NCBI GenBank assembly: GCA_017515105.1 | Contig: JAFWHO010000001.1 | Coordinates: forward strand, 1 to 64,000 | Reading direction: 5' to 3' | DNA length: 64,000 nucleotides | Origin: Candidatus Saccharimonadota bacterium | GTDB taxonomy: Bacteria; Patescibacteriota; Saccharimonadia; Saccharimonadales; Saccharimonadaceae | Shown here: in pieces, positions 1-64,000 of the stretch | How the letters are laid out: each line of letters starts with the position of its first letter | Numbering within the stretch: the stretch's first letter is position 1 | Notes under the pieces: generated by a model | The model's input: the letters and a program-made list of their open reading frames with translations, nothing else | The model's database searches: none | What the model was told of the DNA's origin: nothing | Translations under genes and position numbers: made by a program

Positions 1-111
1 CAATCCCCGGATCATTTCTCGCTGTCAGATCCCCGAGGCTTATCGCAGACTTCTACGGCCTTCATCGGTATTGATTGTCAAGGCATCCACTATCAGTGCC
101 CTTAATTACCT
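1..111 (-). rRNA. rrl: 23S rRNA, 5' end (partial)
   Basis: Read on the minus strand, this stretch contains the conserved start of bacterial 23S rRNA, including AGTGGATGCC, CGATGAAGG and CTGCGATAAGC in the right order. The gene runs off the left edge, so only the first 110 or so nucleotides are present. The mature 5' end is placed near 111 by comparison with the E. coli 5' terminus and may be off by several bases. No 16S or tRNA gene lies upstream: a cation transporter gene on the opposite strand starts at 475. Confidence 0.93.
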
Positions 112-316
112 TTTTATGCATTGACTTAACTAGCAATCGACATTTGATAAAACAAAAATGATTGCTGTTCCGTCTTTAAAATCTTTATCGTTTCCAAATT
201 GTTAATTGGAGAGTCTTTAAGAAATATTTGAAGCCATTTTAGCGACCTCAAAAGATTTCCTCGCTTCCATTTCCTTCTGTAGAGGTCGAAAATATCGACT
301 TGCTTAAACTTTCACC

Positions 317-345
317 ATTATAGCGCACTTTTTCCTTCCCGTCAA
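317..345 (-). promoter_or_regulatory. Strong promoter of the 23S rRNA gene
   Basis: On the minus strand TTGACG (345-340) is separated by exactly 17 bp from a perfect TATAAT (322-317). Transcription should start near 310, giving a leader of about 200 nt before the mature 23S end. The leader (112-310) has no ORF, tRNA or recognisable 16S sequence and probably forms part of the processing stem. Confidence 0.85.
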
Positions 346-404
346 CCCTATTTTTGAAGTTTTTTTAATATTTTTTCACACCCCAATTTCACCCCTGTAA
401 TAAA

Positions 405-432
405 TGACCGAAATTAACAATATTTTCGGTCA
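405..432. promoter_or_regulatory. Inverted repeat upstream of the cation efflux gene
   Basis: TGACCGAAA (405-413) and TTTCGGTCA (424-432) form perfect 9-bp arms around a 10-bp spacer. The element sits about 30 bp upstream of the -10 box (463-468), just above where the -35 would fall, which suits an operator for a dimeric regulator. No T-tract follows, so a terminator is unlikely. The regulator is unknown. Confidence 0.45.
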
Positions 433-474
433 ATTCCTCACACAAACCGCCCTCCAACGTGCTAAAATAACACC

Positions 475-1149
475 ATGGACAAAAAACGTAGTAAATCAAT
501 CGTACGAGCCGGTTATTATTTCATTATTACCAATTTCCTACTTGGTATATTTAATATTATTGTAGGCATTCTCTCTGGTTCCGTTGCTATCACCTCTGAT
601 GCAACACACAGTTTCATCGACTCCATCTCTGGATTTCTCGTTATTATTAGCGAAAAAATCAGTAGTCACGACAAATATTCAGCAAAACGCGACCAGATCG
701 AACGCTTCACGACCGTCCTTATCGCTATAATTATCATCGCAACAGGGGTACATTTCCTTATAGAATCAATTGAGGGAATTATCGAATCAGAGGTAATCGA
801 TTACGATGCCCCAACTATTATAGTAGTAATCGTCAGTTTTCTCGCAAAACTCGCCCTTACCATTTATCTCCGCACCTCTGGCAAAAAGCATCATTCCGAT
901 GTTCTTCTCGCCAGCGGAGCCGAAACTTTTAACGATACCCTGATTTCTCTTGCCGTATTAGTATCTATCATTATTTCCCTTATCTGGCATGTTAATATCG
1001 AAGGCCATATCGGTATCATTATCTCTGTTATTATTCTAAAAATCGGCCTGGAATTCATCTTTCCTCACATCTCACACCACCATCATCACCCTCTCGAAAC
1101 CAACCCAGACCACGATCACTGCGGCAAACACAATCAGCCTAAGCCCTAA
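475..1149 (+). CDS. Cation diffusion facilitator-like transporter, transmembrane part only
   Basis: Six predicted membrane helices match the membrane domain of CDF (cation efflux) proteins, which export divalent metals such as Zn2+, Fe2+ or Mn2+ in exchange for protons. The helix-2 metal site HxxxD is present (H45, D49). The helix-5 site reads ExxxD (E150, D154) instead of the usual HxxxD or DxxxD. At 224 aa it is shorter than the usual roughly 300 aa because the C-terminal cytoplasmic ferredoxin-like domain is missing; a His-rich tail (five consecutive His, then HDHC) takes its place. TAAAAT at 463-468 lies 6 nt before the ATG, predicting a leaderless mRNA. The 3' end overlaps the convergent helicase gene by 11 bp. 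The metal cannot be assigned. Confidence 0.85.
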   Translation: MDKKRSKSIVRAGYYFIITNFLLGIFNIIVGILSGSVAITSDATHSFIDSISGFLVIISEKISSHDKYSAKRDQIERFTTVLIAIIIIATGVHFLIESIEGIIESEVIDYDAPTIIVVIVSFLAKLALTIYLRTSGKKHHSDVLLASGAETFNDTLISLAVLVSIIISLIWHVNIEGHIGIIISVIILKIGLEFIFPHISHHHHHPLETNPDHDHCGKHNQPKP

Positions 1150-2968
1150 CACCCTTCCCTAAGTATTTCATAAACCCACCACCCTCAGATATTATATATA
1201 GTTGGCGTTTTGCGCGCGTCATCGCCACGTAAAACAACCTCTTTTGGTCATCCAGCGCGACCTCATCTGTTTCACCAAACAGCCCATAAAGCATAGTATC
1301 CGGATGCAACTTCGGTATTACCCCCTCATCCGCCCCTAAAATAATCACCACGTCCGCCTCCAACCCCTTAGATTTATGCATTGTCATAAGTCTCACTTTT
1401 TCCTCAAATATCTCTGAACTCATCACTCCCAACCTATCTAACCCCCATTTTAGTCCCTCACCAAACCCCGCCAGGCTCGCCCCGCCAATATTCGTCTCAT
1501 TATTTCGATGCAAAATCAATATCTCCTTCGCTCCCAAATTCTGAGCCACAATCATTAAAACAGTCTTAAGATACCTCACCATCGATTTCTTTACCACCGC
1601 ACACCCCATTCGCTCCGTCGCCTCTCTTAAAATCCTATCCTCTGCACTAACCCTCAGATCATACGGCACCAAAGCATACCCCACCTCCGTTTCTCTTGGA
1701 TCTACCACCAATACCTTCCCACTTTTCTTACTAAAGGCCCTAAAATTACCCCTTTCCTTCATGGATTTCCTCATAAATCTCCGAGCTAACTCCACTATCA
1801 TCCTATCGCACCTATAGTTTGTCGTAATCTCGTATCTAGCGCATCCTGAGCCACCGTCACTGGCAAGATATTTCTCAAAATTCCGAAAATACTCCACGTC
1901 AGACCCCGCAAACCTATTGATTGCCTGCCAGTCGTCCCCCACTACGAATAATTTCGCCCCCTTTGCCACCTGTCTAATAGCAAGCACCATCGCCAAAAAC
2001 AACTGAGAAAAATCCTGATATTCATCTATTAACAAATATTTCACACCCCCAAGAAAATCCAAGATCTGCTCATCGCCACCCATAATCATTTTGCTAGCCC
2101 ACGACACAATTAAATTAAAATCAGTCCCAAAATCCCGAATCCACTCGACCCCACGTCTCCCCGACACTTTCTCCTTCACCTCGTCATCTAATAATGTCTG
2201 GTGGTATCTCCGATAACACTCCACCCCTAGCTTCACGAACAAACCTTCCCGCATAGCGTCCCGCATTCCCTCATCAAGCGCCGCAAAATTCAAATTCTCA
2301 TAATCTAAGCAAAGGGAATTGTTCCTTTTCCCAAGATGCTCCTTCGCGACCTCTCCGAGTGTCAATTCTCCCCCTAAATACTTCTGCTGCGCTCGGTTGA
2401 TAAACGTCGTCATCATTTTCGAAAACCCGAGAAGTTCCTCCTCGCTAAGAACCGCCCCATCCTCACCACTAGCTCCATCGATGAATAGCCTCATCATCTT
2501 TCTCCACTTTTCCTCCCTCGCCATCATCCCCACTATTTCCCTCACGAATTTTTCTTTTTCATCAGCCAAAATCTCCCCAATTTTCAGCGCGCGCTCACTC
2601 ACTCTATACACAATCTTCCTCGAAAACGCATGAAAAGTAACCGCAATCCGAGCATCCGGGATAACTATTTCCCCGTTAACCTGCATCTTAGATAGCCTTT
2701 CATTTATCTCCCTCGCAGCATTCGCATTAAAAACAAAAGCCAAAATTTCCTCCGGGAGAACTCCACGCTTCGCCACCAAATACACCACTTTGGCCACTAA
2801 CGTCCTCGTCTTCCCAGACCCCGCCCTGGCCACCACCACTGTATTCATCGAATCATCAACTACCGCCGCCGCCTGCTCAGCATCAATCACATACGGCTCC
2901 CCGCCATACGTCACTTCATTTTTAAACCACCTCATAACGTCCTCTACCTCTGATTTTTTTCGCTTCAT
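1139..2968 (-). CDS. UvrD/Rep superfamily 1 helicase, helicase IV-like
   Basis: ATP-dependent DNA helicase with the SF1A motifs in order: Walker A ARAGSGKT near residue 50, a TFHAFSRKI motif, DEYQD (motif II), GDDWQAINRFAGSD (motif III), a TTNYRC motif, TMHKSKGLEADVVI (motif V) and YVAMTRAKRQ (motif VI). GDDWQAI is typical of helicase IV (HelD) relatives rather than UvrD itself. About 609 aa is compact for the family. The ATG at 2968 is preferred; a GTG at 2986 would add six residues. The likely role is DNA repair or clearing of blocked forks. It is convergent with the cation efflux gene and overlaps it by 11 bp. Confidence 0.88.
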   Translation of the reverse strand: MKRKKSEVEDVMRWFKNEVTYGGEPYVIDAEQAAAVVDDSMNTVVVARAGSGKTRTLVAKVVYLVAKRGVLPEEILAFVFNANAAREINERLSKMQVNGEIVIPDARIAVTFHAFSRKIVYRVSERALKIGEILADEKEKFVREIVGMMAREEKWRKMMRLFIDGASGEDGAVLSEEELLGFSKMMTTFINRAQQKYLGGELTLGEVAKEHLGKRNNSLCLDYENLNFAALDEGMRDAMREGLFVKLGVECYRRYHQTLLDDEVKEKVSGRRGVEWIRDFGTDFNLIVSWASKMIMGGDEQILDFLGGVKYLLIDEYQDFSQLFLAMVLAIRQVAKGAKLFVVGDDWQAINRFAGSDVEYFRNFEKYLASDGGSGCARYEITTNYRCDRMIVELARRFMRKSMKERGNFRAFSKKSGKVLVVDPRETEVGYALVPYDLRVSAEDRILREATERMGCAVVKKSMVRYLKTVLMIVAQNLGAKEILILHRNNETNIGGASLAGFGEGLKWGLDRLGVMSSEIFEEKVRLMTMHKSKGLEADVVIILGADEGVIPKLHPDTMLYGLFGETDEVALDDQKRLFYVAMTRAKRQLYIISEGGGFMKYLGKGVRA

Positions 2969-3038
2969 AGCAAAACTAAGTATCACAAACCCACAAAAAT
3001 CTCAATACAAAGATAGTACTTATGCAAATCCACCATAT

Positions 3039-3068
3039 CAAAAAATATCGCCCAATCCCGGGCGATAT
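3039..3068 (-). terminator. Terminator after the DUF916-like gene
   Basis: ATATCGCCC and GGGCGATAT (3045-3053 and 3060-3068) form a perfect 9-bp stem with a 6-nt loop. On the minus strand it is followed by TTTTTT. It lies about 20 bp past the stop of the gene ending at 3087. Confidence 0.85.
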
Positions 3069-3086
3069 TTCTATCCAAAGCCTATT

Positions 3087-4049
3087 CTACTCTTCGCTAT
3101 TCTGATGCGCCGCTCTGCTATTCTTCTTCCTTTTAGTTTTAGCAAAAATCCAAATAATCAGCATTATAATTACAAAAATGATAATAAATAGTAGCCAGAC
3201 TGGACACATAATCACAGTCCTCTCTACCACCGATACTTCGCCGAATATCTGCACAGTTTGCTTAGCCTTGAAGATCCCTACCATAGGCAATTCACAAGTC
3301 TGAGCATGATACCTTTCCGTGTCAGGTAACACCAAGCTAGTCTCTGGATTCTCTTCGTTCGTACAAATCTCTTCATCGCTAAATAGCGGCCATACTTGCA
3401 AAGTATACTTTGCGTCAGTATGTACGTTGCCATTATTCCTCACCATAGAAGTCGCTTGAAGTGGTCCACTCAAGAGAAAAGACGGTATTGCATTTTCCTT
3501 AATCAACCCCTCCTCTCTTGTTTCGCCCGCCACTTCAGCATAGATAATTGAAGCGAACTGGAAAGATTGGTCAATATTAATATTACCCCCCTCTGACGCA
3601 CTACTAGTTGTCACATCGGTAACCACAATTGTCGCGTATTGCCCACCAGCCGGAGCATCCTTGGGCACGTCTATCGTATAAACGACGTCGTCCGATTGGT
3701 TCGGAGCAACAGTCCCGCTAGTCTTGTTAAACGTTATCCAGTCCATAATCTGGTTATAACTAGACTCACTCACGAGATCCACGGTTCCATAATCATCCTT
3801 ACCATTATCATTTTTTTGACTAAATGAACCAACGCTTATCTCGTATTTCAAGTCTCTTGTACTATCATTCGCATTAAAGATATTAAGCGAATTCGTATAT
3901 TTCTCGCCAGGAACCAAAATAATACTCTGATTAGGAGGCGATATTGTCATCGAATTAGAATCTGCATAAACTCTACCAAAAACGACCCCAAACATTAGAT
4001 TTAGAAAAAGTGCACCCACTACCGCAAGACACTTAACTCTCTTTCCCAT
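3087..4049 (-). CDS. DUF916-like (WxL-partner-like) secreted protein with C-terminal membrane anchor
   Basis: A signal peptide (about residues 1-29) is followed by a beta-sandwich region beginning MTISPPNQSIILVPGEK, a second extracellular domain, one membrane helix near residues 282-304 and a Lys/Arg-rich cytoplasmic tail. This order (signal, Ig-like N domain with a PGE motif, one C-terminal helix, basic tail) is that of DUF916 proteins, which accompany WxL surface proteins in Gram-positive bacteria. A candidate WxL-like partner lies two genes upstream (4739-5351). The start has a strong Shine-Dalgarno (AAAGGAGG), with TATAAT at 4073-4078. The family assignment comes from architecture and short motifs, not a search. 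Confidence 0.6.
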   Translation of the reverse strand: MGKRVKCLAVVGALFLNLMFGVVFGRVYADSNSMTISPPNQSIILVPGEKYTNSLNIFNANDSTRDLKYEISVGSFSQKNDNGKDDYGTVDLVSESSYNQIMDWITFNKTSGTVAPNQSDDVVYTIDVPKDAPAGGQYATIVVTDVTTSSASEGGNINIDQSFQFASIIYAEVAGETREEGLIKENAIPSFLLSGPLQATSMVRNNGNVHTDAKYTLQVWPLFSDEEICTNEENPETSLVLPDTERYHAQTCELPMVGIFKAKQTVQIFGEVSVVERTVIMCPVWLLFIIIFVIIMLIIWIFAKTKRKKNSRAAHQNSEE

Positions 4050-4083
4050 TTACCTCCTTTAGTTATTATTAAATTATATCACA

Positions 4084-4650
4084 CTAATCTGTAACGGTAC
4101 AAGAGAAACCTTTATCCTCATACATCCGCTTGACCTCAGATCTCCCACTATTATTCAGACTATTATAATCTTCCTCCGTCATAAAGAACACCGGCGCAAC
4201 AACCCCAGACACCTTCGATAAATCCCAGTATAGTGATATCTTGAGCTTAGACTTTACCGGAGCAAAATTAGGATTTAATTCTACATTGCTAAGACTAACG
4301 CTATCCATGAATTTAAAGAATTTTGTATGGAGGTCAGCACTAGCACCAGACGCTGCGCTCTCCGAATTATAGACGCTCGAATAATCATATGACACCTGAT
4401 CCAACCTATCGTCTTTAAAGAGAAATTTCAATAAATGCTCGTACCTCTGTGCTCTCTCGGAAACAAAAAAGGCATCCTCAAGACTCGTACTCGTGCATTC
4501 CATAGAAGTCGTATCCGCTTCATCCTCAGAAATCGTATAATGATCCTCAGTCTGGTGAGTCAAAAGCCAAATTACTACACAAATAATAACCACGATTATG
4601 GCAAGACAAATCGATTTTACGACAATTGTATTATTCTTCTCTTTAGACAT
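4084..4650 (-). CDS. Single-pass membrane protein of unknown function
   Basis: This protein of about 188 aa has a short Lys-rich cytoplasmic N-terminus, one membrane helix (about residues 12-31) and an extracytoplasmic domain with two Cys residues, one near the membrane and one near the C-terminus. I do not recognise the family. The ATG at 4650 is chosen because GAGG sits 6 nt upstream; the frame stays open to 4686. It lies between the WxL-like and DUF916-like genes, only 34 bp from the latter, so it may belong to the same surface complex. The -10 is probably TGTTATTAT near 4680. Confidence 0.75.
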   Translation of the reverse strand: MSKEKNNTIVVKSICLAIIVVIICVVIWLLTHQTEDHYTISEDEADTTSMECTSTSLEDAFFVSERAQRYEHLLKFLFKDDRLDQVSYDYSSVYNSESAASGASADLHTKFFKFMDSVSLSNVELNPNFAPVKSKLKISLYWDLSKVSGVVAPVFFMTEEDYNSLNNSGRSEVKRMYEDKGFSCTVTD

Positions 4651-4696
4651 GTTTACCTCATCTTTACTTACTCTAGATAATAACATAGGACAACAA

Positions 4697-4727
4697 AAAA
4701 ATACAGCCCCAAGAGGGACTGTATTTT
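4697..4727 (-). terminator. Terminator after the WxL-like gene
   Basis: On the minus strand AAATACAGTCCC and a complementary GGG-CTGTATTT arm form a stem that runs into seven T residues. It separates the abundant surface-protein message from the two downstream genes. Confidence 0.85.
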
Positions 4728-4738
4728 AGAATAGCAAA

Positions 4739-5351
4739 TTAGCCACGTGGGTTAGTCAAAGTGTAAACCACACCACCAGAGTATGTACCAGTTGGCTGAG
4801 TTGTGCTAATGTAAACCTGGTAAGTCATAGTAAACGTAGCATTACCAGTACCGGTTGCGATAGTCGCACTAGCAGGAACCGGCGCAAAGGTATCGGAAGC
4901 ATAACCTTGAGCATAATCTACACCATTCGCAGCCGTTTTGAATGCCCAGCTAGAGTTGGTATCACTAGCACCATGAACAGCAGTGCTAATCGAGCCAGCA
5001 GAACCAGACAAAGTAGTAGCACCTTCTTTACCAGCGGCAGCAAGTGACCACTCAGCAGACGAACCGCTCTGAACGTTACAGTTCACAACGATAGTACTAT
5101 CATGACTACCCCCATCTGCATCACTCTGACCAATATCGTTACGGAACTGACCATTCTTCATAGTAACGTTGTACACGTTCTCAGTCGAAGTAGCTTCACC
5201 TTGGGTGAGACTATTCCTGAGAGTACACGAAGCTGGAATATTGACGTTGAGTGTATCTGTCACCGTCGAAGTACCAGCAAAAGTAGCAGCCATCGGCATA
5301 GCAGCAAGAGCTATCGAAGCTGCACCTGTTGCAATTAATGATTTTTTCATA
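4739..5351 (-). CDS. Secreted WxL-like or pilin-like surface protein
   Basis: The 204-aa protein starts with a clear signal peptide (MKKSLIATGAASIALAAMPM) cleaved near AGTSTV. The mature part is beta-rich, Thr/Ser/Gly-rich and ends GTYSGGVVYTLTNPRG, which resembles the terminal strand of WxL domains (AGxYxGxVxWxL) with Tyr in place of Trp. A segment reading NIPASCTLRNS also recalls spore-coat U or fimbrial subunits, so a pilin-like fold is the alternative. Two Cys residues could form a disulfide. The ATG at 5351 has GGAAGGAG upstream, and the promoter is near-consensus, so it is probably an abundant protein. Confidence 0.6.
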
Positions 5352-5423
5352 TTTTTCTCCTTCCACTCTTTTTTGTGGAAATTAGTTTTTATTATTGTTA
5401 AATGTATAACCTTTAACATTTTC

Positions 5424-5452
5424 ATAATACATTAGCATTATGGGTATGTCAA
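5424..5452 (-). promoter_or_regulatory. Near-consensus promoter of the WxL-like gene
   Basis: TTGACA (5452-5447), a 17-bp spacer and TATTAT (5429-5424) on the minus strand. The predicted start near 5417 gives a leader of about 65 nt with a good ribosome binding site. This is one of the best promoters in the window. Confidence 0.85.
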
Positions 5453-5515
5453 GTTTTTTTCCACAAAAAAAGCAAAGTTTTCCACAACCCAATGTTTTTT
5501 TAACACCATTTTTTA

Positions 5516-6106
5516 CTAAAAATACAAATAATCCTTCAGCCACCTCACAAAACTATCGTAATCGTTGTATTTATCCGCATCCTCGTCTTCATCAGCCCTA
5601 AGCCACACCACCGGCTTACCCTTAGATACTAAGGCAACCGAAGGATAATACTTCACATAATTATATAGCGAAGACTCTTTTAAATCGCTAAACATCAAAC
5701 GATAAACTTTAACATCGGTCCCCTCAGTATACTCATCCAAAAACCCTTTTAGTCTTTCCGCCGTATGGCAACCATTTTGATCCACAAATACAATAAACGA
5801 TTTTTTTTCGTCGATCAATTTATTATATTCAGATACACCGATGTCTATCATAACAGAATCGCACTTATCGCCACATTCATAATTCGTATCCAATACTACC
5901 TTCTCCCTGCCAAACCATCCTGCCGCAGCGCCAACAAATAGCAAAGTTCCCCCCACTATCACAATCAAAAGCACGACTAAATGCCAAATCTTCAGCTGAG
6001 CCATTTTCTGCCTGATGGTCACCTGCTTCTCTACTCGCTTTTTTCCTTCTACTTCCTTAGCCGAAGTTTCTTTAGTCGGAGTTTCTTTTTTTGCCTTGTC
6101 GCCCAC
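5516..6106 (-). CDS. Membrane-anchored thioredoxin-fold protein with a single active-site Cys
   Basis: A Lys/Glu-rich cytoplasmic segment (about 40 aa) precedes one membrane helix (about residues 42-64) and an extracytoplasmic domain with thioredoxin-like features: the strand FIVFVDQNGC at the active-site position, then a helix, then YYPSVALVSKGKPV, which resembles the cis-Pro strand. The usual CxxC is reduced to one Cys (GCHTA). A separate CGDKC pair follows the membrane helix. The GTG start overlaps the TAG stop of the upstream rhodanese-like gene (TAGTG), so the two are translationally coupled. It is probably an extracytoplasmic thiol or disulfide protein. Confidence 0.6.
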   Translation of the reverse strand: MGDKAKKETPTKETSAKEVEGKKRVEKQVTIRQKMAQLKIWHLVVLLIVIVGGTLLFVGAAAGWFGREKVVLDTNYECGDKCDSVMIDIGVSEYNKLIDEKKSFIVFVDQNGCHTAERLKGFLDEYTEGTDVKVYRLMFSDLKESSLYNYVKYYPSVALVSKGKPVVWLRADEDEDADKYNDYDSFVRWLKDYLYF

Positions 6107-6795
6107 TACCGGATCTCCGTCAACGAACTAAAATCAATATTGTACATTGGTACTTTGTAAAAATCATACACAATCTCGTTATTACCGTTGGTTCGCTTCA
6201 CCTCAACATTATTATTGCCGTTATAGAACCAATACCCGCCCACATCATAAATCTTCGTTTCGTCCCAACCAAGCGTCACCAATAGATTTTTCATCATCCC
6301 AGCATATCCACCGCCGCCACACATCAAGAAAATCACCTTATCCTTCGGGAAAAGTGCCTCCAAGATATCCATAGATTCTTCATAGTTAGGAGTTATGGAA
6401 CCATCCGAATGCTGACGGAACAGCGTAGTTCCCGTATAAGTATTTCCAACTTCTTCAGGCAATCCGCTCACATTTGCGACATAAGGGAACGGCACGACAG
6501 TAAATCCATTTACGAAACCAGACAACATCGAATCGCCACCCACAGCTTCGTAATTACCTGGATCAACAAGCATTCTCATATCGCGATATACCGCATCGCT
6601 TCTACCCAAATATGAATCAATCGTTTCTTCATTTACATTTTTATCAATCCCTAGTTCCCCACGCTGACCTTCAGCAATCTCGGGCTTCGGCAAAGTAGCC
6701 AACTTCCCCTCCGGAAAAACAAATCTACCAAGCAGGAAAGCACCCACTATCAGAATAATTGCAACAATTGAACTCCACCACACATATTTTTTCAT
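6106..6795 (-). CDS. Membrane-anchored rhodanese-like protein
   Basis: An N-terminal membrane anchor (about residues 4-24) is followed by an extracytoplasmic domain ending in a rhodanese-like active-site segment, FLMCGGGGYAGMMKNLL, and then GWDETKIYDVGGYWFY, which matches the strand-loop layout of single-domain rhodaneses. The catalytic loop is Gly-rich and lacks the usual Arg. The start at 6795 has GGAGG nearby; the open frame reaches 6846. It forms a two-gene unit with the downstream thioredoxin-like gene. Sulfur or thiol chemistry outside the membrane is likely, substrate unknown. Confidence 0.62.
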   Translation of the reverse strand: MKKYVWWSSIVAIILIVGAFLLGRFVFPEGKLATLPKPEIAEGQRGELGIDKNVNEETIDSYLGRSDAVYRDMRMLVDPGNYEAVGGDSMLSGFVNGFTVVPFPYVANVSGLPEEVGNTYTGTTLFRQHSDGSITPNYEESMDILEALFPKDKVIFLMCGGGGYAGMMKNLLVTLGWDETKIYDVGGYWFYNGNNNVEVKRTNGNNEIVYDFYKVPMYNIDFSSLTEIR

Positions 6796-6823
6796 ATTAA
6801 CCTCCAAATTTTTCTTATATATA

Positions 6824-7555
6824 TTATATACCAACACTTGGCTCATTTGGACAATTCAATAAAACATTTTTCATCGCCTGCTTTTCCGCATCCGTCACCC
6901 ACAAACTATATTTAAACTTCACCGATATTTGTCTCGCAACATATTGGCAACGAAACTTTTTGTTGCTAGGTAGCCACGTTGCTGCATCACCATCCGATTT
7001 CTGCTTGTTAGCAGAACCATCAACCGCCAAGAGATTTAATGGATCCGTCGCGATACTGTACCGCACGGTTTTATCAAAATACTGCGCACCTTTTTGCCAA
7101 GCATCCGAAAGCGCCACCACATGGTCAATCTGTATCTTACTAACATCTTCTTTCTGGAAATAAACTTTGTGCTCACCAGTATAAGGCTCATCATATTCCC
7201 CCGCCACCACATTACAGCCATCGAGCACCACCGAATCGCCCAATTCCCTTTTTATGATTCTTTGACGCAAAGAACACCCATCCACATTTGGCCAGCCAGA
7301 GTAAAACTCTTCCCTCTTGTAGCCAGCCTTCGGCGCCCGCCCTTTCACCTCAAGTTTTTCCAGCACCGAAGATGCCAATTCCGTACCGTCACTCGCCACG
7401 CCAGGCTCAACCCCATTCGGCTCAGTATTCTCTATCGCACTCTCGGCTCCAGTATTTTCAACTCTCGTAAATAATGATTCGTAGCTCGCAGGATTCGCCA
7501 CCAACCAAATAACCACACCAACAAAAAACGCCGTTAGAACCCCCATCCTCCGCAT
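6824..7555 (-). CDS. Secreted or anchored HNH nuclease (DUF1524/GmrSD-C type)
   Basis: A membrane or signal helix near the N-terminus is followed by a low-complexity linker and a C-terminal nuclease domain. QIDHVVALSDAW holds the DH of the HNH motif, and DPLNLLAVDGSANKQKSD plus the Trp- and Cys-containing segment after it match secreted HNH nucleases of the DUF1524 group. Such enzymes degrade DNA outside the cell. In an organism that must import nucleotides this suits salvage of host DNA, which is an inference. The start is unclear: ATG at 7555 is preferred, ATG at 7546 and GTG at 7606 are possible, and none has an ideal Shine-Dalgarno. Confidence 0.8.
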   Translation of the reverse strand: MRRMGVLTAFFVGVVIWLVANPASYESLFTRVENTGAESAIENTEPNGVEPGVASDGTELASSVLEKLEVKGRAPKAGYKREEFYSGWPNVDGCSLRQRIIKRELGDSVVLDGCNVVAGEYDEPYTGEHKVYFQKEDVSKIQIDHVVALSDAWQKGAQYFDKTVRYSIATDPLNLLAVDGSANKQKSDGDAATWLPSNKKFRCQYVARQISVKFKYSLWVTDAEKQAMKNVLLNCPNEPSVGI

Positions 7556-7624
7556 TTTATAATTACTGCTTTTTAGGCTCAACCTTTGGGACCCCCCTCG
7601 TCCCACCTCAAATCATAAAAAGCA

Positions 7625-8614
7625 CTATTCATTAATATCCTCAATCTTACTATTTGAATTAATCTGACTATTTAACTTATTAATCATAGTCACATCATTA
7701 TTATATTTTTCGACCAGCTGATTATATTGCGAAATCAAACCATCAATCTCGTTATATAGCGCCTTCAAACTCTCCTGTTCTCTCACCAAAGCCGCCCGCT
7801 CCACGTCAAAAGCCCACTGCGAACTAAAACACCCGACGGTTTCAGCGCATTTATTAAACTTGTTAATCTCCTCATTTAGCTGCTCTACCCCGACACCATA
7901 TTCATCATTTTTTTGATGAATGATATTATCTATTTCTTCCATCTGCACTCTAGTCTGTTCCCGACTAGCTTCAAGTTCCCTAAACACCCCGATATATTTA
8001 TCATAAAAATGCACCACAGCGTCCTGGTCTTTGAAATACCTTGCATAATGCTCTTCAAGATCACTCGGCAAATCCTTCACTTCCGTACCCGCCCTTACAT
8101 ACAATTCTTCCTGCCGTTGATTTTCGTTGTAGTTTTTCATCTCATCATCTAGGTAACTAGAATTGCTTTCAAGGACCTTCCTTAAAGAACTATTTATTTT
8201 GGTCTTTTCGCCACTATCTAATCTCGCCCATACAGCGTGCAACAATTCGTGCGCAGTCGTAAGCTCCTTAATCCCATCCAGCTCATCTGACTGAACATCG
8301 TACACAAAAACACTATCACCAGTAAAACACCCTAAAACTGCAATTTCAGTATCTGTGTCAGAACGGCAATTCGCATTAAATTCCGCCCCACCAATCAAGC
8401 TCGGCTGAACTGAATTGAAGATAAACTCCCCCTCACCGGTCAAGTTCAAAGAAGAGCGGATCCGCGACATTTCCTCCGAAGGAGCATACGTAATACCGCG
8501 CCACCAATCATAGATAAACGAACGGTTAAAAATAATAACAGCAATAACCAGCATTATTATTCCAAAAGACACCCCTCGAACGATGTTTCGCCTCTGGCTT
8601 TTAGGAATAATCAT
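7625..8614 (-). CDS. Membrane-anchored HExxH metallopeptidase with C-terminal coiled coil
   Basis: One N-terminal membrane helix (about residues 14-30) is followed by an extracytoplasmic domain with the zinc motif HELLH at 122-126 in the context TTAHELLHAVWA. Residues 215-325 are rich in heptad-like Leu, Glu and Gln and should form a long coiled coil, perhaps reaching through a thick envelope. Four Cys residues occur outside the membrane. I cannot assign a peptidase family. TATAAT lies exactly 6 nt before the ATG, predicting a leaderless message. It is divergent from the deaminase gene. Confidence 0.75.
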   Translation of the reverse strand: MIIPKSQRRNIVRGVSFGIIMLVIAVIIFNRSFIYDWWRGITYAPSEEMSRIRSSLNLTGEGEFIFNSVQPSLIGGAEFNANCRSDTDTEIAVLGCFTGDSVFVYDVQSDELDGIKELTTAHELLHAVWARLDSGEKTKINSSLRKVLESNSSYLDDEMKNYNENQRQEELYVRAGTEVKDLPSDLEEHYARYFKDQDAVVHFYDKYIGVFRELEASREQTRVQMEEIDNIIHQKNDEYGVGVEQLNEEINKFNKCAETVGCFSSQWAFDVERAALVREQESLKALYNEIDGLISQYNQLVEKYNNDVTMINKLNSQINSNSKIEDINE

Positions 8615-8673
8615 ATTATTATTATATAATAATATACAAGTTTATTTATAAAAATCATATGTTTGGAGAAAAA

Positions 8674-10011
8674 ATGAAACTACTAATCAAGAATGGCAAA
8701 ATCTTGCTACCAGAAAATGACGATTTCACAATTTCAACCGGGAATATCATTATAGAAGATAGACGCATCAGCAAAATTCTTCCAAGTAGCAACCAACCAC
8801 AAGAAGCCGATTTTGACAAAGTTATCGACGCCTCAAGCTCTCTCGTGATGCCAGGCCTGATCAACGCACACACTCATGCCTACATGAGCATCTTCAAAAA
8901 TTATGCCGACGACCTTGAATTTTTTGATTGGCTTCACAGCGTAGAGGTGGTCGAAGACGAAATAACTGCAGAAGATTGTTACTGGACCTCACTTCTCGCC
9001 ATCATCGAAATGATCAAAACCGGCACAACTTGTTTTGTGGATATGCATATCAGAAGTAGCATCAAAGGCAAAAAGACCGGCCCCGAAGCCGCCGCATCAG
9101 GGGCCGTACGCGAAAGTGGCATCCGTGCTATCCTAAGCCGTGGCCTAGTAGGTGAAGCTTCCGACCAGGAAGCTTGGCGTAGAATTAACGAATTTATGAC
9201 CGATGCAAAATTAAATAACGATTGCGACAGGTTGCGGTTCGCCTTAGGGCCACATGCACCATACTCTTGCCCCGAAAGCCTCTTAAAAGAAATCAAAAAA
9301 ATCGGCCAGGAAAATGGTCTCATGGCAACAATCCATATTTCCGAGAGCGAAGCCGAAATGGAAACTATCGCATCAAACAACAATGGCATCACACCAGTTA
9401 AATTCGTAGCAGACTCCGGGCTATTTGATTTGCCAACCATCGCCGCCCACCTTGTCAAAGCAACCGACGACGATATTAAAATTCTAAAAGAGAATAACGT
9501 CAGCGTCGCTCTTAACCCACGCAGCAACATGAAACTGGGTAACGGCTTTGCCCCAGCCAAAAAATTCCAAGACGCCGGCCTTAACATTTGCCTCGGCACT
9601 GACGGCAACGGCAGCAACAACACTCAAAACATGTTCCAAGAAATGCAATTTGCGAGCCTGGTCTATAAAGGCGCCGAGAAAAAAGCCAAATGTATCGACG
9701 CCGAAGACGTCCTAAAATTCGCAACCATAAATGGCGCTAAAGCCTTAGGATTGGAAGACCAGCTCGGTGTAATCAAAGAAGGTGCACTCGCAGACATAAT
9801 CATACTAGACTTAAATACCCCAGAATTTGTCCCAGAGAACAATCTCATCAGTGCCCTCTGCTATAGCGCCAACGGCTCCGAAGTAAAAACAGTCATAGTA
9901 AATGGTGATGTCCTTATGGAAGACAAAAAACTCCTCACCATCGACGAGCAAAAAGTCTACCAAGAATGTGAAAAAATCGCCAAAAGATTAAACATGACAA
10001 ACAAAAACTGA
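8674..10011 (+). CDS. mtaD: Amidohydrolase, S-adenosylhomocysteine/methylthioadenosine deaminase type
   Basis: A metal-dependent amidohydrolase of 445 aa. GLINAHTHAYMS carries the first metal-binding His pair, LGPHAPYSCP and HISESEAEME the next ligands, and GTDGNGSNN the catalytic Asp. These match the MtaD/TrzN/SsnA branch, which deaminates S-adenosylhomocysteine, methylthioadenosine or related purine nucleosides. The exact substrate cannot be set from sequence, so the symbol is provisional. The ATG at 8674 is chosen over 8659 because GGAG lies 6-7 nt upstream and the protein then begins MKLLIKNGKILLP as in relatives. Confidence 0.85.
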   Translation: MKLLIKNGKILLPENDDFTISTGNIIIEDRRISKILPSSNQPQEADFDKVIDASSSLVMPGLINAHTHAYMSIFKNYADDLEFFDWLHSVEVVEDEITAEDCYWTSLLAIIEMIKTGTTCFVDMHIRSSIKGKKTGPEAAASGAVRESGIRAILSRGLVGEASDQEAWRRINEFMTDAKLNNDCDRLRFALGPHAPYSCPESLLKEIKKIGQENGLMATIHISESEAEMETIASNNNGITPVKFVADSGLFDLPTIAAHLVKATDDDIKILKENNVSVALNPRSNMKLGNGFAPAKKFQDAGLNICLGTDGNGSNNTQNMFQEMQFASLVYKGAEKKAKCIDAEDVLKFATINGAKALGLEDQLGVIKEGALADIIILDLNTPEFVPENNLISALCYSANGSEVKTVIVNGDVLMEDKKLLTIDEQKVYQECEKIAKRLNMTNKN

Positions 10012-10018
10012 AAACATT

Positions 10019-10051
10019 TTTAAGCTTTCTTTAAGCCTCGCGCTGCATAAT
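10019..10051 (+). promoter_or_regulatory. TTTAAG direct repeat abutting a -10 box
   Basis: TTTAAG occurs at 10019-10024 and 10030-10035 with a 5-bp gap, and CATAAT (10046-10051) follows exactly 10 bp later. This spacing is the one described for CiaR-type OmpR-family response regulators (TTTAAG-N5-TTTAAG about 10 bp above the -10). It replaces a -35 for the gene at 10078, suggesting activation by a two-component system encoded elsewhere. Confidence 0.55.
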
Positions 10052-10077
10052 AGAGGCAATCAAAAGAAAGGTAAAAA

Positions 10078-10434
10078 ATGTTTAAAAATATGTTGAAGCG
10101 GAGCTGGCTCTCCATCAAGCGCAAACTCGATCCTAACAAATACTTAGCCAGCGTCGGCATCACCGCCGAAGAAGGGAAACGTCTTGTCGGCCGACTCTCC
10201 GGCGGCCAGCAGCAACGCGTCGCCATCGCCCGCGCCCTTGCTTCTAATTCCCCAATCATCATGGCCGACGAGCCAACCGGCAATCTTGACGAAGATACCG
10301 AAGATATAATCATTGATATCTTCCGTGATCTCGCGCATAAAGACAACAAAATTGTCATCATCGTCACGCACTCACGCCAAGTTGCAAAACGCGCCGACAA
10401 AGTTCTCACCCTCCGACGCGGTCATCTCGCCTAG
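10078..10434 (+). pseudogene. Truncated ABC transporter ATPase (LolD/MacB-like), lacks Walker A
   Basis: The 118-aa product keeps the C-terminal half of an ABC ATPase: signature [15 protein letters not shown], Walker [14 protein letters not shown] and H-loop VTHS. The roughly 100 residues carrying Walker A and the Q-loop are missing. In their place is a 40-aa lead ([16 protein letters not shown]) resembling the start of an FtsX/MacB-type permease. An internal deletion joining permease and ATPase pieces would explain this. It cannot hydrolyse ATP by the normal mechanism alone. It has its own promoter and GAAAGG ribosome binding site, so it may still be expressed. Confidence 0.8.
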
Positions 10435-10450
10435 AAAATATAACAACTAA

Positions 10451-10957
10451 CTATATTTCAAACACGGCATATTCGCAATTCGATAAATGCCATTCGCCAT
10501 AATTTATCTCGCCAGTTCTACCCAGAATCAAATGTCGCAAATTGATAAGTAGACCACTGTGGCTCACAACCAACACACAATTATAATCCTGTTTTTTTAC
10601 CATTTCCAAAAACGCCGCTGCCCTACTTAAGATGTCTGCGCCAGATTCAACCGTCTCACTATTCCTATATAACTCCCAATCATTCACTACCATTCCCTCA
10701 AATTCTCCGCCATACTGCTCCATCAAATTTTGATCGTAAAAAATCTCACATCTACCATCGCAGACAATTTCCGCCGTTTCCTTCGCCCGGGTCAGTGGCG
10801 ACGAAAAACAACAATCAAACTCTACGCCAGCCAATTTTTGCCTCAAAGCCTCCGCCTGCTCCCGCCCAAGTTCGCTCAGTACTACATCTCTTCGCCCCAT
10901 CAACCGCCCATCAGTATTCCACTCTGTCGCACCGTGTCTTGCAAGTATAATTTTCAT
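10451..10957 (-). CDS. Histidine phosphatase family protein (phosphoglycerate mutase-like)
   Basis: The N-terminal ARHGATEWNTDGR carries the RHG phosphohistidine motif, SSPLTRAKETAEI the second Arg region and VVSHSGLLI the second catalytic His. At 168 aa it is a compact phosphatase-type member (CobC/GpmB-like). A true 2,3-bisphosphoglycerate-dependent mutase is unlikely because a cofactor-independent mutase is encoded at 48497-50137. TATAAT lies 6 nt before the ATG, predicting a leaderless message. Substrate unknown. Confidence 0.85.
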   Translation of the reverse strand: MKIILARHGATEWNTDGRLMGRRDVVLSELGREQAEALRQKLAGVEFDCCFSSPLTRAKETAEIVCDGRCEIFYDQNLMEQYGGEFEGMVVNDWELYRNSETVESGADILSRAAAFLEMVKKQDYNCVLVVSHSGLLINLRHLILGRTGEINYGEWHLSNCEYAVFEI

Positions 10958-10978
10958 AGCTTTATTATATCCTATAAT

Positions 10979-11611
10979 CTAATCTAACCACCGCTTTTTT
11001 GGATTCTTAGTCAAAACCTCCGCAGTTTTCGGAGCATAAAGCGAAATAGCTTTATTTAGCACTAGGTCATAGGCCTTAAACTCTTCTTCTTCATGTTCAG
11101 CACTATGCGCATAATATCTATTCCTCTCCATCCGCGCCCTTCTTTCCTCATTTTCTACATCAGTATCCCTCACGAAATCTAGAACCGCAGTCTTCGGATA
11201 CCCTAATAGTTTTCCTATTTTCTTAGTTATTTTCATCCATTTCTTCCTGTACGATGTTTCCCCATTTTCATCCAGCAAAGACCAGAGTTTTTCAAAAGCT
11301 TTCTTGGTCCGTTTGGCGAGTCTACGTTTTTTGGAAATACAAAAATACTCATATGACACCATTTCGTCGCCGTAATTAAAACTATGCCTAAAATAAACCG
11401 CCTTAAGCCCAAGATTCCTAAGTAATCTATCAAAATCACTGATCTTCAACTTTTCGTATTCCTTCTCGACAAAATCCCCCATCATAGCCGGTTTCAAACC
11501 AATCAATACTCCGATCATATCAGCCATATCCGGAGCAGCAATACGAGGCTCGATCTTCACCTTGAAATAATATTTTTCTAATTCAATTATTGCTTTTTCT
11601 TTTTTGTCCAT
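10979..11611 (-). CDS. Hypothetical basic protein downstream of a CYTH gene
   Basis: A 210-aa protein rich in Lys, Arg and Glu, with no signal peptide or membrane segment. I recognise no family. Its start overlaps the end of the CYTH-domain gene by 25 bp in a different frame, so the two are almost certainly co-translated. Most of the chain looks helical, with a notable cluster of acidic residues (EHEEEEF) near residue 170. A role linked to the CYTH protein is an inference from the overlap alone. Confidence 0.7.
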   Translation of the reverse strand: MDKKEKAIIELEKYYFKVKIEPRIAAPDMADMIGVLIGLKPAMMGDFVEKEYEKLKISDFDRLLRNLGLKAVYFRHSFNYGDEMVSYEYFCISKKRRLAKRTKKAFEKLWSLLDENGETSYRKKWMKITKKIGKLLGYPKTAVLDFVRDTDVENEERRARMERNRYYAHSAEHEEEEFKAYDLVLNKAISLYAPKTAEVLTKNPKKRWLD

Positions 11612-12168
11612 ACTGGTGGGTCCATATTGAATAATATTTCCGGCGTATCGTAATTAATTACTTCAGGATCAACCCCATAGTAATGCTGGTAAGTTGTATC
11701 GACCGAGCCAAATTTCGCCTGAGATTTTTTAAGACCAAGTTTCCTTGCAGTTTCCCAAACTAACTCCTCGCTCGGCCCCTCTATCTCTATGAAAGTCGGA
11801 ATCCACGGCCAAGTATCAATGCAAATCTCCACGTCGCCATATACCCATATTTCACGCAAAGTTTCCTGCCGCGCCTTAATTCTAAGCCCACATCCTTCAA
11901 GAAACAAAATCGCATCATTATAATCCCCCACCTCGACATTCACTTCCTTGGTCCCAAGAATGGAATGATCATCACTAACATTTTTATAAGTCATTACGAT
12001 CTTGCCACCCTCATCGCGCACACGTGCGAAAGAGTGTAAACCGGTATCAAAAATTGTCCGCCTCATCAAAATCTCTGGCTTCACTAGTTTCGCACCAATT
12101 TCTTTCAGTTTGGAGCGAACTTCATCTTTTTTAATATCCAAAAACTGAGCTTCTATTTCGTTCTTCAT
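11587..12168 (-). CDS. CYTH domain protein (class IV adenylate cyclase/ThTPase-like)
   Basis: The N-terminal MKNEIEAQFLDI is the EXEXK-type signature in altered form (EIEAQ), followed by FARVRDEGGKIVMTYK (strand with Arg and Lys ligands), TKEVNVEV and ICIDTWPWIPTFIEIEGP, the acidic strand pattern of CYTH enzymes. The family hydrolyses or cyclises triphosphates in a beta tunnel using two metal ions. The activity here is not predictable. TATAAT lies 6 nt before the ATG. The downstream gene overlaps by 25 bp. Confidence 0.8.
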   Translation of the reverse strand: MKNEIEAQFLDIKKDEVRSKLKEIGAKLVKPEILMRRTIFDTGLHSFARVRDEGGKIVMTYKNVSDDHSILGTKEVNVEVGDYNDAILFLEGCGLRIKARQETLREIWVYGDVEICIDTWPWIPTFIEIEGPSEELVWETARKLGLKKSQAKFGSVDTTYQHYYGVDPEVINYDTPEILFNMDPPVWTKKKKQ

Positions 12169-12184
12169 ACTATTATTATATACC

Positions 12185-13462
12185 CTACATCTTTAGTTTG
12201 CCAAACGCTTCCGAAAGCACATTCAGAAGCTCGGCATAATCTTCTTTTTTCGCATTCCTAACTTTTGCAAAAATATAAATGCAATTATCTTTTACTTCCA
12301 AATTATAAGACAAATTCCTCTCATATAGTTTTTCCATGAAGGCCGGATCGAGTAGTTCGAATGCCGGCAAAGCATCCTTGCTAGCTGCATAAACTTTATA
12401 TCGACGAGTAAACTCTCCCCACTCCATATCATATTTATCATAATTTTTTGGCCTTGTTACTCTAAGCTTAGCCTTCTTAGATTCCACAATTACTCCCTCA
12501 TATGTCTTTGGCACAATTATCTGACCAACAATATAATACAAATTTGGATCACTCGGCCATGGTGAATATGTATAGATTTGAACCAAACAATTGTTCCACT
12601 TCCCTATCACATGATTGTTCACATCAGCATCTGCCAACACGTCATGGTTGTCAAAAATCAAACCTTTAGTTGGAAGCGCCAACCTCCCCCAGTCCGCACT
12701 ATAGAATAGATTATTTTCTTTTGCAAATTCAGCAATACTCTCAACCAAATGCGGCGTAGACTCCGTCGATTGAGTGATACCATCTAGTTTCAAGGATCCA
12801 CCATCATACACAAAGTTCCAATATTCCATCATGCCACGAGCATAATTGCTAAAAATCTTCTTTTTCGTATCCACTGCCACCAATCCATCAGTGCCATTAA
12901 AACAAAATATTAACTGTACCACTGCAGGTAACTTTGTCTCACTATTAACCTGCGTATTTAAAGTTGTTTTTGCAACTGACAAATCACTAACAATATTCCT
13001 CCGATTCATTTGGTCAATAGCTTCGAGCATCAAACACGCGTGCTGAAAATACCTATCGGTTGTATAGCTTCGAATACTATCCAAGTTATAGTCCGACCAA
13101 TCTTGCTGATATTGTTTAAAGATTCGCTCCGCCTCCGTATGTATCCATTTTTCCTGATCAGTATTGTTCTGATCTGAGGCACTATATTTTTGCCTAAGCT
13201 CGAGCATTTCCTTACGATTCTTACGTCTCCTAGATTTATCCTCAATATTCAACACTATAACAATAACTATAATGGAAAGTACAAACCCAAGAAGTAAATA
13301 AGGAAGATCGGCTTCGCTGATACTACGACCACCACCATGCCCATAGCTATCACCAGAAAAATCAAAGCTGCCACCAGAGTCAAAATCGCTATCCGAACCA
13401 CCGCCACCAGCAAACCCAAAAAGGGAAGTAATTATCGTGAATAAAATATGTAATACCTTCAT
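12185..13462 (-). CDS. Tim44-like domain membrane protein with DUF3137-like C-terminus
   Basis: A hydrophobic N-terminal segment, a Gly/Ser/Asp-rich linker (about residues 20-48), a membrane helix (about 55-75) and a basic stretch precede a domain beginning WIHTEAERIFKQYQQDWSDYNLDSI, which resembles bacterial Tim44-like domains. The C-terminal third, with FTRRYKVYAASKDALPAFELL and a short hydrophobic strand ICIF-type near the end, resembles DUF3137. ATG at 13462 is chosen; GTG at 13465 is equally close to the TAAAAT box. The role is unknown, perhaps a lipid- or protein-binding envelope component. Confidence 0.65.
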   Translation of the reverse strand: MKVLHILFTIITSLFGFAGGGGSDSDFDSGGSFDFSGDSYGHGGGRSISEADLPYLLLGFVLSIIVIVIVLNIEDKSRRRKNRKEMLELRQKYSASDQNNTDQEKWIHTEAERIFKQYQQDWSDYNLDSIRSYTTDRYFQHACLMLEAIDQMNRRNIVSDLSVAKTTLNTQVNSETKLPAVVQLIFCFNGTDGLVAVDTKKKIFSNYARGMMEYWNFVYDGGSLKLDGITQSTESTPHLVESIAEFAKENNLFYSADWGRLALPTKGLIFDNHDVLADADVNNHVIGKWNNCLVQIYTYSPWPSDPNLYYIVGQIIVPKTYEGVIVESKKAKLRVTRPKNYDKYDMEWGEFTRRYKVYAASKDALPAFELLDPAFMEKLYERNLSYNLEVKDNCIYIFAKVRNAKKEDYAELLNVLSEAFGKLKM

Positions 13463-13509
13463 CACGTACTATTTTACCATAAGCCCTAATTCAAAAACGT
13501 AAATTACAT

Positions 13510-14034
13510 TTAATCAAGATTATAAACTAGCCCAACTTCCGCATACTCTTTGCCACCCACTTCCGTCATTCTCTCTTCTTTTATCTTCCCACCCATATGC
13601 TCATAAAACTTTATCGAATCAACATTATCTTTCAAACACCAAACAATCATTGCGTGTTTGTTTTTATCCTTAAGTTTCTCAACCGCATAACTAAACATTT
13701 TCTTACCGATACCTTGACCTTTCAAATCTGGATGAGTATAAATAGCCATCAACTCTGAGTCAACATAATCAACGTCGGGTGAAAAAGAATTATCAAACAC
13801 AAATCTACAAAGACCAACCACCTTTCCGTCAAAAACCGCCACAATAAAATTATCATCATCTACGCATTCCGCAAATCCCTGCGCTCTCGCATCAACATCT
13901 AACGAGTCTAAATACTCGTCATCGATTATTCCCTTGTAGGCCTTTCGCCAACCTTCAACCACAACCTGAGCCGCCCCCGCAACATCATCCTTAGTCAAAC
14001 TTCGAATTAAAACACCATTTCTTTTATCGCTCAT
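13510..14034 (-). CDS. GNAT family N-acetyltransferase
   Basis: A 174-aa acetyltransferase. LMAIYTHPDLKGQGIGKKMF is the acetyl-CoA binding motif A (Q/RxxGxG/A), preceded by GLCRFVFDN and followed by NVDSIKFYEHMGGKI, the typical last helix and strand. Its start overlaps the stop of the upstream MFS-GNAT-Nudix gene by 4 bp (ATGA), so they form an operon. The acceptor is unknown. Note that the upstream protein contains a second GNAT domain. Confidence 0.88.
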   Translation of the reverse strand: MSDKRNGVLIRSLTKDDVAGAAQVVVEGWRKAYKGIIDDEYLDSLDVDARAQGFAECVDDDNFIVAVFDGKVVGLCRFVFDNSFSPDVDYVDSELMAIYTHPDLKGQGIGKKMFSYAVEKLKDKNKHAMIVWCLKDNVDSIKFYEHMGGKIKEERMTEVGGKEYAEVGLVYNLD

Positions 14035-16097
14035 TCTGCATTTCCTCCTCTAGCTTTTAACCAATAGTTCTTTAGGAACTTTCCCCACACATCACTATAA
14101 TACTCATCCAGATATCCATCAACTTTATCAATCTCAACCCATTCAGTTTTCTCAACTTCGCCAGCCTGCATTTTAATTTCGTCGTTCAAAGGCTCAGCCA
14201 CAAAAAGCAAAATATCTTTATGCACAGTCCCACTATGCACTAAATGCCACGTCGTCAAAGGCTTCTCACTCAAAATCTTTACATCCAACCCAACCTCTTC
14301 CTTCGTCTCCCGCAACGCAGTTTCAATATCAGTCTCACCTTTTTCCTGATGCCCTTTTGGAAACGACCAATACTGCTTCCCACCATCATCTCTCGTACAA
14401 ATTAGAAGAACCTTGCTGTCCTTCAAAATGATACAGCCGCAGCTTTTTTCTTTCCTTATTCCATATTTTACAAAGACAAGCCTCTCCCCACCATGCAAAG
14501 AAGCCGAGTGGGTAACAACATATCCGCTATCCACAAAATTCTTTTTACTGTAAATATTGTCGGGATGTACAGTCGCAACCAAACCATCAAGCTCTAATTC
14601 TTTCGCACGTTTCTCCAGCACTTTCAAAATCTGCTTCTGTAAATGGTGGCCGCGACACTCTTTTCTAATCATAATACTATCAATAAGTAGCACGTTGTCA
14701 TTTTTCAATTTGTAGTCCTTCAAAACTTCCGGCGCACCACAAGTAGCAACCACAAGACCAATCACGGCTCTACCTTTTTTCAAAAAGTAAACATTGTCCG
14801 AACCTTTCATTGGTGTCGTAAATTCTTTTTTCGTAAGCGGCGTAAACCATTCTTTATTTTTCATCCCTTTTATAATCATGGATTGAAATCTCATAGCCTT
14901 ATCCACATCCTTAATCTCAACTGGTGCCAAATCTACGTTTTTCCCGATTACATAACGTTTTTTCGGAACGCCCATCTTTTTCAAAAAAGTATATGCTACA
15001 AGTTCCGCGCTTATGATTAGTAGCACAAACATAATCATTGACCTCACATCGCTAATAAATAGCAGTGGTATCACAGCAATCACTCTAGCAAACGCCTCAA
15101 GCAATTGATAAATTAAATTATAGTGCGCCAAATCCATATCGTTCCGATTCTCAAAATAAATTTTGTTCACAGACTGATTCTGCATTTTACTTACTAAACC
15201 TTCGGCGAAACATATTGCTAAAATAAAATAGTTTAAGAAAAACAGTTTCGTTAAGCATACTAAGACAAATAGAACGGTACTAAGCACAAAAAAATTTCTC
15301 TTTTCAATTATCTTCCCATAAAGGAATATGAACACTATGATCGCAATATTGCTAATCACGCTCATCGTACCAGTTATCATATAAGTATCTTCTATATAAA
15401 GAAAAACATAAATAGGGAAAAGCAACGTCAGTACGTTATTGATTTCATACAACGAAAAGGCCAAAAAATTCCTTTTATCATAACACTTCAAATGCTTTAT
15501 CAATTCTATTTTTGTATTATTCCCTTTACTATCTATTCTCCACAAAGGCAATATACTCACAAATAGCAACACCGAAGAAATAATCATCAGTATAGAATTA
15601 TTTAAACCGTCCAGCAAAAACGCACCCAAAAATCCAGCCAAAATTGTAGCAACTTCCGACACAATCATGGTCATGCTATACGGGATCGACGATCTCCTCT
15701 GTGGCATAATCTCCGTAATATAAAATCTTCTAGCAACCCAATACCCCCGCCGATATATTGCATACAAAAGTGAAATCAAAACAACATACCACACATTATG
15801 GTCTACATTACCCAGGGTAATCTGAAGCGCAATGAAAGAAACTACACCGATATACATTATCACTGAGTAATTAAATCTCTCACCAATTCTCACAAAGAAA
15901 TAAGAAATAAAGAAAGAAAACAAGTTTTCTAGCAGATAAAAGAATAATACTTGCTGAATCGAAAAACCATTCTTAAATAAATATAGCGAAATAAAAATCT
16001 CAATCAGCGATCTCGCAAAAGTCGAAACAAACAAAAAAACATTAAACTCGTTCAATTTACCTTTATTATGTTTGATCTTCCCTATCCCTTTTTTCAT
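14031..16097 (-). CDS. MFS transporter - GNAT acetyltransferase - Nudix hydrolase fusion
   Basis: A 688-aa three-part protein. Residues 1 to about 375 contain 10-12 membrane helices typical of a major facilitator. About 385-550 form a GNAT-like domain, with VLLIDSIMIRKECRGHHLQ in the acetyl-CoA binding position and a divergent RxxG loop. About 555-680 form a Nudix domain: WSFPKGHQEKGE, then RETKEEVGL complete a perfect Nudix box spanning 582-604. The Nudix part resembles Ap4A or NTP hydrolases. No frameshift or internal start separates the parts. The predicted start is 11 nt after TATAAT. It is followed by a separate GNAT gene. Transport and modification of one nucleotide-like substrate is a plausible inference. 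Confidence 0.85.
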   Translation of the reverse strand: MKKGIGKIKHNKGKLNEFNVFLFVSTFARSLIEIFISLYLFKNGFSIQQVLFFYLLENLFSFFISYFFVRIGERFNYSVIMYIGVVSFIALQITLGNVDHNVWYVVLISLLYAIYRRGYWVARRFYITEIMPQRRSSIPYSMTMIVSEVATILAGFLGAFLLDGLNNSILMIISSVLLFVSILPLWRIDSKGNNTKIELIKHLKCYDKRNFLAFSLYEINNVLTLLFPIYVFLYIEDTYMITGTMSVISNIAIIVFIFLYGKIIEKRNFFVLSTVLFVLVCLTKLFFLNYFILAICFAEGLVSKMQNQSVNKIYFENRNDMDLAHYNLIYQLLEAFARVIAVIPLLFISDVRSMIMFVLLIISAELVAYTFLKKMGVPKKRYVIGKNVDLAPVEIKDVDKAMRFQSMIIKGMKNKEWFTPLTKKEFTTPMKGSDNVYFLKKGRAVIGLVVATCGAPEVLKDYKLKNDNVLLIDSIMIRKECRGHHLQKQILKVLEKRAKELELDGLVATVHPDNIYSKKNFVDSGYVVTHSASLHGGERLVFVKYGIRKEKSCGCIILKDSKVLLICTRDDGGKQYWSFPKGHQEKGETDIETALRETKEEVGLDVKILSEKPLTTWHLVHSGTVHKDILLFVAEPLNDEIKMQAGEVEKTEWVEIDKVDGYLDEYYSDVWGKFLKNYWLKARGGNAE

Positions 16098-16157
16098 TTA
16101 GCATTACTATTATATCACAAGCCTCAGTAGTAATCCGTTCCATGCTATAATACAGCT

Positions 16158-17180
16158 ATGCAACAAGCCGAAACCAATGATTATTTCAAAATTCTAAGCG
16201 CCGATTTTCCGAATTGGCTACACGACTACATCAACACCAAAGAACTCCAAACCCAAAAATACATCAGCGTAACCTGTGGCACAATCTATTCAGACCTATT
16301 TAGCAGTCACACCTTTTATTCCAGCCTGGATCATTCTATCGCTGTAGCCCTCATCGTCTGGCACTTCACCCATGACAAAAAGCAAACCCTCTCCGGGCTC
16401 TTCCACGACATTTCAACGCCTGCCTTCAAACATTGCGTAGACTTCCTAAATGGTGACTGGGAGAAACAAGAATCTACCGAAGGCCTAACCACTGAATTTA
16501 TCCAAAGATCCAAAGACGTAAACAAACTTCTACAAAAAGACGACATCAAGATCGAAGAAATCAACGACTATCATATTTACCCCATCGCCGACAACAATTC
16601 ACCAAAACTCTCCGCAGACAGGCTAGAATACTCCTTATCAAACGCCTACTATATCCACAAATTATTGACTTTAGATGAAATCAAGGAAATTTATAACGAT
16701 ATTGAAATCGAAAAAAATGAATCTGACGAAATCGAACTCGGCTTTAAAACCAAATCCATCGCCAGAAAATTTGTCAAAGTTACCAACATTATGTCGGTTT
16801 ATTACCGCAACGACCAAGACAGGTTTTCGATGCAATTCATTGCCGACATTTTGAGAAGACTAAAAGACGAAGGGGAAATCGCAATCGAAGATCTTTACGA
16901 CATGAAAGAATCCGAAATCATCAAAATCATCGAGAACTCCAGATATGAAGACATTTTCAATACTTGGCGAAAAGCCAAGAAAGTCCACACCTCAAAAGAA
17001 AAACCCAAAAATGTCTACTACGTTCACCAAAAAACTAAAATCAGATACATCGACCCACTCTGCAAAGGCGAACGCATGTCCAAAATCTGCAAGATTGCCA
17101 AAAAATCGATCGACAAAAACCTCTCTTACAGCATGGACAATTACGTTTACCTAGATTTTGATTTCCCTAAAACCAAATAG
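16158..17180 (+). CDS. HD domain phosphohydrolase (dGTPase/SAMHD1-like)
   Basis: H59 (SSLDHSIAVAL), the HD pair H83-D84 (GLFHDISTPAFKH) and D154 (LSADRLEYS) occur in the order and context of dNTP triphosphohydrolases and related HD enzymes. The family hydrolyses dNTPs or other phosphate esters in the cytoplasm. At 340 aa it is shorter than classical dGTPases. A nucleotide-pool function would fit a nucleotide-scavenging organism, but the substrate is not shown. TATAAT lies 6 nt before the ATG within an extended -10 (TGC TATAAT), so the message should be leaderless. Confidence 0.82.
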   Translation: MQQAETNDYFKILSADFPNWLHDYINTKELQTQKYISVTCGTIYSDLFSSHTFYSSLDHSIAVALIVWHFTHDKKQTLSGLFHDISTPAFKHCVDFLNGDWEKQESTEGLTTEFIQRSKDVNKLLQKDDIKIEEINDYHIYPIADNNSPKLSADRLEYSLSNAYYIHKLLTLDEIKEIYNDIEIEKNESDEIELGFKTKSIARKFVKVTNIMSVYYRNDQDRFSMQFIADILRRLKDEGEIAIEDLYDMKESEIIKIIENSRYEDIFNTWRKAKKVHTSKEKPKNVYYVHQKTKIRYIDPLCKGERMSKICKIAKKSIDKNLSYSMDNYVYLDFDFPKTK

Positions 17181-17185
17181 AGCAA

Positions 17186-17758
17186 TTACTGTTGCTTTTG
17201 TTCGGCAAGCCACTTTTGCAAAACAGCAAGCTGGTCAATATCCTTCTGTTGCTCTTCTGGCGATAATTCAGCAAAAACACATGCCAACTTTGGATCACCG
17301 TATTCTGGATCCTTCACCCATTCATTGCGAGAAATCCAGTTTTCATGAATAAGATCACCATACTCAGCCCTCGCTTTTTCATCATTCAAATCCAAAGCCA
17401 TTAAAGCTTCTGCCCCGCGCTCGTCCATAAGACCAATCAAAAACTCTGCACCGCCGCGGTTCTGTTCCTTCCAATACTCAGAATATTCATTGTATGGCTG
17501 GTTGGCAATATCGATCACAGCCTCATGAGCCGCTAATTCCGAATATCCTTCCGCCATCAAATCTTCCGGGGACTTACCTTTCAAGTCCTTTTCACCATTC
17601 ACACCACGCCAAGCCGGCTCAAAAGTACCATCTTCGCGCTTCGGATAGTTCTTCTCAGCATAATCCCTAGCCAAAGGAATCGCCAAGGATTCCACACGTG
17701 GGTCTAATTCTTTCTCTTGATTTTCACCGACATCATTCGATAACGTCTCTCCACTCAT
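17186..17758 (-). CDS. Hypothetical acidic cytoplasmic protein
   Basis: 190 aa, strongly acidic, no signal or membrane helix, ending in a Gln-rich tail (LAEQKQQ). I recognise no family. The start at 17758 has GGAGG 7-8 nt upstream and TATAAT boxes near 17800. Neighbours on the same strand are a small two-helix membrane protein and an HExxH protein, each with its own promoter, so no functional link can be claimed. Confidence 0.7.
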   Translation of the reverse strand: MSGETLSNDVGENQEKELDPRVESLAIPLARDYAEKNYPKREDGTFEPAWRGVNGEKDLKGKSPEDLMAEGYSELAAHEAVIDIANQPYNEYSEYWKEQNRGGAEFLIGLMDERGAEALMALDLNDEKARAEYGDLIHENWISRNEWVKDPEYGDPKLACVFAELSPEEQQKDIDQLAVLQKWLAEQKQQ

Positions 17759-17809
17759 TTTTTACCTCCAATCATTAATAATATTATATTTATATATTAT
17801 ACACCATAT

Positions 17810-18076
17810 TTATTTCTTAATTCTCTTTTCCCAAATTTTTCTCACAAGCCCAAGCGAAAGCGTAGAAAGAGTGAAACCAATTACCGGCACAAGCGAGGAA
17901 AGAAATATATTAGAACCCGCCTCAATCATAAAACAATAAATCACCACCACAATATAAGTCAAAACACAAATACAAAGTCTCCGCGTCCACGAAGTCTCCC
18001 ACTTTTTATCAAGCTCAACCCGCGCATTACGCTCTTTGATGCTTTTAATCTCGCTTTCGATCTTTTTACTATCCAT
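17810..18076 (-). CDS. Small two-helix membrane protein
   Basis: 88 aa with a charged N-terminal segment, the motif WETSWTRR, two membrane helices (about 33-51 and 58-78) and a basic C-terminus. Small proteins with this layout are common in Patescibacteria, but I cannot name a family. GGAG lies about 7 nt before the ATG, and TATAAT is about 25 nt upstream, so this message has a short leader. Confidence 0.7.
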   Translation of the reverse strand: MDSKKIESEIKSIKERNARVELDKKWETSWTRRLCICVLTYIVVVIYCFMIEAGSNIFLSSLVPVIGFTLSTLSLGLVRKIWEKRIKK

Positions 18077-18111
18077 ACTTATTCTCCATTTTTTACCCTA
18101 TCATTATATCA

Positions 18112-19779
18112 TTATCTATAAGGTATCACCTCATACGTCGAAGTTTCTGTCTCGATGTAATAGTTTTTCCATTTCCGATAAAGCCTCTTGATGTGCGAAG
18201 TATTACCACCATTCATATACCCAGGATCCACCAAATCTCCCACTCCAGTTTTTTCACCTACAGTAGACGACAAATAAACCCCGTGCCCTTCTTTTATTGG
18301 CGAGCTATCTCCGTAATGATTCATTAGTCGCCCACCCAAAATGGCACCAAGCGATACAGCAGAGCTATCTTCTTTTTTTCTCTTCATAAGCATAATCTTC
18401 GAGCCAAAACCTATTCTATATCTATTGATTATTTCCTCCGACGAAACATCTATCTCTTTTGGCTCTTCACCAGTTAGTTCAACCAAATAGTATCTAAGAT
18501 CGCCCTGATCATTACCGCCAAGCCGCACCAAAATATCATTTTTTACATTTCCAAGTCTATCCTTTTGCGGTCTAATAGCAATACCCGTTAGAGTTGGCGA
18601 CTCTTGATATCGCTCTTTCGATGTCGGATCGCCTTCTCTTAATAGTTTAATCCCTTCGTTAAGCTTCATCTTTTTTTCCAAAAATCCTGTTTTGGTCCTC
18701 GGCGGATTCCCCTCCACGATAACAGCCTTACCATTGTTATCTCGGTGGATTTCGACTTTAGTCATCCTTACAGCTTTCCCTTCAGCCAAACCGAGTATTT
18801 CCATATTCTGGTCAATATGCATCAACTCACCAATATGAGTTTTAACCTTCTCAGACGGCCCCACACCCAAATCCGAATTCTCAAAGAAATCATCGTAATG
18901 TTTTATTATATAATCAACCGCAAAATTGTCGGCAAATGCTTCCGAACTCATCTCGCGATACCCTTTTTTCATCCCATTTATCACTTCGTCACTATCATGC
19001 GGATTGATACCAAGCGCTTCCAACCTTCTAGCAAATGGGACGACCAACTCCAGATAATTATCAGCTGATACCTGACCAGGAATTGGTTGAGACATCATAT
19101 CTTTCAACCTATCTTCTCGTTCCCTAGCCAAAGCGACCGGCAAGGCTCGCACACCTTTACCCTTACCTTCCAGCCTATTAAGCTCTACCCCCAAATTGTT
19201 CTTTTGAAAATCAAACGCATGACCAAACTCGTGCAACATAATAAACGAGGTAATGAGCCGCTCATTTCTCATCATCTCTGATGGCTTAGCCCCAGTCTTC
19301 AAAGCAATCGTTTTCAGAACATATTCAAGACCAAAATTGTCTCCCTCTTTCATATTCTCAGGTTTTAAATAAGTTTCAGTGTTTGAAAAATTAAAATTCA
19401 TCGTTGGCAAAACCTGCCCATCGGCAAACGTCGAAGCACAACTATAATAAGCGTTCCCTTCTATATTTTTATCACACACCATGACATTTCTTAGCATTGG
19501 ATATTCCTGCATCAGATTTTTATAAATATCTGCCAAAAAAGGTTTATTCTTACTTTTAATCAAATTAAAATTTTCTTGGCTTCTATCATCCATGTAGTGT
19601 CTGATCGACTCTCCCGTGATATTAATTCTACGATCGATATTATCGTATTCATGGTAATTGTTCTTTGCTAAACCCTGGCCAAATTCCGGGACGTCCTTCA
19701 TGGCCTCCTGAAATCCATACGAGTCAGAAGAAGAGTTCTCCTGCTCTCCGGTCGGTTTTCCATCGAACGTTTCTTTCAT
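18112..19779 (-). CDS. Large HExxH protein, probable zinc metallopeptidase
   Basis: 555 aa. The zinc motif lies in MLHEFGHAFDFQ (HEFGH near residue 206), and EMSSEAFADNFAVDY about 90 residues later supplies a plausible third Glu ligand, as in gluzincins. The N-terminus is polar and lacks a signal peptide or membrane helix, so the protein appears cytoplasmic or exported by another route. The C-terminal 200 residues look beta-rich. TATAAT lies 6 nt before the ATG. The target is unknown. Confidence 0.72.
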   Translation of the reverse strand: MKETFDGKPTGEQENSSSDSYGFQEAMKDVPEFGQGLAKNNYHEYDNIDRRINITGESIRHYMDDRSQENFNLIKSKNKPFLADIYKNLMQEYPMLRNVMVCDKNIEGNAYYSCASTFADGQVLPTMNFNFSNTETYLKPENMKEGDNFGLEYVLKTIALKTGAKPSEMMRNERLITSFIMLHEFGHAFDFQKNNLGVELNRLEGKGKGVRALPVALAREREDRLKDMMSQPIPGQVSADNYLELVVPFARRLEALGINPHDSDEVINGMKKGYREMSSEAFADNFAVDYIIKHYDDFFENSDLGVGPSEKVKTHIGELMHIDQNMEILGLAEGKAVRMTKVEIHRDNNGKAVIVEGNPPRTKTGFLEKKMKLNEGIKLLREGDPTSKERYQESPTLTGIAIRPQKDRLGNVKNDILVRLGGNDQGDLRYYLVELTGEEPKEIDVSSEEIINRYRIGFGSKIMLMKRKKEDSSAVSLGAILGGRLMNHYGDSSPIKEGHGVYLSSTVGEKTGVGDLVDPGYMNGGNTSHIKRLYRKWKNYYIETETSTYEVIPYR

Positions 19780-19832
19780 ATCTCTATTATAGCATCTAAA
19801 AAATAGTTATTTTGCCATGCTATAATAAAAGC

Positions 19833-20375
19833 ATGAACGGTAATGACAAATCAAGAAAAACCAGAAATCTTGCATGGGCAATTTGCATGGCCAGTTTCCT
19901 TACGACCATCATATCTTCAATCATCATGCAAACGAGCTGGTACCCTGACCAAACCCTTCAGGGTTGGCCGATGATCATCTCTACCCTCGTCTGCCTTTGT
20001 TCATTTATTGTCGCCGTCAACCAAACCATTAAATATTCAAAGCTATCAAACACTTTGTCAACAAAATCACAAGCAAAAGCTCTACCAAAAAACAGCCCCG
20101 CCAATGCGGTAGTATCCTTAGTTTGCGCCATCATCCCACTCGTTCTATATTTTGCCACCTCCATATTATCCATAATCGCCTCCCAATCTGGGTGGCATCT
20201 AGCCTATCTCGCCTTCTACTACATGACCATCGGTGTCCCGCTTTTTCTCGTATGGCTAATCTGCGGAATCTTTGGCCTCAAATCCAAAAAACGAAAAATC
20301 GCAATCATCAGCCTAATCATCAAACCCGTCGGCCTCCTCATCCTTACCCCATTGATAGTAGTCTTTTCGCGATAG
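19833..20375 (+). CDS. Multi-pass membrane protein of unknown function
   Basis: 180 aa with four or five predicted membrane helices and short polar loops; a central Lys-rich loop (KSQAKALPKNSPAN) divides two helical pairs. This resembles DUF4190-like small membrane proteins but no signature is clear. The start is set at 19833 because TATAAT (19821-19826) lies exactly 6 nt upstream within an extended -10, predicting a leaderless mRNA. It is divergent from the HExxH gene, with about 50 bp shared between the two promoters. Confidence 0.72.
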   Translation: MNGNDKSRKTRNLAWAICMASFLTTIISSIIMQTSWYPDQTLQGWPMIISTLVCLCSFIVAVNQTIKYSKLSNTLSTKSQAKALPKNSPANAVVSLVCAIIPLVLYFATSILSIIASQSGWHLAYLAFYYMTIGVPLFLVWLICGIFGLKSKKRKIAIISLIIKPVGLLILTPLIVVFSR

Positions 20376-20431
20376 CTCCCCATAAAAAACTACCACGTAA
20401 TTCATAGCATGGCCGAAAGGACAAAAAACGC

Positions 20432-21157
20432 TTAACTAAGCAGCTTGTTAATAAGTGACGCCACCGAAACCGCGACATCAAGATTCTTATCAAGCCCAGA
20501 AAGAACAGAACCCTTAATTGCATAACCATCAAAACCCCGAACCATATTATAATCGTTCAAACCGTCGCCAACAGTTATGACATCCTTAACTGGTAACTTT
20601 TTATCTTTTTGCAAAACTTTTATTGCATTACTTTTACCATATTTTTTAGGAATAATTTCTATAAATCCTCTATACCCAACAAGTTCCTTATGGCTAGCTG
20701 GCTGCGGAAACGCAGAAACCGGAAAAGCACTCTCCGTTTGTTTAGCAGCTTCTTCGAGCAAACCCAGATCCTTAAACCAAAGACGTAATTTCGTTACATC
20801 CTTTCTTTTATGAACCATACCCTCATAATCCGGAGTGTAATAAATAGGAACAGGTTCCTCAGGAAAACTCTTCGACAATTTCACAATCCCATCAACTACC
20901 TCTTGATCGAAATAAAAAGTATGTAAAATTTCACCAGAATCGGACAAGACAATCGACCCGCTATCAACGATGTAATAGTCGCATATCTCTTTAATCTTCG
21001 GAAGTCGTCGAGAAACCGAACTATAGCTACGGCCAGTCGTTATACAAAACTGATGCCCGGCCGCTCGCCACTTTTTTACAGCTTCAAAATTAGCACGAGT
21101 TTTTTCTTCGTCGTCCTTTAAATAAAAAGTCTTGTCAAAATCCGAAAACAAAATCAT
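20432..21157 (-). CDS. HAD superfamily hydrolase, Cof-like (IIB)
   Basis: Starts MILFSDFDKTFYL (DxD-type motif I, here DFD), then ITTGRSYSS (motif II), a Lys-containing region before VLQKDKKLPVKD (motif III area) and TVGDGLNDYNMVRG (motif IV). The cap insertion and 241-aa length fit Cof-type phosphatases acting on small phosphorylated metabolites. ATG at 21157 is chosen because TATAAT lies 6 nt upstream; six extra codons are open upstream. Confidence 0.87.
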   Translation of the reverse strand: MILFSDFDKTFYLKDDEEKTRANFEAVKKWRAAGHQFCITTGRSYSSVSRRLPKIKEICDYYIVDSGSIVLSDSGEILHTFYFDQEVVDGIVKLSKSFPEEPVPIYYTPDYEGMVHKRKDVTKLRLWFKDLGLLEEAAKQTESAFPVSAFPQPASHKELVGYRGFIEIIPKKYGKSNAIKVLQKDKKLPVKDVITVGDGLNDYNMVRGFDGYAIKGSVLSGLDKNLDVAVSVASLINKLLS

Positions 21158-21217
21158 GATCCCATTATATATCAAAAATCATTAGACAATCAATAAGCAC
21201 CAAAGCCCAACTTGGCC

Positions 21218-21460
21218 TTATTTCTTCTTTTTCCTCAACTTAATAATCGCAATAATAGCAACAAGCGCCCATACTACTTGAAGCGCAAACGAAAACCAAG
21301 CGTTGCGCGGAAAAAGCCCAATCGCTATTAGCAGCGCTGCAAAAAAGTTCATCAATTGATAAATCAATCCTGGCTTGATCTTTTTTGCCGACAACAACGC
21401 ATACGCCAAAACCACCATAATTGACCCAACCCAACCAAGAATATCAAATACCGACAACAT
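21218..21460 (-). CDS. CBU_0592-like three-helix membrane protein
   Basis: 80 aa with three membrane helices. GWVGSIMVVLAYALLSAKKI and YQLMNFFAALLIAIG match the repeating pattern of CBU_0592-like proteins (GwxGxxLxxxAYxLl ... yxxlNxxGAl). Function unknown. AAGGA lies about 7 nt before the ATG, and a TACAAT box lies about 30 nt upstream. Confidence 0.75.
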   Translation of the reverse strand: MLSVFDILGWVGSIMVVLAYALLSAKKIKPGLIYQLMNFFAALLIAIGLFPRNAWFSFALQVVWALVAIIAIIKLRKKKK

Positions 21461-21498
21461 AATAATTCCTTATTTAGCTTATGCCTATTGTACCATAT

Positions 21499-21723
21499 TT
21501 ATTTTTCCATATTGTCCCACTGATGCCTTCGAATAACCTCTTCGACACAACTATCATACAGCTCGTCTTCCTCAGACTCGTTTCTTTCTTTCACATAAGA
21601 TGCCGCGGAAAGAGATTTGGGACTTTTAAAAGTATACGCCGGGAGCTCCTCTTCCTCACTTTGTTCAACCGATATAACTTTCGTGATCTTCTCAAAACGA
21701 TTTCGGTCCTTATCAAAAGCCAT
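21499..21723 (-). CDS. Small acidic hypothetical protein
   Basis: 74 aa, rich in Glu, Asp and Ser, with no membrane segment. The open frame is complete and a GGGTG sequence lies 7 nt before the ATG, but no clear promoter is visible. It could be a genuine small protein or a fortuitous frame. No family recognised. Confidence 0.45.
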   Translation of the reverse strand: MAFDKDRNRFEKITKVISVEQSEEEELPAYTFKSPKSLSAASYVKERNESEEDELYDSCVEEVIRRHQWDNMEK

Positions 21724-21867
21724 ACAATCACCCGATATTTCATTTTGCGTATGGCACCACGCCGTTAATCATTTTTCAACCCCATACTATGATATAATAA
21801 TGTCTGTTACTACAGAAGTAGATAATTGTCAAACCAGAGAGTAAGTACATTGAAAGGAGGTGAGAAT

Positions 21868-22467
21868 ATGCGAACGGTCGACCTTTTCTTACGGAAAAGC
21901 CGAAATAATGACGAGTTTGCACGTATCGTTAGGGGGCGCAATCGTTCAGATGAAGACGCTGATTCCATCATAGCGAAGTGGCGTTCGTGCAAACACTTGT
22001 TCGTTAAGGTGCGCGAATCAGAGTATATCGGAGCATTTCATTCTTCGGACTGCGAAACCATTCCAGCAAGATATGAGTGCGTTCGGTGTGGTTTAACGAA
22101 TAGACTGATCGACGCAGAAGAAGTTCTCGATAGGCATGACTCAGGACACAGTATCCTGCCGGACAAAAAGAAAGCCGCCGACGAAACTACAGAATGGGAA
22201 CATCAGCGGCCCGAGGTATCGGACGAGAACCTCTTGAGTAAGGATTCGATCAAGACAGTTCACCCCGGGGTTCTCTTCAACGTTGCCGCCGAGCTTTGTC
22301 TTGCGCAAGAAATAAGGACAACAAGACAAAATATATTTGAAGTCATGAAAGAGCTTTGCGACATGGAAACCGATACAGAACGACTCAAGATTTCTACTGC
22401 AGTACACGCAAGCGCATTGGTTGAACGCTACAAAGAAAAGCATAAGCTATACGCCGATGAGGACTAA
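21868..22467 (+). CDS. Hypothetical protein with a possible zinc finger
   Basis: 199 aa. A possible zinc site comprises a His and Cys in FHSSDCETI followed by the CxxC of YECVRCGLTN (about residues 57-75). The rest is polar and helical. I recognise no family. The start at 21868 has one of the strongest Shine-Dalgarno sequences in the window (AAAGGAGGTGAG), a long leader after TATAAT at 21793-21798 and a perfect terminator. This contrasts with its leaderless neighbours and may indicate different expression or origin. Confidence 0.75.
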   Translation: MRTVDLFLRKSRNNDEFARIVRGRNRSDEDADSIIAKWRSCKHLFVKVRESEYIGAFHSSDCETIPARYECVRCGLTNRLIDAEEVLDRHDSGHSILPDKKKAADETTEWEHQRPEVSDENLLSKDSIKTVHPGVLFNVAAELCLAQEIRTTRQNIFEVMKELCDMETDTERLKISTAVHASALVERYKEKHKLYADED

Positions 22468-22482
22468 TATATCCACCTGCTT

Positions 22483-22509
22483 AAAACCGAGCCAATGGCT
22501 CGGTTTTTT
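22483..22509 (+). terminator. Terminator of the zinc-finger-like gene
   Basis: AAAACCGAGCC (22483-22493) and GGCTCGGTTTT (22497-22507) form an 11-bp stem with a 3-nt loop, continuing into a T-run. Confidence 0.92.
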
Positions 22510-22641
22510 ACGAAAAAAAAGAAGAGCCTGACCACAAATCTTTCGAATTATATTCAAGCAGTAAACTCTGCAAATTTTGTAATTTCATTTACATCATTGC
22601 ATGTTAAATTATGATATAATTACAGATGAGAATTAAACGAA

Positions 22642-22691
22642 AGGTTGGTTTTGAATTTAAAGATCGGAATCTTGAATTTCTAAACCAACCT
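22642..22691 (+). repeat. Palindromic copy 1 of the ychF start region
   Basis: A 50-nt palindrome: 20 of 23 pairs match around a CGGA loop. Its left arm and loop repeat the ychF start sequence (25287-25312), while its right arm is the reverse complement of it. A TATAAT box (22615-22620) lies just upstream, as it does before ychF. The small ORF through it (22626-22817) is not counted as a gene. From here to the Nudix gene at 22874 there is only a terminator. Confidence 0.8.
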
Positions 22692-22761
22692 ACTTCTTTC
22701 ATCCCATTTTCAGTTATAATCCACCTGCCAAAACCAAATTGGAAGAACATAACAATAAAAA

Positions 22762-22799
22762 AAGATAGGACTCACCTATTCCGAGGCAAGTCCTATCTT
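22762..22799 (-). terminator. Terminator after the Nudix gene
   Basis: AAGATAGGACT and AGTCCTATCTT (22762-22772, 22789-22799) form a perfect 11-bp stem with a 16-nt loop. The minus strand continues into seven T residues, so it ends the Nudix message at 22874. Confidence 0.85.
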
Positions 22800-22873
22800 A
22801 ATAATCTAATTATATAATAAAAGTATTGAAGTTCTTGCAGGGCATAACATACGCCGAACACGAGAATCTATTT

Positions 22874-23371
22874 TTATACTATAATTTGCTGAAAAGCCCT
22901 AGTCTCATTATATTTTTTGTAAGAACTCAAAATCAAAGATGCATTATTGGTTAAAGCTATGCTCTTGACATCCTTCAAATCAAACCATCTTTTTTCTAAA
23001 ATTTCATCCGAGTCTGATAAATCTTGTTCTAAAAATTTTTCACACAAAAAAACTAGCGTGAAGGGCCTAGTTCTATCTCCGTTCGGATATTCATATTTAT
23101 AATTCGGTCCAGAAATAGTTGCAAATGGGATTAAATCTGCTTCTTCAGCTATTAGCCCTGCCTCCTCTTGCATCTCTGTCTTTATTGCACTTTGCCAGCT
23201 ATCATTTATCTCAACATGTCCAGCTGGCAAAGTCCACGCATTAAAATCTTTATTGTAAACCAAACACACTCGTCCATCTTTCACGGCTATCACATCTACG
23301 GTAGCAGTAATTAACTCATCATGCCCAATTTTTTGGCGTATTTTCCATACATAACTTCCTACATAACTCAT
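22874..23371 (-). CDS. Nudix hydrolase (MutT-like), altered Nudix box
   Basis: 165 aa. The Nudix region reads AGHVEINDSW, then TEMQEEAGL, so the EExGL end is intact but the first Glu is Asp and the usual Arg of REUxEE is Thr. WTLPAGHVE and LIPFATISGPNYKYEY are typical flanking elements. The enzyme would cleave a nucleoside-diphosphate-linked substrate. TATAAT lies 7 nt before the ATG. It sits between two ychF-like repeats and points away from ychF, which suggests it arrived as accessory cargo. Confidence 0.82.
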   Translation of the reverse strand: MSYVGSYVWKIRQKIGHDELITATVDVIAVKDGRVCLVYNKDFNAWTLPAGHVEINDSWQSAIKTEMQEEAGLIAEEADLIPFATISGPNYKYEYPNGDRTRPFTLVFLCEKFLEQDLSDSDEILEKRWFDLKDVKSIALTNNASLILSSYKKYNETRAFQQIIV

Positions 23372-23427
23372 ATCCAATATTATACATCAAAATATGTTAT
23401 AACTATACTCATAATAACAGATATCAC

Positions 23428-23477
23428 AGGTTGGTTTTGAGTTTAAAGATCGGAATCTTGAGTTTTTAAACCAACCT
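23428..23477 (+). repeat. Palindromic copy 2 of the ychF start region
   Basis: A 50-nt palindrome differing from copy 1 at only three positions. Each difference changes a Watson-Crick pair to a G-U wobble when the plus strand is read as RNA. The promoter and leader upstream (23391-23427) also match those of ychF (25251-25286), with a TGT-TATAAC extended -10. Confidence 0.85.
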
Positions 23478-23703
23478 GATTTTTGTTTTGTTTTCGTTTA
23501 AGCTCATTTTCTTGCATAAGTTGATCATATATTGTTTGATTAAATCCTGATGGAGTATTCGATAAGTGAACTATGTATTCCATAGTATATGTGCCATCTG
23601 AATTATGCCTTCTCTCGGGTCTAGCTGCAGGATCAGGGTTTTTAAAGTCAGCTATGTTTTCTTCAGGTGATTGATTAAAAATTTGGGATTGAGCCGGTTC
23701 CTA
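23443..23703 (-). other. In-frame continuation of the repeat-containing gene beyond an amber codon
   Basis: After the TAG at 23703-23701 the same frame stays open for 85 codons to a TAA at 23445-23443, which lies inside palindrome copy 2. The predicted extension has protein-like content, including TYTMEYIVHLSNTPSGF and a charged helix (YDQLMQENELKRKQNKNQ). The region has no other gene. Either the gene carries a recent nonsense mutation, or the TAG is read through, or the extension is a decaying remnant. Confidence 0.7.
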
Positions 23704-24777
23704 AACGTCGTGTTTCCCTTCTTCGTTAAGCCATCCCCATATATTAGGATCATTTAGCATATCTGTTGGGGATTCTAATTTTTGCCTCCCTACGACTGGT
23801 TTTTGATTCTTTTCTATATTATCTTTTATAAATCTGTTTGCTTGTTCTAAATAAGCAACCAATGACTGCTTTGCTTCAACTGCTTCCTTAAAATCATTTA
23901 TATTTTCAACCGTTCGCGATAGGTTAATTTCATTATTCTTTTCTATAACCTTAGATATTTCTCTATTTACCTTTGGTATTTGCATATATGGTTGCATACT
24001 TGAAAGTAATTCTTTTATTTGATTATCGCAATTTGATAATTGAGTCTTTAACTGCTCAATTTGTTCTTGTTCTGGGTGGCCCTCATTTACTATTCTCTCA
24101 TTATTGGCCGCTTTCGGGAAAAATTGTCCCAAAATTTGTTCCGCCCGAAATTCATGATAATCTGCTTCATCTTCCGGGCTTGCTATTTCCATAGAAGAAA
24201 CTGGCTCCTCTGGCTCAAGCGAATGCATGTTGATAGGTTCCTTTTTGGGAAAATCAGTCAATGGAATGTAGTCAATTTGAGGTTTATCTTCTTCGTCAAC
24301 AACCGGCGAAGAATCTATCCGGGAGTCGTCTAATACGTCATGATTGACCAGACCATTGTCGCCATTATCCATCTGGGGAACATCCACTACGTCATGATCG
24401 ACCGGGCCATTGTCGCCATTATCCATCTGGGGAACATCCACTACGTCATGATCGACCGGGCCATTGTCACCATTATCGGAAGATTTTCTAAAGCTTCTCA
24501 AAACTTTTTCTCGAGCCCTTTCGATCCTTTCCTTACGTTCTTCATCCGTAAGATTACGAATTTGTCTACCAAAACTCCCCACTTCATCCATTTTCCGAAG
24601 GATTTCCTTAACTCTTTCGTTCTCATCCATAGGCAAATTACCCCTCAGTTCTCTCATGTGCTCTTCAAAAGTCTTTGGTTTTTCGTCATCAGTTTTATCA
24701 TCGCGTCCATAAATACCCTCTGGATCTTTCCCCATATCCCAATCATGACTTCGGCTTGGATTTTCAAATGATCTCAT
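23701..24777 (-). CDS. Large acidic protein with 18-residue tandem repeats
   Basis: 358 aa, no signal or membrane segment. The N-terminal 110 residues are charged and helical. Residues around 100-150 hold two full and one partial copy of an 18-aa repeat (DNGDNGPVDHDVVDVPQM) plus a degenerate fourth. The C-terminal half is Glu/Gln-rich and probably coiled coil. I recognise no family. ATG at 24777 is chosen because TATAAT lies 6 nt upstream. The TAG stop is followed by a long same-frame extension to 23443. The gene lies between ychF-like repeats with other accessory genes. Confidence 0.75.
   Translation of the reverse strand: MRSFENPSRSHDWDMGKDPEGIYGRDDKTDDEKPKTFEEHMRELRGNLPMDENERVKEILRKMDEVGSFGRQIRNLTDEERKERIERAREKVLRSFRKSSDNGDNGPVDHDVVDVPQMDNGDNGPVDHDVVDVPQMDNGDNGLVNHDVLDDSRIDSSPVVDEEDKPQIDYIPLTDFPKKEPINMHSLEPEEPVSSMEIASPEDEADYHEFRAEQILGQFFPKAANNERIVNEGHPEQEQIEQLKTQLSNCDNQIKELLSSMQPYMQIPKVNREISKVIEKNNEINLSRTVENINDFKEAVEAKQSLVAYLEQANRFIKDNIEKNQKPVVGRQKLESPTDMLNDPNIWGWLNEEGKHDV
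24338..24478. repeat. 54-bp tandem repeat inside the acidic protein gene
   Basis: Units start at 24338, 24392 and 24446 (period 54 bp; the third is partial). They differ at very few positions, and the length keeps the reading frame, so copy number could vary without disrupting the protein. Confidence 0.92.
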
Positions 24778-24802
24778 ATTTATATTATATAATAAATTAT
24801 GG

Positions 24803-24867
24803 CATAATATAAATATCGAAAGTCCGTCAGGCAACGCTGGATTGCGTAAGTTCGGGGCTTTCTTTTT
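24803..24867 (+). ncRNA. Candidate short plus-strand transcript
   Basis: A plus-strand CATAAT (24803-24808) is followed by AAAGTCC at 24819 pairing with GGGGCTTT (24854-24861), an inner ACGC/GCGT stem and a T-rich end. Both flanking genes are on the minus strand, so this element is not an obvious terminator for either. A transcript of about 50 nt is possible. A chance structure is the alternative. Confidence 0.35.
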
Positions 24868-24868
24868 A

Positions 24869-25231
24869 TTACAACAAGACTAAATTGTGTTCATACCCTT
24901 TGTTCTCTAGTACCGAAACGGTCTCTATGAAATTTTTTGGGATAAAAATTTTTATTTTTTTATTCATCTTATCCAATTGTTCATAATATTTTTCTGGCAA
25001 CTCGATAGTGAAAATCATAATTTCGGTTTTTTCTAACATATCTGCAAAATCAAGATAGTGAAAAATAGGATCGAATTTAATCTTTTCGTCAAAAAAACAA
25101 ATTTCTTTTTGCCCTATTATAGGCAAAATATCATTGGCTATATTTTTACCAATTAGACCAAAGCCAATTATGTCAGTAGGTCGGCCAAAAGGCTCCTCAA
25201 CCACCCTCAAAACTGCATCCACAATTTCCAT
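24869..25231 (-). CDS. Small Rossmann-like protein or domain fragment
   Basis: 120 aa. IIGFGLIGKNIANDIL is a Gly-rich nucleotide-binding-like loop (GxGxxG), followed by alternating strands and helices (ICFFDEK, IMIFTIELP, IFIPKNF). This looks like a single Rossmann half, as in NAD-binding or methyltransferase-associated modules, but it lacks any catalytic part. It may be a stand-alone domain or a remnant. TATAAT lies 7 nt before the ATG, and the gene is divergent from ychF with a shared promoter region. Confidence 0.6.
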   Translation of the reverse strand: MEIVDAVLRVVEEPFGRPTDIIGFGLIGKNIANDILPIIGQKEICFFDEKIKFDPIFHYLDFADMLEKTEIMIFTIELPEKYYEQLDKMNKKIKIFIPKNFIETVSVLENKGYEHNLVLL

Positions 25232-25250
25232 ACCTTATATTATATATAAA

Positions 25251-25312
25251 AATATGTTATAATTATACCCATAATAACAGATAGAAGGGTTGGTTTTGAA
25301 TTTAAAGATCGG
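25251..25312 (+). promoter_or_regulatory. ychF promoter and start, parent of the repeats
   Basis: TATAAT (25258-25263) in an extended TGT context, a leader with AGAAGGG (25283-25289) and the TTG start at 25296. Positions 25287-25312 reappear as the left arm of both palindromes; 25251-25286 reappears before copy 2. Confidence 0.75.
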
Positions 25313-26285
25313 CATCGTCGGATTGCCAAACGTTGGTAAATCCACCTTATTTAACGCACTTACAAACGCTGGCGCACTCGCAGCCAACTATCCTTTTGCT
25401 ACCATCGAACCAAACGTCGGCATCGTCCCAGTTCCCGACGAACGCCTAGACGTACTAGCCAAGATGTACGAGACCGACAAAATCGTCCCCGCTACCGTAG
25501 AGTTTGTCGACATCGCCGGCCTAGTAGAGGGCGCGTCCAAGGGCGAAGGTCTCGGCAACAAATTCCTCGCCCACATCCGCGAATGTCAAGCCATTTGCCA
25601 CGTCGTCCGCGCTTTTAAGTCAAGCGACATCGTTCGCGCCGACAACAAGCCCGAAGATGATATTTTAAAGCAAGCCAAAGACGACATCGACATTATCAAC
25701 CTAGAGCTCCAACTCGCCGACGAAGAAACCAAAGCCAAAATCGCAGCCAAAAGAAAGAAAGACCCAAACGACGAAAACATACCATTCCTTACCGATAAGC
25801 CCGTCATCTATATGTTTAATGTAGATGAAAACGGCCTCACCGACAACGACCTAAAATCGAATTTAAAAGACCTAGTAAAACCCGCCGAAGCCATCTTTGT
25901 TAATGCCAAACTCGAAGAAGAGATGTCCGGCATGGACAGAAATGAACGCAAAGAATTTCTCGAGTCCTACGGCGTCAAAGACGACGCCCTCGGCGAGCTC
26001 ATCAAAGCCGCCTACGAAACGCTCGGCCTCCAATCCTTCCTCACCGCCGGCAAAAAAGAATGCCGCGCCTGGACCATCAAAAAAGGCGCCACCGCCCCCG
26101 AGGCCGCCGGCACTATCCACACCGATTTCGAACGTGGCTTCATTGCCGCTAGCATTTGCAACTACGACGATCTTAAAGAACTCGGTTCCGAACAAGCCGT
26201 CCGCGCTGCCGGCAAACTCCGCACCGAGGGCAAAACTTACATCATGCAAGACGGCGACGTTGTCGAATTCAAATTCAACGTCTAA
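25296..26285 (+). CDS. ychF: Redox-regulated ribosome-binding GTPase/ATPase YchF
   Basis: The protein starts NLKIGIVGLPNVGKSTLFNA (G1 loop GLPNVGKS), with PNVGIVPVPDERLD, VDIAGLVEGASKGEGLGN (G3) and a C-terminal TGS-like domain (GATAPEAAGTIHTDFERGF). YchF (Obg family) binds ribosomes. At 329 aa it is shorter than the usual roughly 363 aa, mainly through a shortened coiled-coil hairpin (about residues 115-160). I prefer the TTG at 25296 because the Shine-Dalgarno AGAAGGG is 6-7 nt upstream and the protein then starts M-N-L-K; TTG at 25290 is an alternative. No ATG is available nearby. Confidence 0.93.
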   Translation: MNLKIGIVGLPNVGKSTLFNALTNAGALAANYPFATIEPNVGIVPVPDERLDVLAKMYETDKIVPATVEFVDIAGLVEGASKGEGLGNKFLAHIRECQAICHVVRAFKSSDIVRADNKPEDDILKQAKDDIDIINLELQLADEETKAKIAAKRKKDPNDENIPFLTDKPVIYMFNVDENGLTDNDLKSNLKDLVKPAEAIFVNAKLEEEMSGMDRNERKEFLESYGVKDDALGELIKAAYETLGLQSFLTAGKKECRAWTIKKGATAPEAAGTIHTDFERGFIAASICNYDDLKELGSEQAVRAAGKLRTEGKTYIMQDGDVVEFKFNV

Positions 26286-26305
26286 TGGTTCCCTCAGCGC
26301 AAGAA

Positions 26306-26335
26306 AAAAGCCGCCTTATCTAGGCGACTTTTTTT
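26306..26335 (+). terminator. Terminator after ychF
   Basis: AAAAGCCGCC and GGCGACTTTTTTT form a stem of about 9 bp with a bulge, followed by T residues. It is A-rich on the other side and may also serve the convergent gene ending at 26353. Confidence 0.85.
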
Positions 26336-26352
26336 CGGGAAACTACCCCCCT

Positions 26353-27576
26353 TTATCTCTCGATTACAGACGGAGCCGCTTCCGGCACCCTGGTCCCAAG
26401 GTCTACCCTATTAAAGGGGTCGACCGGCAACTCGAGCCTTGCAATCCTGCGCTTAGGCTCTTTCAGGAAATCCGGGACCTCATCATCTATAATTCCCTCC
26501 AAGGATGCCGATGTGATGCCATTGTCAGATCCCTTTTCTTCGGCATACTCAAAGCCAGGCACGTCTAAGAGATAGTTAAAACTGTAACCCTGGCTGTCAT
26601 ACACTACGCCAAAGATGCTCCGCTGAACCTGGTCGAATCCCCATTTCCAGTCTTTCTTAACCTTCTTTGGCTCATCAATGAACCCCATTGACGCTAATTT
26701 GGAAAAATTGGCCAAAATAATGAGCTTGTTTTCCATATCGCGCCGCCTCGGCTTCTTCACAGTCTTAAATGAGCAGACATCTTTCAATACTGATCTTACG
26801 TCGACATACCTGTCTGCAAAGAATTTCGGGAATTGCACAACGACGTGCAAATTAAGGTTCTTTGCGACAACAACCTGACTTACAAACTCCGTTAAATTCA
26901 GGTCGCACTGTGCCAAAGCACTCAAGTATTTCTCCGTATCTAAGTATGGCTGTGTCGGGTAGAAAATATACTCCGACACTCGCAGTAGATCCGCATGAAG
27001 TTCATTCAGATAGTTGACGGGATAAGTCTCATAGAACTTAGGAAAAACACCAATCGTATTGATGATTAAATCAATACTCGCCCCCTCGCTATAGAGAAGG
27101 TTGAAGTGTTTCGTGATTTGTTCCCTAGTCAACACGTCTCTCACAAGAGTGTCAGCAGCGACGCCAAGCTTGAGTAAAACCTCGACATTCTTCTTCTCGT
27201 TGAGAAGGCCTCTGGAAAAAAAACCAGAGAATTCCCTTGCGAGTTGATCTGGCGAAATTCCACACTTAAGATACGCCGAAAACAACCAGTTAAGATCTTT
27301 GCAAGACCCAACATGATCGGTGTCATACCAATGACATACCGCCTTTATGCTAAGTCCATTTTCAACCAAAACCGTAAGTACGTCCCAAATCTTATTTTTG
27401 AGCGCAATCGTTGCTTCAACGTCATCAGCAGAGATCCCATACTGACCCAAGTTCGGCATTATGGACTTCAGTTCCTCTGCATCCAGATTTGGCTGAAAGA
27501 GGTTGAAAAACTCCAAATAACTCATATCCTCCGTGTTCAATGCCAAAACCAATCCATCTTTTTCATAATTTACCAT
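26353..27576 (-). CDS. Hypothetical helical-repeat-like protein
   Basis: 407 aa, no signal or membrane helix. Most of the chain is Leu- and Asp-rich and predicted helical, with repeated patterns of the type GISxDxxxxxF / GVAADTLVRDVL spaced about 30-40 residues apart, as in alpha-solenoid repeats. I recognise no family. It has an excellent promoter, a roughly 57-nt leader with an attenuator-like hairpin and a strong Shine-Dalgarno (AAGGAGG). This expression signal resembles that of 21868-22467 rather than the leaderless majority. Confidence 0.75.
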   Translation of the reverse strand: MVNYEKDGLVLALNTEDMSYLEFFNLFQPNLDAEELKSIMPNLGQYGISADDVEATIALKNKIWDVLTVLVENGLSIKAVCHWYDTDHVGSCKDLNWLFSAYLKCGISPDQLAREFSGFFSRGLLNEKKNVEVLLKLGVAADTLVRDVLTREQITKHFNLLYSEGASIDLIINTIGVFPKFYETYPVNYLNELHADLLRVSEYIFYPTQPYLDTEKYLSALAQCDLNLTEFVSQVVVAKNLNLHVVVQFPKFFADRYVDVRSVLKDVCSFKTVKKPRRRDMENKLIILANFSKLASMGFIDEPKKVKKDWKWGFDQVQRSIFGVVYDSQGYSFNYLLDVPGFEYAEEKGSDNGITSASLEGIIDDEVPDFLKEPKRRIARLELPVDPFNRVDLGTRVPEAAPSVIER

Positions 27577-27596
27577 AGTTTCCTCCTTTTAATTTG

Positions 27597-27624
27597 CAAA
27601 ATAAAAATTATGCCGTAGCATAAT
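27597..27624 (-). promoter_or_regulatory. Attenuator-like hairpin in the leader of the 407-aa gene
   Basis: ATTATGC and GCATAAT (27624-27618 and 27613-27607, minus strand) form a perfect 7-bp stem with a 4-nt loop and run into TTTTTATTTT. It lies inside the predicted leader, between the start of transcription (about 27633) and the ribosome binding site, so it could end transcription before the gene. Confidence 0.55.
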
Positions 27625-27639
27625 CAAACTTCACCTGTA

Positions 27640-27668
27640 ATTATATCATGCTTTAGTTAAACAGTCAA
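27640..27668 (-). promoter_or_regulatory. Promoter of the 407-aa gene
   Basis: TTGACT (27668-27663), a 17-bp spacer and TATAAT (27645-27640) on the minus strand. Close to the sigma-70 consensus. Confidence 0.85.
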
Positions 27669-27748
27669 GAATTTCACGGCATATTAAGCCCCGAAATCAC
27701 CAAAACAATAATAGCCAACAATTCCCCCAATTTCCCCCAATTTACCTC

Positions 27749-27777
27749 TTGCTAATTCACCGAAGGTATGGTAAAAT
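27749..27777 (+). promoter_or_regulatory. Promoter of rplS
   Basis: TTGCTA (27749-27754), a 17-bp spacer and TAAAAT (27772-27777), with a leader of about 25 nt. The stretch 27670-27745 between this and the divergent promoter has only a short direct repeat of ATTCCCCCA. Confidence 0.7.
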
Positions 27778-27809
27778 AACTGGTAATCGTCTAATAATAA
27801 AGGTAAAAT

Positions 27810-28325
27810 ATGAGTTTTTCAATATTGAAACAGATTGGCGACGCTCAAAAAAAGAAAGCTGTCGTAGATGTTCGGTCCGGTGACACCGTTAAAGTCACAC
27901 AAAAAATCAAGGAAGGTAACAAATTCCGCCTCCAGACTTTCGAAGGCGTCGTAATTCGTGTTGATCGCAAAGAATCTCACACCGCTCGCATCGTGGTCCG
28001 CAAGGTAACCTCTGGTGTAGGTGTCGAAAAGAGCTACCTAATTCATTCCCCATTGGTTGAGAAAATCGAGATCACCAAGAGATCAAAGGTACGCCGCAAC
28101 AACCTCAGCTACCTTCGCCAGCGCTCTGGTAAATCAGCTCGTCTTCAAGGCAAGGACTTCGACCGTAACGCCGTTAACGACGTAACCGTCCCAGAAGAAC
28201 CAGCCGAAGAGAAAGCTGAAGAAGCAGTCGAAGCTCCTGAAGTTGAAGTTGTCGAAACTCCAGCCGAAGAAGCCAAAGAAGCTGAAAAAGCTGAAGAAAC
28301 CAAAGATTCAGAAGAGGCTAAGTAA
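27810..28325 (+). CDS. rplS: 50S ribosomal protein L19 with acidic C-terminal tail
   Basis: Residues 1-115 match L19 throughout: VRSGDTVKVTQKIKEG, FEGVVIRV and VEKIEITKRSKVRRNNLSYLR. L19 sits at the 30S-50S interface. The usual length is about 115 aa; here 171 aa, with residues 118-171 forming a Glu/Ala/Lys/Val-rich tail (PEEPAEEKAEEAVEAPEVE). AAAGG lies about 7 nt before the ATG. The stop is 5 bp from rnhB-yraN, which starts with its own ATG, so the two are co-transcribed. Confidence 0.95.
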   Translation: MSFSILKQIGDAQKKKAVVDVRSGDTVKVTQKIKEGNKFRLQTFEGVVIRVDRKESHTARIVVRKVTSGVGVEKSYLIHSPLVEKIEITKRSKVRRNNLSYLRQRSGKSARLQGKDFDRNAVNDVTVPEEPAEEKAEEAVEAPEVEVVETPAEEAKEAEKAEETKDSEEAK

Positions 28326-28330
28326 GCCTA

Positions 28331-29293
28331 ATGCCAATTCTCGGCATTGATGAAGTCGGTCGCGGGCCCCTAGCGGGCCCGCTTGTTGTTGGCGCAGTTA
28401 TTTTACCAAGCGAAGAAAAGGATTGGTTCAAAGATCTCAAAGATTCCAAAAAACTCACCGCCAAAAAACGCGAAACTCTCAGCGCCAAAATCCTAGAATC
28501 ATCTGCCACTGGCCTCGGCTGGGTCCCCGCCGAAGAGCTAGATAAACTAGGTATTTCAAAAGCTCTCGAACTCGCCACCCACCGCGCTGTGAAGTCAGTT
28601 CAATCACTTCACGCACCCTTTTCCGAGATCATCATCGATGGTAAAGTTAACTTTCTCCGTGGCACCTCGCTAGAAAAATACACCACAACCTGTATCAAAG
28701 CCGACGACAAAATTCGCGAAGTTTCAGCCGCTTCTATTATCGCCAAAGTCGCAAGGGACAACTACATGATCGAACTCGCCACTAAACACCCAGAATATGG
28801 ATTCGATAAACATGTCGGCTACGGCACCAAGTCTCACGTCGAAGCCATCTATAAATACGGCCTCACCCCAGAACACCGCAAGTCCTTCGAACCCTGCAAA
28901 TCCCTCTCTGGATTTGTAAACGAAAAATCCGCTTCACCAAAAAACACCACCAACAAAGGCCACAAAGCCGAATCGATCGTCGCCGACTATCTTACGAGTA
29001 ATGGCCACACCATTATCGAAATGAACCACAAAACTTTCTATTACGAAATCGACATCATTTCCACTAAAGACAATCAAATCTGTTTCACGGAAGTAAAATA
29101 CCGCAGGGATCCTGCCCAGGGTTCCGGCCTCGACGCCATCACCCCAAAGAAACTAAACCAAATGCACTTCGCCGCCACAAGCTATCTAAAATACCAAAAC
29201 AGCAAATTCCGTCACCACGACCCCCTTCTCGCTGTCGCCTCCGTCTCCGGCGCAGACTACCACTTAGACACCTGGCAACCACTGACAAATTAA
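28331..29293 (+). CDS. rnhB: Ribonuclease HII - YraN (UPF0102) fusion
   Basis: Residues 1 to about 200 are RNase HII: GIDEVGRGPLAGP carries the metal-binding DE pair, IIDGKVN the next Asp and ASIIAKVARDNYM the conserved C-terminal helix. It removes RNA from RNA-DNA hybrids. Residues 208-320 match YraN: NKGHKAESIVADYL, YYEIDIIS and CFTEVKYRRD, the nuclease-like core D-(E/Q)-K. In many bacteria rnhB and yraN are adjacent genes after rplS. Here they form one continuous frame with no internal stop. Function of the YraN part is not established. Confidence 0.93.
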   Translation: MPILGIDEVGRGPLAGPLVVGAVILPSEEKDWFKDLKDSKKLTAKKRETLSAKILESSATGLGWVPAEELDKLGISKALELATHRAVKSVQSLHAPFSEIIIDGKVNFLRGTSLEKYTTTCIKADDKIREVSAASIIAKVARDNYMIELATKHPEYGFDKHVGYGTKSHVEAIYKYGLTPEHRKSFEPCKSLSGFVNEKSASPKNTTNKGHKAESIVADYLTSNGHTIIEMNHKTFYYEIDIISTKDNQICFTEVKYRRDPAQGSGLDAITPKKLNQMHFAATSYLKYQNSKFRHHDPLLAVASVSGADYHLDTWQPLTN

Positions 29294-29355
29294 AAAATCA
29301 GGGAATCAGTGCCCAGCAAAAACTACGCAGGAAACACCCCCAATTATTTAACGCC

Positions 29356-29940
29356 CTAGTTTTTCAAAGCCAACTTAATTCTCTCTTCCACTGGAAGTTT
29401 CGGATCAACTTTTTCAAGCGCCGCCGTCGCTTCTTTCAGCGGGAACCCAAGTGCAATCAAAGCATCAAGCGCCTCATCCGGCTCATCAGCGTGCGCGCTA
29501 GCACCGTACTTCACTTCCGTCGCACCATAACGACTCGGAATCCCCACCTTATCCTTAAGATCTACGATCATTCTCTCGGCCGACTTTTTCCCTACCCCAG
29601 ACGCTTTAGAAATAAACGCCGCATCACCATTTGCAATCGCATTCCTTACTTCCTCCGCCTCAGCGAGAGACAAAATCGCAATCCCGGCCTTCGGCCCCAC
29701 ACCCTGCACCGAGATTAATAATTCAAACAATTTCTTAGCAACCAAACTCGAGAACCCATATAATTCTTCCAAGTTCTCCTTCACCTGATGATAAGTATAA
29801 AACTTCTGTTCGTCTCCAAGATTCACGTTTTCAAAATCCGGCACCGGCACCAACATTTCATATCCTACTCCATGCACGTCCACGATTAGTCCATTCGTGC
29901 CAAATTTCTCCTCCACCGTTCCTTTAATATGTGAAATCAT
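29356..29940 (-). CDS. ruvA: Holliday junction branch migration protein RuvA
   Basis: Starts MISHIKGTVEEKFG and contains the helix-hairpin-helix repeats (VQGVGPKAGIAILSL; ASGVGKKSAERMIVDLKDKV) and C-terminal domain (DALIALGFPLKEATAALEKV) that binds RuvB. 194 aa is typical. GGAGGAG precedes the ATG. It follows radA-ruvC on the same strand with a TATAAT about 20 nt upstream. RuvB is not in the window. Confidence 0.96.
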   Translation of the reverse strand: MISHIKGTVEEKFGTNGLIVDVHGVGYEMLVPVPDFENVNLGDEQKFYTYHQVKENLEELYGFSSLVAKKLFELLISVQGVGPKAGIAILSLAEAEEVRNAIANGDAAFISKASGVGKKSAERMIVDLKDKVGIPSRYGATEVKYGASAHADEPDEALDALIALGFPLKEATAALEKVDPKLPVEERIKLALKN

Positions 29941-29969
29941 TTCTCCTCCATCCTTTAATTATAGCAAAT

Positions 29970-30491
29970 TTACTTCCGCCTCGAATTCGAAAACTTATCC
30001 ACCTGAATTACCTCATCCTCACGATATAGAAAACTACACGTAATCGCCGCCGCCAGCGCGTCTGCCGCATCATCCGGCTTCGGCTTCGTCTCAAGCCCGA
30101 GGTGCACTCGCACCATCTCTTCCATCTGCGTCTTCGTAGCACTACCATACCCGGTCAAGCTCTTTTTAATTTCATTCGGCGTATACTCCCGTACCTTCGC
30201 TCCATACTGCTCCGCCACCAGCAAAATCACCCCACGCGCTTCCGCAACCGCAATCCCAGTAGTGATATTCTTAGAAAAAAACAACTTCTCAATCGCCACC
30301 ACTTCCGGCTTAGTTTCTTTAAACACCTGAGTCAAAGACTCATATAGTTCCAACAGTCTCTCAGACATCGGCGCATCAACTTTCGTCGTCACAGCCCCAA
30401 AATCAAGCGCCTTCGCCCCCGCTCTCGAAGTCATTTCAATCAGCCCAAACCCACAAATGCCAATTCCCGGATCAATACCAAGTATTCTCAT
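29970..30491 (-). CDS. ruvC: Holliday junction resolvase RuvC
   Basis: Starts MRILGIDPGIGICGFGLI with the first catalytic Asp (D7). VAIEKLFFSKN carries the Glu, and KPDDAADALAAAITC the last Asp pair. It cuts Holliday junctions after branch migration. The ATG overlaps the radA stop by 4 bp (ATGA), so radA and ruvC are translationally coupled. 173 aa is normal. Confidence 0.96.
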   Translation of the reverse strand: MRILGIDPGIGICGFGLIEMTSRAGAKALDFGAVTTKVDAPMSERLLELYESLTQVFKETKPEVVAIEKLFFSKNITTGIAVAEARGVILLVAEQYGAKVREYTPNEIKKSLTGYGSATKTQMEEMVRVHLGLETKPKPDDAADALAAAITCSFLYREDEVIQVDKFSNSRRK

Positions 30492-31837
30492 TTTACATAC
30501 CTTATCAAAGTTTCGCGAAGATCCGCCATAGGTATCACGAATTTATCCTGCACAGTCTTTGGACCAATCGCATGCGAGAACCCAAGCTTCTTCGCCTCAG
30601 CAATCCTTTGGTCAGCCCTAAACGCTGACCGGATCTCACCACCCAGCCCCACTTCGCCGAATACCACATATTTATCATTCAATTTCCTACCCGCCACCGC
30701 CGACGCAATCGCCATGCATACCGCAAGATCAGCCGCCGAATCATTCAGTCGTATCCCACCAACCACATTTATGTACACATCATATTCCGACAATTTCAAT
30801 TTCGTACGCCGCTCCAGCACTGCGATGAGCAAATTCAAACGATTCAGGTCAAATCCCGAAGCCGTCCTTTTCGGATATCCATAATTAGACTTTGTGCAAA
30901 GCGCCTGAATTTCCACCAAAATCGGCCGATTTCCTTCGAGAGTCGCCAAAATGATCGAACCATCCGTATTCGTCCTTTCAGCCAATAGTGCCGCAGATGG
31001 ATTCTCAACTTCGTGAAGCCCAGAAGAAACCATTTCGAAAATTGCCACTTCATTCGTAGACCCAAAACGATTCTTCACCGCCCTCACAGTCTTGAACCCG
31101 CCATATCTATCACCTTCAAAATTCAAAACCACATCCACCAAATGTTCAAGCACCTTTGGCCCAGCCAACGTCCCCTCTTTAGTAACATGTCCTACAATAA
31201 TAACCGCGGTATCGGTTTGCTTTGCAGCCCGAATAATCAAATTTCCCGAATTCGTCACCTGCGACACCGTCCCTGGTGCGGACGAAATCTCATCCATTGC
31301 AAGTGTCTGTATTGAATCCACAATCACTAGATCAAACTTCCCACTCTCAATCGTTTTCGCAATATCATTAGAGCTCGTAGAAGCCGCAAAACACAGCCGA
31401 TCCGAATCCGCGCCGAGCCGCTCAGCCCTCAGCTTCACCTGTCCAGCCGATTCCTCACCCGACACATATAGAACATCGTGTTTCTTCGAAATCTCAGCCG
31501 ATATCTGCATCAGCAAAGTAGATTTACCAATCCCCGGTTGCCCAGCCAATAAACACACCGATCCCATCAATACACCACCACCAAGCACCGTATCAAATTC
31601 CGAAAATCCAGTAGAAAGCCTCGCCTTCGCATCCGAAGGCGTAATCGTAGAAATCTTCACAAAATCCAGTTTCTTGCCAGATATCCTACCCTTTTCAATC
31701 AAAGTTTTCTTACCACCATCCGGCTGGGCTACTTGCTCAACAAGAGAATTCCATTCGCCACAATTGGTGCACTGCCCAACCCACTTCGTATAAGTATTAC
31801 CGCATTGTTGGCAGACAAACTGACTCCTACTCTTCAT
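30488..31837 (-). CDS. radA: DNA repair protein RadA/Sms
   Basis: The N-terminal zinc finger CQQCGNTYTKWVGQCTNC, Walker A GQPGIGKST, the RadA-specific KNRFG motif (VKNRFGSTNE) and the C-terminal Lon-like domain (NVVGGIRLNDSAADLAV, VFGEVGLGGEIR) are all present in 449 aa. RadA promotes branch migration in recombination and, in naturally transformable bacteria, uptake of DNA. TATAAT lies 7 nt before the ATG in an extended -10 context, so the message should be near-leaderless. The stop overlaps ruvC. Confidence 0.96.
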   Translation of the reverse strand: MKSRSQFVCQQCGNTYTKWVGQCTNCGEWNSLVEQVAQPDGGKKTLIEKGRISGKKLDFVKISTITPSDAKARLSTGFSEFDTVLGGGVLMGSVCLLAGQPGIGKSTLLMQISAEISKKHDVLYVSGEESAGQVKLRAERLGADSDRLCFAASTSSNDIAKTIESGKFDLVIVDSIQTLAMDEISSAPGTVSQVTNSGNLIIRAAKQTDTAVIIVGHVTKEGTLAGPKVLEHLVDVVLNFEGDRYGGFKTVRAVKNRFGSTNEVAIFEMVSSGLHEVENPSAALLAERTNTDGSIILATLEGNRPILVEIQALCTKSNYGYPKRTASGFDLNRLNLLIAVLERRTKLKLSEYDVYINVVGGIRLNDSAADLAVCMAIASAVAGRKLNDKYVVFGEVGLGGEIRSAFRADQRIAEAKKLGFSHAIGPKTVQDKFVIPMADLRETLIRYVK

Positions 31838-31912
31838 AAGAACGATTATACCAAACCCTCTCCGAGAATTCTAGTTCAAGCACTGCATAAGCATTTTACT
31901 AGCCACAAAAAA

Positions 31913-34900
31913 CTATCTTCTCGGAGCTAGATCACGCTTGTACACGGTATCCAGCTTACCAGACTCCGTTACGTCAGCCTGATCAGAACCCCACAAATAC
32001 AAAGTAGTATCGTAATTAATTATCTCAGCCGGGATAACCGAATTAGCACCCGTAGCCGCACCGTAAGTCCTCTTCGCATCGATCTTATTCGCAATAGTCG
32101 AACCGTTGATTATGAGCTGACGCGAACTTATTCCGTCGGTGTCCGCACCGTCAAGATCGGCGCAAGTATCAATAACTTCTTCCGCAATCAATACCGCATC
32201 AACCCTACCTACATCACAATTAATCAAAATATTATTAGCATAAATAATCATCTTTGGCACATCCGTCAAAGATTCGTAATTATCTTCGTACAAAATATCA
32301 TCGTTTATCACGACATCTTTATTTTGAGCATAAATCACCCGAGTAGTACCCTTGCCTATAAGCTTGTCCTCATCCTGTAGCACATATTGGTCCGCTTCCT
32401 CATCAGGCCTAATCACTACCACGTTTTTCCTCTCAGCCTCTGCATCGTCCATATTCACAAAAGTCGCAACAAGAGACGAACGATTCGAAGTAGCCGACGA
32501 CAAACCAGAACCGCCCAGCCCCGGAGTGCTATTCACACAATTCAACCTATCTATTTCTGATGTATTTGCAAATGTCAACTTGCTCCGCTCACAGAAACTA
32601 GAGCCATATTTCTCAGCGTCAAATCCACCAGGATCCACGCTCATATTCCCCCATGGATTAGTTGCCGAATTAATAATCGGATTTGGCGACAAAACGCCAC
32701 CGTTATTACTAGCATATCCAGTAGCTGCACCACTGCTAAAACCCCTCACTTCACCAAGCGATACTACACCCAGTTCACCAAACGAACCAAATATCCTCAC
32801 CGGCTCAGTACTCGCGATATTGTAATTATTTAACCCTCTAACGTGCTTTTTCTCCGCCGCAGGAGTACTTAATCCACCAGCCGAGAACACGTTAGCACCC
32901 CACACCTGCAAGCTCGGCTTCTTATAAACCGCAAAACACTTAGCCTCCGAAATATTCCATTTATCGTCACCCTCTGGCTTCAAATTATCGTCACTTCCGC
33001 TCGTCGATGGATAAATCGCAGCCGCAACGCAAACCTTCACGCCAGCATCGAAATCCGGAACCGTAAATGAACTATCATTCTTGAGCTTTCCTTTATATCC
33101 TTCGGTGTTACCCTCTTGATTTAAAGTCTCCGAAATTTCATTATCCTTTGTCATTGTATAGCAACCCATATTACCAGAGTATCTACCACAAAGAGAAGAT
33201 TCATAAGTCCCATAGAGCTCATCTCCCTCCAAATTGGTAGAATCACCCGGCGCGAACACGATGAATCTAATTTTCGCATCCGTCTTAGTCGCATACGCTT
33301 TATCGTCGCGATTCATGGTTAAACCATTCTTCTTTGGATTCACTTCAACGCTAACGTTGATCTTACTGCTTTCGCCCGCTGCAAGCACAGGCTTCCCGAC
33401 TTCCTCGTTAGCTTTAAAATCGTCAACACTTATCTTGGTTGTAAAGTTATATGGCACCTTCACAGCGGCATCATTCCCAATCGAATCAATATTAACCGTA
33501 CTCAAAAATTCACTGCCCGCGTAGCTAAACGAAACTTGTTTCGGAGTAGTTTTGTTACTACCGCTCGCCGTATCGATATTGGTCTGAGCTCGCCCTTTCA
33601 ATGTGCGACCAACCTCATTATTCGAAACTGTGTATTTTTCACTTTTGTCTATCGGTGTAACACTTCCAACATCCCCAGTATAACTTTTGTTAAAACCGGT
33701 AGAGAAGAAGTTCTCACTTACCACCCCATAGCCATTATTCCAACCCAGGCCACTACCCATCTTACTATTAAAGAGAGCTCCGAGCGACGAACCACTTGGA
33801 TTATTATATTTCTGACCAGTCTGACCGTCCCCAGTTATCTTCAAAAATTCAGGAGTTAAATAATAGGCATATTGTAGTTGCGGATTATACGAAGAAACAA
33901 AATCAACATGATCCCCTGGCTTCGCATACGCCTCACTGCCTAATTCATTAAACTTATCAACATCATTATTTCGCACCTTCATATTCAAATAATCACTGTC
34001 GCCCACATCACGCGCATTACCCTCAACATATACGCACACTTCCCTAGTTGCAGTCGGCCTAGTTTTTGTCGAATCATTATTCGTTTCAAAAACCAGTTTT
34101 TCGCACACCTTCATCCCAGGATAAACCCTCAATGTACTCCCGCTTACTTTTTTGCCACTCGTCAAAGGCCCAGTCACGCTGCCGCCGTTAAAATTACCAT
34201 TATTTGTAATCTTCCTGTCACCCAATTCATCCGATGTCGCATTAGAAGTTCTCTCTATATGATACCTCGTAGTTCCTTTATTATCGCTCGTCCTGACATG
34301 ATGGCTAAACGAAATCTCACAACCACTACTCGCTGAGCAATTGACAACTTTAACGTTGGCCAAGTTATTTGTGCTACCATTACCCCAACCAGTGCTACCA
34401 GACGCCGCGCCAGACACGCCGGAATATCCTTCAAAAGTCGTAACTAAACCAGTAGCACAAGAGCTTACCGTCCTCAAAGTGCTCGAAGATAAATTACCAT
34501 ATGGTTTGAATTCCAAACTATGGCACACTTTCGCGCCGGGCAATACTTTGCTAAACGCACCTGCACTACTCCCGGTTTTAAGGAGCTGAGTTCCATCATC
34601 ATTTGATGTTGGCTCTATCGTATTATAGCCCTTCTTTGGATCCCACGTAGTGCTAGCTCCATTTCCGGCGTTATATCCCAACCTATAAGTAGTGTCACCA
34701 TCACCGCCTACGAGTTTAAGCTTCAAGAAATATTTCGCATTAGTACACCCACCGTCCGGACATTTCAAATTGATATTAACGCTTTTATTACTTGCAACCC
34801 AACCAGTCGAATTTTTGATGGTGGCATTTTCGTATCCACCCTGGCTGACGGCCGCTAAACCTTGAAAACTTTTCGGATTCGGCTTAGAACAGAAATAACC

Positions 34901-35560
34901 AACATATAGGGGAATCGAATCAACTTCGTCATCTCCAGTAGATGCTAAAAATCTATTATATAAAATCAACGCCGCACTTTGGGTTATCTTCACATTATTC
35001 CGAAATCCATTATTATCCAAATCTTTTAGTTTTACCACTCCATGGTTGTTATACACAGCTCTTTTGATAGCCTGGTCCTCACCATCCTTCACACGACTCG
35101 CCGGCCCAATCTGAAAGTTAAAATCAGCATACCCGTAAGCGCTACCATGCATCCCGTCCCACCCATAGGAAACAAGCCACCCATCACTTTTGCAATCATT
35201 TATGGCGTTCTTCTTCAGATCCTTCCCTTGCAAAATCCCGCCACCATAACCGGTATAATCATCTAGGCCATTCACATTGTCAACGGCTTTGAATATCCTC
35301 CAGCTCGCTCCACCGCCTTCAGCACCACTTACCGTCCAGTCCGTTTCACCTTTTTTATTCCTTCTCCAAATAAGGCATGGGTCATCATACGCATTATCAG
35401 CACAGCTTGCCGATGTACTATCCGACCACCCCCCTTCGCCTTCATCAGCATAAATATTGGGGCCTAAGGCAATACAGGCACATAATAGTAAAGCCACAAA
35501 GGTTACTTTCCGTAGCGCAGCCCCACGCCACAGGCTCTCACCAACTAATCGCCTAACCAT
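31913..35560 (-). CDS. Giant secreted surface protein, cassette copy 2
   Basis: 1215 aa. A signal peptide (about residues 17-38, ending IYADEG) is followed by a Gly/Asn/Ser-rich extracellular chain. Recognisable blocks shared with the 1267-aa paralogue include GGGASWRIFK, YGWDGMHGSAYGY, NFQIGPA and, near the end, VPKMIIYANNILINC, DAVLIAEE, DTCADLDG and LYLWGSDQADVTESGKLD. It ends DLAPRR. There is no C-terminal membrane helix or sortase motif. Paired Cys residues recur. I know no characterised family. The ATG lies inside the end of the upstream gene (16-bp overlap), with GGAGGAG before it, so translation is coupled. Confidence 0.8.
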   Translation of the reverse strand: MVRRLVGESLWRGAALRKVTFVALLLCACIALGPNIYADEGEGGWSDSTSASCADNAYDDPCLIWRRNKKGETDWTVSGAEGGGASWRIFKAVDNVNGLDDYTGYGGGILQGKDLKKNAINDCKSDGWLVSYGWDGMHGSAYGYADFNFQIGPASRVKDGEDQAIKRAVYNNHGVVKLKDLDNNGFRNNVKITQSAALILYNRFLASTGDDEVDSIPLYVGYFCSKPNPKSFQGLAAVSQGGYENATIKNSTGWVASNKSVNINLKCPDGGCTNAKYFLKLKLVGGDGDTTYRLGYNAGNGASTTWDPKKGYNTIEPTSNDDGTQLLKTGSSAGAFSKVLPGAKVCHSLEFKPYGNLSSSTLRTVSSCATGLVTTFEGYSGVSGAASGSTGWGNGSTNNLANVKVVNCSASSGCEISFSHHVRTSDNKGTTRYHIERTSNATSDELGDRKITNNGNFNGGSVTGPLTSGKKVSGSTLRVYPGMKVCEKLVFETNNDSTKTRPTATREVCVYVEGNARDVGDSDYLNMKVRNNDVDKFNELGSEAYAKPGDHVDFVSSYNPQLQYAYYLTPEFLKITGDGQTGQKYNNPSGSSLGALFNSKMGSGLGWNNGYGVVSENFFSTGFNKSYTGDVGSVTPIDKSEKYTVSNNEVGRTLKGRAQTNIDTASGSNKTTPKQVSFSYAGSEFLSTVNIDSIGNDAAVKVPYNFTTKISVDDFKANEEVGKPVLAAGESSKINVSVEVNPKKNGLTMNRDDKAYATKTDAKIRFIVFAPGDSTNLEGDELYGTYESSLCGRYSGNMGCYTMTKDNEISETLNQEGNTEGYKGKLKNDSSFTVPDFDAGVKVCVAAAIYPSTSGSDDNLKPEGDDKWNISEAKCFAVYKKPSLQVWGANVFSAGGLSTPAAEKKHVRGLNNYNIASTEPVRIFGSFGELGVVSLGEVRGFSSGAATGYASNNGGVLSPNPIINSATNPWGNMSVDPGGFDAEKYGSSFCERSKLTFANTSEIDRLNCVNSTPGLGGSGLSSATSNRSSLVATFVNMDDAEAERKNVVVIRPDEEADQYVLQDEDKLIGKGTTRVIYAQNKDVVINDDILYEDNYESLTDVPKMIIYANNILINCDVGRVDAVLIAEEVIDTCADLDGADTDGISSRQLIINGSTIANKIDAKRTYGAATGANSVIPAEIINYDTTLYLWGSDQADVTESGKLDTVYKRDLAPRR

Positions 35561-36054
35561 TCAGTCTCCTCCGCCTCATCACACTCCCATGTGGTCGAAT
35601 AAATATTTGATTGTAGATAGGCTTTTTGATCTTCCGAGTACATTGACATATCGATGTTATCCGAATAATCCCTCGCCTTCTCGCAATCATTTTCATTCAC
35701 CACCAAGAAAAGCATCTTTTGAGATATGATGTCGATAGCAAAATCATAATCGCCGGCTTCATTAGCTTTATTGATTACGTCATCAAAATACGCCTCAATC
35801 TCTTCCATGCTAACATCAGGACTATTCAACATTATAGAAGTATCCCTCGTGACTTTGTCCTCCGGAGTAAGGTTGTCTCCCTCCAGCTCCGTAGGCAAAT
35901 TATAATCACCCGAAGGCTCACTGTTACTACCCCCACGATTAACGGAGAGCACGATAATACCGATAGTCAATCCAATAATCACCAAAAAGAGAATTACTAA
36001 CGAAATCCTAAACCAAGCAGAATGCTTATCTTTCCCGCCCATATCGTCACTCAT
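35545..36054 (-). CDS. Single-pass membrane partner of the giant protein, copy 2
   Basis: 169 aa: a short cytoplasmic N-terminus, one membrane helix (about 16-37), an acidic linker and an extracytoplasmic helical domain with VSMEEIEAYFDDVINKANEAG and FLVVNENDCEKARDY. Two conserved Cys (in ENDC and near the C-terminus) match the paralogue at 40582-41052. The -10 (TAATAT) is about 6 nt before the ATG. The stop overlaps the giant gene by 16 bp. It is probably an anchor or assembly factor for the giant protein, an inference from coupling and co-duplication. Confidence 0.75.
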   Translation of the reverse strand: MSDDMGGKDKHSAWFRISLVILFLVIIGLTIGIIVLSVNRGGSNSEPSGDYNLPTELEGDNLTPEDKVTRDTSIMLNSPDVSMEEIEAYFDDVINKANEAGDYDFAIDIISQKMLFLVVNENDCEKARDYSDNIDMSMYSEDQKAYLQSNIYSTTWECDEAEETEWLGD

Positions 36055-36113
36055 ATAATTATATTAACATAAGCATCACTAGAAAACAACATCGCAGACT
36101 TTTAACACTAAAC

Positions 36114-36141
36114 AAAAAAGGGCCGAACTTACGTTCAACCC
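36114..36141 (-). terminator. Terminator between SLH-like gene and partner gene, copy 2
   Basis: On the minus strand GGGTTGAAC, a 4-nt loop and GTTCGGCCC pair (with two central mismatches), followed by six T residues. Confidence 0.75.
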
Positions 36142-36159
36142 ATATTTTGTGCAGCCTTA

Positions 36160-36636
36160 TTATTTCTTAGGCTGCATTTTTTTGTTTTCCCGGCAGATTT
36201 TATAAACTATCCTTGCTGCTCCATCCCGATGAACTATAGAGGCCGAAGTACTAGGATTGTCTATAGAAGTCCCCAGTTTTTTTGCAACAGCTCCAAGTTT
36301 TGCCCACATCCATTTATATGTTATTGGCTTGTTAGCTTTTTTTAAATCTGTCGCTGTAATAGGGACTTTTTTTACCCCATAAAAGTTAACTAAGATTATC
36401 AAAAACTCTAATCTAGTTATTCTTTTATCAAGGTAAAACTTCTTACCAGTAACAACGCCATCAAAGCCGTGGTGTTTCTTAATAAAAGAAACGGCTTTGA
36501 AGGTGTTTTTGCCTACGTCTTTCTCCACCACATCAGTATATGGTGGTTTGCCTTCCGCTGCAAATGCCACAGTCGGCACAGCAAGAAACATCGACGCAGC
36601 AACCAACAAAACTACAATCTTTTTTAAAAACTTCAT
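36160..36636 (-). CDS. Secreted SLH-domain-like protein, cassette copy 2
   Basis: 158 aa. A signal peptide ending TVAFAAEG is followed by a domain resembling one S-layer homology module: PYTDVVEKD, then AVSFIKKHHGFDGVVTGKKF, ITRLEFLIILVNFYG. SLH modules bind secondary cell-wall polymers. ATG at 36636 is chosen because GGAGGGAG lies about 7 nt upstream and the signal peptide then starts cleanly. It has a perfect promoter and a terminator just after it. The paralogue is at 41154-41627. Confidence 0.75.
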   Translation of the reverse strand: MKFLKKIVVLLVAASMFLAVPTVAFAAEGKPPYTDVVEKDVGKNTFKAVSFIKKHHGFDGVVTGKKFYLDKRITRLEFLIILVNFYGVKKVPITATDLKKANKPITYKWMWAKLGAVAKKLGTSIDNPSTSASIVHRDGAARIVYKICRENKKMQPKK

Positions 36637-36717
36637 ATTAAGCTCCCTCCTCCAAAACGGCCGCATGGCGATCCGTTTCAGCTAAATACTTGTTAATACT
36701 ACAAAAAATCTACTCCA

Positions 36718-36746
36718 ATTATATCACGCTACCCCTATTTTGTCAA
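36718..36746 (-). promoter_or_regulatory. Consensus promoter of cassette copy 2
   Basis: TTGACA (36746-36741), a 17-bp spacer and TATAAT (36723-36718), both hexamers perfect. The spacer resembles that of copy 1 (AGGGGTAGCGTGA against AGGGATGCGTGG). Confidence 0.92.
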
Positions 36747-36778
36747 CCATTACCCCAATAACCACCCCAGTAATAAGT

Positions 36779-39700
36779 TTATCTCTTTGGCGCAATCTCT
36801 CTAGAATAAGTAACGTCTAATTTACCAGTTTCCGTAACATCGGCCTGATTAGAGCCCCACAAATACAAAGTAGTATCATAATTGACTATCTCAGCCGGAA
36901 CGATAGAGTTACCACCCGCAGCTGCACCATAAGTCCTCCTAGCCTCGAGCTTATCAGTGATTATCGTACCATTGATCACGAGCTGATTCGAACTCTTGCG
37001 ACTCATACTATCACCATCTAAATCTGCACAGGTGTCAACAGTATTCTCCGCAATCAAGACCGCATCGATCCTCGTCACACCACAATTGATCCAAATGTTC
37101 TTAGCGTAAATAACCAATTTTGGAACATCAGATAATTTATAATAACCACTGTCGTCATACAATATGTTAGTATCTATAGTAACGTCGCCTTTTTGGGCAT
37201 ATATTACCTTAGTCTCACCAGGCGTTTCCTCTTCACCATTTCCTTTGGCTAGTAACACCTCCCCACTAATAGTATAGTCGCCGCCAGGCGTTTCTACCGT
37301 AACATTCTTCCTGGCTCTCTCTTCATCATTCATATTTACGAATGTAGCAATAAGAGATGATCTGTTAGCGGAAGCCGAAGACTGCCCAGACCCCCCCAAT
37401 CCAGTAGTGACACCATTATTGCAGCCTGTATTGGCAAATGTTAATCTACTTCGTTCGCAGAAATCAGAATCAGAACCACCAACGTACCCACCAAACGATT
37501 CAATCGGCAATTTTTGGTTGATAAGCACGTTCAGCATATTAGCAGGAAAGCTTTGGCGAGGAATCATGACATGGTCACGCTCGTTGTAGCCTGCATATCC
37601 AGTAGCTGCCCCACTGCTAAACCCAGAAACGCTACCCAGTGAAATCACACTAATCTCACCAAACGATCCAAAGATTCTTCCAGCCCCCTTACTCAAAATA
37701 TTATAATCATCGTAACCATTATTTTTAAAGATATGCTTCTTCACCGCGACCGGAGTGTCGATCTTGCCAGCCGAGAATACATTACCGCCCCACACCTGCA
37801 AACTCGGTTTCTTATAAACTGCAAAACATTTAGCTTTCGAAATATTCCACTTGTCATCACCCTTAGGGTTCAAATTTGCGTCGCTACCACTCGTCGACGG
37901 ATACACTGCAGCCGCAACGCAAACCTGAGTACCAGCATCAAGGTCTGGAACAGTAAACCCGCTGTTTTCATCGGTCGAACCACCATTAAGACCGACACTC
38001 TGCAACACGCGTGAAGCTACCTTTCCTGCATTATCGGACTTTTCTACAAACGTTTCGCTACAGACACTGCTTCCGCTATATCTATTACAAAGCGCCGAAT
38101 TGAGCGTTCCATAATCAGTAGTATCCTCCGGATAAGTTGAACCACCAGGCACAAATAGGATTAACTTCAATTTCGCATCATCAGACTTCGTAGCATACTT
38201 TTCGTTGGCATCATTAGTAGTCAAATCGTTGTGCTTCTTAAGCAAATCAACATGAATCTTTACATTGCCATTCTCACCAGAAGCAAAGGCAGGCTTCTCT
38301 TTACCGTCAACTTTCACAGTCCTCGCCCCCTCAAGCTCTACGTCAATCGCAGTCGTAAAGTTATATGGCACCTTCACGCTGGTAGCTTTCTCAACGGGAG
38401 TAGTTATAACATTGGCTACCATTTTACCATTGTCGCGAGAGAAGGTCACCTGACTTGGGGTAGTCGTATTGCTAATCTTCCCAGGAATATTTTGATTAGT
38501 TTTTGCCTTCTCTCTCAGTTCAAGCCCAACGTGGGTATTGCTTATTTCGTACGAATCCCCTTCGTCGCTTTGAGATCGTGAATCACCGGCGTCATATTTT
38601 ACACTCCTATCAAAATCGCCAAAATCACCCGTCTTTGCTCCGTTACTATCATATTTTTCACCTTTAACCCCATAACCATTATTCCAATTGTCGTAACCAG
38701 ATCCTTTAACGCTGTTAAACAGATTTCCCAAAATAGCCTTATTGGCATTCTCACTCTTCCAAACTCCATCAATTTTCAAAACATCAGGAACCAAATGATA
38801 TGAATATTGCAACACCGGGTCATAGTTCACGCGAAATTGTACTTTATCGCCCGGTTTTGCATAAACCATCTGCTGATAATCATTATATTTCGTGACATCG
38901 TTATTCTTTGCCTTAATATCCAAGAAAACATGCGCATTAGAATCACCAGGTTGTGCATTCCCCGTAGCAAATGCACATACCTGCCTATTTTTGACTACAG
39001 ATTTATATGAATAATGGTTGGTGTAATTAAAGTATAATGCCTCACAAACCTTCACGCCAGGATACATAGTAACCGCCAACGAACTCACTGTTTGCGCCGT
39101 TTCGCCCGCATATGCCGACCCGTCAAAGGTACCAGCATTAAATTTACCATTATTTGCAATCTTTTTATTTCCTAAATTATCAGAAGTAGCATTTGAAACC
39201 CTCGCCACATAGCGACCCGAAGAACCGATATTCTTTTTAGTTCCACTAGTCTTCTTGATGTAATGGTTAAACGTCACACTACAGCCATCAGTGGAACAAT
39301 TCGCTGATACGTTTTTTGGATTCTCTGCACCGTTTTCCTCTTCTAACCCATTCCCCCATTTCGTATCCCCAGACATTCCCCCAGAAACACTAGATTTCCC
39401 AACGAAGTAAGTCTCATTTACTGTTGCGCAAGCACCCACCCTTTTTATATCACTTCCATCTTCACCATCCGTAAGGAAATACATATATTTACAATGCTTC
39501 TCACCAGGGTCGACATCGCCCCACGAACCATTCTTCCCCTTTAAGCCCTTCAAGATATGATCACCAGAAGTACTGCCATCTAGTAAAACGGTGCCGGTAA
39601 GAGCGGTTTTCTTTCTGTAATTCTTGTCGTTAGCATCAGTCATTGTGCCCGTAGTGCTGACTATCTTGTATTTAGTTGTCCCACTGCCACCTTTGGATCT

Positions 39701-40582
39701 CATTCTGATCAAATACCTAGTCCGAACCCCCGCATTTGGACCATTCATTGAAATAGAAGCCGTTTTGTCCCCCTTCTTCCAACCGGTATCAGCCTTATTT
39801 GAAGCTGTTTTCCAGGCGCCCTCACTAACGTAAGCCTTACCTTCGAAATTATCGCTTTCCGCTTCCTTCCCACAAAAAGCACCGACCGATGGCGGTATTA
39901 CAGAAGCTTTAGGGTTAACGTATGTCTGATATGCCACTAGAGCAGCCCCTTTAGATATTTTAGTATTATTAGCAAATTTACTCTCATTCATTATGTAGTA
40001 CACTTCCCCATTAGCTTTCTTCTTCTTTATGGTTACTTTTTTCTTCCCGTAATTATTATACGCAGCTCCGGCGATAACTCCTGCGCGTTTTGCCGGGCCA
40101 ATCTGAAAATTAAATTTAGAGTACCCATAGGCGCTACCATACATCCCATCCCACCCGAAAGAGAAAAGCCAATCTGCACCGATTTCTTTACACGCATCCA
40201 AAATATCATCTTTCAAACTTTCCGCCAGAATATTCCCGCCATAGCTCGTAGAATCATCCAGGCCGGGAGCATTTTGTTTTACACTAAATATTCTCCAGCT
40301 CGCCCCACCACCACCACTACCAGCCCCTTTGCCAGCATCGCAAAGCCCAGTGAATGCGTTATTTGGCCAATTGCAGTTCGCAACGACACCATCAGTGTAA
40401 CTACCTTCAATCCATTCATATTCCGTATATGCATTCACTTTATTTGATAAATTATTTACAAGAAAAACAGATAACAAAACAGCGAAAATAACACGTCTGA
40501 AAAACACCAAGCCACCGCCTAGGCTGCGACTCATACTTTTACAATTGCATCGTTTTTGCTTATTTCTAAAATAGTAACCCAT
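36779..40582 (-). CDS. Giant secreted surface protein, cassette copy 1
   Basis: 1267 aa, paralogue of the 1215-aa protein downstream. The N-terminus is long and basic before the signal helix (about residues 29-46). The same ordered blocks occur: GGGASWRIFS, FGWDGMYGSAYGY, NFQIGPAKRAG, YARVSNATSDNLG, CVAAAVYPSTSGSD and, near the end, VPKLVIYAKNIWINC, DAVLIAEN and LYLWGSNQADVTETGKLD. It ends EIAPKR. Divergence is spread over the whole length, so the duplication is not recent. The start overlaps the TAA of the upstream gene (TAATG) with GAGGAGG before it. Surface display is inferred from the signal peptide and extracellular-type composition. Confidence 0.8.
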   Translation of the reverse strand: MGYYFRNKQKRCNCKSMSRSLGGGLVFFRRVIFAVLLSVFLVNNLSNKVNAYTEYEWIEGSYTDGVVANCNWPNNAFTGLCDAGKGAGSGGGGASWRIFSVKQNAPGLDDSTSYGGNILAESLKDDILDACKEIGADWLFSFGWDGMYGSAYGYSKFNFQIGPAKRAGVIAGAAYNNYGKKKVTIKKKKANGEVYYIMNESKFANNTKISKGAALVAYQTYVNPKASVIPPSVGAFCGKEAESDNFEGKAYVSEGAWKTASNKADTGWKKGDKTASISMNGPNAGVRTRYLIRMRSKGGSGTTKYKIVSTTGTMTDANDKNYRKKTALTGTVLLDGSTSGDHILKGLKGKNGSWGDVDPGEKHCKYMYFLTDGEDGSDIKRVGACATVNETYFVGKSSVSGGMSGDTKWGNGLEEENGAENPKNVSANCSTDGCSVTFNHYIKKTSGTKKNIGSSGRYVARVSNATSDNLGNKKIANNGKFNAGTFDGSAYAGETAQTVSSLAVTMYPGVKVCEALYFNYTNHYSYKSVVKNRQVCAFATGNAQPGDSNAHVFLDIKAKNNDVTKYNDYQQMVYAKPGDKVQFRVNYDPVLQYSYHLVPDVLKIDGVWKSENANKAILGNLFNSVKGSGYDNWNNGYGVKGEKYDSNGAKTGDFGDFDRSVKYDAGDSRSQSDEGDSYEISNTHVGLELREKAKTNQNIPGKISNTTTPSQVTFSRDNGKMVANVITTPVEKATSVKVPYNFTTAIDVELEGARTVKVDGKEKPAFASGENGNVKIHVDLLKKHNDLTTNDANEKYATKSDDAKLKLILFVPGGSTYPEDTTDYGTLNSALCNRYSGSSVCSETFVEKSDNAGKVASRVLQSVGLNGGSTDENSGFTVPDLDAGTQVCVAAAVYPSTSGSDANLNPKGDDKWNISKAKCFAVYKKPSLQVWGGNVFSAGKIDTPVAVKKHIFKNNGYDDYNILSKGAGRIFGSFGEISVISLGSVSGFSSGAATGYAGYNERDHVMIPRQSFPANMLNVLINQKLPIESFGGYVGGSDSDFCERSRLTFANTGCNNGVTTGLGGSGQSSASANRSSLIATFVNMNDEERARKNVTVETPGGDYTISGEVLLAKGNGEEETPGETKVIYAQKGDVTIDTNILYDDSGYYKLSDVPKLVIYAKNIWINCGVTRIDAVLIAENTVDTCADLDGDSMSRKSSNQLVINGTIITDKLEARRTYGAAAGGNSIVPAEIVNYDTTLYLWGSNQADVTETGKLDVTYSREIAPKR

Positions 40583-41052
40583 TAATCGGCCTCCTCTTCA
40601 ACTTCACACTCACTCAAAATAGAATCAACATTAGTCGTTAAATACAAGAGTTCGTCGTCTGAGTAAAAAGAGGTATCGAGGCCTTTGTAATACTCGTTTG
40701 CCCCTTCACAATCATTTTCATTAATCACCAGAAAAAGTGTCCTTTGGACTATAATTCTTGCAGCTAAACTATAATTCCCGTCATTATTGGCGTCATTGAT
40801 TACACTATCATAATACTCTTCTATTTCTTCCACGCCAATATTAGAATCTTCACGCATTGCAGAAACCTTTTCCATGACTCTGGTTTCCAACACACTATCG
40901 TCTTCTACAGGTTCATCGCTTTTATCATTACCACGACTAACACCCACCATAACTATCCCAATTATCAACCCGACTATCGCCAAGATTAGCACCACAAAAA
41001 CAACTCTATACGGAACGATCCCTTTCTCCTTCCCAGTTTTATTGTCGCTCAT
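40582..41052 (-). CDS. Single-pass membrane partner of the giant protein, copy 1
   Basis: 156 aa. One membrane helix (about 15-36), an acidic linker, then IGVEEIEEYYDSVINDANNDG and FLVINENDCEGANEYY, colinear with the copy-2 partner, including both Cys residues. ATG at 41052 is chosen because a TATTAT box lies 7 nt upstream (leaderless) and the protein then starts MSDNK, like MSDDM in the paralogue. Its stop overlaps the giant gene start. Confidence 0.75.
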   Translation of the reverse strand: MSDNKTGKEKGIVPYRVVFVVLILAIVGLIIGIVMVGVSRGNDKSDEPVEDDSVLETRVMEKVSAMREDSNIGVEEIEEYYDSVINDANNDGNYSLAARIIVQRTLFLVINENDCEGANEYYKGLDTSFYSDDELLYLTTNVDSILSECEVEEEAD

Positions 41053-41111
41053 ATTATTAATAATAGCACAAGCAGAATAGCAAAACAATACCCATAATGC
41101 CTTAGTATCTG

Positions 41112-41143
41112 TAAAAATTTAAGGCCAGGCAAACGCCTGGCCT
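41112..41143 (-). terminator. Terminator between SLH-like gene and partner gene, copy 1
   Basis: AGGCCAGGC (41143-41135 on the minus strand) and GCCTGGCCT pair perfectly over 9 bp with a GTTT loop, followed by TAAATTTTT. Confidence 0.88.
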
Positions 41144-41153
41144 ATGCTGACAA

Positions 41154-41627
41154 CTACTTCTGCGGCTTCATCCTAAAGTCCTGGTATAAGTAGCCATAAA
41201 TATAACATACCGCAAGATGCCGAGGCACCTTAAAATTCGCGGGACGCCAATCTATGACCCCCTTCTTTCTGGACTTTTTGAGAACCGCATTCAGTTTGTT
41301 TATAACCCACTGTGCCCTAATGGGCTTTTTGTATTTTTTACGGTCCGTTGCCGTGATTGGAACTCGTTTCTTCCCGTAAAGGTTTACGAGGATTTTAAGA
41401 AACTCCTTCCGTGTCATGACCTTCTCAGGGTAGAATTTGGTGCCTTTTATAACACCTTTAAAGCCGCTGTGTTTTTTAATGTATTTTACGGCTTTATAGA
41501 CATCTCTACCCCAATATTCTACAGTCACATCAGTATAAGGTTTTGTGGCTGCAAAAACGGGTACCGTTACCAACAGCATGGCAGTTGCCAATAACAATAA
41601 GGCTACAAATTTTTTAAACATTCTCAT
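41154..41627 (-). CDS. Secreted SLH-domain-like protein, cassette copy 1
   Basis: 157 aa. A signal peptide (ending VPVFAATK) is followed by an SLH-like module: PYTDVTVEYWGRDVYKAVKY, GFKGVIKGTKFYPEKVMTRK, EFLKILVNLYG. The C-terminal half (VPITATDRKKYKKPIRAQW) matches the paralogue at 36160-36636. ATG at 41627 is chosen for the AAAGGTGG at a suitable distance; earlier in-frame GTG codons exist. Its role may be to tie the giant protein to the cell wall of this or a neighbouring cell, an inference. Confidence 0.75.
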   Translation of the reverse strand: MRMFKKFVALLLLATAMLLVTVPVFAATKPYTDVTVEYWGRDVYKAVKYIKKHSGFKGVIKGTKFYPEKVMTRKEFLKILVNLYGKKRVPITATDRKKYKKPIRAQWVINKLNAVLKKSRKKGVIDWRPANFKVPRHLAVCYIYGYLYQDFRMKPQK

Positions 41628-41681
41628 GGCAATCACCACCTTTCTTATATTCTTGATGAGATGTTCAAAAATTCTGCCCTA

Positions 41682-41710
41682 ATTATACCACGCATCCCTG
41701 TTTTTGTCAA
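41682..41710 (-). promoter_or_regulatory. Consensus promoter of cassette copy 1
   Basis: TTGACA (41710-41705), a 17-bp spacer and TATAAT (41687-41682), both perfect. The leader is about 50 nt. Upstream, 41720-41815 is C- and A-rich with no feature. Confidence 0.92.
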
Positions 41711-41818
41711 TAATAAACATAAGCGAAATAACCATCAAAATCACCACCCCTATAACTACCCCTAATACACGCCAAAACCACCCCCTCCATAGCTGCCCCA
41801 GGCACCACCCAATTAATC

Positions 41819-42403
41819 CTATTTAATTATCTCGTCAATAATCCCATATTTCTTCGCTTCTTCGGCGCTCATCCAGTTATCGCGGTCCATATCCTTCTCA
41901 ACCTGCTTCAAATCTTTCCCGGTATTTGCGGCAAAAATCTCCGCGAGGCGCTTCTTCAGGAACACCCCTTCGCGCAACATAATTTCCTGATCGGTAATTT
42001 TTCCCTCTGTACCGGATGACGGCTGGTGAATCATAATACGCGAATTCGGCAAACAATACCTCTTGCCCTTCGCCCCAGAGGACAAAAGCATCGCCCCCAT
42101 ACTCGCCTGTAGCCCAATCCCAATCGTCTCCACATCCGGCTCAATATAATTCATCGTATCAATAATCGCCAGCCCATCATACACACTCCCCCCAGGGGAA
42201 TTAATGTAAAGCTTGATCGGTTTCTTATTATCCTCATGCGCGAGATACAGAAGCTGCGCAATCACCAAATTAGCCGTATGCGAATTCACATCCTCCCCAA
42301 GAAACACAATCCGGTCATTGAGGAGCCTCGAATAAATATCATACGCCCTCTCCCCCTTATTTGTCTCCTCTACCACTGTAGGAACTAAATAATTCTTTGC
42401 CAT
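41819..42403 (-). CDS. clpP: ATP-dependent Clp protease proteolytic subunit
   Basis: 194 aa. [14 protein letters not shown], the nucleophile context GLQASMGAM, the His context SRIMIHQPS and the following Asp region form the ClpP catalytic triad. It forms the barrel protease that works with ClpC. AAAGGAG lies 6 nt before the ATG. It follows clpC by 21 bp, so both are on the CIRCE-controlled message. Confidence 0.96.
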
Positions 42404-42424
42404 TTTTCTCCTTTCGATTCCAAA

Positions 42425-44893
42425 TTACTCTTTAATTAGCTTTAATTTCTTATTCACGTATTTCAATGTCGGGATGTCGCCCTTCTTCAAATTCTCCGCA
42501 ATAATCTCCTCTGAAAGCATCGATTCCACCTCATCCTCAATCTTACGACGAAGCGGTCTCGCCCCATTCTTCGGATCATAGCCTTCCTCAATCAAATAGT
42601 TCTTCGCGGCGTCATCCACCTTAATGCCGATCCCCTTCGTAGCGAGTCTCTGTTTAAGGTCATTAATCAAATTGTCGAAGATCTTCTCCACATCTTTGCG
42701 CGTCAAAGCGTGGAACACCAGGATATTATCCAACCTGTTAATCAACTCCGGTCGCATAATCTTCTTGAGCGCCTTCGTTGCATAAGATTTATTCTCCTCA
42801 TATTCTTCCTCAAGCAATTTCTTATCTTTCGCCGTCTTCGCCGTAAATCCGAGCTCGCTCTCTCTGTACATATCCGCCGACCCCAGGTTCGATGTCAAAA
42901 TCACAATCGTATTATTAAATTTAATCTTATTACCTTGCCCATCGGTCAAAACCCCGTCTTCTAATATTTGCAAAAGCAAATTAAACACGTCCGGATGAGC
43001 CTTCTCGATCTCATCAAATAGAATCACGGAATATGGCTTGCGTCGCACTGCCTCTGTTAATTTCCCACCGTCATCATATCCAACATACCCTGCCGGCGCA
43101 CCGACTAGTCTCGATACATTGTGTTTCTCGCCAAATTCCGACATATCAATCTTAATCAAAGCGTTCTCGCCACCAAATACTTCTCTTGCAATCACCCGCG
43201 CAAGCTCTGTTTTGCCTACGCCAGTCGGTCCCATAAATAGGAAAGAACCAATCGGCCTTCTCGAATCTGTAATCCCCGATCGCCCCCGACGAATCGCCTT
43301 CGCCACCGCTCGGACTGCTTCATTTTGCCCGATGATCGACTTATTCAGCTCATCCTCAAGCCCAAGAAGCATCTTCATCTCGGACCCATGCACCTTAGAC
43401 ACCGGAATCCCGGTCTTAAGAGATACCGCCGTAGCCAAATTCTCCTCGGTAAGCTTCGGGTTCACCTTATCTTTAACGCCGGCCTTCTCTAGAGCCTTAA
43501 TCTCTTTCTCCAATTTCGCAAGCTCCGTCTTATATCCAGCCGCCTTCTCATAATCTTCCTTCTCGGCCGCCTCAGCAATCTTATTCTCGAGCTGCGACTT
43601 TTCGATCTTCATCTTCTTGTATTTACCGCCACCCTTCTTATCTGCCGCAACCTTCGCAATCGCCGAAGCCTCATCAATAATATCAATCACCTTATCTGGC
43701 ATAAATCTGTCGTTGATATAGCGCTGCCCCATCGTAATCGCCGTCTCAAGGCACACATCCGGAATCACCACCCCGTGATGTTTCTCGTAGTGCCCCTTAA
43801 TTCCCTTCAAAATCCTTAGCGTCACCGCCGCCGATGGCTCTTCCACCATCACCGTCTGGAATCTACGGCTAAGCGCCTTGTCTTTCTCGATCGTTTTACG
43901 ATACTCATCTAGAGTCGTCGCGCCGATCAAATTAATCGTATTTCTAGCCAGCGCTGGCTTCAAAATGTTCGCCGCATCCATCGATCCTTCACCAGAACCC
44001 GCCCCGCACAGCAGATGAATCTCGTCGATAAAGAGCAGCACCGAATCATCCCCCACCGCCTCATCGATCACCCCCTTAATTCGCTCTTCAAACTCACCTC
44101 TAAACTTCGTCCCAGCAACAAGGGAAGACAAATCCACCTGATAAATATGTTTTCCAATCAAGTTTCCTGGAACTTCATTCTTAGCAATCCGCGTAGCAAG
44201 CCCCTCCACAATAGCCGTCTTACCAACACCAGCCTCACCAATCAGCACCGGATTTGACTTCGTACGCCGAGAAAGCACGGTCACTACCCGCTCGATCTCA
44301 CTCTCGCGCCCAATCACCGTATCAAGATGGCCTTGCTTCGCCTCCTCTGTTAAATCTTTCCCGTATTTTGTCAAAAACTTCAATTGTTTCTTATTCAAAT
44401 ACTTCGCTTTTTCGGCCTTTATCTTCTCGTCTTTCGTCTGCTCTTCTACTAATTTCTCAATTTCATTCATCACCTTTTCGTTGTCCACGTTTAGTCCAGC
44501 AAGAATAAGCGATGCTCTAGAATTTGGCTGGGAAAGCAGCGCGTACAAAATGTGCTCCGTCCCAATCACCGTCAATCCTTGTTCGTGCGTATAATTTCGC
44601 GCCATCCTAAGCGTCAAAATCACCGCCTCCGAGAGAGACATCATTGCCATATCTGAACCAGGTACTTCCACTGCAACTTTATTTAGAGCCTTCTCTACCT
44701 CCTCGGTTGTCGCACCCTCGCTCCTAAGCATCTTCGCACCGGTGGAATTGTCCATTGACATAATTCCAAGTAGCAGGTGTTCCGTCCCCATATATCCATT
44801 GTTATATCTTTTTGCAAAGTAGTCCGATTTCTGCAAAGCAAATCTCGCATTTTCGGACAATTTATTCATTATTTCGCTAAATTCTTCCTGCAT
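42425..44893 (-). CDS. clpC: Clp protease ATPase subunit ClpC
   Basis: 822 aa with the double Clp-N repeat (residues 1-145), first AAA+ module (Walker A GEAGVGKT, Walker [11 protein letters not shown]), a short UVR-like middle domain ([20 protein letters not shown]) and second AAA+ module ([22 protein letters not shown]). It unfolds substrates for ClpP. The ATG at 44893 is only 9 nt from the -10 box, giving a leader of about 2 nt. A perfect CIRCE overlaps the promoter. Confidence 0.96.
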
Positions 44894-44902
44894 AATACCC
44901 CT

Positions 44903-44940
44903 ATTGTAGCAAATTAGCACTCCAGCGTCAAGAGTGCTAA
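44903..44940 (-). promoter_or_regulatory. CIRCE operator overlapping the clpC promoter
   Basis: TTAGCACTC-N9-GAGTGCTAA (44914-44940) is a perfect CIRCE inverted repeat, the binding site of the heat-shock repressor HrcA. Within it is a -35 TTGACG (44931-44926), 17 bp from the -10 TACAAT (44908-44903), so a bound repressor would block RNA polymerase directly. Confidence 0.97.
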
Positions 44941-44975
44941 TTTACAATTTTCAGCCCCGTTTTATACGGGAAAGA

Positions 44976-45794
44976 TTATACTTCTCGAAGAACAGTATAT
45001 TGTGCTTCCAGCTCTGGGCCATAACCTGTAAAGCCAGGTAGCTCAAACTCCCATTCACCAGCGTCGTTCAACGTGAATATAATATCATAAGCAACACTTA
45101 CCTCATCGTTAATTATATGCGTGGGCATGTATTTAACCCAGTAAGCCACTTTATCATTGCCGTTATATTTAGCGTAAACGTTGGCATAGCCCACTCCATA
45201 ACCAAGCTGCTTCCCAGTAACTGCCTTCACTAGAAGGTCCAAAGCGGTATCGCCGTTTAATTCCTTAGCTTCAGTCGGAGTATTGGTGTTATCTTCTTCA
45301 GTATTTCCACCAGCGTTATTTTCCTCAAGCTCAATAATTTTTTCCGACAGCTCATTATTTTGCTTCTTCAACGAACTAATCTGCGTATTTAATTGTTCCT
45401 TCTGCGTATTCCCATCCATCATCGCCCATACACCAAAGCCAATCCCGCCGACTGCTAAGATCAAGCACAAGATCAAGCCATACAGCATTCCCTTACTGCT
45501 CTTCTTTTCACTCACGCCCTGCGCCATTATGTTTGGTTCTGGCTCTTTGGCCTTAGGCTCTGTTTTCGTTAAATTTGGAGTTGCAGGCGCATTCGCTACA
45601 CTAGTAGCACTAGCAGCCCCGGCAGCACCAGCCCCCGCCGCAGCGGTACCAGCCGCACCGGCTGCACTAGCAGCACTAGCGACACCAGCGACACCAGCGA
45701 CGCCAGCTACACCAGCCGGACTAGCACCAGCTGCCCCGGCAGCGCCAGCCGCATTTTGATTTGGCGTTCCAGCCACATTTTGATTTGGTTGCAT
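44976..45794 (-). CDS. Membrane protein with an Ala/Gly-rich low-complexity N-terminus
   Basis: 272 aa. Residues 1-75 consist largely of Ala, Gly, Val and Ser in short repeats (AAGAAGAAG, GVAGVAGVAGV). One membrane helix follows (about 102-122), then a coiled coil (about 130-160), an acidic linker and a C-terminal globular domain of about 100 aa. With a positive charge before the helix (KKSSKG) the Ala/Gly part should be cytoplasmic and the globular domain outside. No family recognised. GGAAGGG lies before the ATG. Confidence 0.72.
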   Translation of the reverse strand: MQPNQNVAGTPNQNAAGAAGAAGASPAGVAGVAGVAGVASAASAAGAAGTAAAGAGAAGAASATSVANAPATPNLTKTEPKAKEPEPNIMAQGVSEKKSSKGMLYGLILCLILAVGGIGFGVWAMMDGNTQKEQLNTQISSLKKQNNELSEKIIELEENNAGGNTEEDNTNTPTEAKELNGDTALDLLVKAVTGKQLGYGVGYANVYAKYNGNDKVAYWVKYMPTHIINDEVSVAYDIIFTLNDAGEWEFELPGFTGYGPELEAQYTVLREV

Positions 45795-45898
45795 ATTGCC
45801 CTTCCTTTTAAGTTCTATAATGCTTATGCAAACATTATATCACAAGTATGCTAGAATGATAATCAGGTGGGGATATGGTTTAATAAAAACGGAGGGAA

Positions 45899-47602
45899 AT
45901 GTTAAGAATCAAAGGTCAGAAACGGGATCCACTTGTCCCGCCACTCAGCGTATCAGCATTATTCAACCTATCCAGCTCTCGCCACTGGAATGACGTTGTC
46001 ATCAACCAAAAAGAGCTAGATTTTACCAGGCGCGAATTAAAGCAAGATTATCTAACTCTAGCTAAAGCCTTCCTTGAGCTTGGCATCAAGAAAAAAGATA
46101 TTATTACCATTGCCACTGGTCGCTCCATGTACGAGAATATTGTCATTTTTCTCGCTGCCAACCGCATCGGCGCCATCGTGAGCTTCCTAGATGAGCGCAC
46201 CGCCCGCGACACTCTCATCCACTACTTGGAAGAATTTAATTCCAAACTCCTCATCACTTACAAATATAGCGATCGCCGCATCCATGAATTAAAACAAGAC
46301 GTCAAATCCTTGAGATATGTTATCAATCTAGATGGCCGCACTGTCGACGAAGCAGGCCCAGACGATAACCAGGTAAAAGATATCGAATTCCATGCCCTGG
46401 ACGGTTTTTGGCTCGGCAAAACCAACATCCAAGTCGTCGCCGGCAGGTATCATAAACGCGTCCCCAAAAACATGTTCAAACCAAAAAACGAAGCCCTTAT
46501 TTCTTTCACTTCCGGCTCTACCTCCGGGCCTAAACCCATGGTTTTCACCAACAAAAACCTCATTGCTTCCGCAATTTATTCCAAAGTCGCCAGCGAAGTC
46601 AAAATGTGGGACAAAAATCTTCACACCTGGATGGACTACGTTAAATTTGACTGCCCATATGGGCTAGTTGTCTCTACTCTTGCTCCAATTTGTGGTGGTG
46701 GCGAAGTAATTTTAACTCCAGACATCTCTGACGACAATTTAGATTACTATATTAGTAAAAACCCCAACACTATCTTCGGAGTCCCCACACTTCTCGAAGT
46801 TATGCCTTCTCTAAAAAAAGAAACCGACATTAGCGACCTTAAAATGTTCGCCTCTGGCGGAGAGCGTCTCGAAAGATCCGCTTCTCTCGAAGCTCTTGAA
46901 TTTTTCAAAACACGCAGCAACCACAACGTCAAAATCAGCAACGGCTACGGCACCGGCGAAGCCCTCGGCCTCATTTCCACCGCCGTCGGCGGCTCCACCT
47001 ACAATCCAGACTCAGTTGGCGTTATTCCGGCCGGAGTCCACGTCATGATCCTAGACCCCGAAACCGGTGAGGAACTAGATTTTGGTAAAACAGGTATTCT
47101 CTGCGTCACCGGCAAGCACATCCTAAATCGTTATTATAACCGCCCCGAGCTTGACGACGAAAAAATCATCATCGTAAAAGGCCGCAAATTCATCAAAACC
47201 GGCGATCTCGCCTATGTCACTCCAACCGGCTACATTACCCTAGTCGGCCGCGCCACCTTCTTCATTAATAATTTACCCGCTAAAGTCTACTACGAAGTTG
47301 TTCGCACTGCCGTATCAAAATCTGACCTCGTCGACAAATGTTACGTCGTCAAAGGTCCCGACGCCAAATTCAAACTCGCACCCTACGCCTTCGTTGTTAC
47401 CAAAGATGGCGTCCCACATAACGATAAAACCCGCAAACAAATCCTAGAAACCACAAGTGAACAATTTAATCTTGGCCGCCGCCGCATCACGCTAAAAAAT
47501 TACGAGCTCCCATCCAAGATCGTCTTTCTTGACGAATTACCACAAACTCGTGCCAACAAAACAGATTTTCGCAAACTTGAAAAAATAGCCCGCGAGATGT
47601 AA
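45899..47602 (+). CDS. ANL superfamily adenylate-forming enzyme (acyl-CoA synthetase/AMP ligase-like)
   Basis: 567 aa with the ANL core motifs: SFTSGSTSGPKPMVF (phosphate loop), NGYGTGEALG (A5), KTGDLAY (A7) and a C-terminal LPQTRANKTDF, keeping the catalytic Lys. The A8 hinge is altered (GRATFFINNLPAKV). Such enzymes activate carboxylates with ATP, passing them to CoA, a carrier protein or an amine. The substrate is unknown. GGAGGG lies close to the ATG (about 3 nt). galU follows after 12 bp on the same strand, suggesting co-transcription. Confidence 0.85.
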   Translation: MLRIKGQKRDPLVPPLSVSALFNLSSSRHWNDVVINQKELDFTRRELKQDYLTLAKAFLELGIKKKDIITIATGRSMYENIVIFLAANRIGAIVSFLDERTARDTLIHYLEEFNSKLLITYKYSDRRIHELKQDVKSLRYVINLDGRTVDEAGPDDNQVKDIEFHALDGFWLGKTNIQVVAGRYHKRVPKNMFKPKNEALISFTSGSTSGPKPMVFTNKNLIASAIYSKVASEVKMWDKNLHTWMDYVKFDCPYGLVVSTLAPICGGGEVILTPDISDDNLDYYISKNPNTIFGVPTLLEVMPSLKKETDISDLKMFASGGERLERSASLEALEFFKTRSNHNVKISNGYGTGEALGLISTAVGGSTYNPDSVGVIPAGVHVMILDPETGEELDFGKTGILCVTGKHILNRYYNRPELDDEKIIIVKGRKFIKTGDLAYVTPTGYITLVGRATFFINNLPAKVYYEVVRTAVSKSDLVDKCYVVKGPDAKFKLAPYAFVVTKDGVPHNDKTRKQILETTSEQFNLGRRRITLKNYELPSKIVFLDELPQTRANKTDFRKLEKIAREM

Positions 47603-47614
47603 AATGAAATCATT

Positions 47615-48445
47615 ATGATTACAAAAGCTATTATCCCGGTAGCAGGATGGGGCACCCGACGTCTACCGATCACTAAGATTATCGAAAAATCAATGTTACC
47701 AGTTGGCAACCGCCCTCTTGTCGACTACTCCGTCCAGGACCTCATCAAGGCCGGCGTCAAAGACATATATATGGTCATCTCAAACGTCGAACCTTGCCAA
47801 GTCCAAGAATTCTACAAAGACAATCTCGCGCTTAATCAATACCTTGTCGACCGCGGCAAAGAAGACCGCCTCAAGCTCGCCAAAACTCTCCCCGACGATG
47901 TCACAATTCATTACACCGTCCAGGACCCAGCCGGCAAATACGGCACCGCCGTACCAATCGCGCTAGTCATGAAAGAATATAACCTAAACGAGCCTGTCTT
48001 AGTTTTCACAGGCGATGAATTTATTTGGAACCCAGGTGGCGAATCCGCTCCCGAAACCCTCCTCAAATCCGTAGAAAACGATACCGATTCCGTCATTCTT
48101 GGCATCGAAGTCGAAGAATCCAAGGTTTCAAAATATGGCGTCCTCTCCGTTGAAGATGGCAAACTAACCGACATCGTTGAAAAACCAACCCCCGAAGAAG
48201 CTCCATCCAATCTCGTCAACGTTTCCAAATACATCCTCTCCCCCGAACTTCTTCATAAAATCACCGAATATGTAGACGCTCACGACTTTGGTCCACTAGA
48301 CCAAGAATACATGATCACTGATCCAATCGACGATTACATCAAAAACGGCGGCGTCATGCGCGTCGCCATCGCTAAAGGCGAATACCTAGATGGTGGCACT
48401 GTCGAAGGCTGGCTCCACGCCAACAACGTAGTCTGCAGCGAATAG
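47615..48445 (+). CDS. galU: UTP-glucose-1-phosphate uridylyltransferase
   Basis: 276 aa. The N-terminal nucleotide-binding motif VAGWGTRRLPIT followed by KSMLPVGNRPLVDY is typical of GalU, and PLDQEYMITDPIDDYI and LDGGTVEGWLHANN complete the family pattern. It makes UDP-glucose for polysaccharides and glycolipids, consistent with the cluster at 57-64 kb and the UDP-sugar dehydrogenase at its end. No clear ribosome binding site is seen. It follows the ANL gene closely. Confidence 0.94.
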   Translation: MITKAIIPVAGWGTRRLPITKIIEKSMLPVGNRPLVDYSVQDLIKAGVKDIYMVISNVEPCQVQEFYKDNLALNQYLVDRGKEDRLKLAKTLPDDVTIHYTVQDPAGKYGTAVPIALVMKEYNLNEPVLVFTGDEFIWNPGGESAPETLLKSVENDTDSVILGIEVEESKVSKYGVLSVEDGKLTDIVEKPTPEEAPSNLVNVSKYILSPELLHKITEYVDAHDFGPLDQEYMITDPIDDYIKNGGVMRVAIAKGEYLDGGTVEGWLHANNVVCSE

Positions 48446-48465
48446 CCTCCCCACAAAACAGAACC

Positions 48466-48494
48466 AAAAATCCCCCACGAAACGGGGGATTTTT
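48466..48494. terminator. Bidirectional terminator between galU and gpmI
   Basis: AAAAATCCCCC and GGGGGATTTTT pair over 11 bp with a 7-nt loop; T-runs follow on both strands. It ends the convergent galU and gpmI messages. Confidence 0.95.
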
Positions 48495-48496
48495 AA

Positions 48497-50137
48497 CTAC
48501 TTGACTCTGATCAATGGGTCATCCCAATCCTCAGGAAAATCATTAAATCCACACAGCACCGCCATCGTCGCCGCAATATTTGAAAGCCCAGGTTGCCTCA
48601 AATTATTCAACACATACTTTGACTGGTTCGCCGTATCATCACAAATAATACATGGTACTTTATTTGTCGTATGCGCAGTCTTTGGGTTTCCATTAGCATC
48701 CAAAAGCTCCTCTGCATTTCCGTGGTCCGCAACGATAACCATACAACCACCAAGCTCAGCCACCCGTGCGTAAATCCTCTTTAGCCCAAGATCAATTGCC
48801 TCCATTGCCATAATTGTCGCATTAAGATCGGCCGTATGCCCCACCATATCGCCACCCGGATAATTCAGCCTAACAAATTTAAACTTATCGAGCTTATCTA
48901 TCACTGCGTCAGTAATCTCCGCCGTTTTCATCCACGGCCTCGTTTCAAATGGCTCAGTATAAGATTCTACTTCCACAAATTCCTCACCCGGCATTTTTTC
49001 GTAACTATTTCCGTTAAAATAATAAGTAATATGCCCAAACTTAACCGTCTCCGACACAGCCAGTTGCGAAACATCTTTTCCGCCCAAGAACTCATTCAGG
49101 GTTTCACTAATAACAATCGGTTCAACCAGCCTGTGCTCCGGCACATGCGTGTCGGAATTATACTCAGTCATCCCCACAAAATACACATCATCCGGCGTAT
49201 AATCCCCACGGTTAAAATACGGAAAATCCCAATAGGTAAAGGCCATCGCAATTTCAATCGCTCGATCCGCACGAAAATCAAAATAAATCAACGCGTCACC
49301 TTTTTCAATCTTACCTACCGGCTTATCGTCATCATCCACAATCACAAAAGGTGGTAAATATTGGTCTTGCACATCAGGAGTAAGTCGCCTCAGCGTCGCA
49401 ATTGCCTCATTCGCATCTTTAAAGAAATAGTCAGCCTCACCATTTACCATCATGTCCCAACCGCGTGCTACCATGTCCCAATCATTTTCATACCGATCAG
49501 CTACGCATACCATTCGCCCGCCACCAGACGCAATTCTGATGTCAGCATCAGGAAATCGCCTAGCAAAATCTTCAATCCTCTGAATGTATTTCGGCTCCGC
49601 TTGCGGCGGCACATCTCTACCATCAAAAACCGCATGAATTCTCATCGTACGCACACCCTCACTATAAGCTCGCGCAATCATCTGCTCAAGATGTGAAATA
49701 TGACTATGCACTCCCCCATCCGAAAAAATCCCAGCGAAATGCAAAGTCACGCTAGGGGGCCCCATATACTCATGCAAATTTTCGTTAATATCTCTAATAT
49801 TATTCACCCCCACAATCCGCGAAATAGCCCCCTTCCACGCCTCAGATTCAAACACCTTACCAGTACTAAAAGCTTCTTCGATATGAGCAATCCCCTGCTT
49901 AATAATCCTACCCGCCCCTATCGTATTGTGCCCCACTTCAGAATTTCCCATTTGCCCAGGCAAAAGCCCCACCGCTTCACCCGAAGCATCAAGCGCTACA
50001 TGTACATACTTTTGAGAAGCCTCACCAAGAAACTTCGTCCTAGCTTTCGATACGGCATTCCCTGGTGAATCAGGAGAAAGTCCCACACCATCCAAAACTG
50101 CGAGCACCACAGGCCCATCAAACTGTAGCTTATCCAT
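48497..50137 (-). CDS. gpmI: 2,3-bisphosphoglycerate-independent phosphoglycerate mutase
   Basis: 546 aa. LAVLDGVGL (metal Asp), GQMGNSEVGHNTIG (Ser nucleophile), VFDGRDVPP, DFRADRAIEIA and VIVADHGNAEEL (metal ligands) show a complete enzyme of the alkaline phosphatase superfamily. It interconverts 3- and 2-phosphoglycerate in glycolysis. ATG at 50137 is chosen because TATAAT lies 6 nt upstream in an extended -10 (TGC TATAAT), predicting a leaderless message. Confidence 0.95.
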   Translation of the reverse strand: MDKLQFDGPVVLAVLDGVGLSPDSPGNAVSKARTKFLGEASQKYVHVALDASGEAVGLLPGQMGNSEVGHNTIGAGRIIKQGIAHIEEAFSTGKVFESEAWKGAISRIVGVNNIRDINENLHEYMGPPSVTLHFAGIFSDGGVHSHISHLEQMIARAYSEGVRTMRIHAVFDGRDVPPQAEPKYIQRIEDFARRFPDADIRIASGGGRMVCVADRYENDWDMVARGWDMMVNGEADYFFKDANEAIATLRRLTPDVQDQYLPPFVIVDDDDKPVGKIEKGDALIYFDFRADRAIEIAMAFTYWDFPYFNRGDYTPDDVYFVGMTEYNSDTHVPEHRLVEPIVISETLNEFLGGKDVSQLAVSETVKFGHITYYFNGNSYEKMPGEEFVEVESYTEPFETRPWMKTAEITDAVIDKLDKFKFVRLNYPGGDMVGHTADLNATIMAMEAIDLGLKRIYARVAELGGCMVIVADHGNAEELLDANGNPKTAHTTNKVPCIICDDTANQSKYVLNNLRQPGLSNIAATMAVLCGFNDFPEDWDDPLIRVK

Positions 50138-50176
50138 AAACATATTATAGCACAAACCCCCTACGAAAAAGAATCT

Positions 50177-50320
50177 TTAAACTCTTTTAACTTTCACATT
50201 TCCCCCTAATATTACCAAACCATTCGCATCCTTCCAACTAATCGTACGGATCTCACGCCAAGCGATTCTTTTTACCTCTTTTACGTCTATTTTTTTAACG
50301 TTTTTGATGTTTATTTTCAT
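50177..50320 (-). CDS. 47-residue basic protein
   Basis: A short frame (MKINIKNVKKIDVKEVKRIA ..., 47 aa), very Lys-rich in its first half, followed by IRTISWKDANGLVILGGN, possibly a small beta-structured protein. It is supported by a promoter (TTGTGT-N17-TATAAT on the minus strand), an AAGAAGGG ribosome binding site 5-7 nt before the ATG and no competing gene. Family unknown. Its -35 region (ATGCTTGTGTTTA) is shared with the arcB promoter. Confidence 0.6.
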   Translation of the reverse strand: MKINIKNVKKIDVKEVKRIAWREIRTISWKDANGLVILGGNVKVKRV

Positions 50321-50408
50321 GTTGACCCTTCTTTAATAAAGCCATTATATAACATAGCCATAATAAACACAAGCATATTTTTAAATAATACTCAATTTTG
50401 TCACACAT

Positions 50409-50442
50409 AAAAATGAAGAGCCTTTCGACTCTTCATTTTTTT
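50409..50442 (-). terminator. Terminator at the end of the arcB-arcA-yfcC unit
   Basis: AAAAATGAAGAG and CTCTTCATTTTT pair over 12 bp with an 8-nt loop. It lies between the transporter stop (50458) and the 47-aa gene, and works in either direction. Confidence 0.92.
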
Positions 50443-50457
50443 AAAAGCGTAGTTAGT

Positions 50458-52263
50458 CTAGAGTGAGAATAGGCAAAGCACTATAATATTAACTACCGCA
50501 ATACAAGCTACTACACGAATCCCCCACTTAAACCATGTAGAATAATCTACTTTAGCAAGTGCAAGACCGCCCATGATCGCCCCACAAGTAGGAGTGATCA
50601 AGTTGACAAGACCATTCGCTGACACGATCGTCATTGCAGCAACGTTTGTACTGTAGCCAAGGTTTGCAGCCACTGGCGCAATAATTGGCGTCGACAAAGT
50701 AGCAAGCCCAGATGACGAAGGCACCAAGATTGAAAGGAATACATGTAGTATGTAGTTCAAAGGCACAAATGCCATTTCTGGGAGGGTTGCAAGGAAATTA
50801 GATGCATTGTAGATGATATAGTTGTCGATATGAGTCTCAGCCATCAATACTGATGCGCCACGAGCAACCGCAATCACTAGGATTACGCCAATCATATCAT
50901 CCGCCCCATCTACAAATGCGTCCACGAATCCGTGTTCGCCCTGACGGTTGATAATTGCAATAATGATCGAACAAATGAGGAACCAAAGTGCAGCTTCATA
51001 GAACCACCAGTTACCAAGTGTTGACCCGGTCAACCAGCCAGTCCATGAATCGAAGAACGTAATTCCAAATTCACCCCATGGAATGAACCCAACAATCATC
51101 ACGATAAATGTTATCGCAAATACAATAAGTGTTGCAATTTGTTTACCGGATAATTTGTCGGCCTCACCCTGAGCCTTCAAGAACTTACCATAAGTCTTTT
51201 CAGCAGCTGCCTGCTCGCGCAAACTGAGGAAAGTTGACCCCTTATCACGCTGAACTTTCTTTGCGTAACGAATCACAAAGAATGCTGCGATAGCAAGCGT
51301 AGTCAACCATAATACTACGGCAATTAGGATCACAGTACCTTGGTTAAATTCTATTCCAGCGTCTTTCATGGCCGAAAGTGCCACACCAGTTGCAAACGGG
51401 TTGATGGTTGAACCGAGCACGCCTGCACCTGCACCAAGCAAAATCGTTGCTACACCCACAAGTGGATCTAGTCCCGCAGCAAACATTGTCGCCGCAATAA
51501 GCACATAGAAGCCGACGCTTTCTTCGAGGAATCCATATGTCGTACCGAGAATTGAGAAGATAAACATCAAAAGTACGATTAGTAGGTATTCCTTGCCATG
51601 CAATTTTTGAACCAATTTTTTGATACCAGTTTCGAGTGCCTTCGTGCGTGATACCACAGCAAGCAAACCGCCAAGCATCATGATGAAGATGCATACATCA
51701 ATAGCATCGGCGAAGCCAAGAATTGGTGACATCAAAACTTGATGGAGAGCAGCGCCTTCTACGCCAGTACCATCTACGATCGTACATTCTTCATTCTCTT
51801 CTTCACAAGCTTCGAGCGTATCGTATGTTACAGCTTCCTCTGCTCCGATAGTAGCCGCAACATCTTCCCCATCCTCATTTTCTGCTATAAGCATAGGTTC
51901 GTGGGCGGCACGATTAGACATTTCGTCATCCGAGACCGCTTCGTCAGCTACCATTCTCGGCTCTGGTGTTTCATCACCAACAACCGGCTCAGCATTTTCC
52001 CCTTCTGGCAACGCCAACGGCTCGATGTCCGCCGGGGCTTCACCTTTAAGCTCTGCCGGACCACCAGCCGGAGCTTCCCCCTCCCATTCACCAGGACCAA
52101 CCTCAACCTCGGAGGACTCGTCTTCTGGCAAAAGTGCTTGATATTTCGCTTTTGGCAAACAATGTGAAGCGATGCCAAGAGCAATAATCAAAATCATAAT
52201 AATCGAGTAAGCCGAAAGTATCGCACGGCTCTTTTTCTTACTACGATTCTTCTTTTTAAACAT
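50458..52263 (-). CDS. YfcC-family membrane transporter with an acidic extracytoplasmic insertion
   Basis: 601 aa. After the first helix (about 17-36) there is an unusually long acidic stretch to about residue 170, rich in Glu, Pro and Ala, with a CEEENEEC pair. From about 180 on there are 10-11 helices with family motifs (GTTYGFLEESVGFY; LGAGAGVLGSTINPFATG; LVPSSSGLATLSTPIIAP; LITPTCGAIMGGLALA). YfcC/C4-dicarboxylate-type carriers next to arc genes are thought to exchange arginine for ornithine. It is downstream of arcA on the same strand, with a good ribosome binding site (AAAGGAG...GGAA). Confidence 0.85.
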   Translation of the reverse strand: MFKKKNRSKKKSRAILSAYSIIMILIIALGIASHCLPKAKYQALLPEDESSEVEVGPGEWEGEAPAGGPAELKGEAPADIEPLALPEGENAEPVVGDETPEPRMVADEAVSDDEMSNRAAHEPMLIAENEDGEDVAATIGAEEAVTYDTLEACEEENEECTIVDGTGVEGAALHQVLMSPILGFADAIDVCIFIMMLGGLLAVVSRTKALETGIKKLVQKLHGKEYLLIVLLMFIFSILGTTYGFLEESVGFYVLIAATMFAAGLDPLVGVATILLGAGAGVLGSTINPFATGVALSAMKDAGIEFNQGTVILIAVVLWLTTLAIAAFFVIRYAKKVQRDKGSTFLSLREQAAAEKTYGKFLKAQGEADKLSGKQIATLIVFAITFIVMIVGFIPWGEFGITFFDSWTGWLTGSTLGNWWFYEAALWFLICSIIIAIINRQGEHGFVDAFVDGADDMIGVILVIAVARGASVLMAETHIDNYIIYNASNFLATLPEMAFVPLNYILHVFLSILVPSSSGLATLSTPIIAPVAANLGYSTNVAAMTIVSANGLVNLITPTCGAIMGGLALAKVDYSTWFKWGIRVVACIAVVNIIVLCLFSL

Positions 52264-52312
52264 TTCCTTTCTCCTTTATTTTAATATTATTTAATGTACA
52301 CCCAATTCTCTA

Positions 52313-53545
52313 TTACGCCTTTTCCTCCCGGACCAATGCCATTGCCATACAGTGTGAGCCACCGCGCCCACGCGAAAGTTCAGAACTTGGAATCTCGATC
52401 ACTTTAACCCCATGTTTCCTAAGCGTCTGATTTGTTACAAAGTTTCGGTCATACGCCGCAACAACGCCAGGACGAATACAAAGTAAATTCACGCCATCAC
52501 TCCATTGTTCGCGTTCAGCATCAATTCTTTTACCATTTCCACATTTAATAAACTCAACTTTAGAAAGATGTAAGTATTTCTCCAAAATCTTTTTAAGATC
52601 TTGGTGTATTTCCACGATTTCAAGTTCACCTCCACGGCCTTCAGAAATTTCATAAACCGTAGAGATATCCATAATAGCATCTTGCACAGCAAACTTGTCA
52701 ACATCAACCTGAGTCATCACCGTATCGAGATGCATAAAGCTTCTCTCGTCAGGAATGTCGATTGCGAGCACATATTTAAAATCGTTTTTCTTGTCTTTGA
52801 ATAACGCTTTTGCAAAATTCGCAATTGCATCAGGTTCAGTTCTTTGTGAAACACCAATCGCCACAACTTCCGGAGACAGTACCTCGATATCGCCACCCTC
52901 AATCGAATATGGTTCCGTCCTATCATAATAAAGTTTAACGTCATCATAAAATGGATGGTATTCATAAACATATTCCATAAAGATCGACTCACGCGTTCTC
53001 GTCACTGCCCACATCTTATGAAGCGTTGCGCCATGCCCAACCGTCGCCATCGGATCGCGCTGGAACAAAATATTTGGAATAGGATCAATAATCATTTTTC
53101 CAGTATCACGCGTCGCATAAAAACCAGACACCTTACCAAGCTTCTTGAGCTCAGAAATATCAATACCGGCAATACATTTCTTCACCATATCCCGAGTGTC
53201 TTTAATACTATTCAAATAATCGAAACAGTGTTTCGCCGTCTTTGGCGAAGTTACGCCCGCTTCAGCAATAAATTGCTCCAAGAATTTTCTCCTTACTGTA
53301 CGACCACCAGCTTCAATCGCCTCAGCCGCAAGATCAGTAATATATACTACTTCAACGCCCTCAGCCCTAAGCGCATTTGCATAAGCATCATGTTCTTGTT
53401 GTGCAATCTTTAAATAAGGAATATCGTCAAACAATAATCTCTCGAGAGTATTTGGCGTCAAATTCAAAAACTCATCACCCGGGCGGTGCATTAGCACTCT
53501 TTTGAGTGGCGCAACCTCACTAAAATTCGTTATAATGTTCTTCAT
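52313..53545 (-). CDS. arcA: Arginine deiminase
   Basis: 410 aa. VLMHRPGDEF, FQRDPMATVG (usually FTRDP), EGGDIEVLS, FMHLDTVMTQVD with the catalytic His-Asp pair, and RGGSHCMAMAL with the nucleophile Cys are the ADI landmarks. It converts arginine to citrulline plus ammonia. The start at 53545 lies inside the 3' end of arcB (26-bp overlap), with AAGGAGG 5-6 nt upstream, so translation is coupled. This is the first step of the pathway completed by arcB and arcC. Confidence 0.94.
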   Translation of the reverse strand: MKNIITNFSEVAPLKRVLMHRPGDEFLNLTPNTLERLLFDDIPYLKIAQQEHDAYANALRAEGVEVVYITDLAAEAIEAGGRTVRRKFLEQFIAEAGVTSPKTAKHCFDYLNSIKDTRDMVKKCIAGIDISELKKLGKVSGFYATRDTGKMIIDPIPNILFQRDPMATVGHGATLHKMWAVTRTRESIFMEYVYEYHPFYDDVKLYYDRTEPYSIEGGDIEVLSPEVVAIGVSQRTEPDAIANFAKALFKDKKNDFKYVLAIDIPDERSFMHLDTVMTQVDVDKFAVQDAIMDISTVYEISEGRGGELEIVEIHQDLKKILEKYLHLSKVEFIKCGNGKRIDAEREQWSDGVNLLCIRPGVVAAYDRNFVTNQTLRKHGVKVIEIPSSELSRGRGGSHCMAMALVREEKA

Positions 53546-54545
53546 TTTGTTCCTCCTTATCATATAATGTCAAAAACATCACAGATTTAATTGTGTGCAT
53601 TCTGTTCTCTGCTTCTTCAAATACCAATGAGCGTTCTGAATTAAACACCTCATCCGTCACTTCCATCTCGGTCAAATCGAATTTTTCACCAATCTCCTTT
53701 CCGACCGTAGTATTGAGATCATGGAACGAAGGTAATGGATGCAAAAATACCGTTGTTGGCTTCGCATTATTCATCATCTCCATCGTCACGCGATATGGTT
53801 TAAGAAGAGTAATTCTTTCTCCCCACTTATCTTTGTCTTCTCCCATCGATAGCCACACGTCTGTAAAAATCGCATCCACCTTACCGTTCAAATCATTTAC
53901 ATCGTTAGTAACAGTTATCGTCGAGCCATTCTTCTCGGCCACAGGTGCACATTCCTGAACCACGTCCTCAGCAGGATGCAAGTCTTCTGGTCCGCAAGCA
54001 ATAAAGTTTACACCCATTTTTGCGCTCATCGCCATTAGTGAATTAGCTACGTTGTTACGCGTATCACCAACGAAGGCGATAGTAAGACCTTTTAGCTCCC
54101 CAAAATGCTCTTCTATTGTCATAAAATCGGCAAGCGCCTGCGTAGGATGACAATAATCGGTAAGGCCATTCCAAACCGGTACGCTAGAGTATTGCGCCAA
54201 TTCATCCACGGTTTTTTGTTCAAAACCCCTAAATTCAATTCCGTCATAGAATCTCTCAAGTACCCTCGCGGTATCTGCAATTGATTCCTTGTGCCCCATC
54301 TGCGATCCGGTCGGATCAAGATAGGTTACACCCATACCAAGATCGTACCCGGCAACTTCAAAAGAACACCTGGTCCTGGTCGAAGTTTTCTCAAACAGAA
54401 TTGCGATGTTCTTTAATGGAAACACTTTGTGGTTTTTATGCTCATGTTTTAGTTTTTTTAATCTTTTTGCGGTATCCAACATCAAACGAAGCTCTTCCTC
54501 ATTGAAGTCTAGAATCCGCAACAAGTCTCGTCCTTTTAAATTCAT
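53520..54545 (-). CDS. arcB: Ornithine carbamoyltransferase, catabolic type, with an HPLP motif
   Basis: 341 aa. STRTR (55-59) binds carbamoyl phosphate, HPTQ (133-136) is conserved and DVWLSMGE (229-236) is the ornithine-binding SMG loop. The normal HCLP motif reads HPLPSFHD (269-276), with Pro for the ligand-binding Cys, as in aspartate transcarbamoylases. The rest clearly matches OTC. It splits citrulline into ornithine and carbamoyl phosphate. The ATG at 54545 has AAAGGG 9 nt upstream and a TTGTGT-N17-TATAAT promoter. Confidence 0.92.
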   Translation of the reverse strand: MNLKGRDLLRILDFNEEELRLMLDTAKRLKKLKHEHKNHKVFPLKNIAILFEKTSTRTRCSFEVAGYDLGMGVTYLDPTGSQMGHKESIADTARVLERFYDGIEFRGFEQKTVDELAQYSSVPVWNGLTDYCHPTQALADFMTIEEHFGELKGLTIAFVGDTRNNVANSLMAMSAKMGVNFIACGPEDLHPAEDVVQECAPVAEKNGSTITVTNDVNDLNGKVDAIFTDVWLSMGEDKDKWGERITLLKPYRVTMEMMNNAKPTTVFLHPLPSFHDLNTTVGKEIGEKFDLTEMEVTDEVFNSERSLVFEEAENRMHTIKSVMFLTLYDKEEQNEEHYNEF

Positions 54546-54570
54546 TAATGTATGCCCTTTTTATGCTTTC

Positions 54571-54617
54571 ATTATATAGCAAACCCATTTTAAACACAAG
54601 CATTTTCGTGTTATAAT
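54571..54617. promoter_or_regulatory. Divergent arcB / arcC promoters
   Basis: Minus strand: TTGTGT (54599-54594), 17 bp, TATAAT (54576-54571) for arcB. Plus strand: extended -10 TGT-TATAAT (54612-54617), 6 nt before the arcC ATG. The -35 of arcB lies in an AACAC-N10-GTGTT inverted repeat that abuts the arcC -10, so one bound protein could control both directions. Confidence 0.7.
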
Positions 54618-54623
54618 CACAGC

Positions 54624-55562
54624 ATGAAAAAGCGTATTGTCTTAGCGCTTGGCGGAAATGCCTTACAAGAAAACGGAGAAGCTACTGCCGAAGCCCAAAA
54701 AGCCATCGCCACCAAAGTCGGCGAAATTATTGCAGAACTTAGCGACAAATATGAAATCGTAGTCGCCCACGGCAATGGCCCACAAGTTGGCAATATTCTG
54801 ATTCACGAAGAAACCGCTTCTACCGACAAAGCCCCAGCCATGCCGCTCGAAACGGCCGTGGCTATGAGCCAAGGTCAAATCGGCTATTGGCTTACTCAAG
54901 CAATCAATAATGCCCTGTCAAAAAAAGGCAAACGCCGCAAAGTCGCAACAGTAGTTAGTCAAGTCGTAGTAGACAAAAACGACCCCGCATTTAGGAATCC
55001 AACCAAACCAATCGGCCAATTCTATTCCGAAAAAGACGCCAAAACCTTAGCCAAATCAAAAGGCTGGATCGTCAAAGAAGACGCTGGTCGCGGCTGGCGT
55101 CGTGTAGTACCTTCGCCAAAGCCAATCGATATCATCGAAAAAGGATCTATCACCGAATTAATCAAAGACGGCACCATCGTAATTGCTGCTGGAGGTGGCG
55201 GCATTCCGGTCACTCGCACCAAAGTGTTGAAACGTCTGAAAGGCGTCGACGCAGTAATTGATAAAGACTTCGCCGCCGAAAAACTAGCCGAACTAACCGG
55301 CGCAGATATCTTCGTTTCCGTAACAGCCGTACCATATGTTTATACCAACTTCGGCACATCTAACCAAGCCAAGCTCGAACACATATCCGCCAAAGAAATC
55401 ACCAACCTTACCAAATATGGCTATTTCAAATCTGGCTCCATGTTGCCGAAAGTCGAAGCCGCTGCCGCTTTTGCCAAGAAAGGCGGTACCGGTATCATCA
55501 CCGACATCAACCATCTCGAAAAAGCCCTAAAAGGCGAAGCGGGAACTATCGTCACAAAATAA
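54624..55562 (+). CDS. arcC: Carbamate kinase
   Basis: 312 aa. LALGGNALQ, VAHGNGPQVG, TVVSQVVVDKNDPAF, AAGGGGIPV and IDKDFAAEKLAE are the standard landmarks of the amino-acid kinase fold. It turns carbamoyl phosphate and ADP into ATP, ammonia and CO2, the energy-yielding step of arginine fermentation. TATAAT lies 6 nt before the ATG, so its mRNA should be leaderless. It is divergent from arcB rather than in one arcABC operon. Confidence 0.95.
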   Translation: MKKRIVLALGGNALQENGEATAEAQKAIATKVGEIIAELSDKYEIVVAHGNGPQVGNILIHEETASTDKAPAMPLETAVAMSQGQIGYWLTQAINNALSKKGKRRKVATVVSQVVVDKNDPAFRNPTKPIGQFYSEKDAKTLAKSKGWIVKEDAGRGWRRVVPSPKPIDIIEKGSITELIKDGTIVIAAGGGGIPVTRTKVLKRLKGVDAVIDKDFAAEKLAELTGADIFVSVTAVPYVYTNFGTSNQAKLEHISAKEITNLTKYGYFKSGSMLPKVEAAAAFAKKGGTGIITDINHLEKALKGEAGTIVTK

Positions 55563-55575
55563 TCTAAACTAAGCG

Positions 55576-56706
55576 CTATTCCGCCATTAATTCTTTTAGT
55601 TTTGTTTTGTATGCTTCAACTCCTGGCTGATCAAATGGGTTAACGCCAATCATTTTTGCCGAAAGCGCACAAGCCAACTCAAAGAAATAAATCAATTCCC
55701 CAAATCCTCTTTCGTCGTACGAAGATACTTCAATCGTTAGTACCGGGATACCACCTTCGGCATGTGCAATTTGCACCGCCTTCACGATTTTTGAATTTGT
55801 TTCGTCAGTCGGATAGTTGATGATTGTTTCAAACAAATTACGCCTACCATCTTGAATATACTGCCCCATCGAATGTAAGTCTGTCGAATAAATCACCGAG
55901 TCGGGCAAAATCCCTCGCCCATCTTTCCCTTCCGATTCACCAAACAGTTGCTTCAGCCACTCATTGAAATACATCGTAGCCGGCTCAAAGCTGGCGAAAA
56001 TCTCCGTATCATAATGTTTGCTATCCAAAGTAAATCGCATTGTAGCGTACTTCGCAGCTGGCTCCAACACCGAAACCGCCGCGTCCGACGCACCTTCAAG
56101 TAGTTTGTCAACATCAACTCCGGCCACCGCCATCGGGAGTAACCCTACCGCCGTCAACACCGAATAACGCCCTCCGATATTATCCGGCACTACAAATCTC
56201 GTATAGCCACACGCCACCGCCTCGTCATGCAAAGCCCCCTGCTTAGCATCGGTAGTCGCGTAAATTCTTTTATAAGCTTCTTCTTCACCGTATTTCTCGA
56301 TCAACTTTTTCTTAAATTCACCAAAAGCAATTGCCGGCTCCAGAGTTGTCCCCGACTTAGAAATCACATTTACCGAGAAATCATGATCCCCCACTTTTTC
56401 AAGTGCCCAGTCTAGCTCTCGCCGCGACAGAGAATTACCCGCATAAATAATCTTCGTCTCAGAATCAGGGCGAAGCGCCTCAATCACAGCCCGATGCCCA
56501 AGGTATGAACCACCAATCCCGATACACACCAAGTATTCAGAAGAGTCTCTGATCTCTTTCGCCGCTTCCTTGATTCGCACAAATTCACCCATGTCGTATT
56601 TCTTGGGTAAATTCAACCATCCCCCCATCGGGTCATGCGCAATTTCCTTCAATAATTGATTGACCTTCTTATCGTCTATCTCAGGATTAAAATTTAAACT
56701 TATCAT
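55576..56706 (-). CDS. pgi: Glucose-6-phosphate isomerase, compact form
   Basis: 376 aa, shorter than the usual 440-550 aa. GIGGSYLGHRAVIEAL, VISKSGTTLEPAIAF, DNIGGRYSVLTAVGLLP and NPFDQPGVEAYK match PGI signatures including the second PGI pattern and the catalytic Lys region. It interconverts glucose-6-phosphate and fructose-6-phosphate. ACGGAGG precedes the ATG, with a TATAAT about 30 nt upstream. It is convergent with arcC, 13 bp apart. Confidence 0.94.
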   Translation of the reverse strand: MISLNFNPEIDDKKVNQLLKEIAHDPMGGWLNLPKKYDMGEFVRIKEAAKEIRDSSEYLVCIGIGGSYLGHRAVIEALRPDSETKIIYAGNSLSRRELDWALEKVGDHDFSVNVISKSGTTLEPAIAFGEFKKKLIEKYGEEEAYKRIYATTDAKQGALHDEAVACGYTRFVVPDNIGGRYSVLTAVGLLPMAVAGVDVDKLLEGASDAAVSVLEPAAKYATMRFTLDSKHYDTEIFASFEPATMYFNEWLKQLFGESEGKDGRGILPDSVIYSTDLHSMGQYIQDGRRNLFETIINYPTDETNSKIVKAVQIAHAEGGIPVLTIEVSSYDERGFGELIYFFELACALSAKMIGVNPFDQPGVEAYKTKLKELMAE

Positions 56707-56804
56707 AATTCCTCCGTTGTCTTACTATTATTATATCAACCAATCACAAAAAACCAAAGCCTCTGCCCGCCTCTGGGGCACTATACTCTAGAGAGAATAT
56801 TTGT

Positions 56805-56810
56805 TATAAT
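56805..56810 (+). promoter_or_regulatory. Extended -10 of tRNA-Leu, almost no 5' leader
   Basis: TGT-TATAAT ends at 56810 and the mature tRNA starts at 56819. With the usual spacing transcription would begin at 56817-56819, so the primary transcript would have 0-2 extra nucleotides. No -35 is evident. Confidence 0.6.
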
Positions 56811-56818
56811 AACTCCAA

Positions 56819-56905
56819 GCCCGCTTGGCGGAATTGGTAGACGCGCTAGCTTCAGGTGCTAGTGTCTTCACGGACGTGAGAGTTCAAGTCTCTCAGTGGG
56901 CACCA
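56819..56905 (+). tRNA. tRNA-Leu (anticodon CAG)
   Basis: The acceptor arm pairs GCCCGCT with AGTGGGC, the anticodon loop TTCAGGT sits on the stem CTAGC/GCTAG, a long variable arm follows and the T arm is GAGAGTTCAAGTCTCTC. CCA is encoded. The anticodon CAG reads the Leu codon CUG. Class II structure with long variable arm is correct for Leu. Confidence 0.96.
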
Positions 56906-56914
56906 TATTAATTA

Positions 56915-57019
56915 TTGTTTTTCTACCATATCATTGTTATAATAAAAACGTAGGAGAGACTCCTCTAGGAAGAACCTCTCCTGGGTTGAGTCTACTAGGT
57001 TTTACCTAGTAGATTTTTT
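56915..57019 (+). ncRNA. Candidate small RNA with own promoter and terminator
   Basis: Promoter TTGTTT (56915-56920), 17 bp, TATAAT (56938-56943); predicted start near 56950. The RNA contains AGGAGAG pairing with CTCTCCT over 7 bp around a loop with CTCCTC, and ends with a terminator: TCTACTAGGT / ACCTAGTAGA, 10-bp stem, TTT loop and a six-T run (56991-57019). No ORF is present. The CU-rich loop could pair with Shine-Dalgarno sequences. It could instead be a trailing terminator of the tRNA gene. Confidence 0.55.
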
Positions 57020-57039
57020 ACTTCGGCGATTTTTACGCC

Positions 57040-57155
57040 TTCGAAAGACAATGCATAGAAGGTTAATTTCTATGGTCATTTCACTGCTCCCTTCCGGCAA
57101 TCTGGATGCCTAGAATACCGTTTAATGATCACCTCACACATCACGAACATCACTA
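57040..57155 (-). ncRNA. ffs: Signal recognition particle RNA (4.5S type)
   Basis: On the minus strand CCGGAAGGGAGCAG is the conserved SRP apical loop (GGAA tetraloop at 57095-57092). Flanking arms TTCTA/TAGAA, GG/CC and CAT/ATG pair in order, as in the SRP hairpin, with CCAG and AGCAG in the internal loops. A promoter TTGACT-N18-AATAAT (57192-57163) lies upstream. The ends are uncertain; the core is 57060-57120. SRP RNA binds Ffh and targets membrane proteins. From 57200 to 57332 I see only A/T-rich sequence with a short repeat of ACAAAAATTT. Confidence 0.75.
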
Positions 57156-57332
57156 CTCATGAATTATTTTGCCCACTAAACTCCGAAGTCAACCCGGACT
57201 CATTAACGCACAGAGTAGAAAATAATACAAGCACCAAAAACAAAAATTTTTGCATAAGAACAAAAATTTCAATCACTAAAAACAACATTATTCGCATAAA
57301 AATAATCTTATAATAAAACAATTACAAAACCT

Positions 57333-59321
57333 TTATTTCCAATCAATCTTTTTGTAAATATTAATCTTATCCAAAGATTTATCATCCTTATACTCACAAG
57401 TACTTTCGCAGAAGAAATTCATTTTATCTTTTTCTATCGCCTCCAAATAGTGTTTATAATAAATACTGCCGTTATAATAATTCCCATCCTTCACTGCCTG
57501 CTTGATCTTTTTCTTTTCTCCAGGCAAAAACTTATAATGCATCAGCACTAACCTACATTCATCCCCAAAATTATCCCTATACGGATACAAGAAATGCGAA
57601 TAAATATACACATCATTCTTTCTAAAGAAAACAAACGGATATTTAGTCACACAAGGGGAAAGACCAAACACCCGTTCCCTCGGACCGCCCATATAACTAT
57701 CAAAACGCCTATCGTAATGTTTATAATAAGTATCCTTATCAAAATACACACACCTCTCAAAGTAATCATTATCGCAACCGTTTCTGTAAAAATATTCCTT
57801 AGCATACATATCAAGAAGTAACGCCCGCGCCCGCACGATTTTATTCCGCTTGTAAAACTCAGCCAAGTCCTTCAAAGTCTTATTTTCGCAATCATTATAA
57901 GCAAGTAGCTCATCGGAGTCGGCCACAAAATACCACCTATTATAACCATAATATGAAATGATCCTATTAATCCATGCTTCCCGTCTCGCCGTAGAGTACG
58001 GAACTTTCGTCTTAAGAAACACTACATCTTTCTGCCCCAACAAATACTGAGCCGTCCCGTCATTAGAATCATTATCAAGCACCACAAACCTATCCACCCC
58101 GAGCTTCCTATGATGCTCAATAAACTTTTTAAGTTTTAACAAATCATTCTTTTCTATACAAATCGCAACGATATCAGTCGGCAGCACCACTCTTTCTTTC
58201 ACCATCACAATCTCATCCGCAAAGAATCCCTTTGCAGTTTTTCTAAGCCTCCGGTCAGAACAAATCACCTTGCCGAATTTTCTCACCCACGTCCACTTAT
58301 CAATAATGGGCAGAGGTTTGCTACTCAACTTTTTATTAGCATAGCACTTCTTTTTCTTAAGCCCCTTCAAACCCAAATAGATCCGCAAAAGAAATTCGTA
58401 CAGCTTTGGGCTAATCCTAAACAGCACAACAATAATTTTATCCATCTTCCTACAGTCGCACTTCAAAGCCGACATGCTAAAAACTTCCTTAAATATTTTC
58501 TTCGCGCCCTGCTCATCTAAATACTTATGCAATTTTTTATTTCGCCTGGTATAAAGATATACGATACCCTTAAGGAGCCCCATCTCATTTTCAACCAAAT
58601 TCGGGTACACTCTCTTTATGCCTTCAAACCTCTCAACCGTTGACTTATAAATATCCACACACAAATCATAATTCGTCTTCTTTTTTACCGTGATGCTATC
58701 ATCATTTCGTAAATAATAATATTTCGTCTGACTGCCAAACGCGACTTTGCCAGATTCAATTATCAGCTTATATGTCACAGCCAAATCATCCAAAATCCTA
58801 TCCCCAAATCTTATCGAATCAAAGACATCTTTTCTCATCAGCTTATTCCACGCACTAATTGCATAATCTTTCGCCAGCACGTTTCGCCTTATCATCTCTT
58901 TCGCCGACAATACCTCCACCTTGTCATTTGCCGGTCCAGGCCGCAAACTATAGTCAAAAATCTCCCGCACCCCACAAGTCGCCATCTTCACTTTATGCTT
59001 CTTACACAGACCATACAAATACTCAATCGTATCCGGCTCCATCAAATCATCTACGTCAATATAATACAAATATTCACCCTTGGCATTTTCTATTCCCACA
59101 TTTCTCGAAAGCGACAAACCCAAATTTTCAGTAGTCACCACCCTAATTCTTTTATCCTTATAAGATTTACATATTTCTAACGTCCCGTCAGTCGAACCGT
59201 CATTTACTACCAATATCTCCAAATTCTTGTACGTCTGGCGAGTAATGCAGTCTAGACACGTCTCAATATAGTCTTCACCATTATAAACATTTATTATTAC
59301 CGTCACTAATTCGTTTTTCAT
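57333..59321 (-). CDS. Two-domain glycosyltransferase (GT2 + GT92/DUF23-like)
   Basis: 662 aa. Residues 1 to about 230 are a GT2 domain: VTVIINVYNGEDYIE, ILVVNDGSTDGT and YYIDVDDLMEPD (DxD site). About 395-650 form a second transferase-like domain (IVAICIEKNDLLKLKKFIEHH; VVLDNDSNDGTAQYL; FVADSDELLAY) resembling GT92/DUF23-type enzymes with their own DxD. No membrane helix is seen. The stop-start overlap (4 bp) with the upstream FkbM gene places it last in the polysaccharide cluster. Sugar donor and acceptor are unknown. Confidence 0.85.
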   Translation of the reverse strand: MKNELVTVIINVYNGEDYIETCLDCITRQTYKNLEILVVNDGSTDGTLEICKSYKDKRIRVVTTENLGLSLSRNVGIENAKGEYLYYIDVDDLMEPDTIEYLYGLCKKHKVKMATCGVREIFDYSLRPGPANDKVEVLSAKEMIRRNVLAKDYAISAWNKLMRKDVFDSIRFGDRILDDLAVTYKLIIESGKVAFGSQTKYYYLRNDDSITVKKKTNYDLCVDIYKSTVERFEGIKRVYPNLVENEMGLLKGIVYLYTRRNKKLHKYLDEQGAKKIFKEVFSMSALKCDCRKMDKIIVVLFRISPKLYEFLLRIYLGLKGLKKKKCYANKKLSSKPLPIIDKWTWVRKFGKVICSDRRLRKTAKGFFADEIVMVKERVVLPTDIVAICIEKNDLLKLKKFIEHHRKLGVDRFVVLDNDSNDGTAQYLLGQKDVVFLKTKVPYSTARREAWINRIISYYGYNRWYFVADSDELLAYNDCENKTLKDLAEFYKRNKIVRARALLLDMYAKEYFYRNGCDNDYFERCVYFDKDTYYKHYDRRFDSYMGGPRERVFGLSPCVTKYPFVFFRKNDVYIYSHFLYPYRDNFGDECRLVLMHYKFLPGEKKKIKQAVKDGNYYNGSIYYKHYLEAIEKDKMNFFCESTCEYKDDKSLDKINIYKKIDWK

Positions 59322-60106
59322 TTACTCTTCTCCCTAGTAAAAATCCACATCTCGCTTCGCCTCTCGTAACTAAAACCCTTTTCCTTCATATATTTCAGCA
59401 CCCGCGTACTGCACCCTTCTTTTATATCATCGTGTATTTCGGTAATAACCATCTCCACCTTGCCTAACCATTTTAAGCATGACTTATCAAAAACTTCATA
59501 TTCCGATCCCTCAATATCCATTTTCAAAATATCAATCCGTGGTAAACTATATTCATCAATTAAATTCAAAACCGAAACAGCCGAGACATCATACTTTCCA
59601 CCTTTCACTTCCTTTACCGTAAACCCCCACTCACCTCTCCCGGACGACTCCACCACCAACTTACACCTTTTGTTCCACAAACCATTCTTTAAACACAAAA
59701 CGTCATTATCGCCAACCATCGACACATTCTTCTTCAATATCTCAAAATTCTTCTGCTCAGGTTCAATCGCAATAATCTTCGCGTCTTTCGCGTATTCCTT
59801 AATAATCCTAGAAAACATCCCCACATTCGCCCCCGCGTCAATTACAACTTTCGCCTTGCAATAAGTTCTATATTTTTTGTCATACAAAAAATCATATTCG
59901 CCGTTATCTACTAATAGTTGCTTCATTAAATTCATGTCGGTTGTAAATGGCCGCATCATAAATGATGCTTTCCCGGTCTTCTTATTCTTAATCTTTATTG
60001 CAAACTTATCATTTTTAAACTTAAAACACTTTTCGACTAAGATAAAGAATATCACTTTAATTGCGCCAAATCCAAAATATCTAAAATACTCTACTACTTT
60101 TCGCAT
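59318..60106 (-). CDS. FkbM family methyltransferase
   Basis: 262 aa. VVIDAGANVGMFSRIIKEYA is the S-adenosylmethionine loop, IIAIEPEQKNFEILKKNV the acidic ribose-binding strand, and RIDILKMDIEGSEYEVF the FkbM-specific motif. It would O-methylate a sugar or other small group in the polysaccharide pathway. Its start lies 13 bp inside the end of the flippase gene and its stop overlaps the next gene by 4 bp, so all three are coupled. Confidence 0.88.
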   Translation of the reverse strand: MRKVVEYFRYFGFGAIKVIFFILVEKCFKFKNDKFAIKIKNKKTGKASFMMRPFTTDMNLMKQLLVDNGEYDFLYDKKYRTYCKAKVVIDAGANVGMFSRIIKEYAKDAKIIAIEPEQKNFEILKKNVSMVGDNDVLCLKNGLWNKRCKLVVESSGRGEWGFTVKEVKGGKYDVSAVSVLNLIDEYSLPRIDILKMDIEGSEYEVFDKSCLKWLGKVEMVITEIHDDIKEGCSTRVLKYMKEKGFSYERRSEMWIFTREKSK

Positions 60107-61578
60107 AAAGTTCTCCTGGGTTTCCTTAAGAATAGCAGGTTAACACCGAGTGTAACCACCACCGCAACCGCTAGCACCATAACTCCATTAAGTACCAAAT
60201 TGAAATAATCAGAATTATCAAACATCGGCAATACATTTGAGACAAGCACAATAATTATAGTTTCAAGCACTACCAATATAAATCTCTTGCAACTCTCCCA
60301 AATATTTCTCTTCATAATATGTTTATTACTATAATACACCAATTCGATCCCACGCACCGCCATCGCCACAACAGTTCCAATCGCCACCCCGACAAGCCCG
60401 AATTGAAAAACCAATATCACCGAAAGTACAGCATTAATAATACATTCCGCCAGAGCGCCCTTTCGAGTCTGCTTAAAACTCCCCGTCACTTTCACTAGTT
60501 CGTTATATGGTTGCCTAATCGCCCAAATGAACTCACTAATTACTAGCAAGTATCCAAATACATATCTTATGTAATCTACGTCAGTAATCGATCTCGTATA
60601 CACGCTCACAAATGGTGTGATCATCACCATCAGTGTCGCAAAGCAAATCGTACATACCGAGAAAAACATCGTCTCGTACTTTCCAAACTTTTCTTTAATA
60701 TCCTCGCCCTTCGCAAGCATATCACCAAAAGAAGCCTCAACCCCATTGATAAACGACTCGGCTACCATCTTCACACCCTTCACGGCTAGAAAATACACCG
60801 CATACACAGACACCTCATCGAGCGTAGAAAAAAGCGTCAAAACCACCACATCGGTATTTACATGTATCACCGATGCTATATGCTGCACCAATCCGTCCCA
60901 CTTTTGTTTTATCTTATACTTTTTGTCAAACACTGGTTTTAAACCATGCCTTCTATCCACGTATATTTTTTGCACGAGTGGTTTCAATGCAAACACTACA
61001 CCAGTCACTAGTTCCAACACATAGATCGAAGCATCAAATTGCACCAAGATTAAAACCAAACCAAGGTTCACCAAATAAATTACCGTTTTAACAATCGATA
61101 TTACATAATTCTCTTGCTTCGCCTGCAAAAACAGCCCATAAGTCACCCCCACAAAATATTCAAGAAAAGTATTCATCGCCAGTATCACCACCAGAATACT
61201 AGTAGAAGCAAAATCTACACTCCTCCCCACCATCAGCGGATACACAATAGAAAGTAAAACCACATATATTATAAATATGTACGAAATCTTCCTAAAGAAC
61301 ACTTCAGACACGCCCAAAATTTTTTGCACTTCTTTATTGTCTTTTTTTGCTATTGGCTTAAATAATAATGATTTTACTACCGGGCCAAATCCAGACTCAA
61401 ACAAAGTAATATATGCTAAGAAATTCGTGATAGAACTCACTAGCCCATTCATCTCTGAACCATATTCACCAATAATTATTCTAGCTACCACAAAAGTATA
61501 AAGCGCCATCGCCACTCTAAGAATGATATTTGTAACAATATTTAACTTTATCTTTTTCTTTCTGGATCGCTCACTCAT
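60094..61578 (-). CDS. Polysaccharide flippase (Wzx/MATE-like)
   Basis: 494 aa with 12-14 predicted membrane helices. The N-terminal pattern (VTNIILRVAMALYTFVVARI, EYGSEMNGLVSSITNF) and central IASVIHVNTDVVVLTLF are typical of the polysaccharide-exporter family that flips lipid-linked oligosaccharides across the membrane. It overlaps the ligase-GT4 gene by 8 bp and the FkbM gene by 13 bp. Confidence 0.88.
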   Translation of the reverse strand: MSERSRKKKIKLNIVTNIILRVAMALYTFVVARIIIGEYGSEMNGLVSSITNFLAYITLFESGFGPVVKSLLFKPIAKKDNKEVQKILGVSEVFFRKISYIFIIYVVLLSIVYPLMVGRSVDFASTSILVVILAMNTFLEYFVGVTYGLFLQAKQENYVISIVKTVIYLVNLGLVLILVQFDASIYVLELVTGVVFALKPLVQKIYVDRRHGLKPVFDKKYKIKQKWDGLVQHIASVIHVNTDVVVLTLFSTLDEVSVYAVYFLAVKGVKMVAESFINGVEASFGDMLAKGEDIKEKFGKYETMFFSVCTICFATLMVMITPFVSVYTRSITDVDYIRYVFGYLLVISEFIWAIRQPYNELVKVTGSFKQTRKGALAECIINAVLSVILVFQFGLVGVAIGTVVAMAVRGIELVYYSNKHIMKRNIWESCKRFILVVLETIIIVLVSNVLPMFDNSDYFNLVLNGVMVLAVAVVVTLGVNLLFLRKPRRTLCEK

Positions 61579-63823
61579 CCATCACTTCCTTTAAAACTTT
61601 TCGAGCCTCAACTTCAGAATGCTTCTCAGATTCCCTGATGCAGTTTTTAGACATCTCGCCAAGATCAACCTTCCCATTCTCTACCATTTTTATCGCACGC
61701 GCCAAACCATCCACAGTATTATTTTTCAGCACAATTCCCGTTTTCTTATCGCTAACTATTTCAGCACTATATCTCCAATCCGCCACAATCACGGGAACGC
61801 CCGCCGCCATCGCTTCCACCACCGCGCCCGGCACACCCTCCGTATTAAATGTAGTCGGCAAAAGCAAACACTTATACTGCGACAATTCTCCAAGTATCTT
61901 GTTATTCCCGTTCAAGACTCCACAATATTGCACATATTTATCGTCCTTTATTTTTTCTTCAAACTCTTTTCTAAAATCATCTCCAATCGGACCATAAATA
62001 TCTAAGTAAACTTTTTTCGTCTTCCCCGCCTTCCGTACTGCGTCTATCGCAACTAGCACGCCTTTTTCTTTAATCACCCTAGAATAATAAACATATTTTT
62101 CGCCCTTCTTTTTTAACTTCGGCTTACCATTGTAAATCCGATAGTTCGGGATAACCTTTGCATCTACATCAAATTTAGACAAATCATCCTTTAACGCATT
62201 CGTTTCCACCAACACGCACTTCATTTTCTTGAGCGACTTAATAAGTTTTGCATTATCCTTTGCAAAATCATATAGCCACCCACCAATCACCACATAATAT
62301 GTTTTGTGAAGGACACCAAGCTTTCCAAGCGCACCGGTCACCGGCCCAAGCGCTTTTCTCGCAGGAAGTATCACGACCTTCTCCGATGAAATCACAAATA
62401 TCCCAAATCTTATTTTCTCCAAAAATCCTGTTTTTTTCGTATTGATAGTTCTGACCCTTTTCTCACCGCATATTTTTTTAAGTGTCTTTGTTATGGCTCT
62501 CGTTTTTGCTGTTTGCCCATCAAGCTTATTATCCTCACCGAAATTCCCCACCACTAAAATTTTACCTTTTCTTTCAGTATCAACACAAAGCCCCATCGCC
62601 AGGAAGAACAGCGGAGCCACAGTTATCACGCTAATATTAAAGAACGCCTGCACCAAATATCCTATCACCGGCAACACGAATAACAACGTCTTATTTTTAA
62701 AACCATCTTTCACCCCGCGGCATACTATAATCCCACACATCGCGAGATACACAACTAGTGCAAAAATTCCCTCCGTAATTAGTATCTGCAAATACTCATT
62801 ATGCGCTTTATTAATACGCTTTACTCCGATTTTATTTCTCAAACAATCATCAGGAAATGCATCACAAAAACCATCTATGCCCGTTCCATGCCAAAGATGA
62901 TTCGGTGCCACTTCCAAAGCATTTTGCCATATATATATTCTATTAGTACCAAAATTTCCTTTTATATCCCCTTGTGCCATTTTTGAAGCCTGCGAAAAAG
63001 TCACGCCCACATCTTGGACCAAAGTAGTTTTTCCGAGTATTATCATCATGAAAACGACTGCCACCATCACGCAAATCAAAGAGACAATTTTCCCTAATTT
63101 TTTATGCTTTATCGTAAAGATTAACAAAAGTATCATCATAGCGGCCAGCCCCACCACACAGCTCATCGTATTTCCTACAATTATTCCACACGCAAACAAC
63201 ATCACTAAAGCTAAATAAATCGCTGACTTTTTCCCCGGCTTCTCGTCAACGAATAGTGAAATAGCATAACCAATACAGATTAATACCAGCGTCGAGAAGA
63301 AGTTCGGGTTCCCTGCAAAACCAGTAGACCATGTTTCATATACTTTACGTCCGTTCACCCGCCCAACATAGTGCTGCATGTCCTTTACAAAAGGCGCCCT
63401 GAATGCCTGGCATACCCCATACGCACATTCAATCGCGCCAAAAACAAGAAGCACAATAATAGTCTTCTTCTTATACTTCTTGTCCAGAGTACTCCCGATC
63501 GCCATTAACGAAAAATAATACATCAATACCAACAATCCTTCACGCCAATCCTTGTCGCCAAAAATCGATCTCTCCACATTAACTGCCAAAATCGTCGCAA
63601 GGATAGACAAAACGGCAAAAATAGCCATCAAAATATAAACTATATTCCTTTTAAGATAGTGTTTTCTCCATAGGATTACAAGCAAAACTAAATTCAACGC
63701 CAAAAGAACATAATACCCAACCGCAAAATGTAAATCATTTACCCACTCCATAGTAAAAGCAAAACTGCCAACAAAAACATAAACGATATTAAGCACTACC
63801 CATCTAAAAATCCACTTCATCAT
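61571..63823 (-). CDS. O-antigen ligase/polymerase - GT4 glycosyltransferase fusion
   Basis: 750 aa. Residues 1 to about 415 have 10-12 membrane helices with the O-antigen ligase/Wzy pattern (NPNFFSTLVLICIGYAISL; WHGTGIDGFCDAFPDD; AHNEYLQILITEGIFALV, where the large loop holds the conserved His). Residues about 420-750 are a GT-B glycosyltransferase of family GT4 (KYVYYSRVIKEKGVLVAIDA; CLLLPTTFNTEGVPGAVVEA with the EX7E region). TATAAT lies 6 nt before the ATG (leaderless), so this gene opens the overlapping four-gene operon. Confidence 0.87.
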   Translation of the reverse strand: MMKWIFRWVVLNIVYVFVGSFAFTMEWVNDLHFAVGYYVLLALNLVLLVILWRKHYLKRNIVYILMAIFAVLSILATILAVNVERSIFGDKDWREGLLVLMYYFSLMAIGSTLDKKYKKKTIIVLLVFGAIECAYGVCQAFRAPFVKDMQHYVGRVNGRKVYETWSTGFAGNPNFFSTLVLICIGYAISLFVDEKPGKKSAIYLALVMLFACGIIVGNTMSCVVGLAAMMILLLIFTIKHKKLGKIVSLICVMVAVVFMMIILGKTTLVQDVGVTFSQASKMAQGDIKGNFGTNRIYIWQNALEVAPNHLWHGTGIDGFCDAFPDDCLRNKIGVKRINKAHNEYLQILITEGIFALVVYLAMCGIIVCRGVKDGFKNKTLLFVLPVIGYLVQAFFNISVITVAPLFFLAMGLCVDTERKGKILVVGNFGEDNKLDGQTAKTRAITKTLKKICGEKRVRTINTKKTGFLEKIRFGIFVISSEKVVILPARKALGPVTGALGKLGVLHKTYYVVIGGWLYDFAKDNAKLIKSLKKMKCVLVETNALKDDLSKFDVDAKVIPNYRIYNGKPKLKKKGEKYVYYSRVIKEKGVLVAIDAVRKAGKTKKVYLDIYGPIGDDFRKEFEEKIKDDKYVQYCGVLNGNNKILGELSQYKCLLLPTTFNTEGVPGAVVEAMAAGVPVIVADWRYSAEIVSDKKTGIVLKNNTVDGLARAIKMVENGKVDLGEMSKNCIRESEKHSEVEARKVLKEVMDE

Positions 63824-63842
63824 AGGTATATTATATCATTTG

Positions 63843-64000
63843 TTAGTCGCGCGAAAATAGATCTCTGGTATAAACCTTCTCTTCCACACTATCTAGTTCT
63901 TTGGCCCTACGATTTGCTACAATCACTGTAGACTTTTCCTTAAAGTATTTAAGATCATGCGTCACTTCTATACCATCTAATTCGTCGCCATCAAAAATCG
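63843..64000 (-). CDS. UDP-sugar 6-dehydrogenase, C-terminal end (partial)
   Basis: The last 51 residues of a frame running off the right edge (…ELDGIEVTHDLKYFKEKS, VIVANRRAKELDSVEEKV, YTRDLFSRD, then TAA). The pattern of VI-ANR and KVYTRDLF is that of the C-terminal UDP-binding domain of UDP-glucose or GDP-mannose type dehydrogenases, most like Ugd. It would oxidise the UDP-sugar made by GalU to a uronic acid for the polysaccharide. The gene for the ligase-GT4 fusion follows after 20 bp with its own -10. Confidence 0.75.
   Translation of the reverse strand, partial: IFDGDELDGIEVTHDLKYFKEKSTVIVANRRAKELDSVEEKVYTRDLFSRD

Follow-up and report, generated by a model that had tools for sequence, protein, structure and literature searches.

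Among the described systems that display adhesins on bacterial surfaces, PilC/PilY1 combines a constant C-terminal part with variable N-terminal modules and is encoded together with pilus genes (PMC8179133). In the modular type IV pilins, such as PilB and PilC of Streptococcus sanguinis and PilX1 and PilX2 of Nanosynbacter lyticus, an adhesive module is displayed on the pilus by a carrier part, and in some of them this module is a vWA domain (PMC8179133, PMC12206443). The Gram-positive adhesins of the PrgB type contain tandem Ig-like stalk domains. Pili are essential for the epibiotic lifestyle (PMC10633639), and the need for pili is reported also in a second study, in which PilX2 is the proposed adhesin of N. 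lyticus, a candidate only (PMC12206443).

The locus analyzed here belongs to a window of 64,000 nucleotides, the first part of contig JAFWHO010000001.1 of a Saccharibacteria genome, and encodes two giant secreted proteins (hereafter, giants). Judging from sequence comparison, the preferred interpretation, to which we assign a probability of about 0.62, is that the giant and its membrane partner, present here in two copies, represent a modular adhesin associated with type IV pili that works like PilC/PilY1 with a different carrier domain. In the ORF layout of the window, two consecutive cassettes occupy the minus strand between clpP (41819-42403) and radA (30488-31837), and in each copy the order is an SLH-like secreted protein, a terminator, a single-pass membrane protein and a giant:

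41682..41710, minus strand: perfect sigma-70-type promoter of SLH-like gene 2 (12/12 matches, 17-nt spacer, TG extension)
41154..41639, minus strand: SLH-like secreted protein, copy 2, 161 aa (paralogy; sub-threshold Pfam SLH match, E=0.056)
41122..41143, minus strand: intrinsic terminator after SLH-like gene 2 (9-bp stem with 7 G-C pairs, T tail)
40582..41052, minus strand: single-pass membrane partner, copy 2 (MSDN..., ATG start inside a TTG ORF)
36779..40582, minus strand: giant secreted protein, copy 2, 1267 aa (paralogy with giant 1)
36782..37810, minus strand: conserved C-terminal carrier domain of giant 2, ending EIAPKR (match to profile A4)
36718..36746, minus strand: perfect sigma-70-type promoter of SLH-like gene 1 (12/12 matches to TTGACA-17-TATAAT, TG extension)
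36160..36666, minus strand: SLH-like secreted protein, copy 1, 168 aa (paralogy with copy 2)
36120..36141, minus strand: intrinsic terminator after SLH-like gene 1 (9-bp stem, T-rich tail)
35545..36054, minus strand: single-pass membrane partner, copy 1, 169 aa (AlphaFold model with a TM helix at residues 12-38, then helical hairpins)
31913..35560, minus strand: giant secreted protein, copy 1, 1215 aa (signal peptide, Cys modules, Ig-like domains, C-terminal carrier)
34013..34891, minus strand: two tandem Cys-containing modules of giant 1, residues ~224-516 (pairwise giant alignment; many-stranded beta region in the model)
31916..32923, minus strand: conserved C-terminal carrier domain of giant 1, ending DLAPRR (match to profile A4; short-strand pattern)

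The tandem gene order given in a preliminary description of this DNA holds, coordinates included, as does the paralogy of all three products: pairwise alignment yields 44% identity end to end for the giants (E=0), 42% for the membrane partners (E=5e-42) and 45% for the SLH-like proteins (E=2e-34). The promoters and overlaps are kept as described, with the same promoter pattern in both copies. The membrane protein gene overlaps the start of the giant by 16 nt in copy 1 and by 1 nt in copy 2, so that these two genes probably form one operon; the SLH-like gene, which has a promoter and a terminator to itself, constitutes a unit apart. The suspected CPR origin is borne out as well, the genome being that of a Nanosyncoccus-like member of the Saccharibacteria whose named close relatives come from the rumen and gut and include Candidatus Nanosyncoccus alces. 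Across the 4 contigs (811 kb) of the window genome, these two giants are the only ones.

Elsewhere in the window, genes for arginine deiminase, ornithine carbamoyltransferase and a putative carbamate kinase (52313-55562) make up the arginine deiminase system of this gut Saccharibacterium and adjoin a gene for a C4-dicarboxylate-type (DcuC) carrier (50458-52263). The gene beside clpC (44976-45794) encodes a protein with a long Ala/Gly/Val-rich N-terminal repeat tract, and relatives retain one or two copies of this gene at that place; a secreted protein with a sub-threshold WxLIP_PGBD match (3087-4049) is encoded at one end of a run of small proteins that are secreted or membrane-bound (3087-8614).

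The giants possess a Sec-type signal peptide. In the model of mature giant 1 (pLDDT 78.9), the N-terminal part is disordered or uncertain, residues ~190-810 form a long run of beta-sandwich domains, and this run is followed by short strands with beta-helix-like spacing and a helical insert, suggesting that the C-terminal domain is a beta-helix. Foldseek and VIA-align, run on the whole giant, gave matches that mainly cover its Ig-like region (residues 192-841). The sandwich run is similar to the tandem Ig-like stalks of adhesins like PrgB (Foldseek E=1e-8), with the VIA-align Z score of ~8 indicating a common arrangement only; the PrgB-type adhesins differ from the giants in their ends, share no common anchor with them and show sequence identity of ~8%. 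For the C-terminal fold, this whole-giant search, with its matches mainly in the Ig-like part, retrieved no known structure, and the C-terminal domain has no family in Pfam, NCBIfam or PHROGs and no sequence match in the PDB; the family is uncatalogued. No description of the giant family was found in the literature searched. Common ancestry of this domain with PilX or minor pilins was considered and discarded, the profile test giving no match better than E=0.03.

At the extreme C-terminus, of 145 giants, 127 have P-(R/K)-x as their last three residues and 141 have E or D at position -6, the conserved tail being (E/D)-x-x-P-R-(Y/F). The window giants end in APRR and APKR, so the conserved AP(R/K)R terminus that had been proposed is real. 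The repeated Cys modules, also part of that description, are clear in the pairwise alignment of the giants but were not returned by BLAST self-comparison. The N-terminal regions of the giants of relatives are heterogeneous in domain content, with vWA in 4 of 48, DUF11 in 2 and CBM60 in 1.

Like PilC/PilY1 (PMC8179133), the giants are large secreted proteins, not pilins, whose genes accompany those for pili or minor pilins, and they have a constant C-terminal part, variable N-terminal modules that include vWA and the potential for more than one copy. They differ in lacking the PilC beta-propeller (Neisseria_PilC, PF05567), for which there was no match at E 0.1 among 70 C-terminal domains and none at E 0.01 among 48 full giants, in the short strands with beta-helix-like spacing predicted by the model, in the small single-TM TPR-type partner encoded directly upstream and in the conserved C-terminal tail. 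Because the defining beta-propeller was tested for and is missing, the giant is not filed as PilY1, although, by analogy, it may work like PilY1. The likeness to modular type IV pilins lies in the display of an adhesive module by a carrier part, with vWA modules in some members of both groups, whereas the prepilin signal and the pilin module are absent from the giants (0/145) and the carrier is located at the C-terminus rather than at the N-terminus.

Outside the window's genus, the gene immediately preceding the giant codes for a small protein with a single TM segment in 59 of 78 cases. The AlphaFold model of partner copy 1 (pLDDT 85.9) consists of the TM helix plus helical hairpins, and TPR Pfam matches are found in 16 of 57 partner relatives; for the window copies themselves, there was no significant Pfam match, with none to TPR, and no significant fold match, the structure matches being weak and mixed. 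The two cysteines that had been called conserved are indeed common to both window copies but are absent from many relatives and are not conserved beyond the near ones.

The pair is widespread. With a single-sequence query, the giant C-terminal region was detected in 108 of 151 genomes of the family, and it is present in 56 of 60 genomes of the genus; with the 70-sequence profile (A4), the domain was found in 179 of 195 sampled Saccharimonadia genomes, representing 85 of 96 genera. In other Patescibacteria classes, the core of this domain has weak matches in ~60 of 264 genomes, some of them as tandem pairs (e.g. G467:C1 53932-58020, G549, G344), and in another Saccharimonadia family (G245:C2 316129-316833), a 25,343-residue open frame gives a weak match to the giant C-terminal profile.

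Beyond the window's genus, gene neighborhoods were compared for 68 loci, which come from 66 genomes in 52 genera and were chosen by match and not by context. In 49 of these loci, covering 42 of the 52 genera, pilM lies directly downstream of the giant on the same strand, usually with a gap of 30-60 nt, followed by pilN, pilO, pilB and so on, and in 7 more loci, minor pilins or a PilX-like gene (pilX) adjoin the giant. Hence, a secreted non-pilin giant is co-encoded with pilus or minor-pilin genes in 56 of the 68 loci of relatives, although not at the window locus, and 12 of the 68 have no pilus neighbor. Pfam confirms PilM and the PilB/PilT ATPases; the PilX_N and N_methyl (pilin methylation motif) matches are sub-threshold. 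Such an operon neighborhood does not prove that the giant is on the pilus. An unlikely alternative is that the partner anchors the giant to the cell as a stand-alone surface stalk that binds the host without a pilus, with the pilus genes nearby for reasons of co-regulation only; the partner is membrane-anchored, the Ig-like stalk resembles that of the cell-wall adhesin PrgB, and the pair resides in the radA/murC/clpP region in the window and in most genomes of the genus. However, a giant with no role in the pilus would hardly account for the direct pilM adjacency in 42 of 52 genera from many families and for the minor pilins next to it in others, and no sortase-type anchor was seen at the giant C-terminus. 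The preliminary description had suggested a dedicated surface apparatus, perhaps for host attachment, with two specificities; of this, surface or secreted proteins that probably serve host attachment with two specificities stand, as do the conserved C-terminus and the divergence towards the N-terminus, but not the stand-alone apparatus, since the pair is encoded with type IV pilus genes across the class.

Within the window's genus, the pair is usually located before radA or near aspS and minor pilins; it lies beside minor pilins in loci L038 and L039 and near aspS and minor pilins in L082, L113 and L114. The window genome, with both copies between clpP and radA, possesses a full pilM operon of its own without a giant. 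Because of this, and because its minor-pilin cluster encodes a different secreted protein, the giants of the window lineage appear to have left the neighborhood of the pilus genes. That other protein, of 919 aa (L258:12640-15399; G000:C4 ~100.6-103.4 kb), has Fib_succ_major and Listeria-Bacteroides repeat matches, and relatives often have a giant near this cluster. The completeness of the giant-less pilM operon also counts against the notion that the giant is a component of pilus assembly or envelope anchoring rather than an adhesin, its N-terminal variation being driven by phages or some other pressure and not by host choice. The near-universal presence of the pair and its place as the first two genes of the pilM operon throughout the class are what such a component would lead one to expect, but the extreme N-terminal variation, with vWA and CBM60 modules, and the tandem copies are not, and we consider this reading improbable.

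The SLH-like gene has a different distribution. It is present in only 8 of 100 genomes of the genus, the window genome included; among the sampled giant loci, it occurs solely at that of the window, and in the other carrier genomes, it is found away from the giants. A third copy in the window genome stands alone shortly past the type IV pilus operon, on its 3' side (L171:9229-9693; G000:C4 281234-281692), from which it is separated by a recombinase gene and one other gene, and a copy occupies this place in three or four other genomes as well, G153, G202 and G240 among them. Even the SLH label is weak: both cassettes do contain the gene for a secreted protein, but the best Pfam SLH score is 14.7 bits against the cut-off of 20.8, with one partial repeat. 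The initial reading, in which two complete tandem sets with matching promoters and terminators were taken for an attachment apparatus of three dedicated genes that had been duplicated together, is therefore very improbable, given that the SLH-like gene is missing from nearly all relatives, has its own promoter and terminator and, when the set was searched for in relatives, turned up singly in other contexts. The conserved unit is the pair of the membrane protein and the giant, and the three-gene set is local; the SLH-like gene would be a separate transcription unit that joined the giant locus in the window lineage.

The two ends of the giants evolve differently. Giants 1 and 2 are ~30% identical close to the N-terminus, and this value climbs to 68% in the final block. 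Across genomes, the first 300 aa show 27% identity between paralogs within a genome vs 20% between genomes, and the last 120 aa show 74% vs 49%; for these last 120 residues, the paralog from the same genome is the nearest neighbor for 20 of 38 giants vs 0.6 expected with shuffled labels. In genome G150, two giants on separate contigs share ~360 nt at 100% identity between flanks of ~50%, which is what a gene conversion tract looks like. As read from these patterns, the C-terminal end is homogenized by gene conversion within genomes while the N-termini diverge; the same gradient is seen in the window pair, which has no recent conversion tract. In several genomes, contigs end at the C-terminus of a giant, at sites where the two copies are alike. 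DNA inversion was considered as the meaning of these breaks and dropped, because the identical stretch common to the ends is one k-mer long, consistent with identical C-termini having been collapsed in assembly. Relatives that lack the SLH-like gene also have tandem giants. Parts of the N-terminal half of the window giants resemble other species at least as much as each other, and for giant 1 one part has its closer counterpart in other species, not in giant 2. These observations indicate that the copies are not simply a recent local duplication and that the duplication is old. In loci L101 (G177) and L084 (G174), two giants are encoded close together in opposite orientation between murC and radA, those of L101 with near-identical C-terminal ends.

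Under the pilus-linked adhesin interpretation, Sec would export the giant, the TPR-type partner would hold it at the membrane, possibly via the (E/D)-x-x-P-R-(Y/F) tail, and the giant would be handed over to the minor-pilin tip or the pilus base. The C-terminal domain would be the carrier, the Ig-like domains the stalk and the N-terminal modules the part that binds the host cell, so that two copies would offer two N-terminal specificities on the same carrier. A more specific proposal, which is possible but which we advance only tentatively, is that the adhesin is loaded on the type IV pilus via the carrier domain and the tail, the latter read by the membrane TPR partner, a route unlike those of PilY1 and modular pilins, and that the swappable N-terminal halves, with the shared carrier kept by gene conversion, set the host range.

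The giants are probably what these bacterial parasites use, as part of their pilus, to grip the host. Nearly class-wide, uncatalogued and encoded where the main pilus operon begins, a protein that joins variable N-terminal halves to a common C-terminal carrier is a direct candidate for the determinant of the host range in Saccharibacteria.
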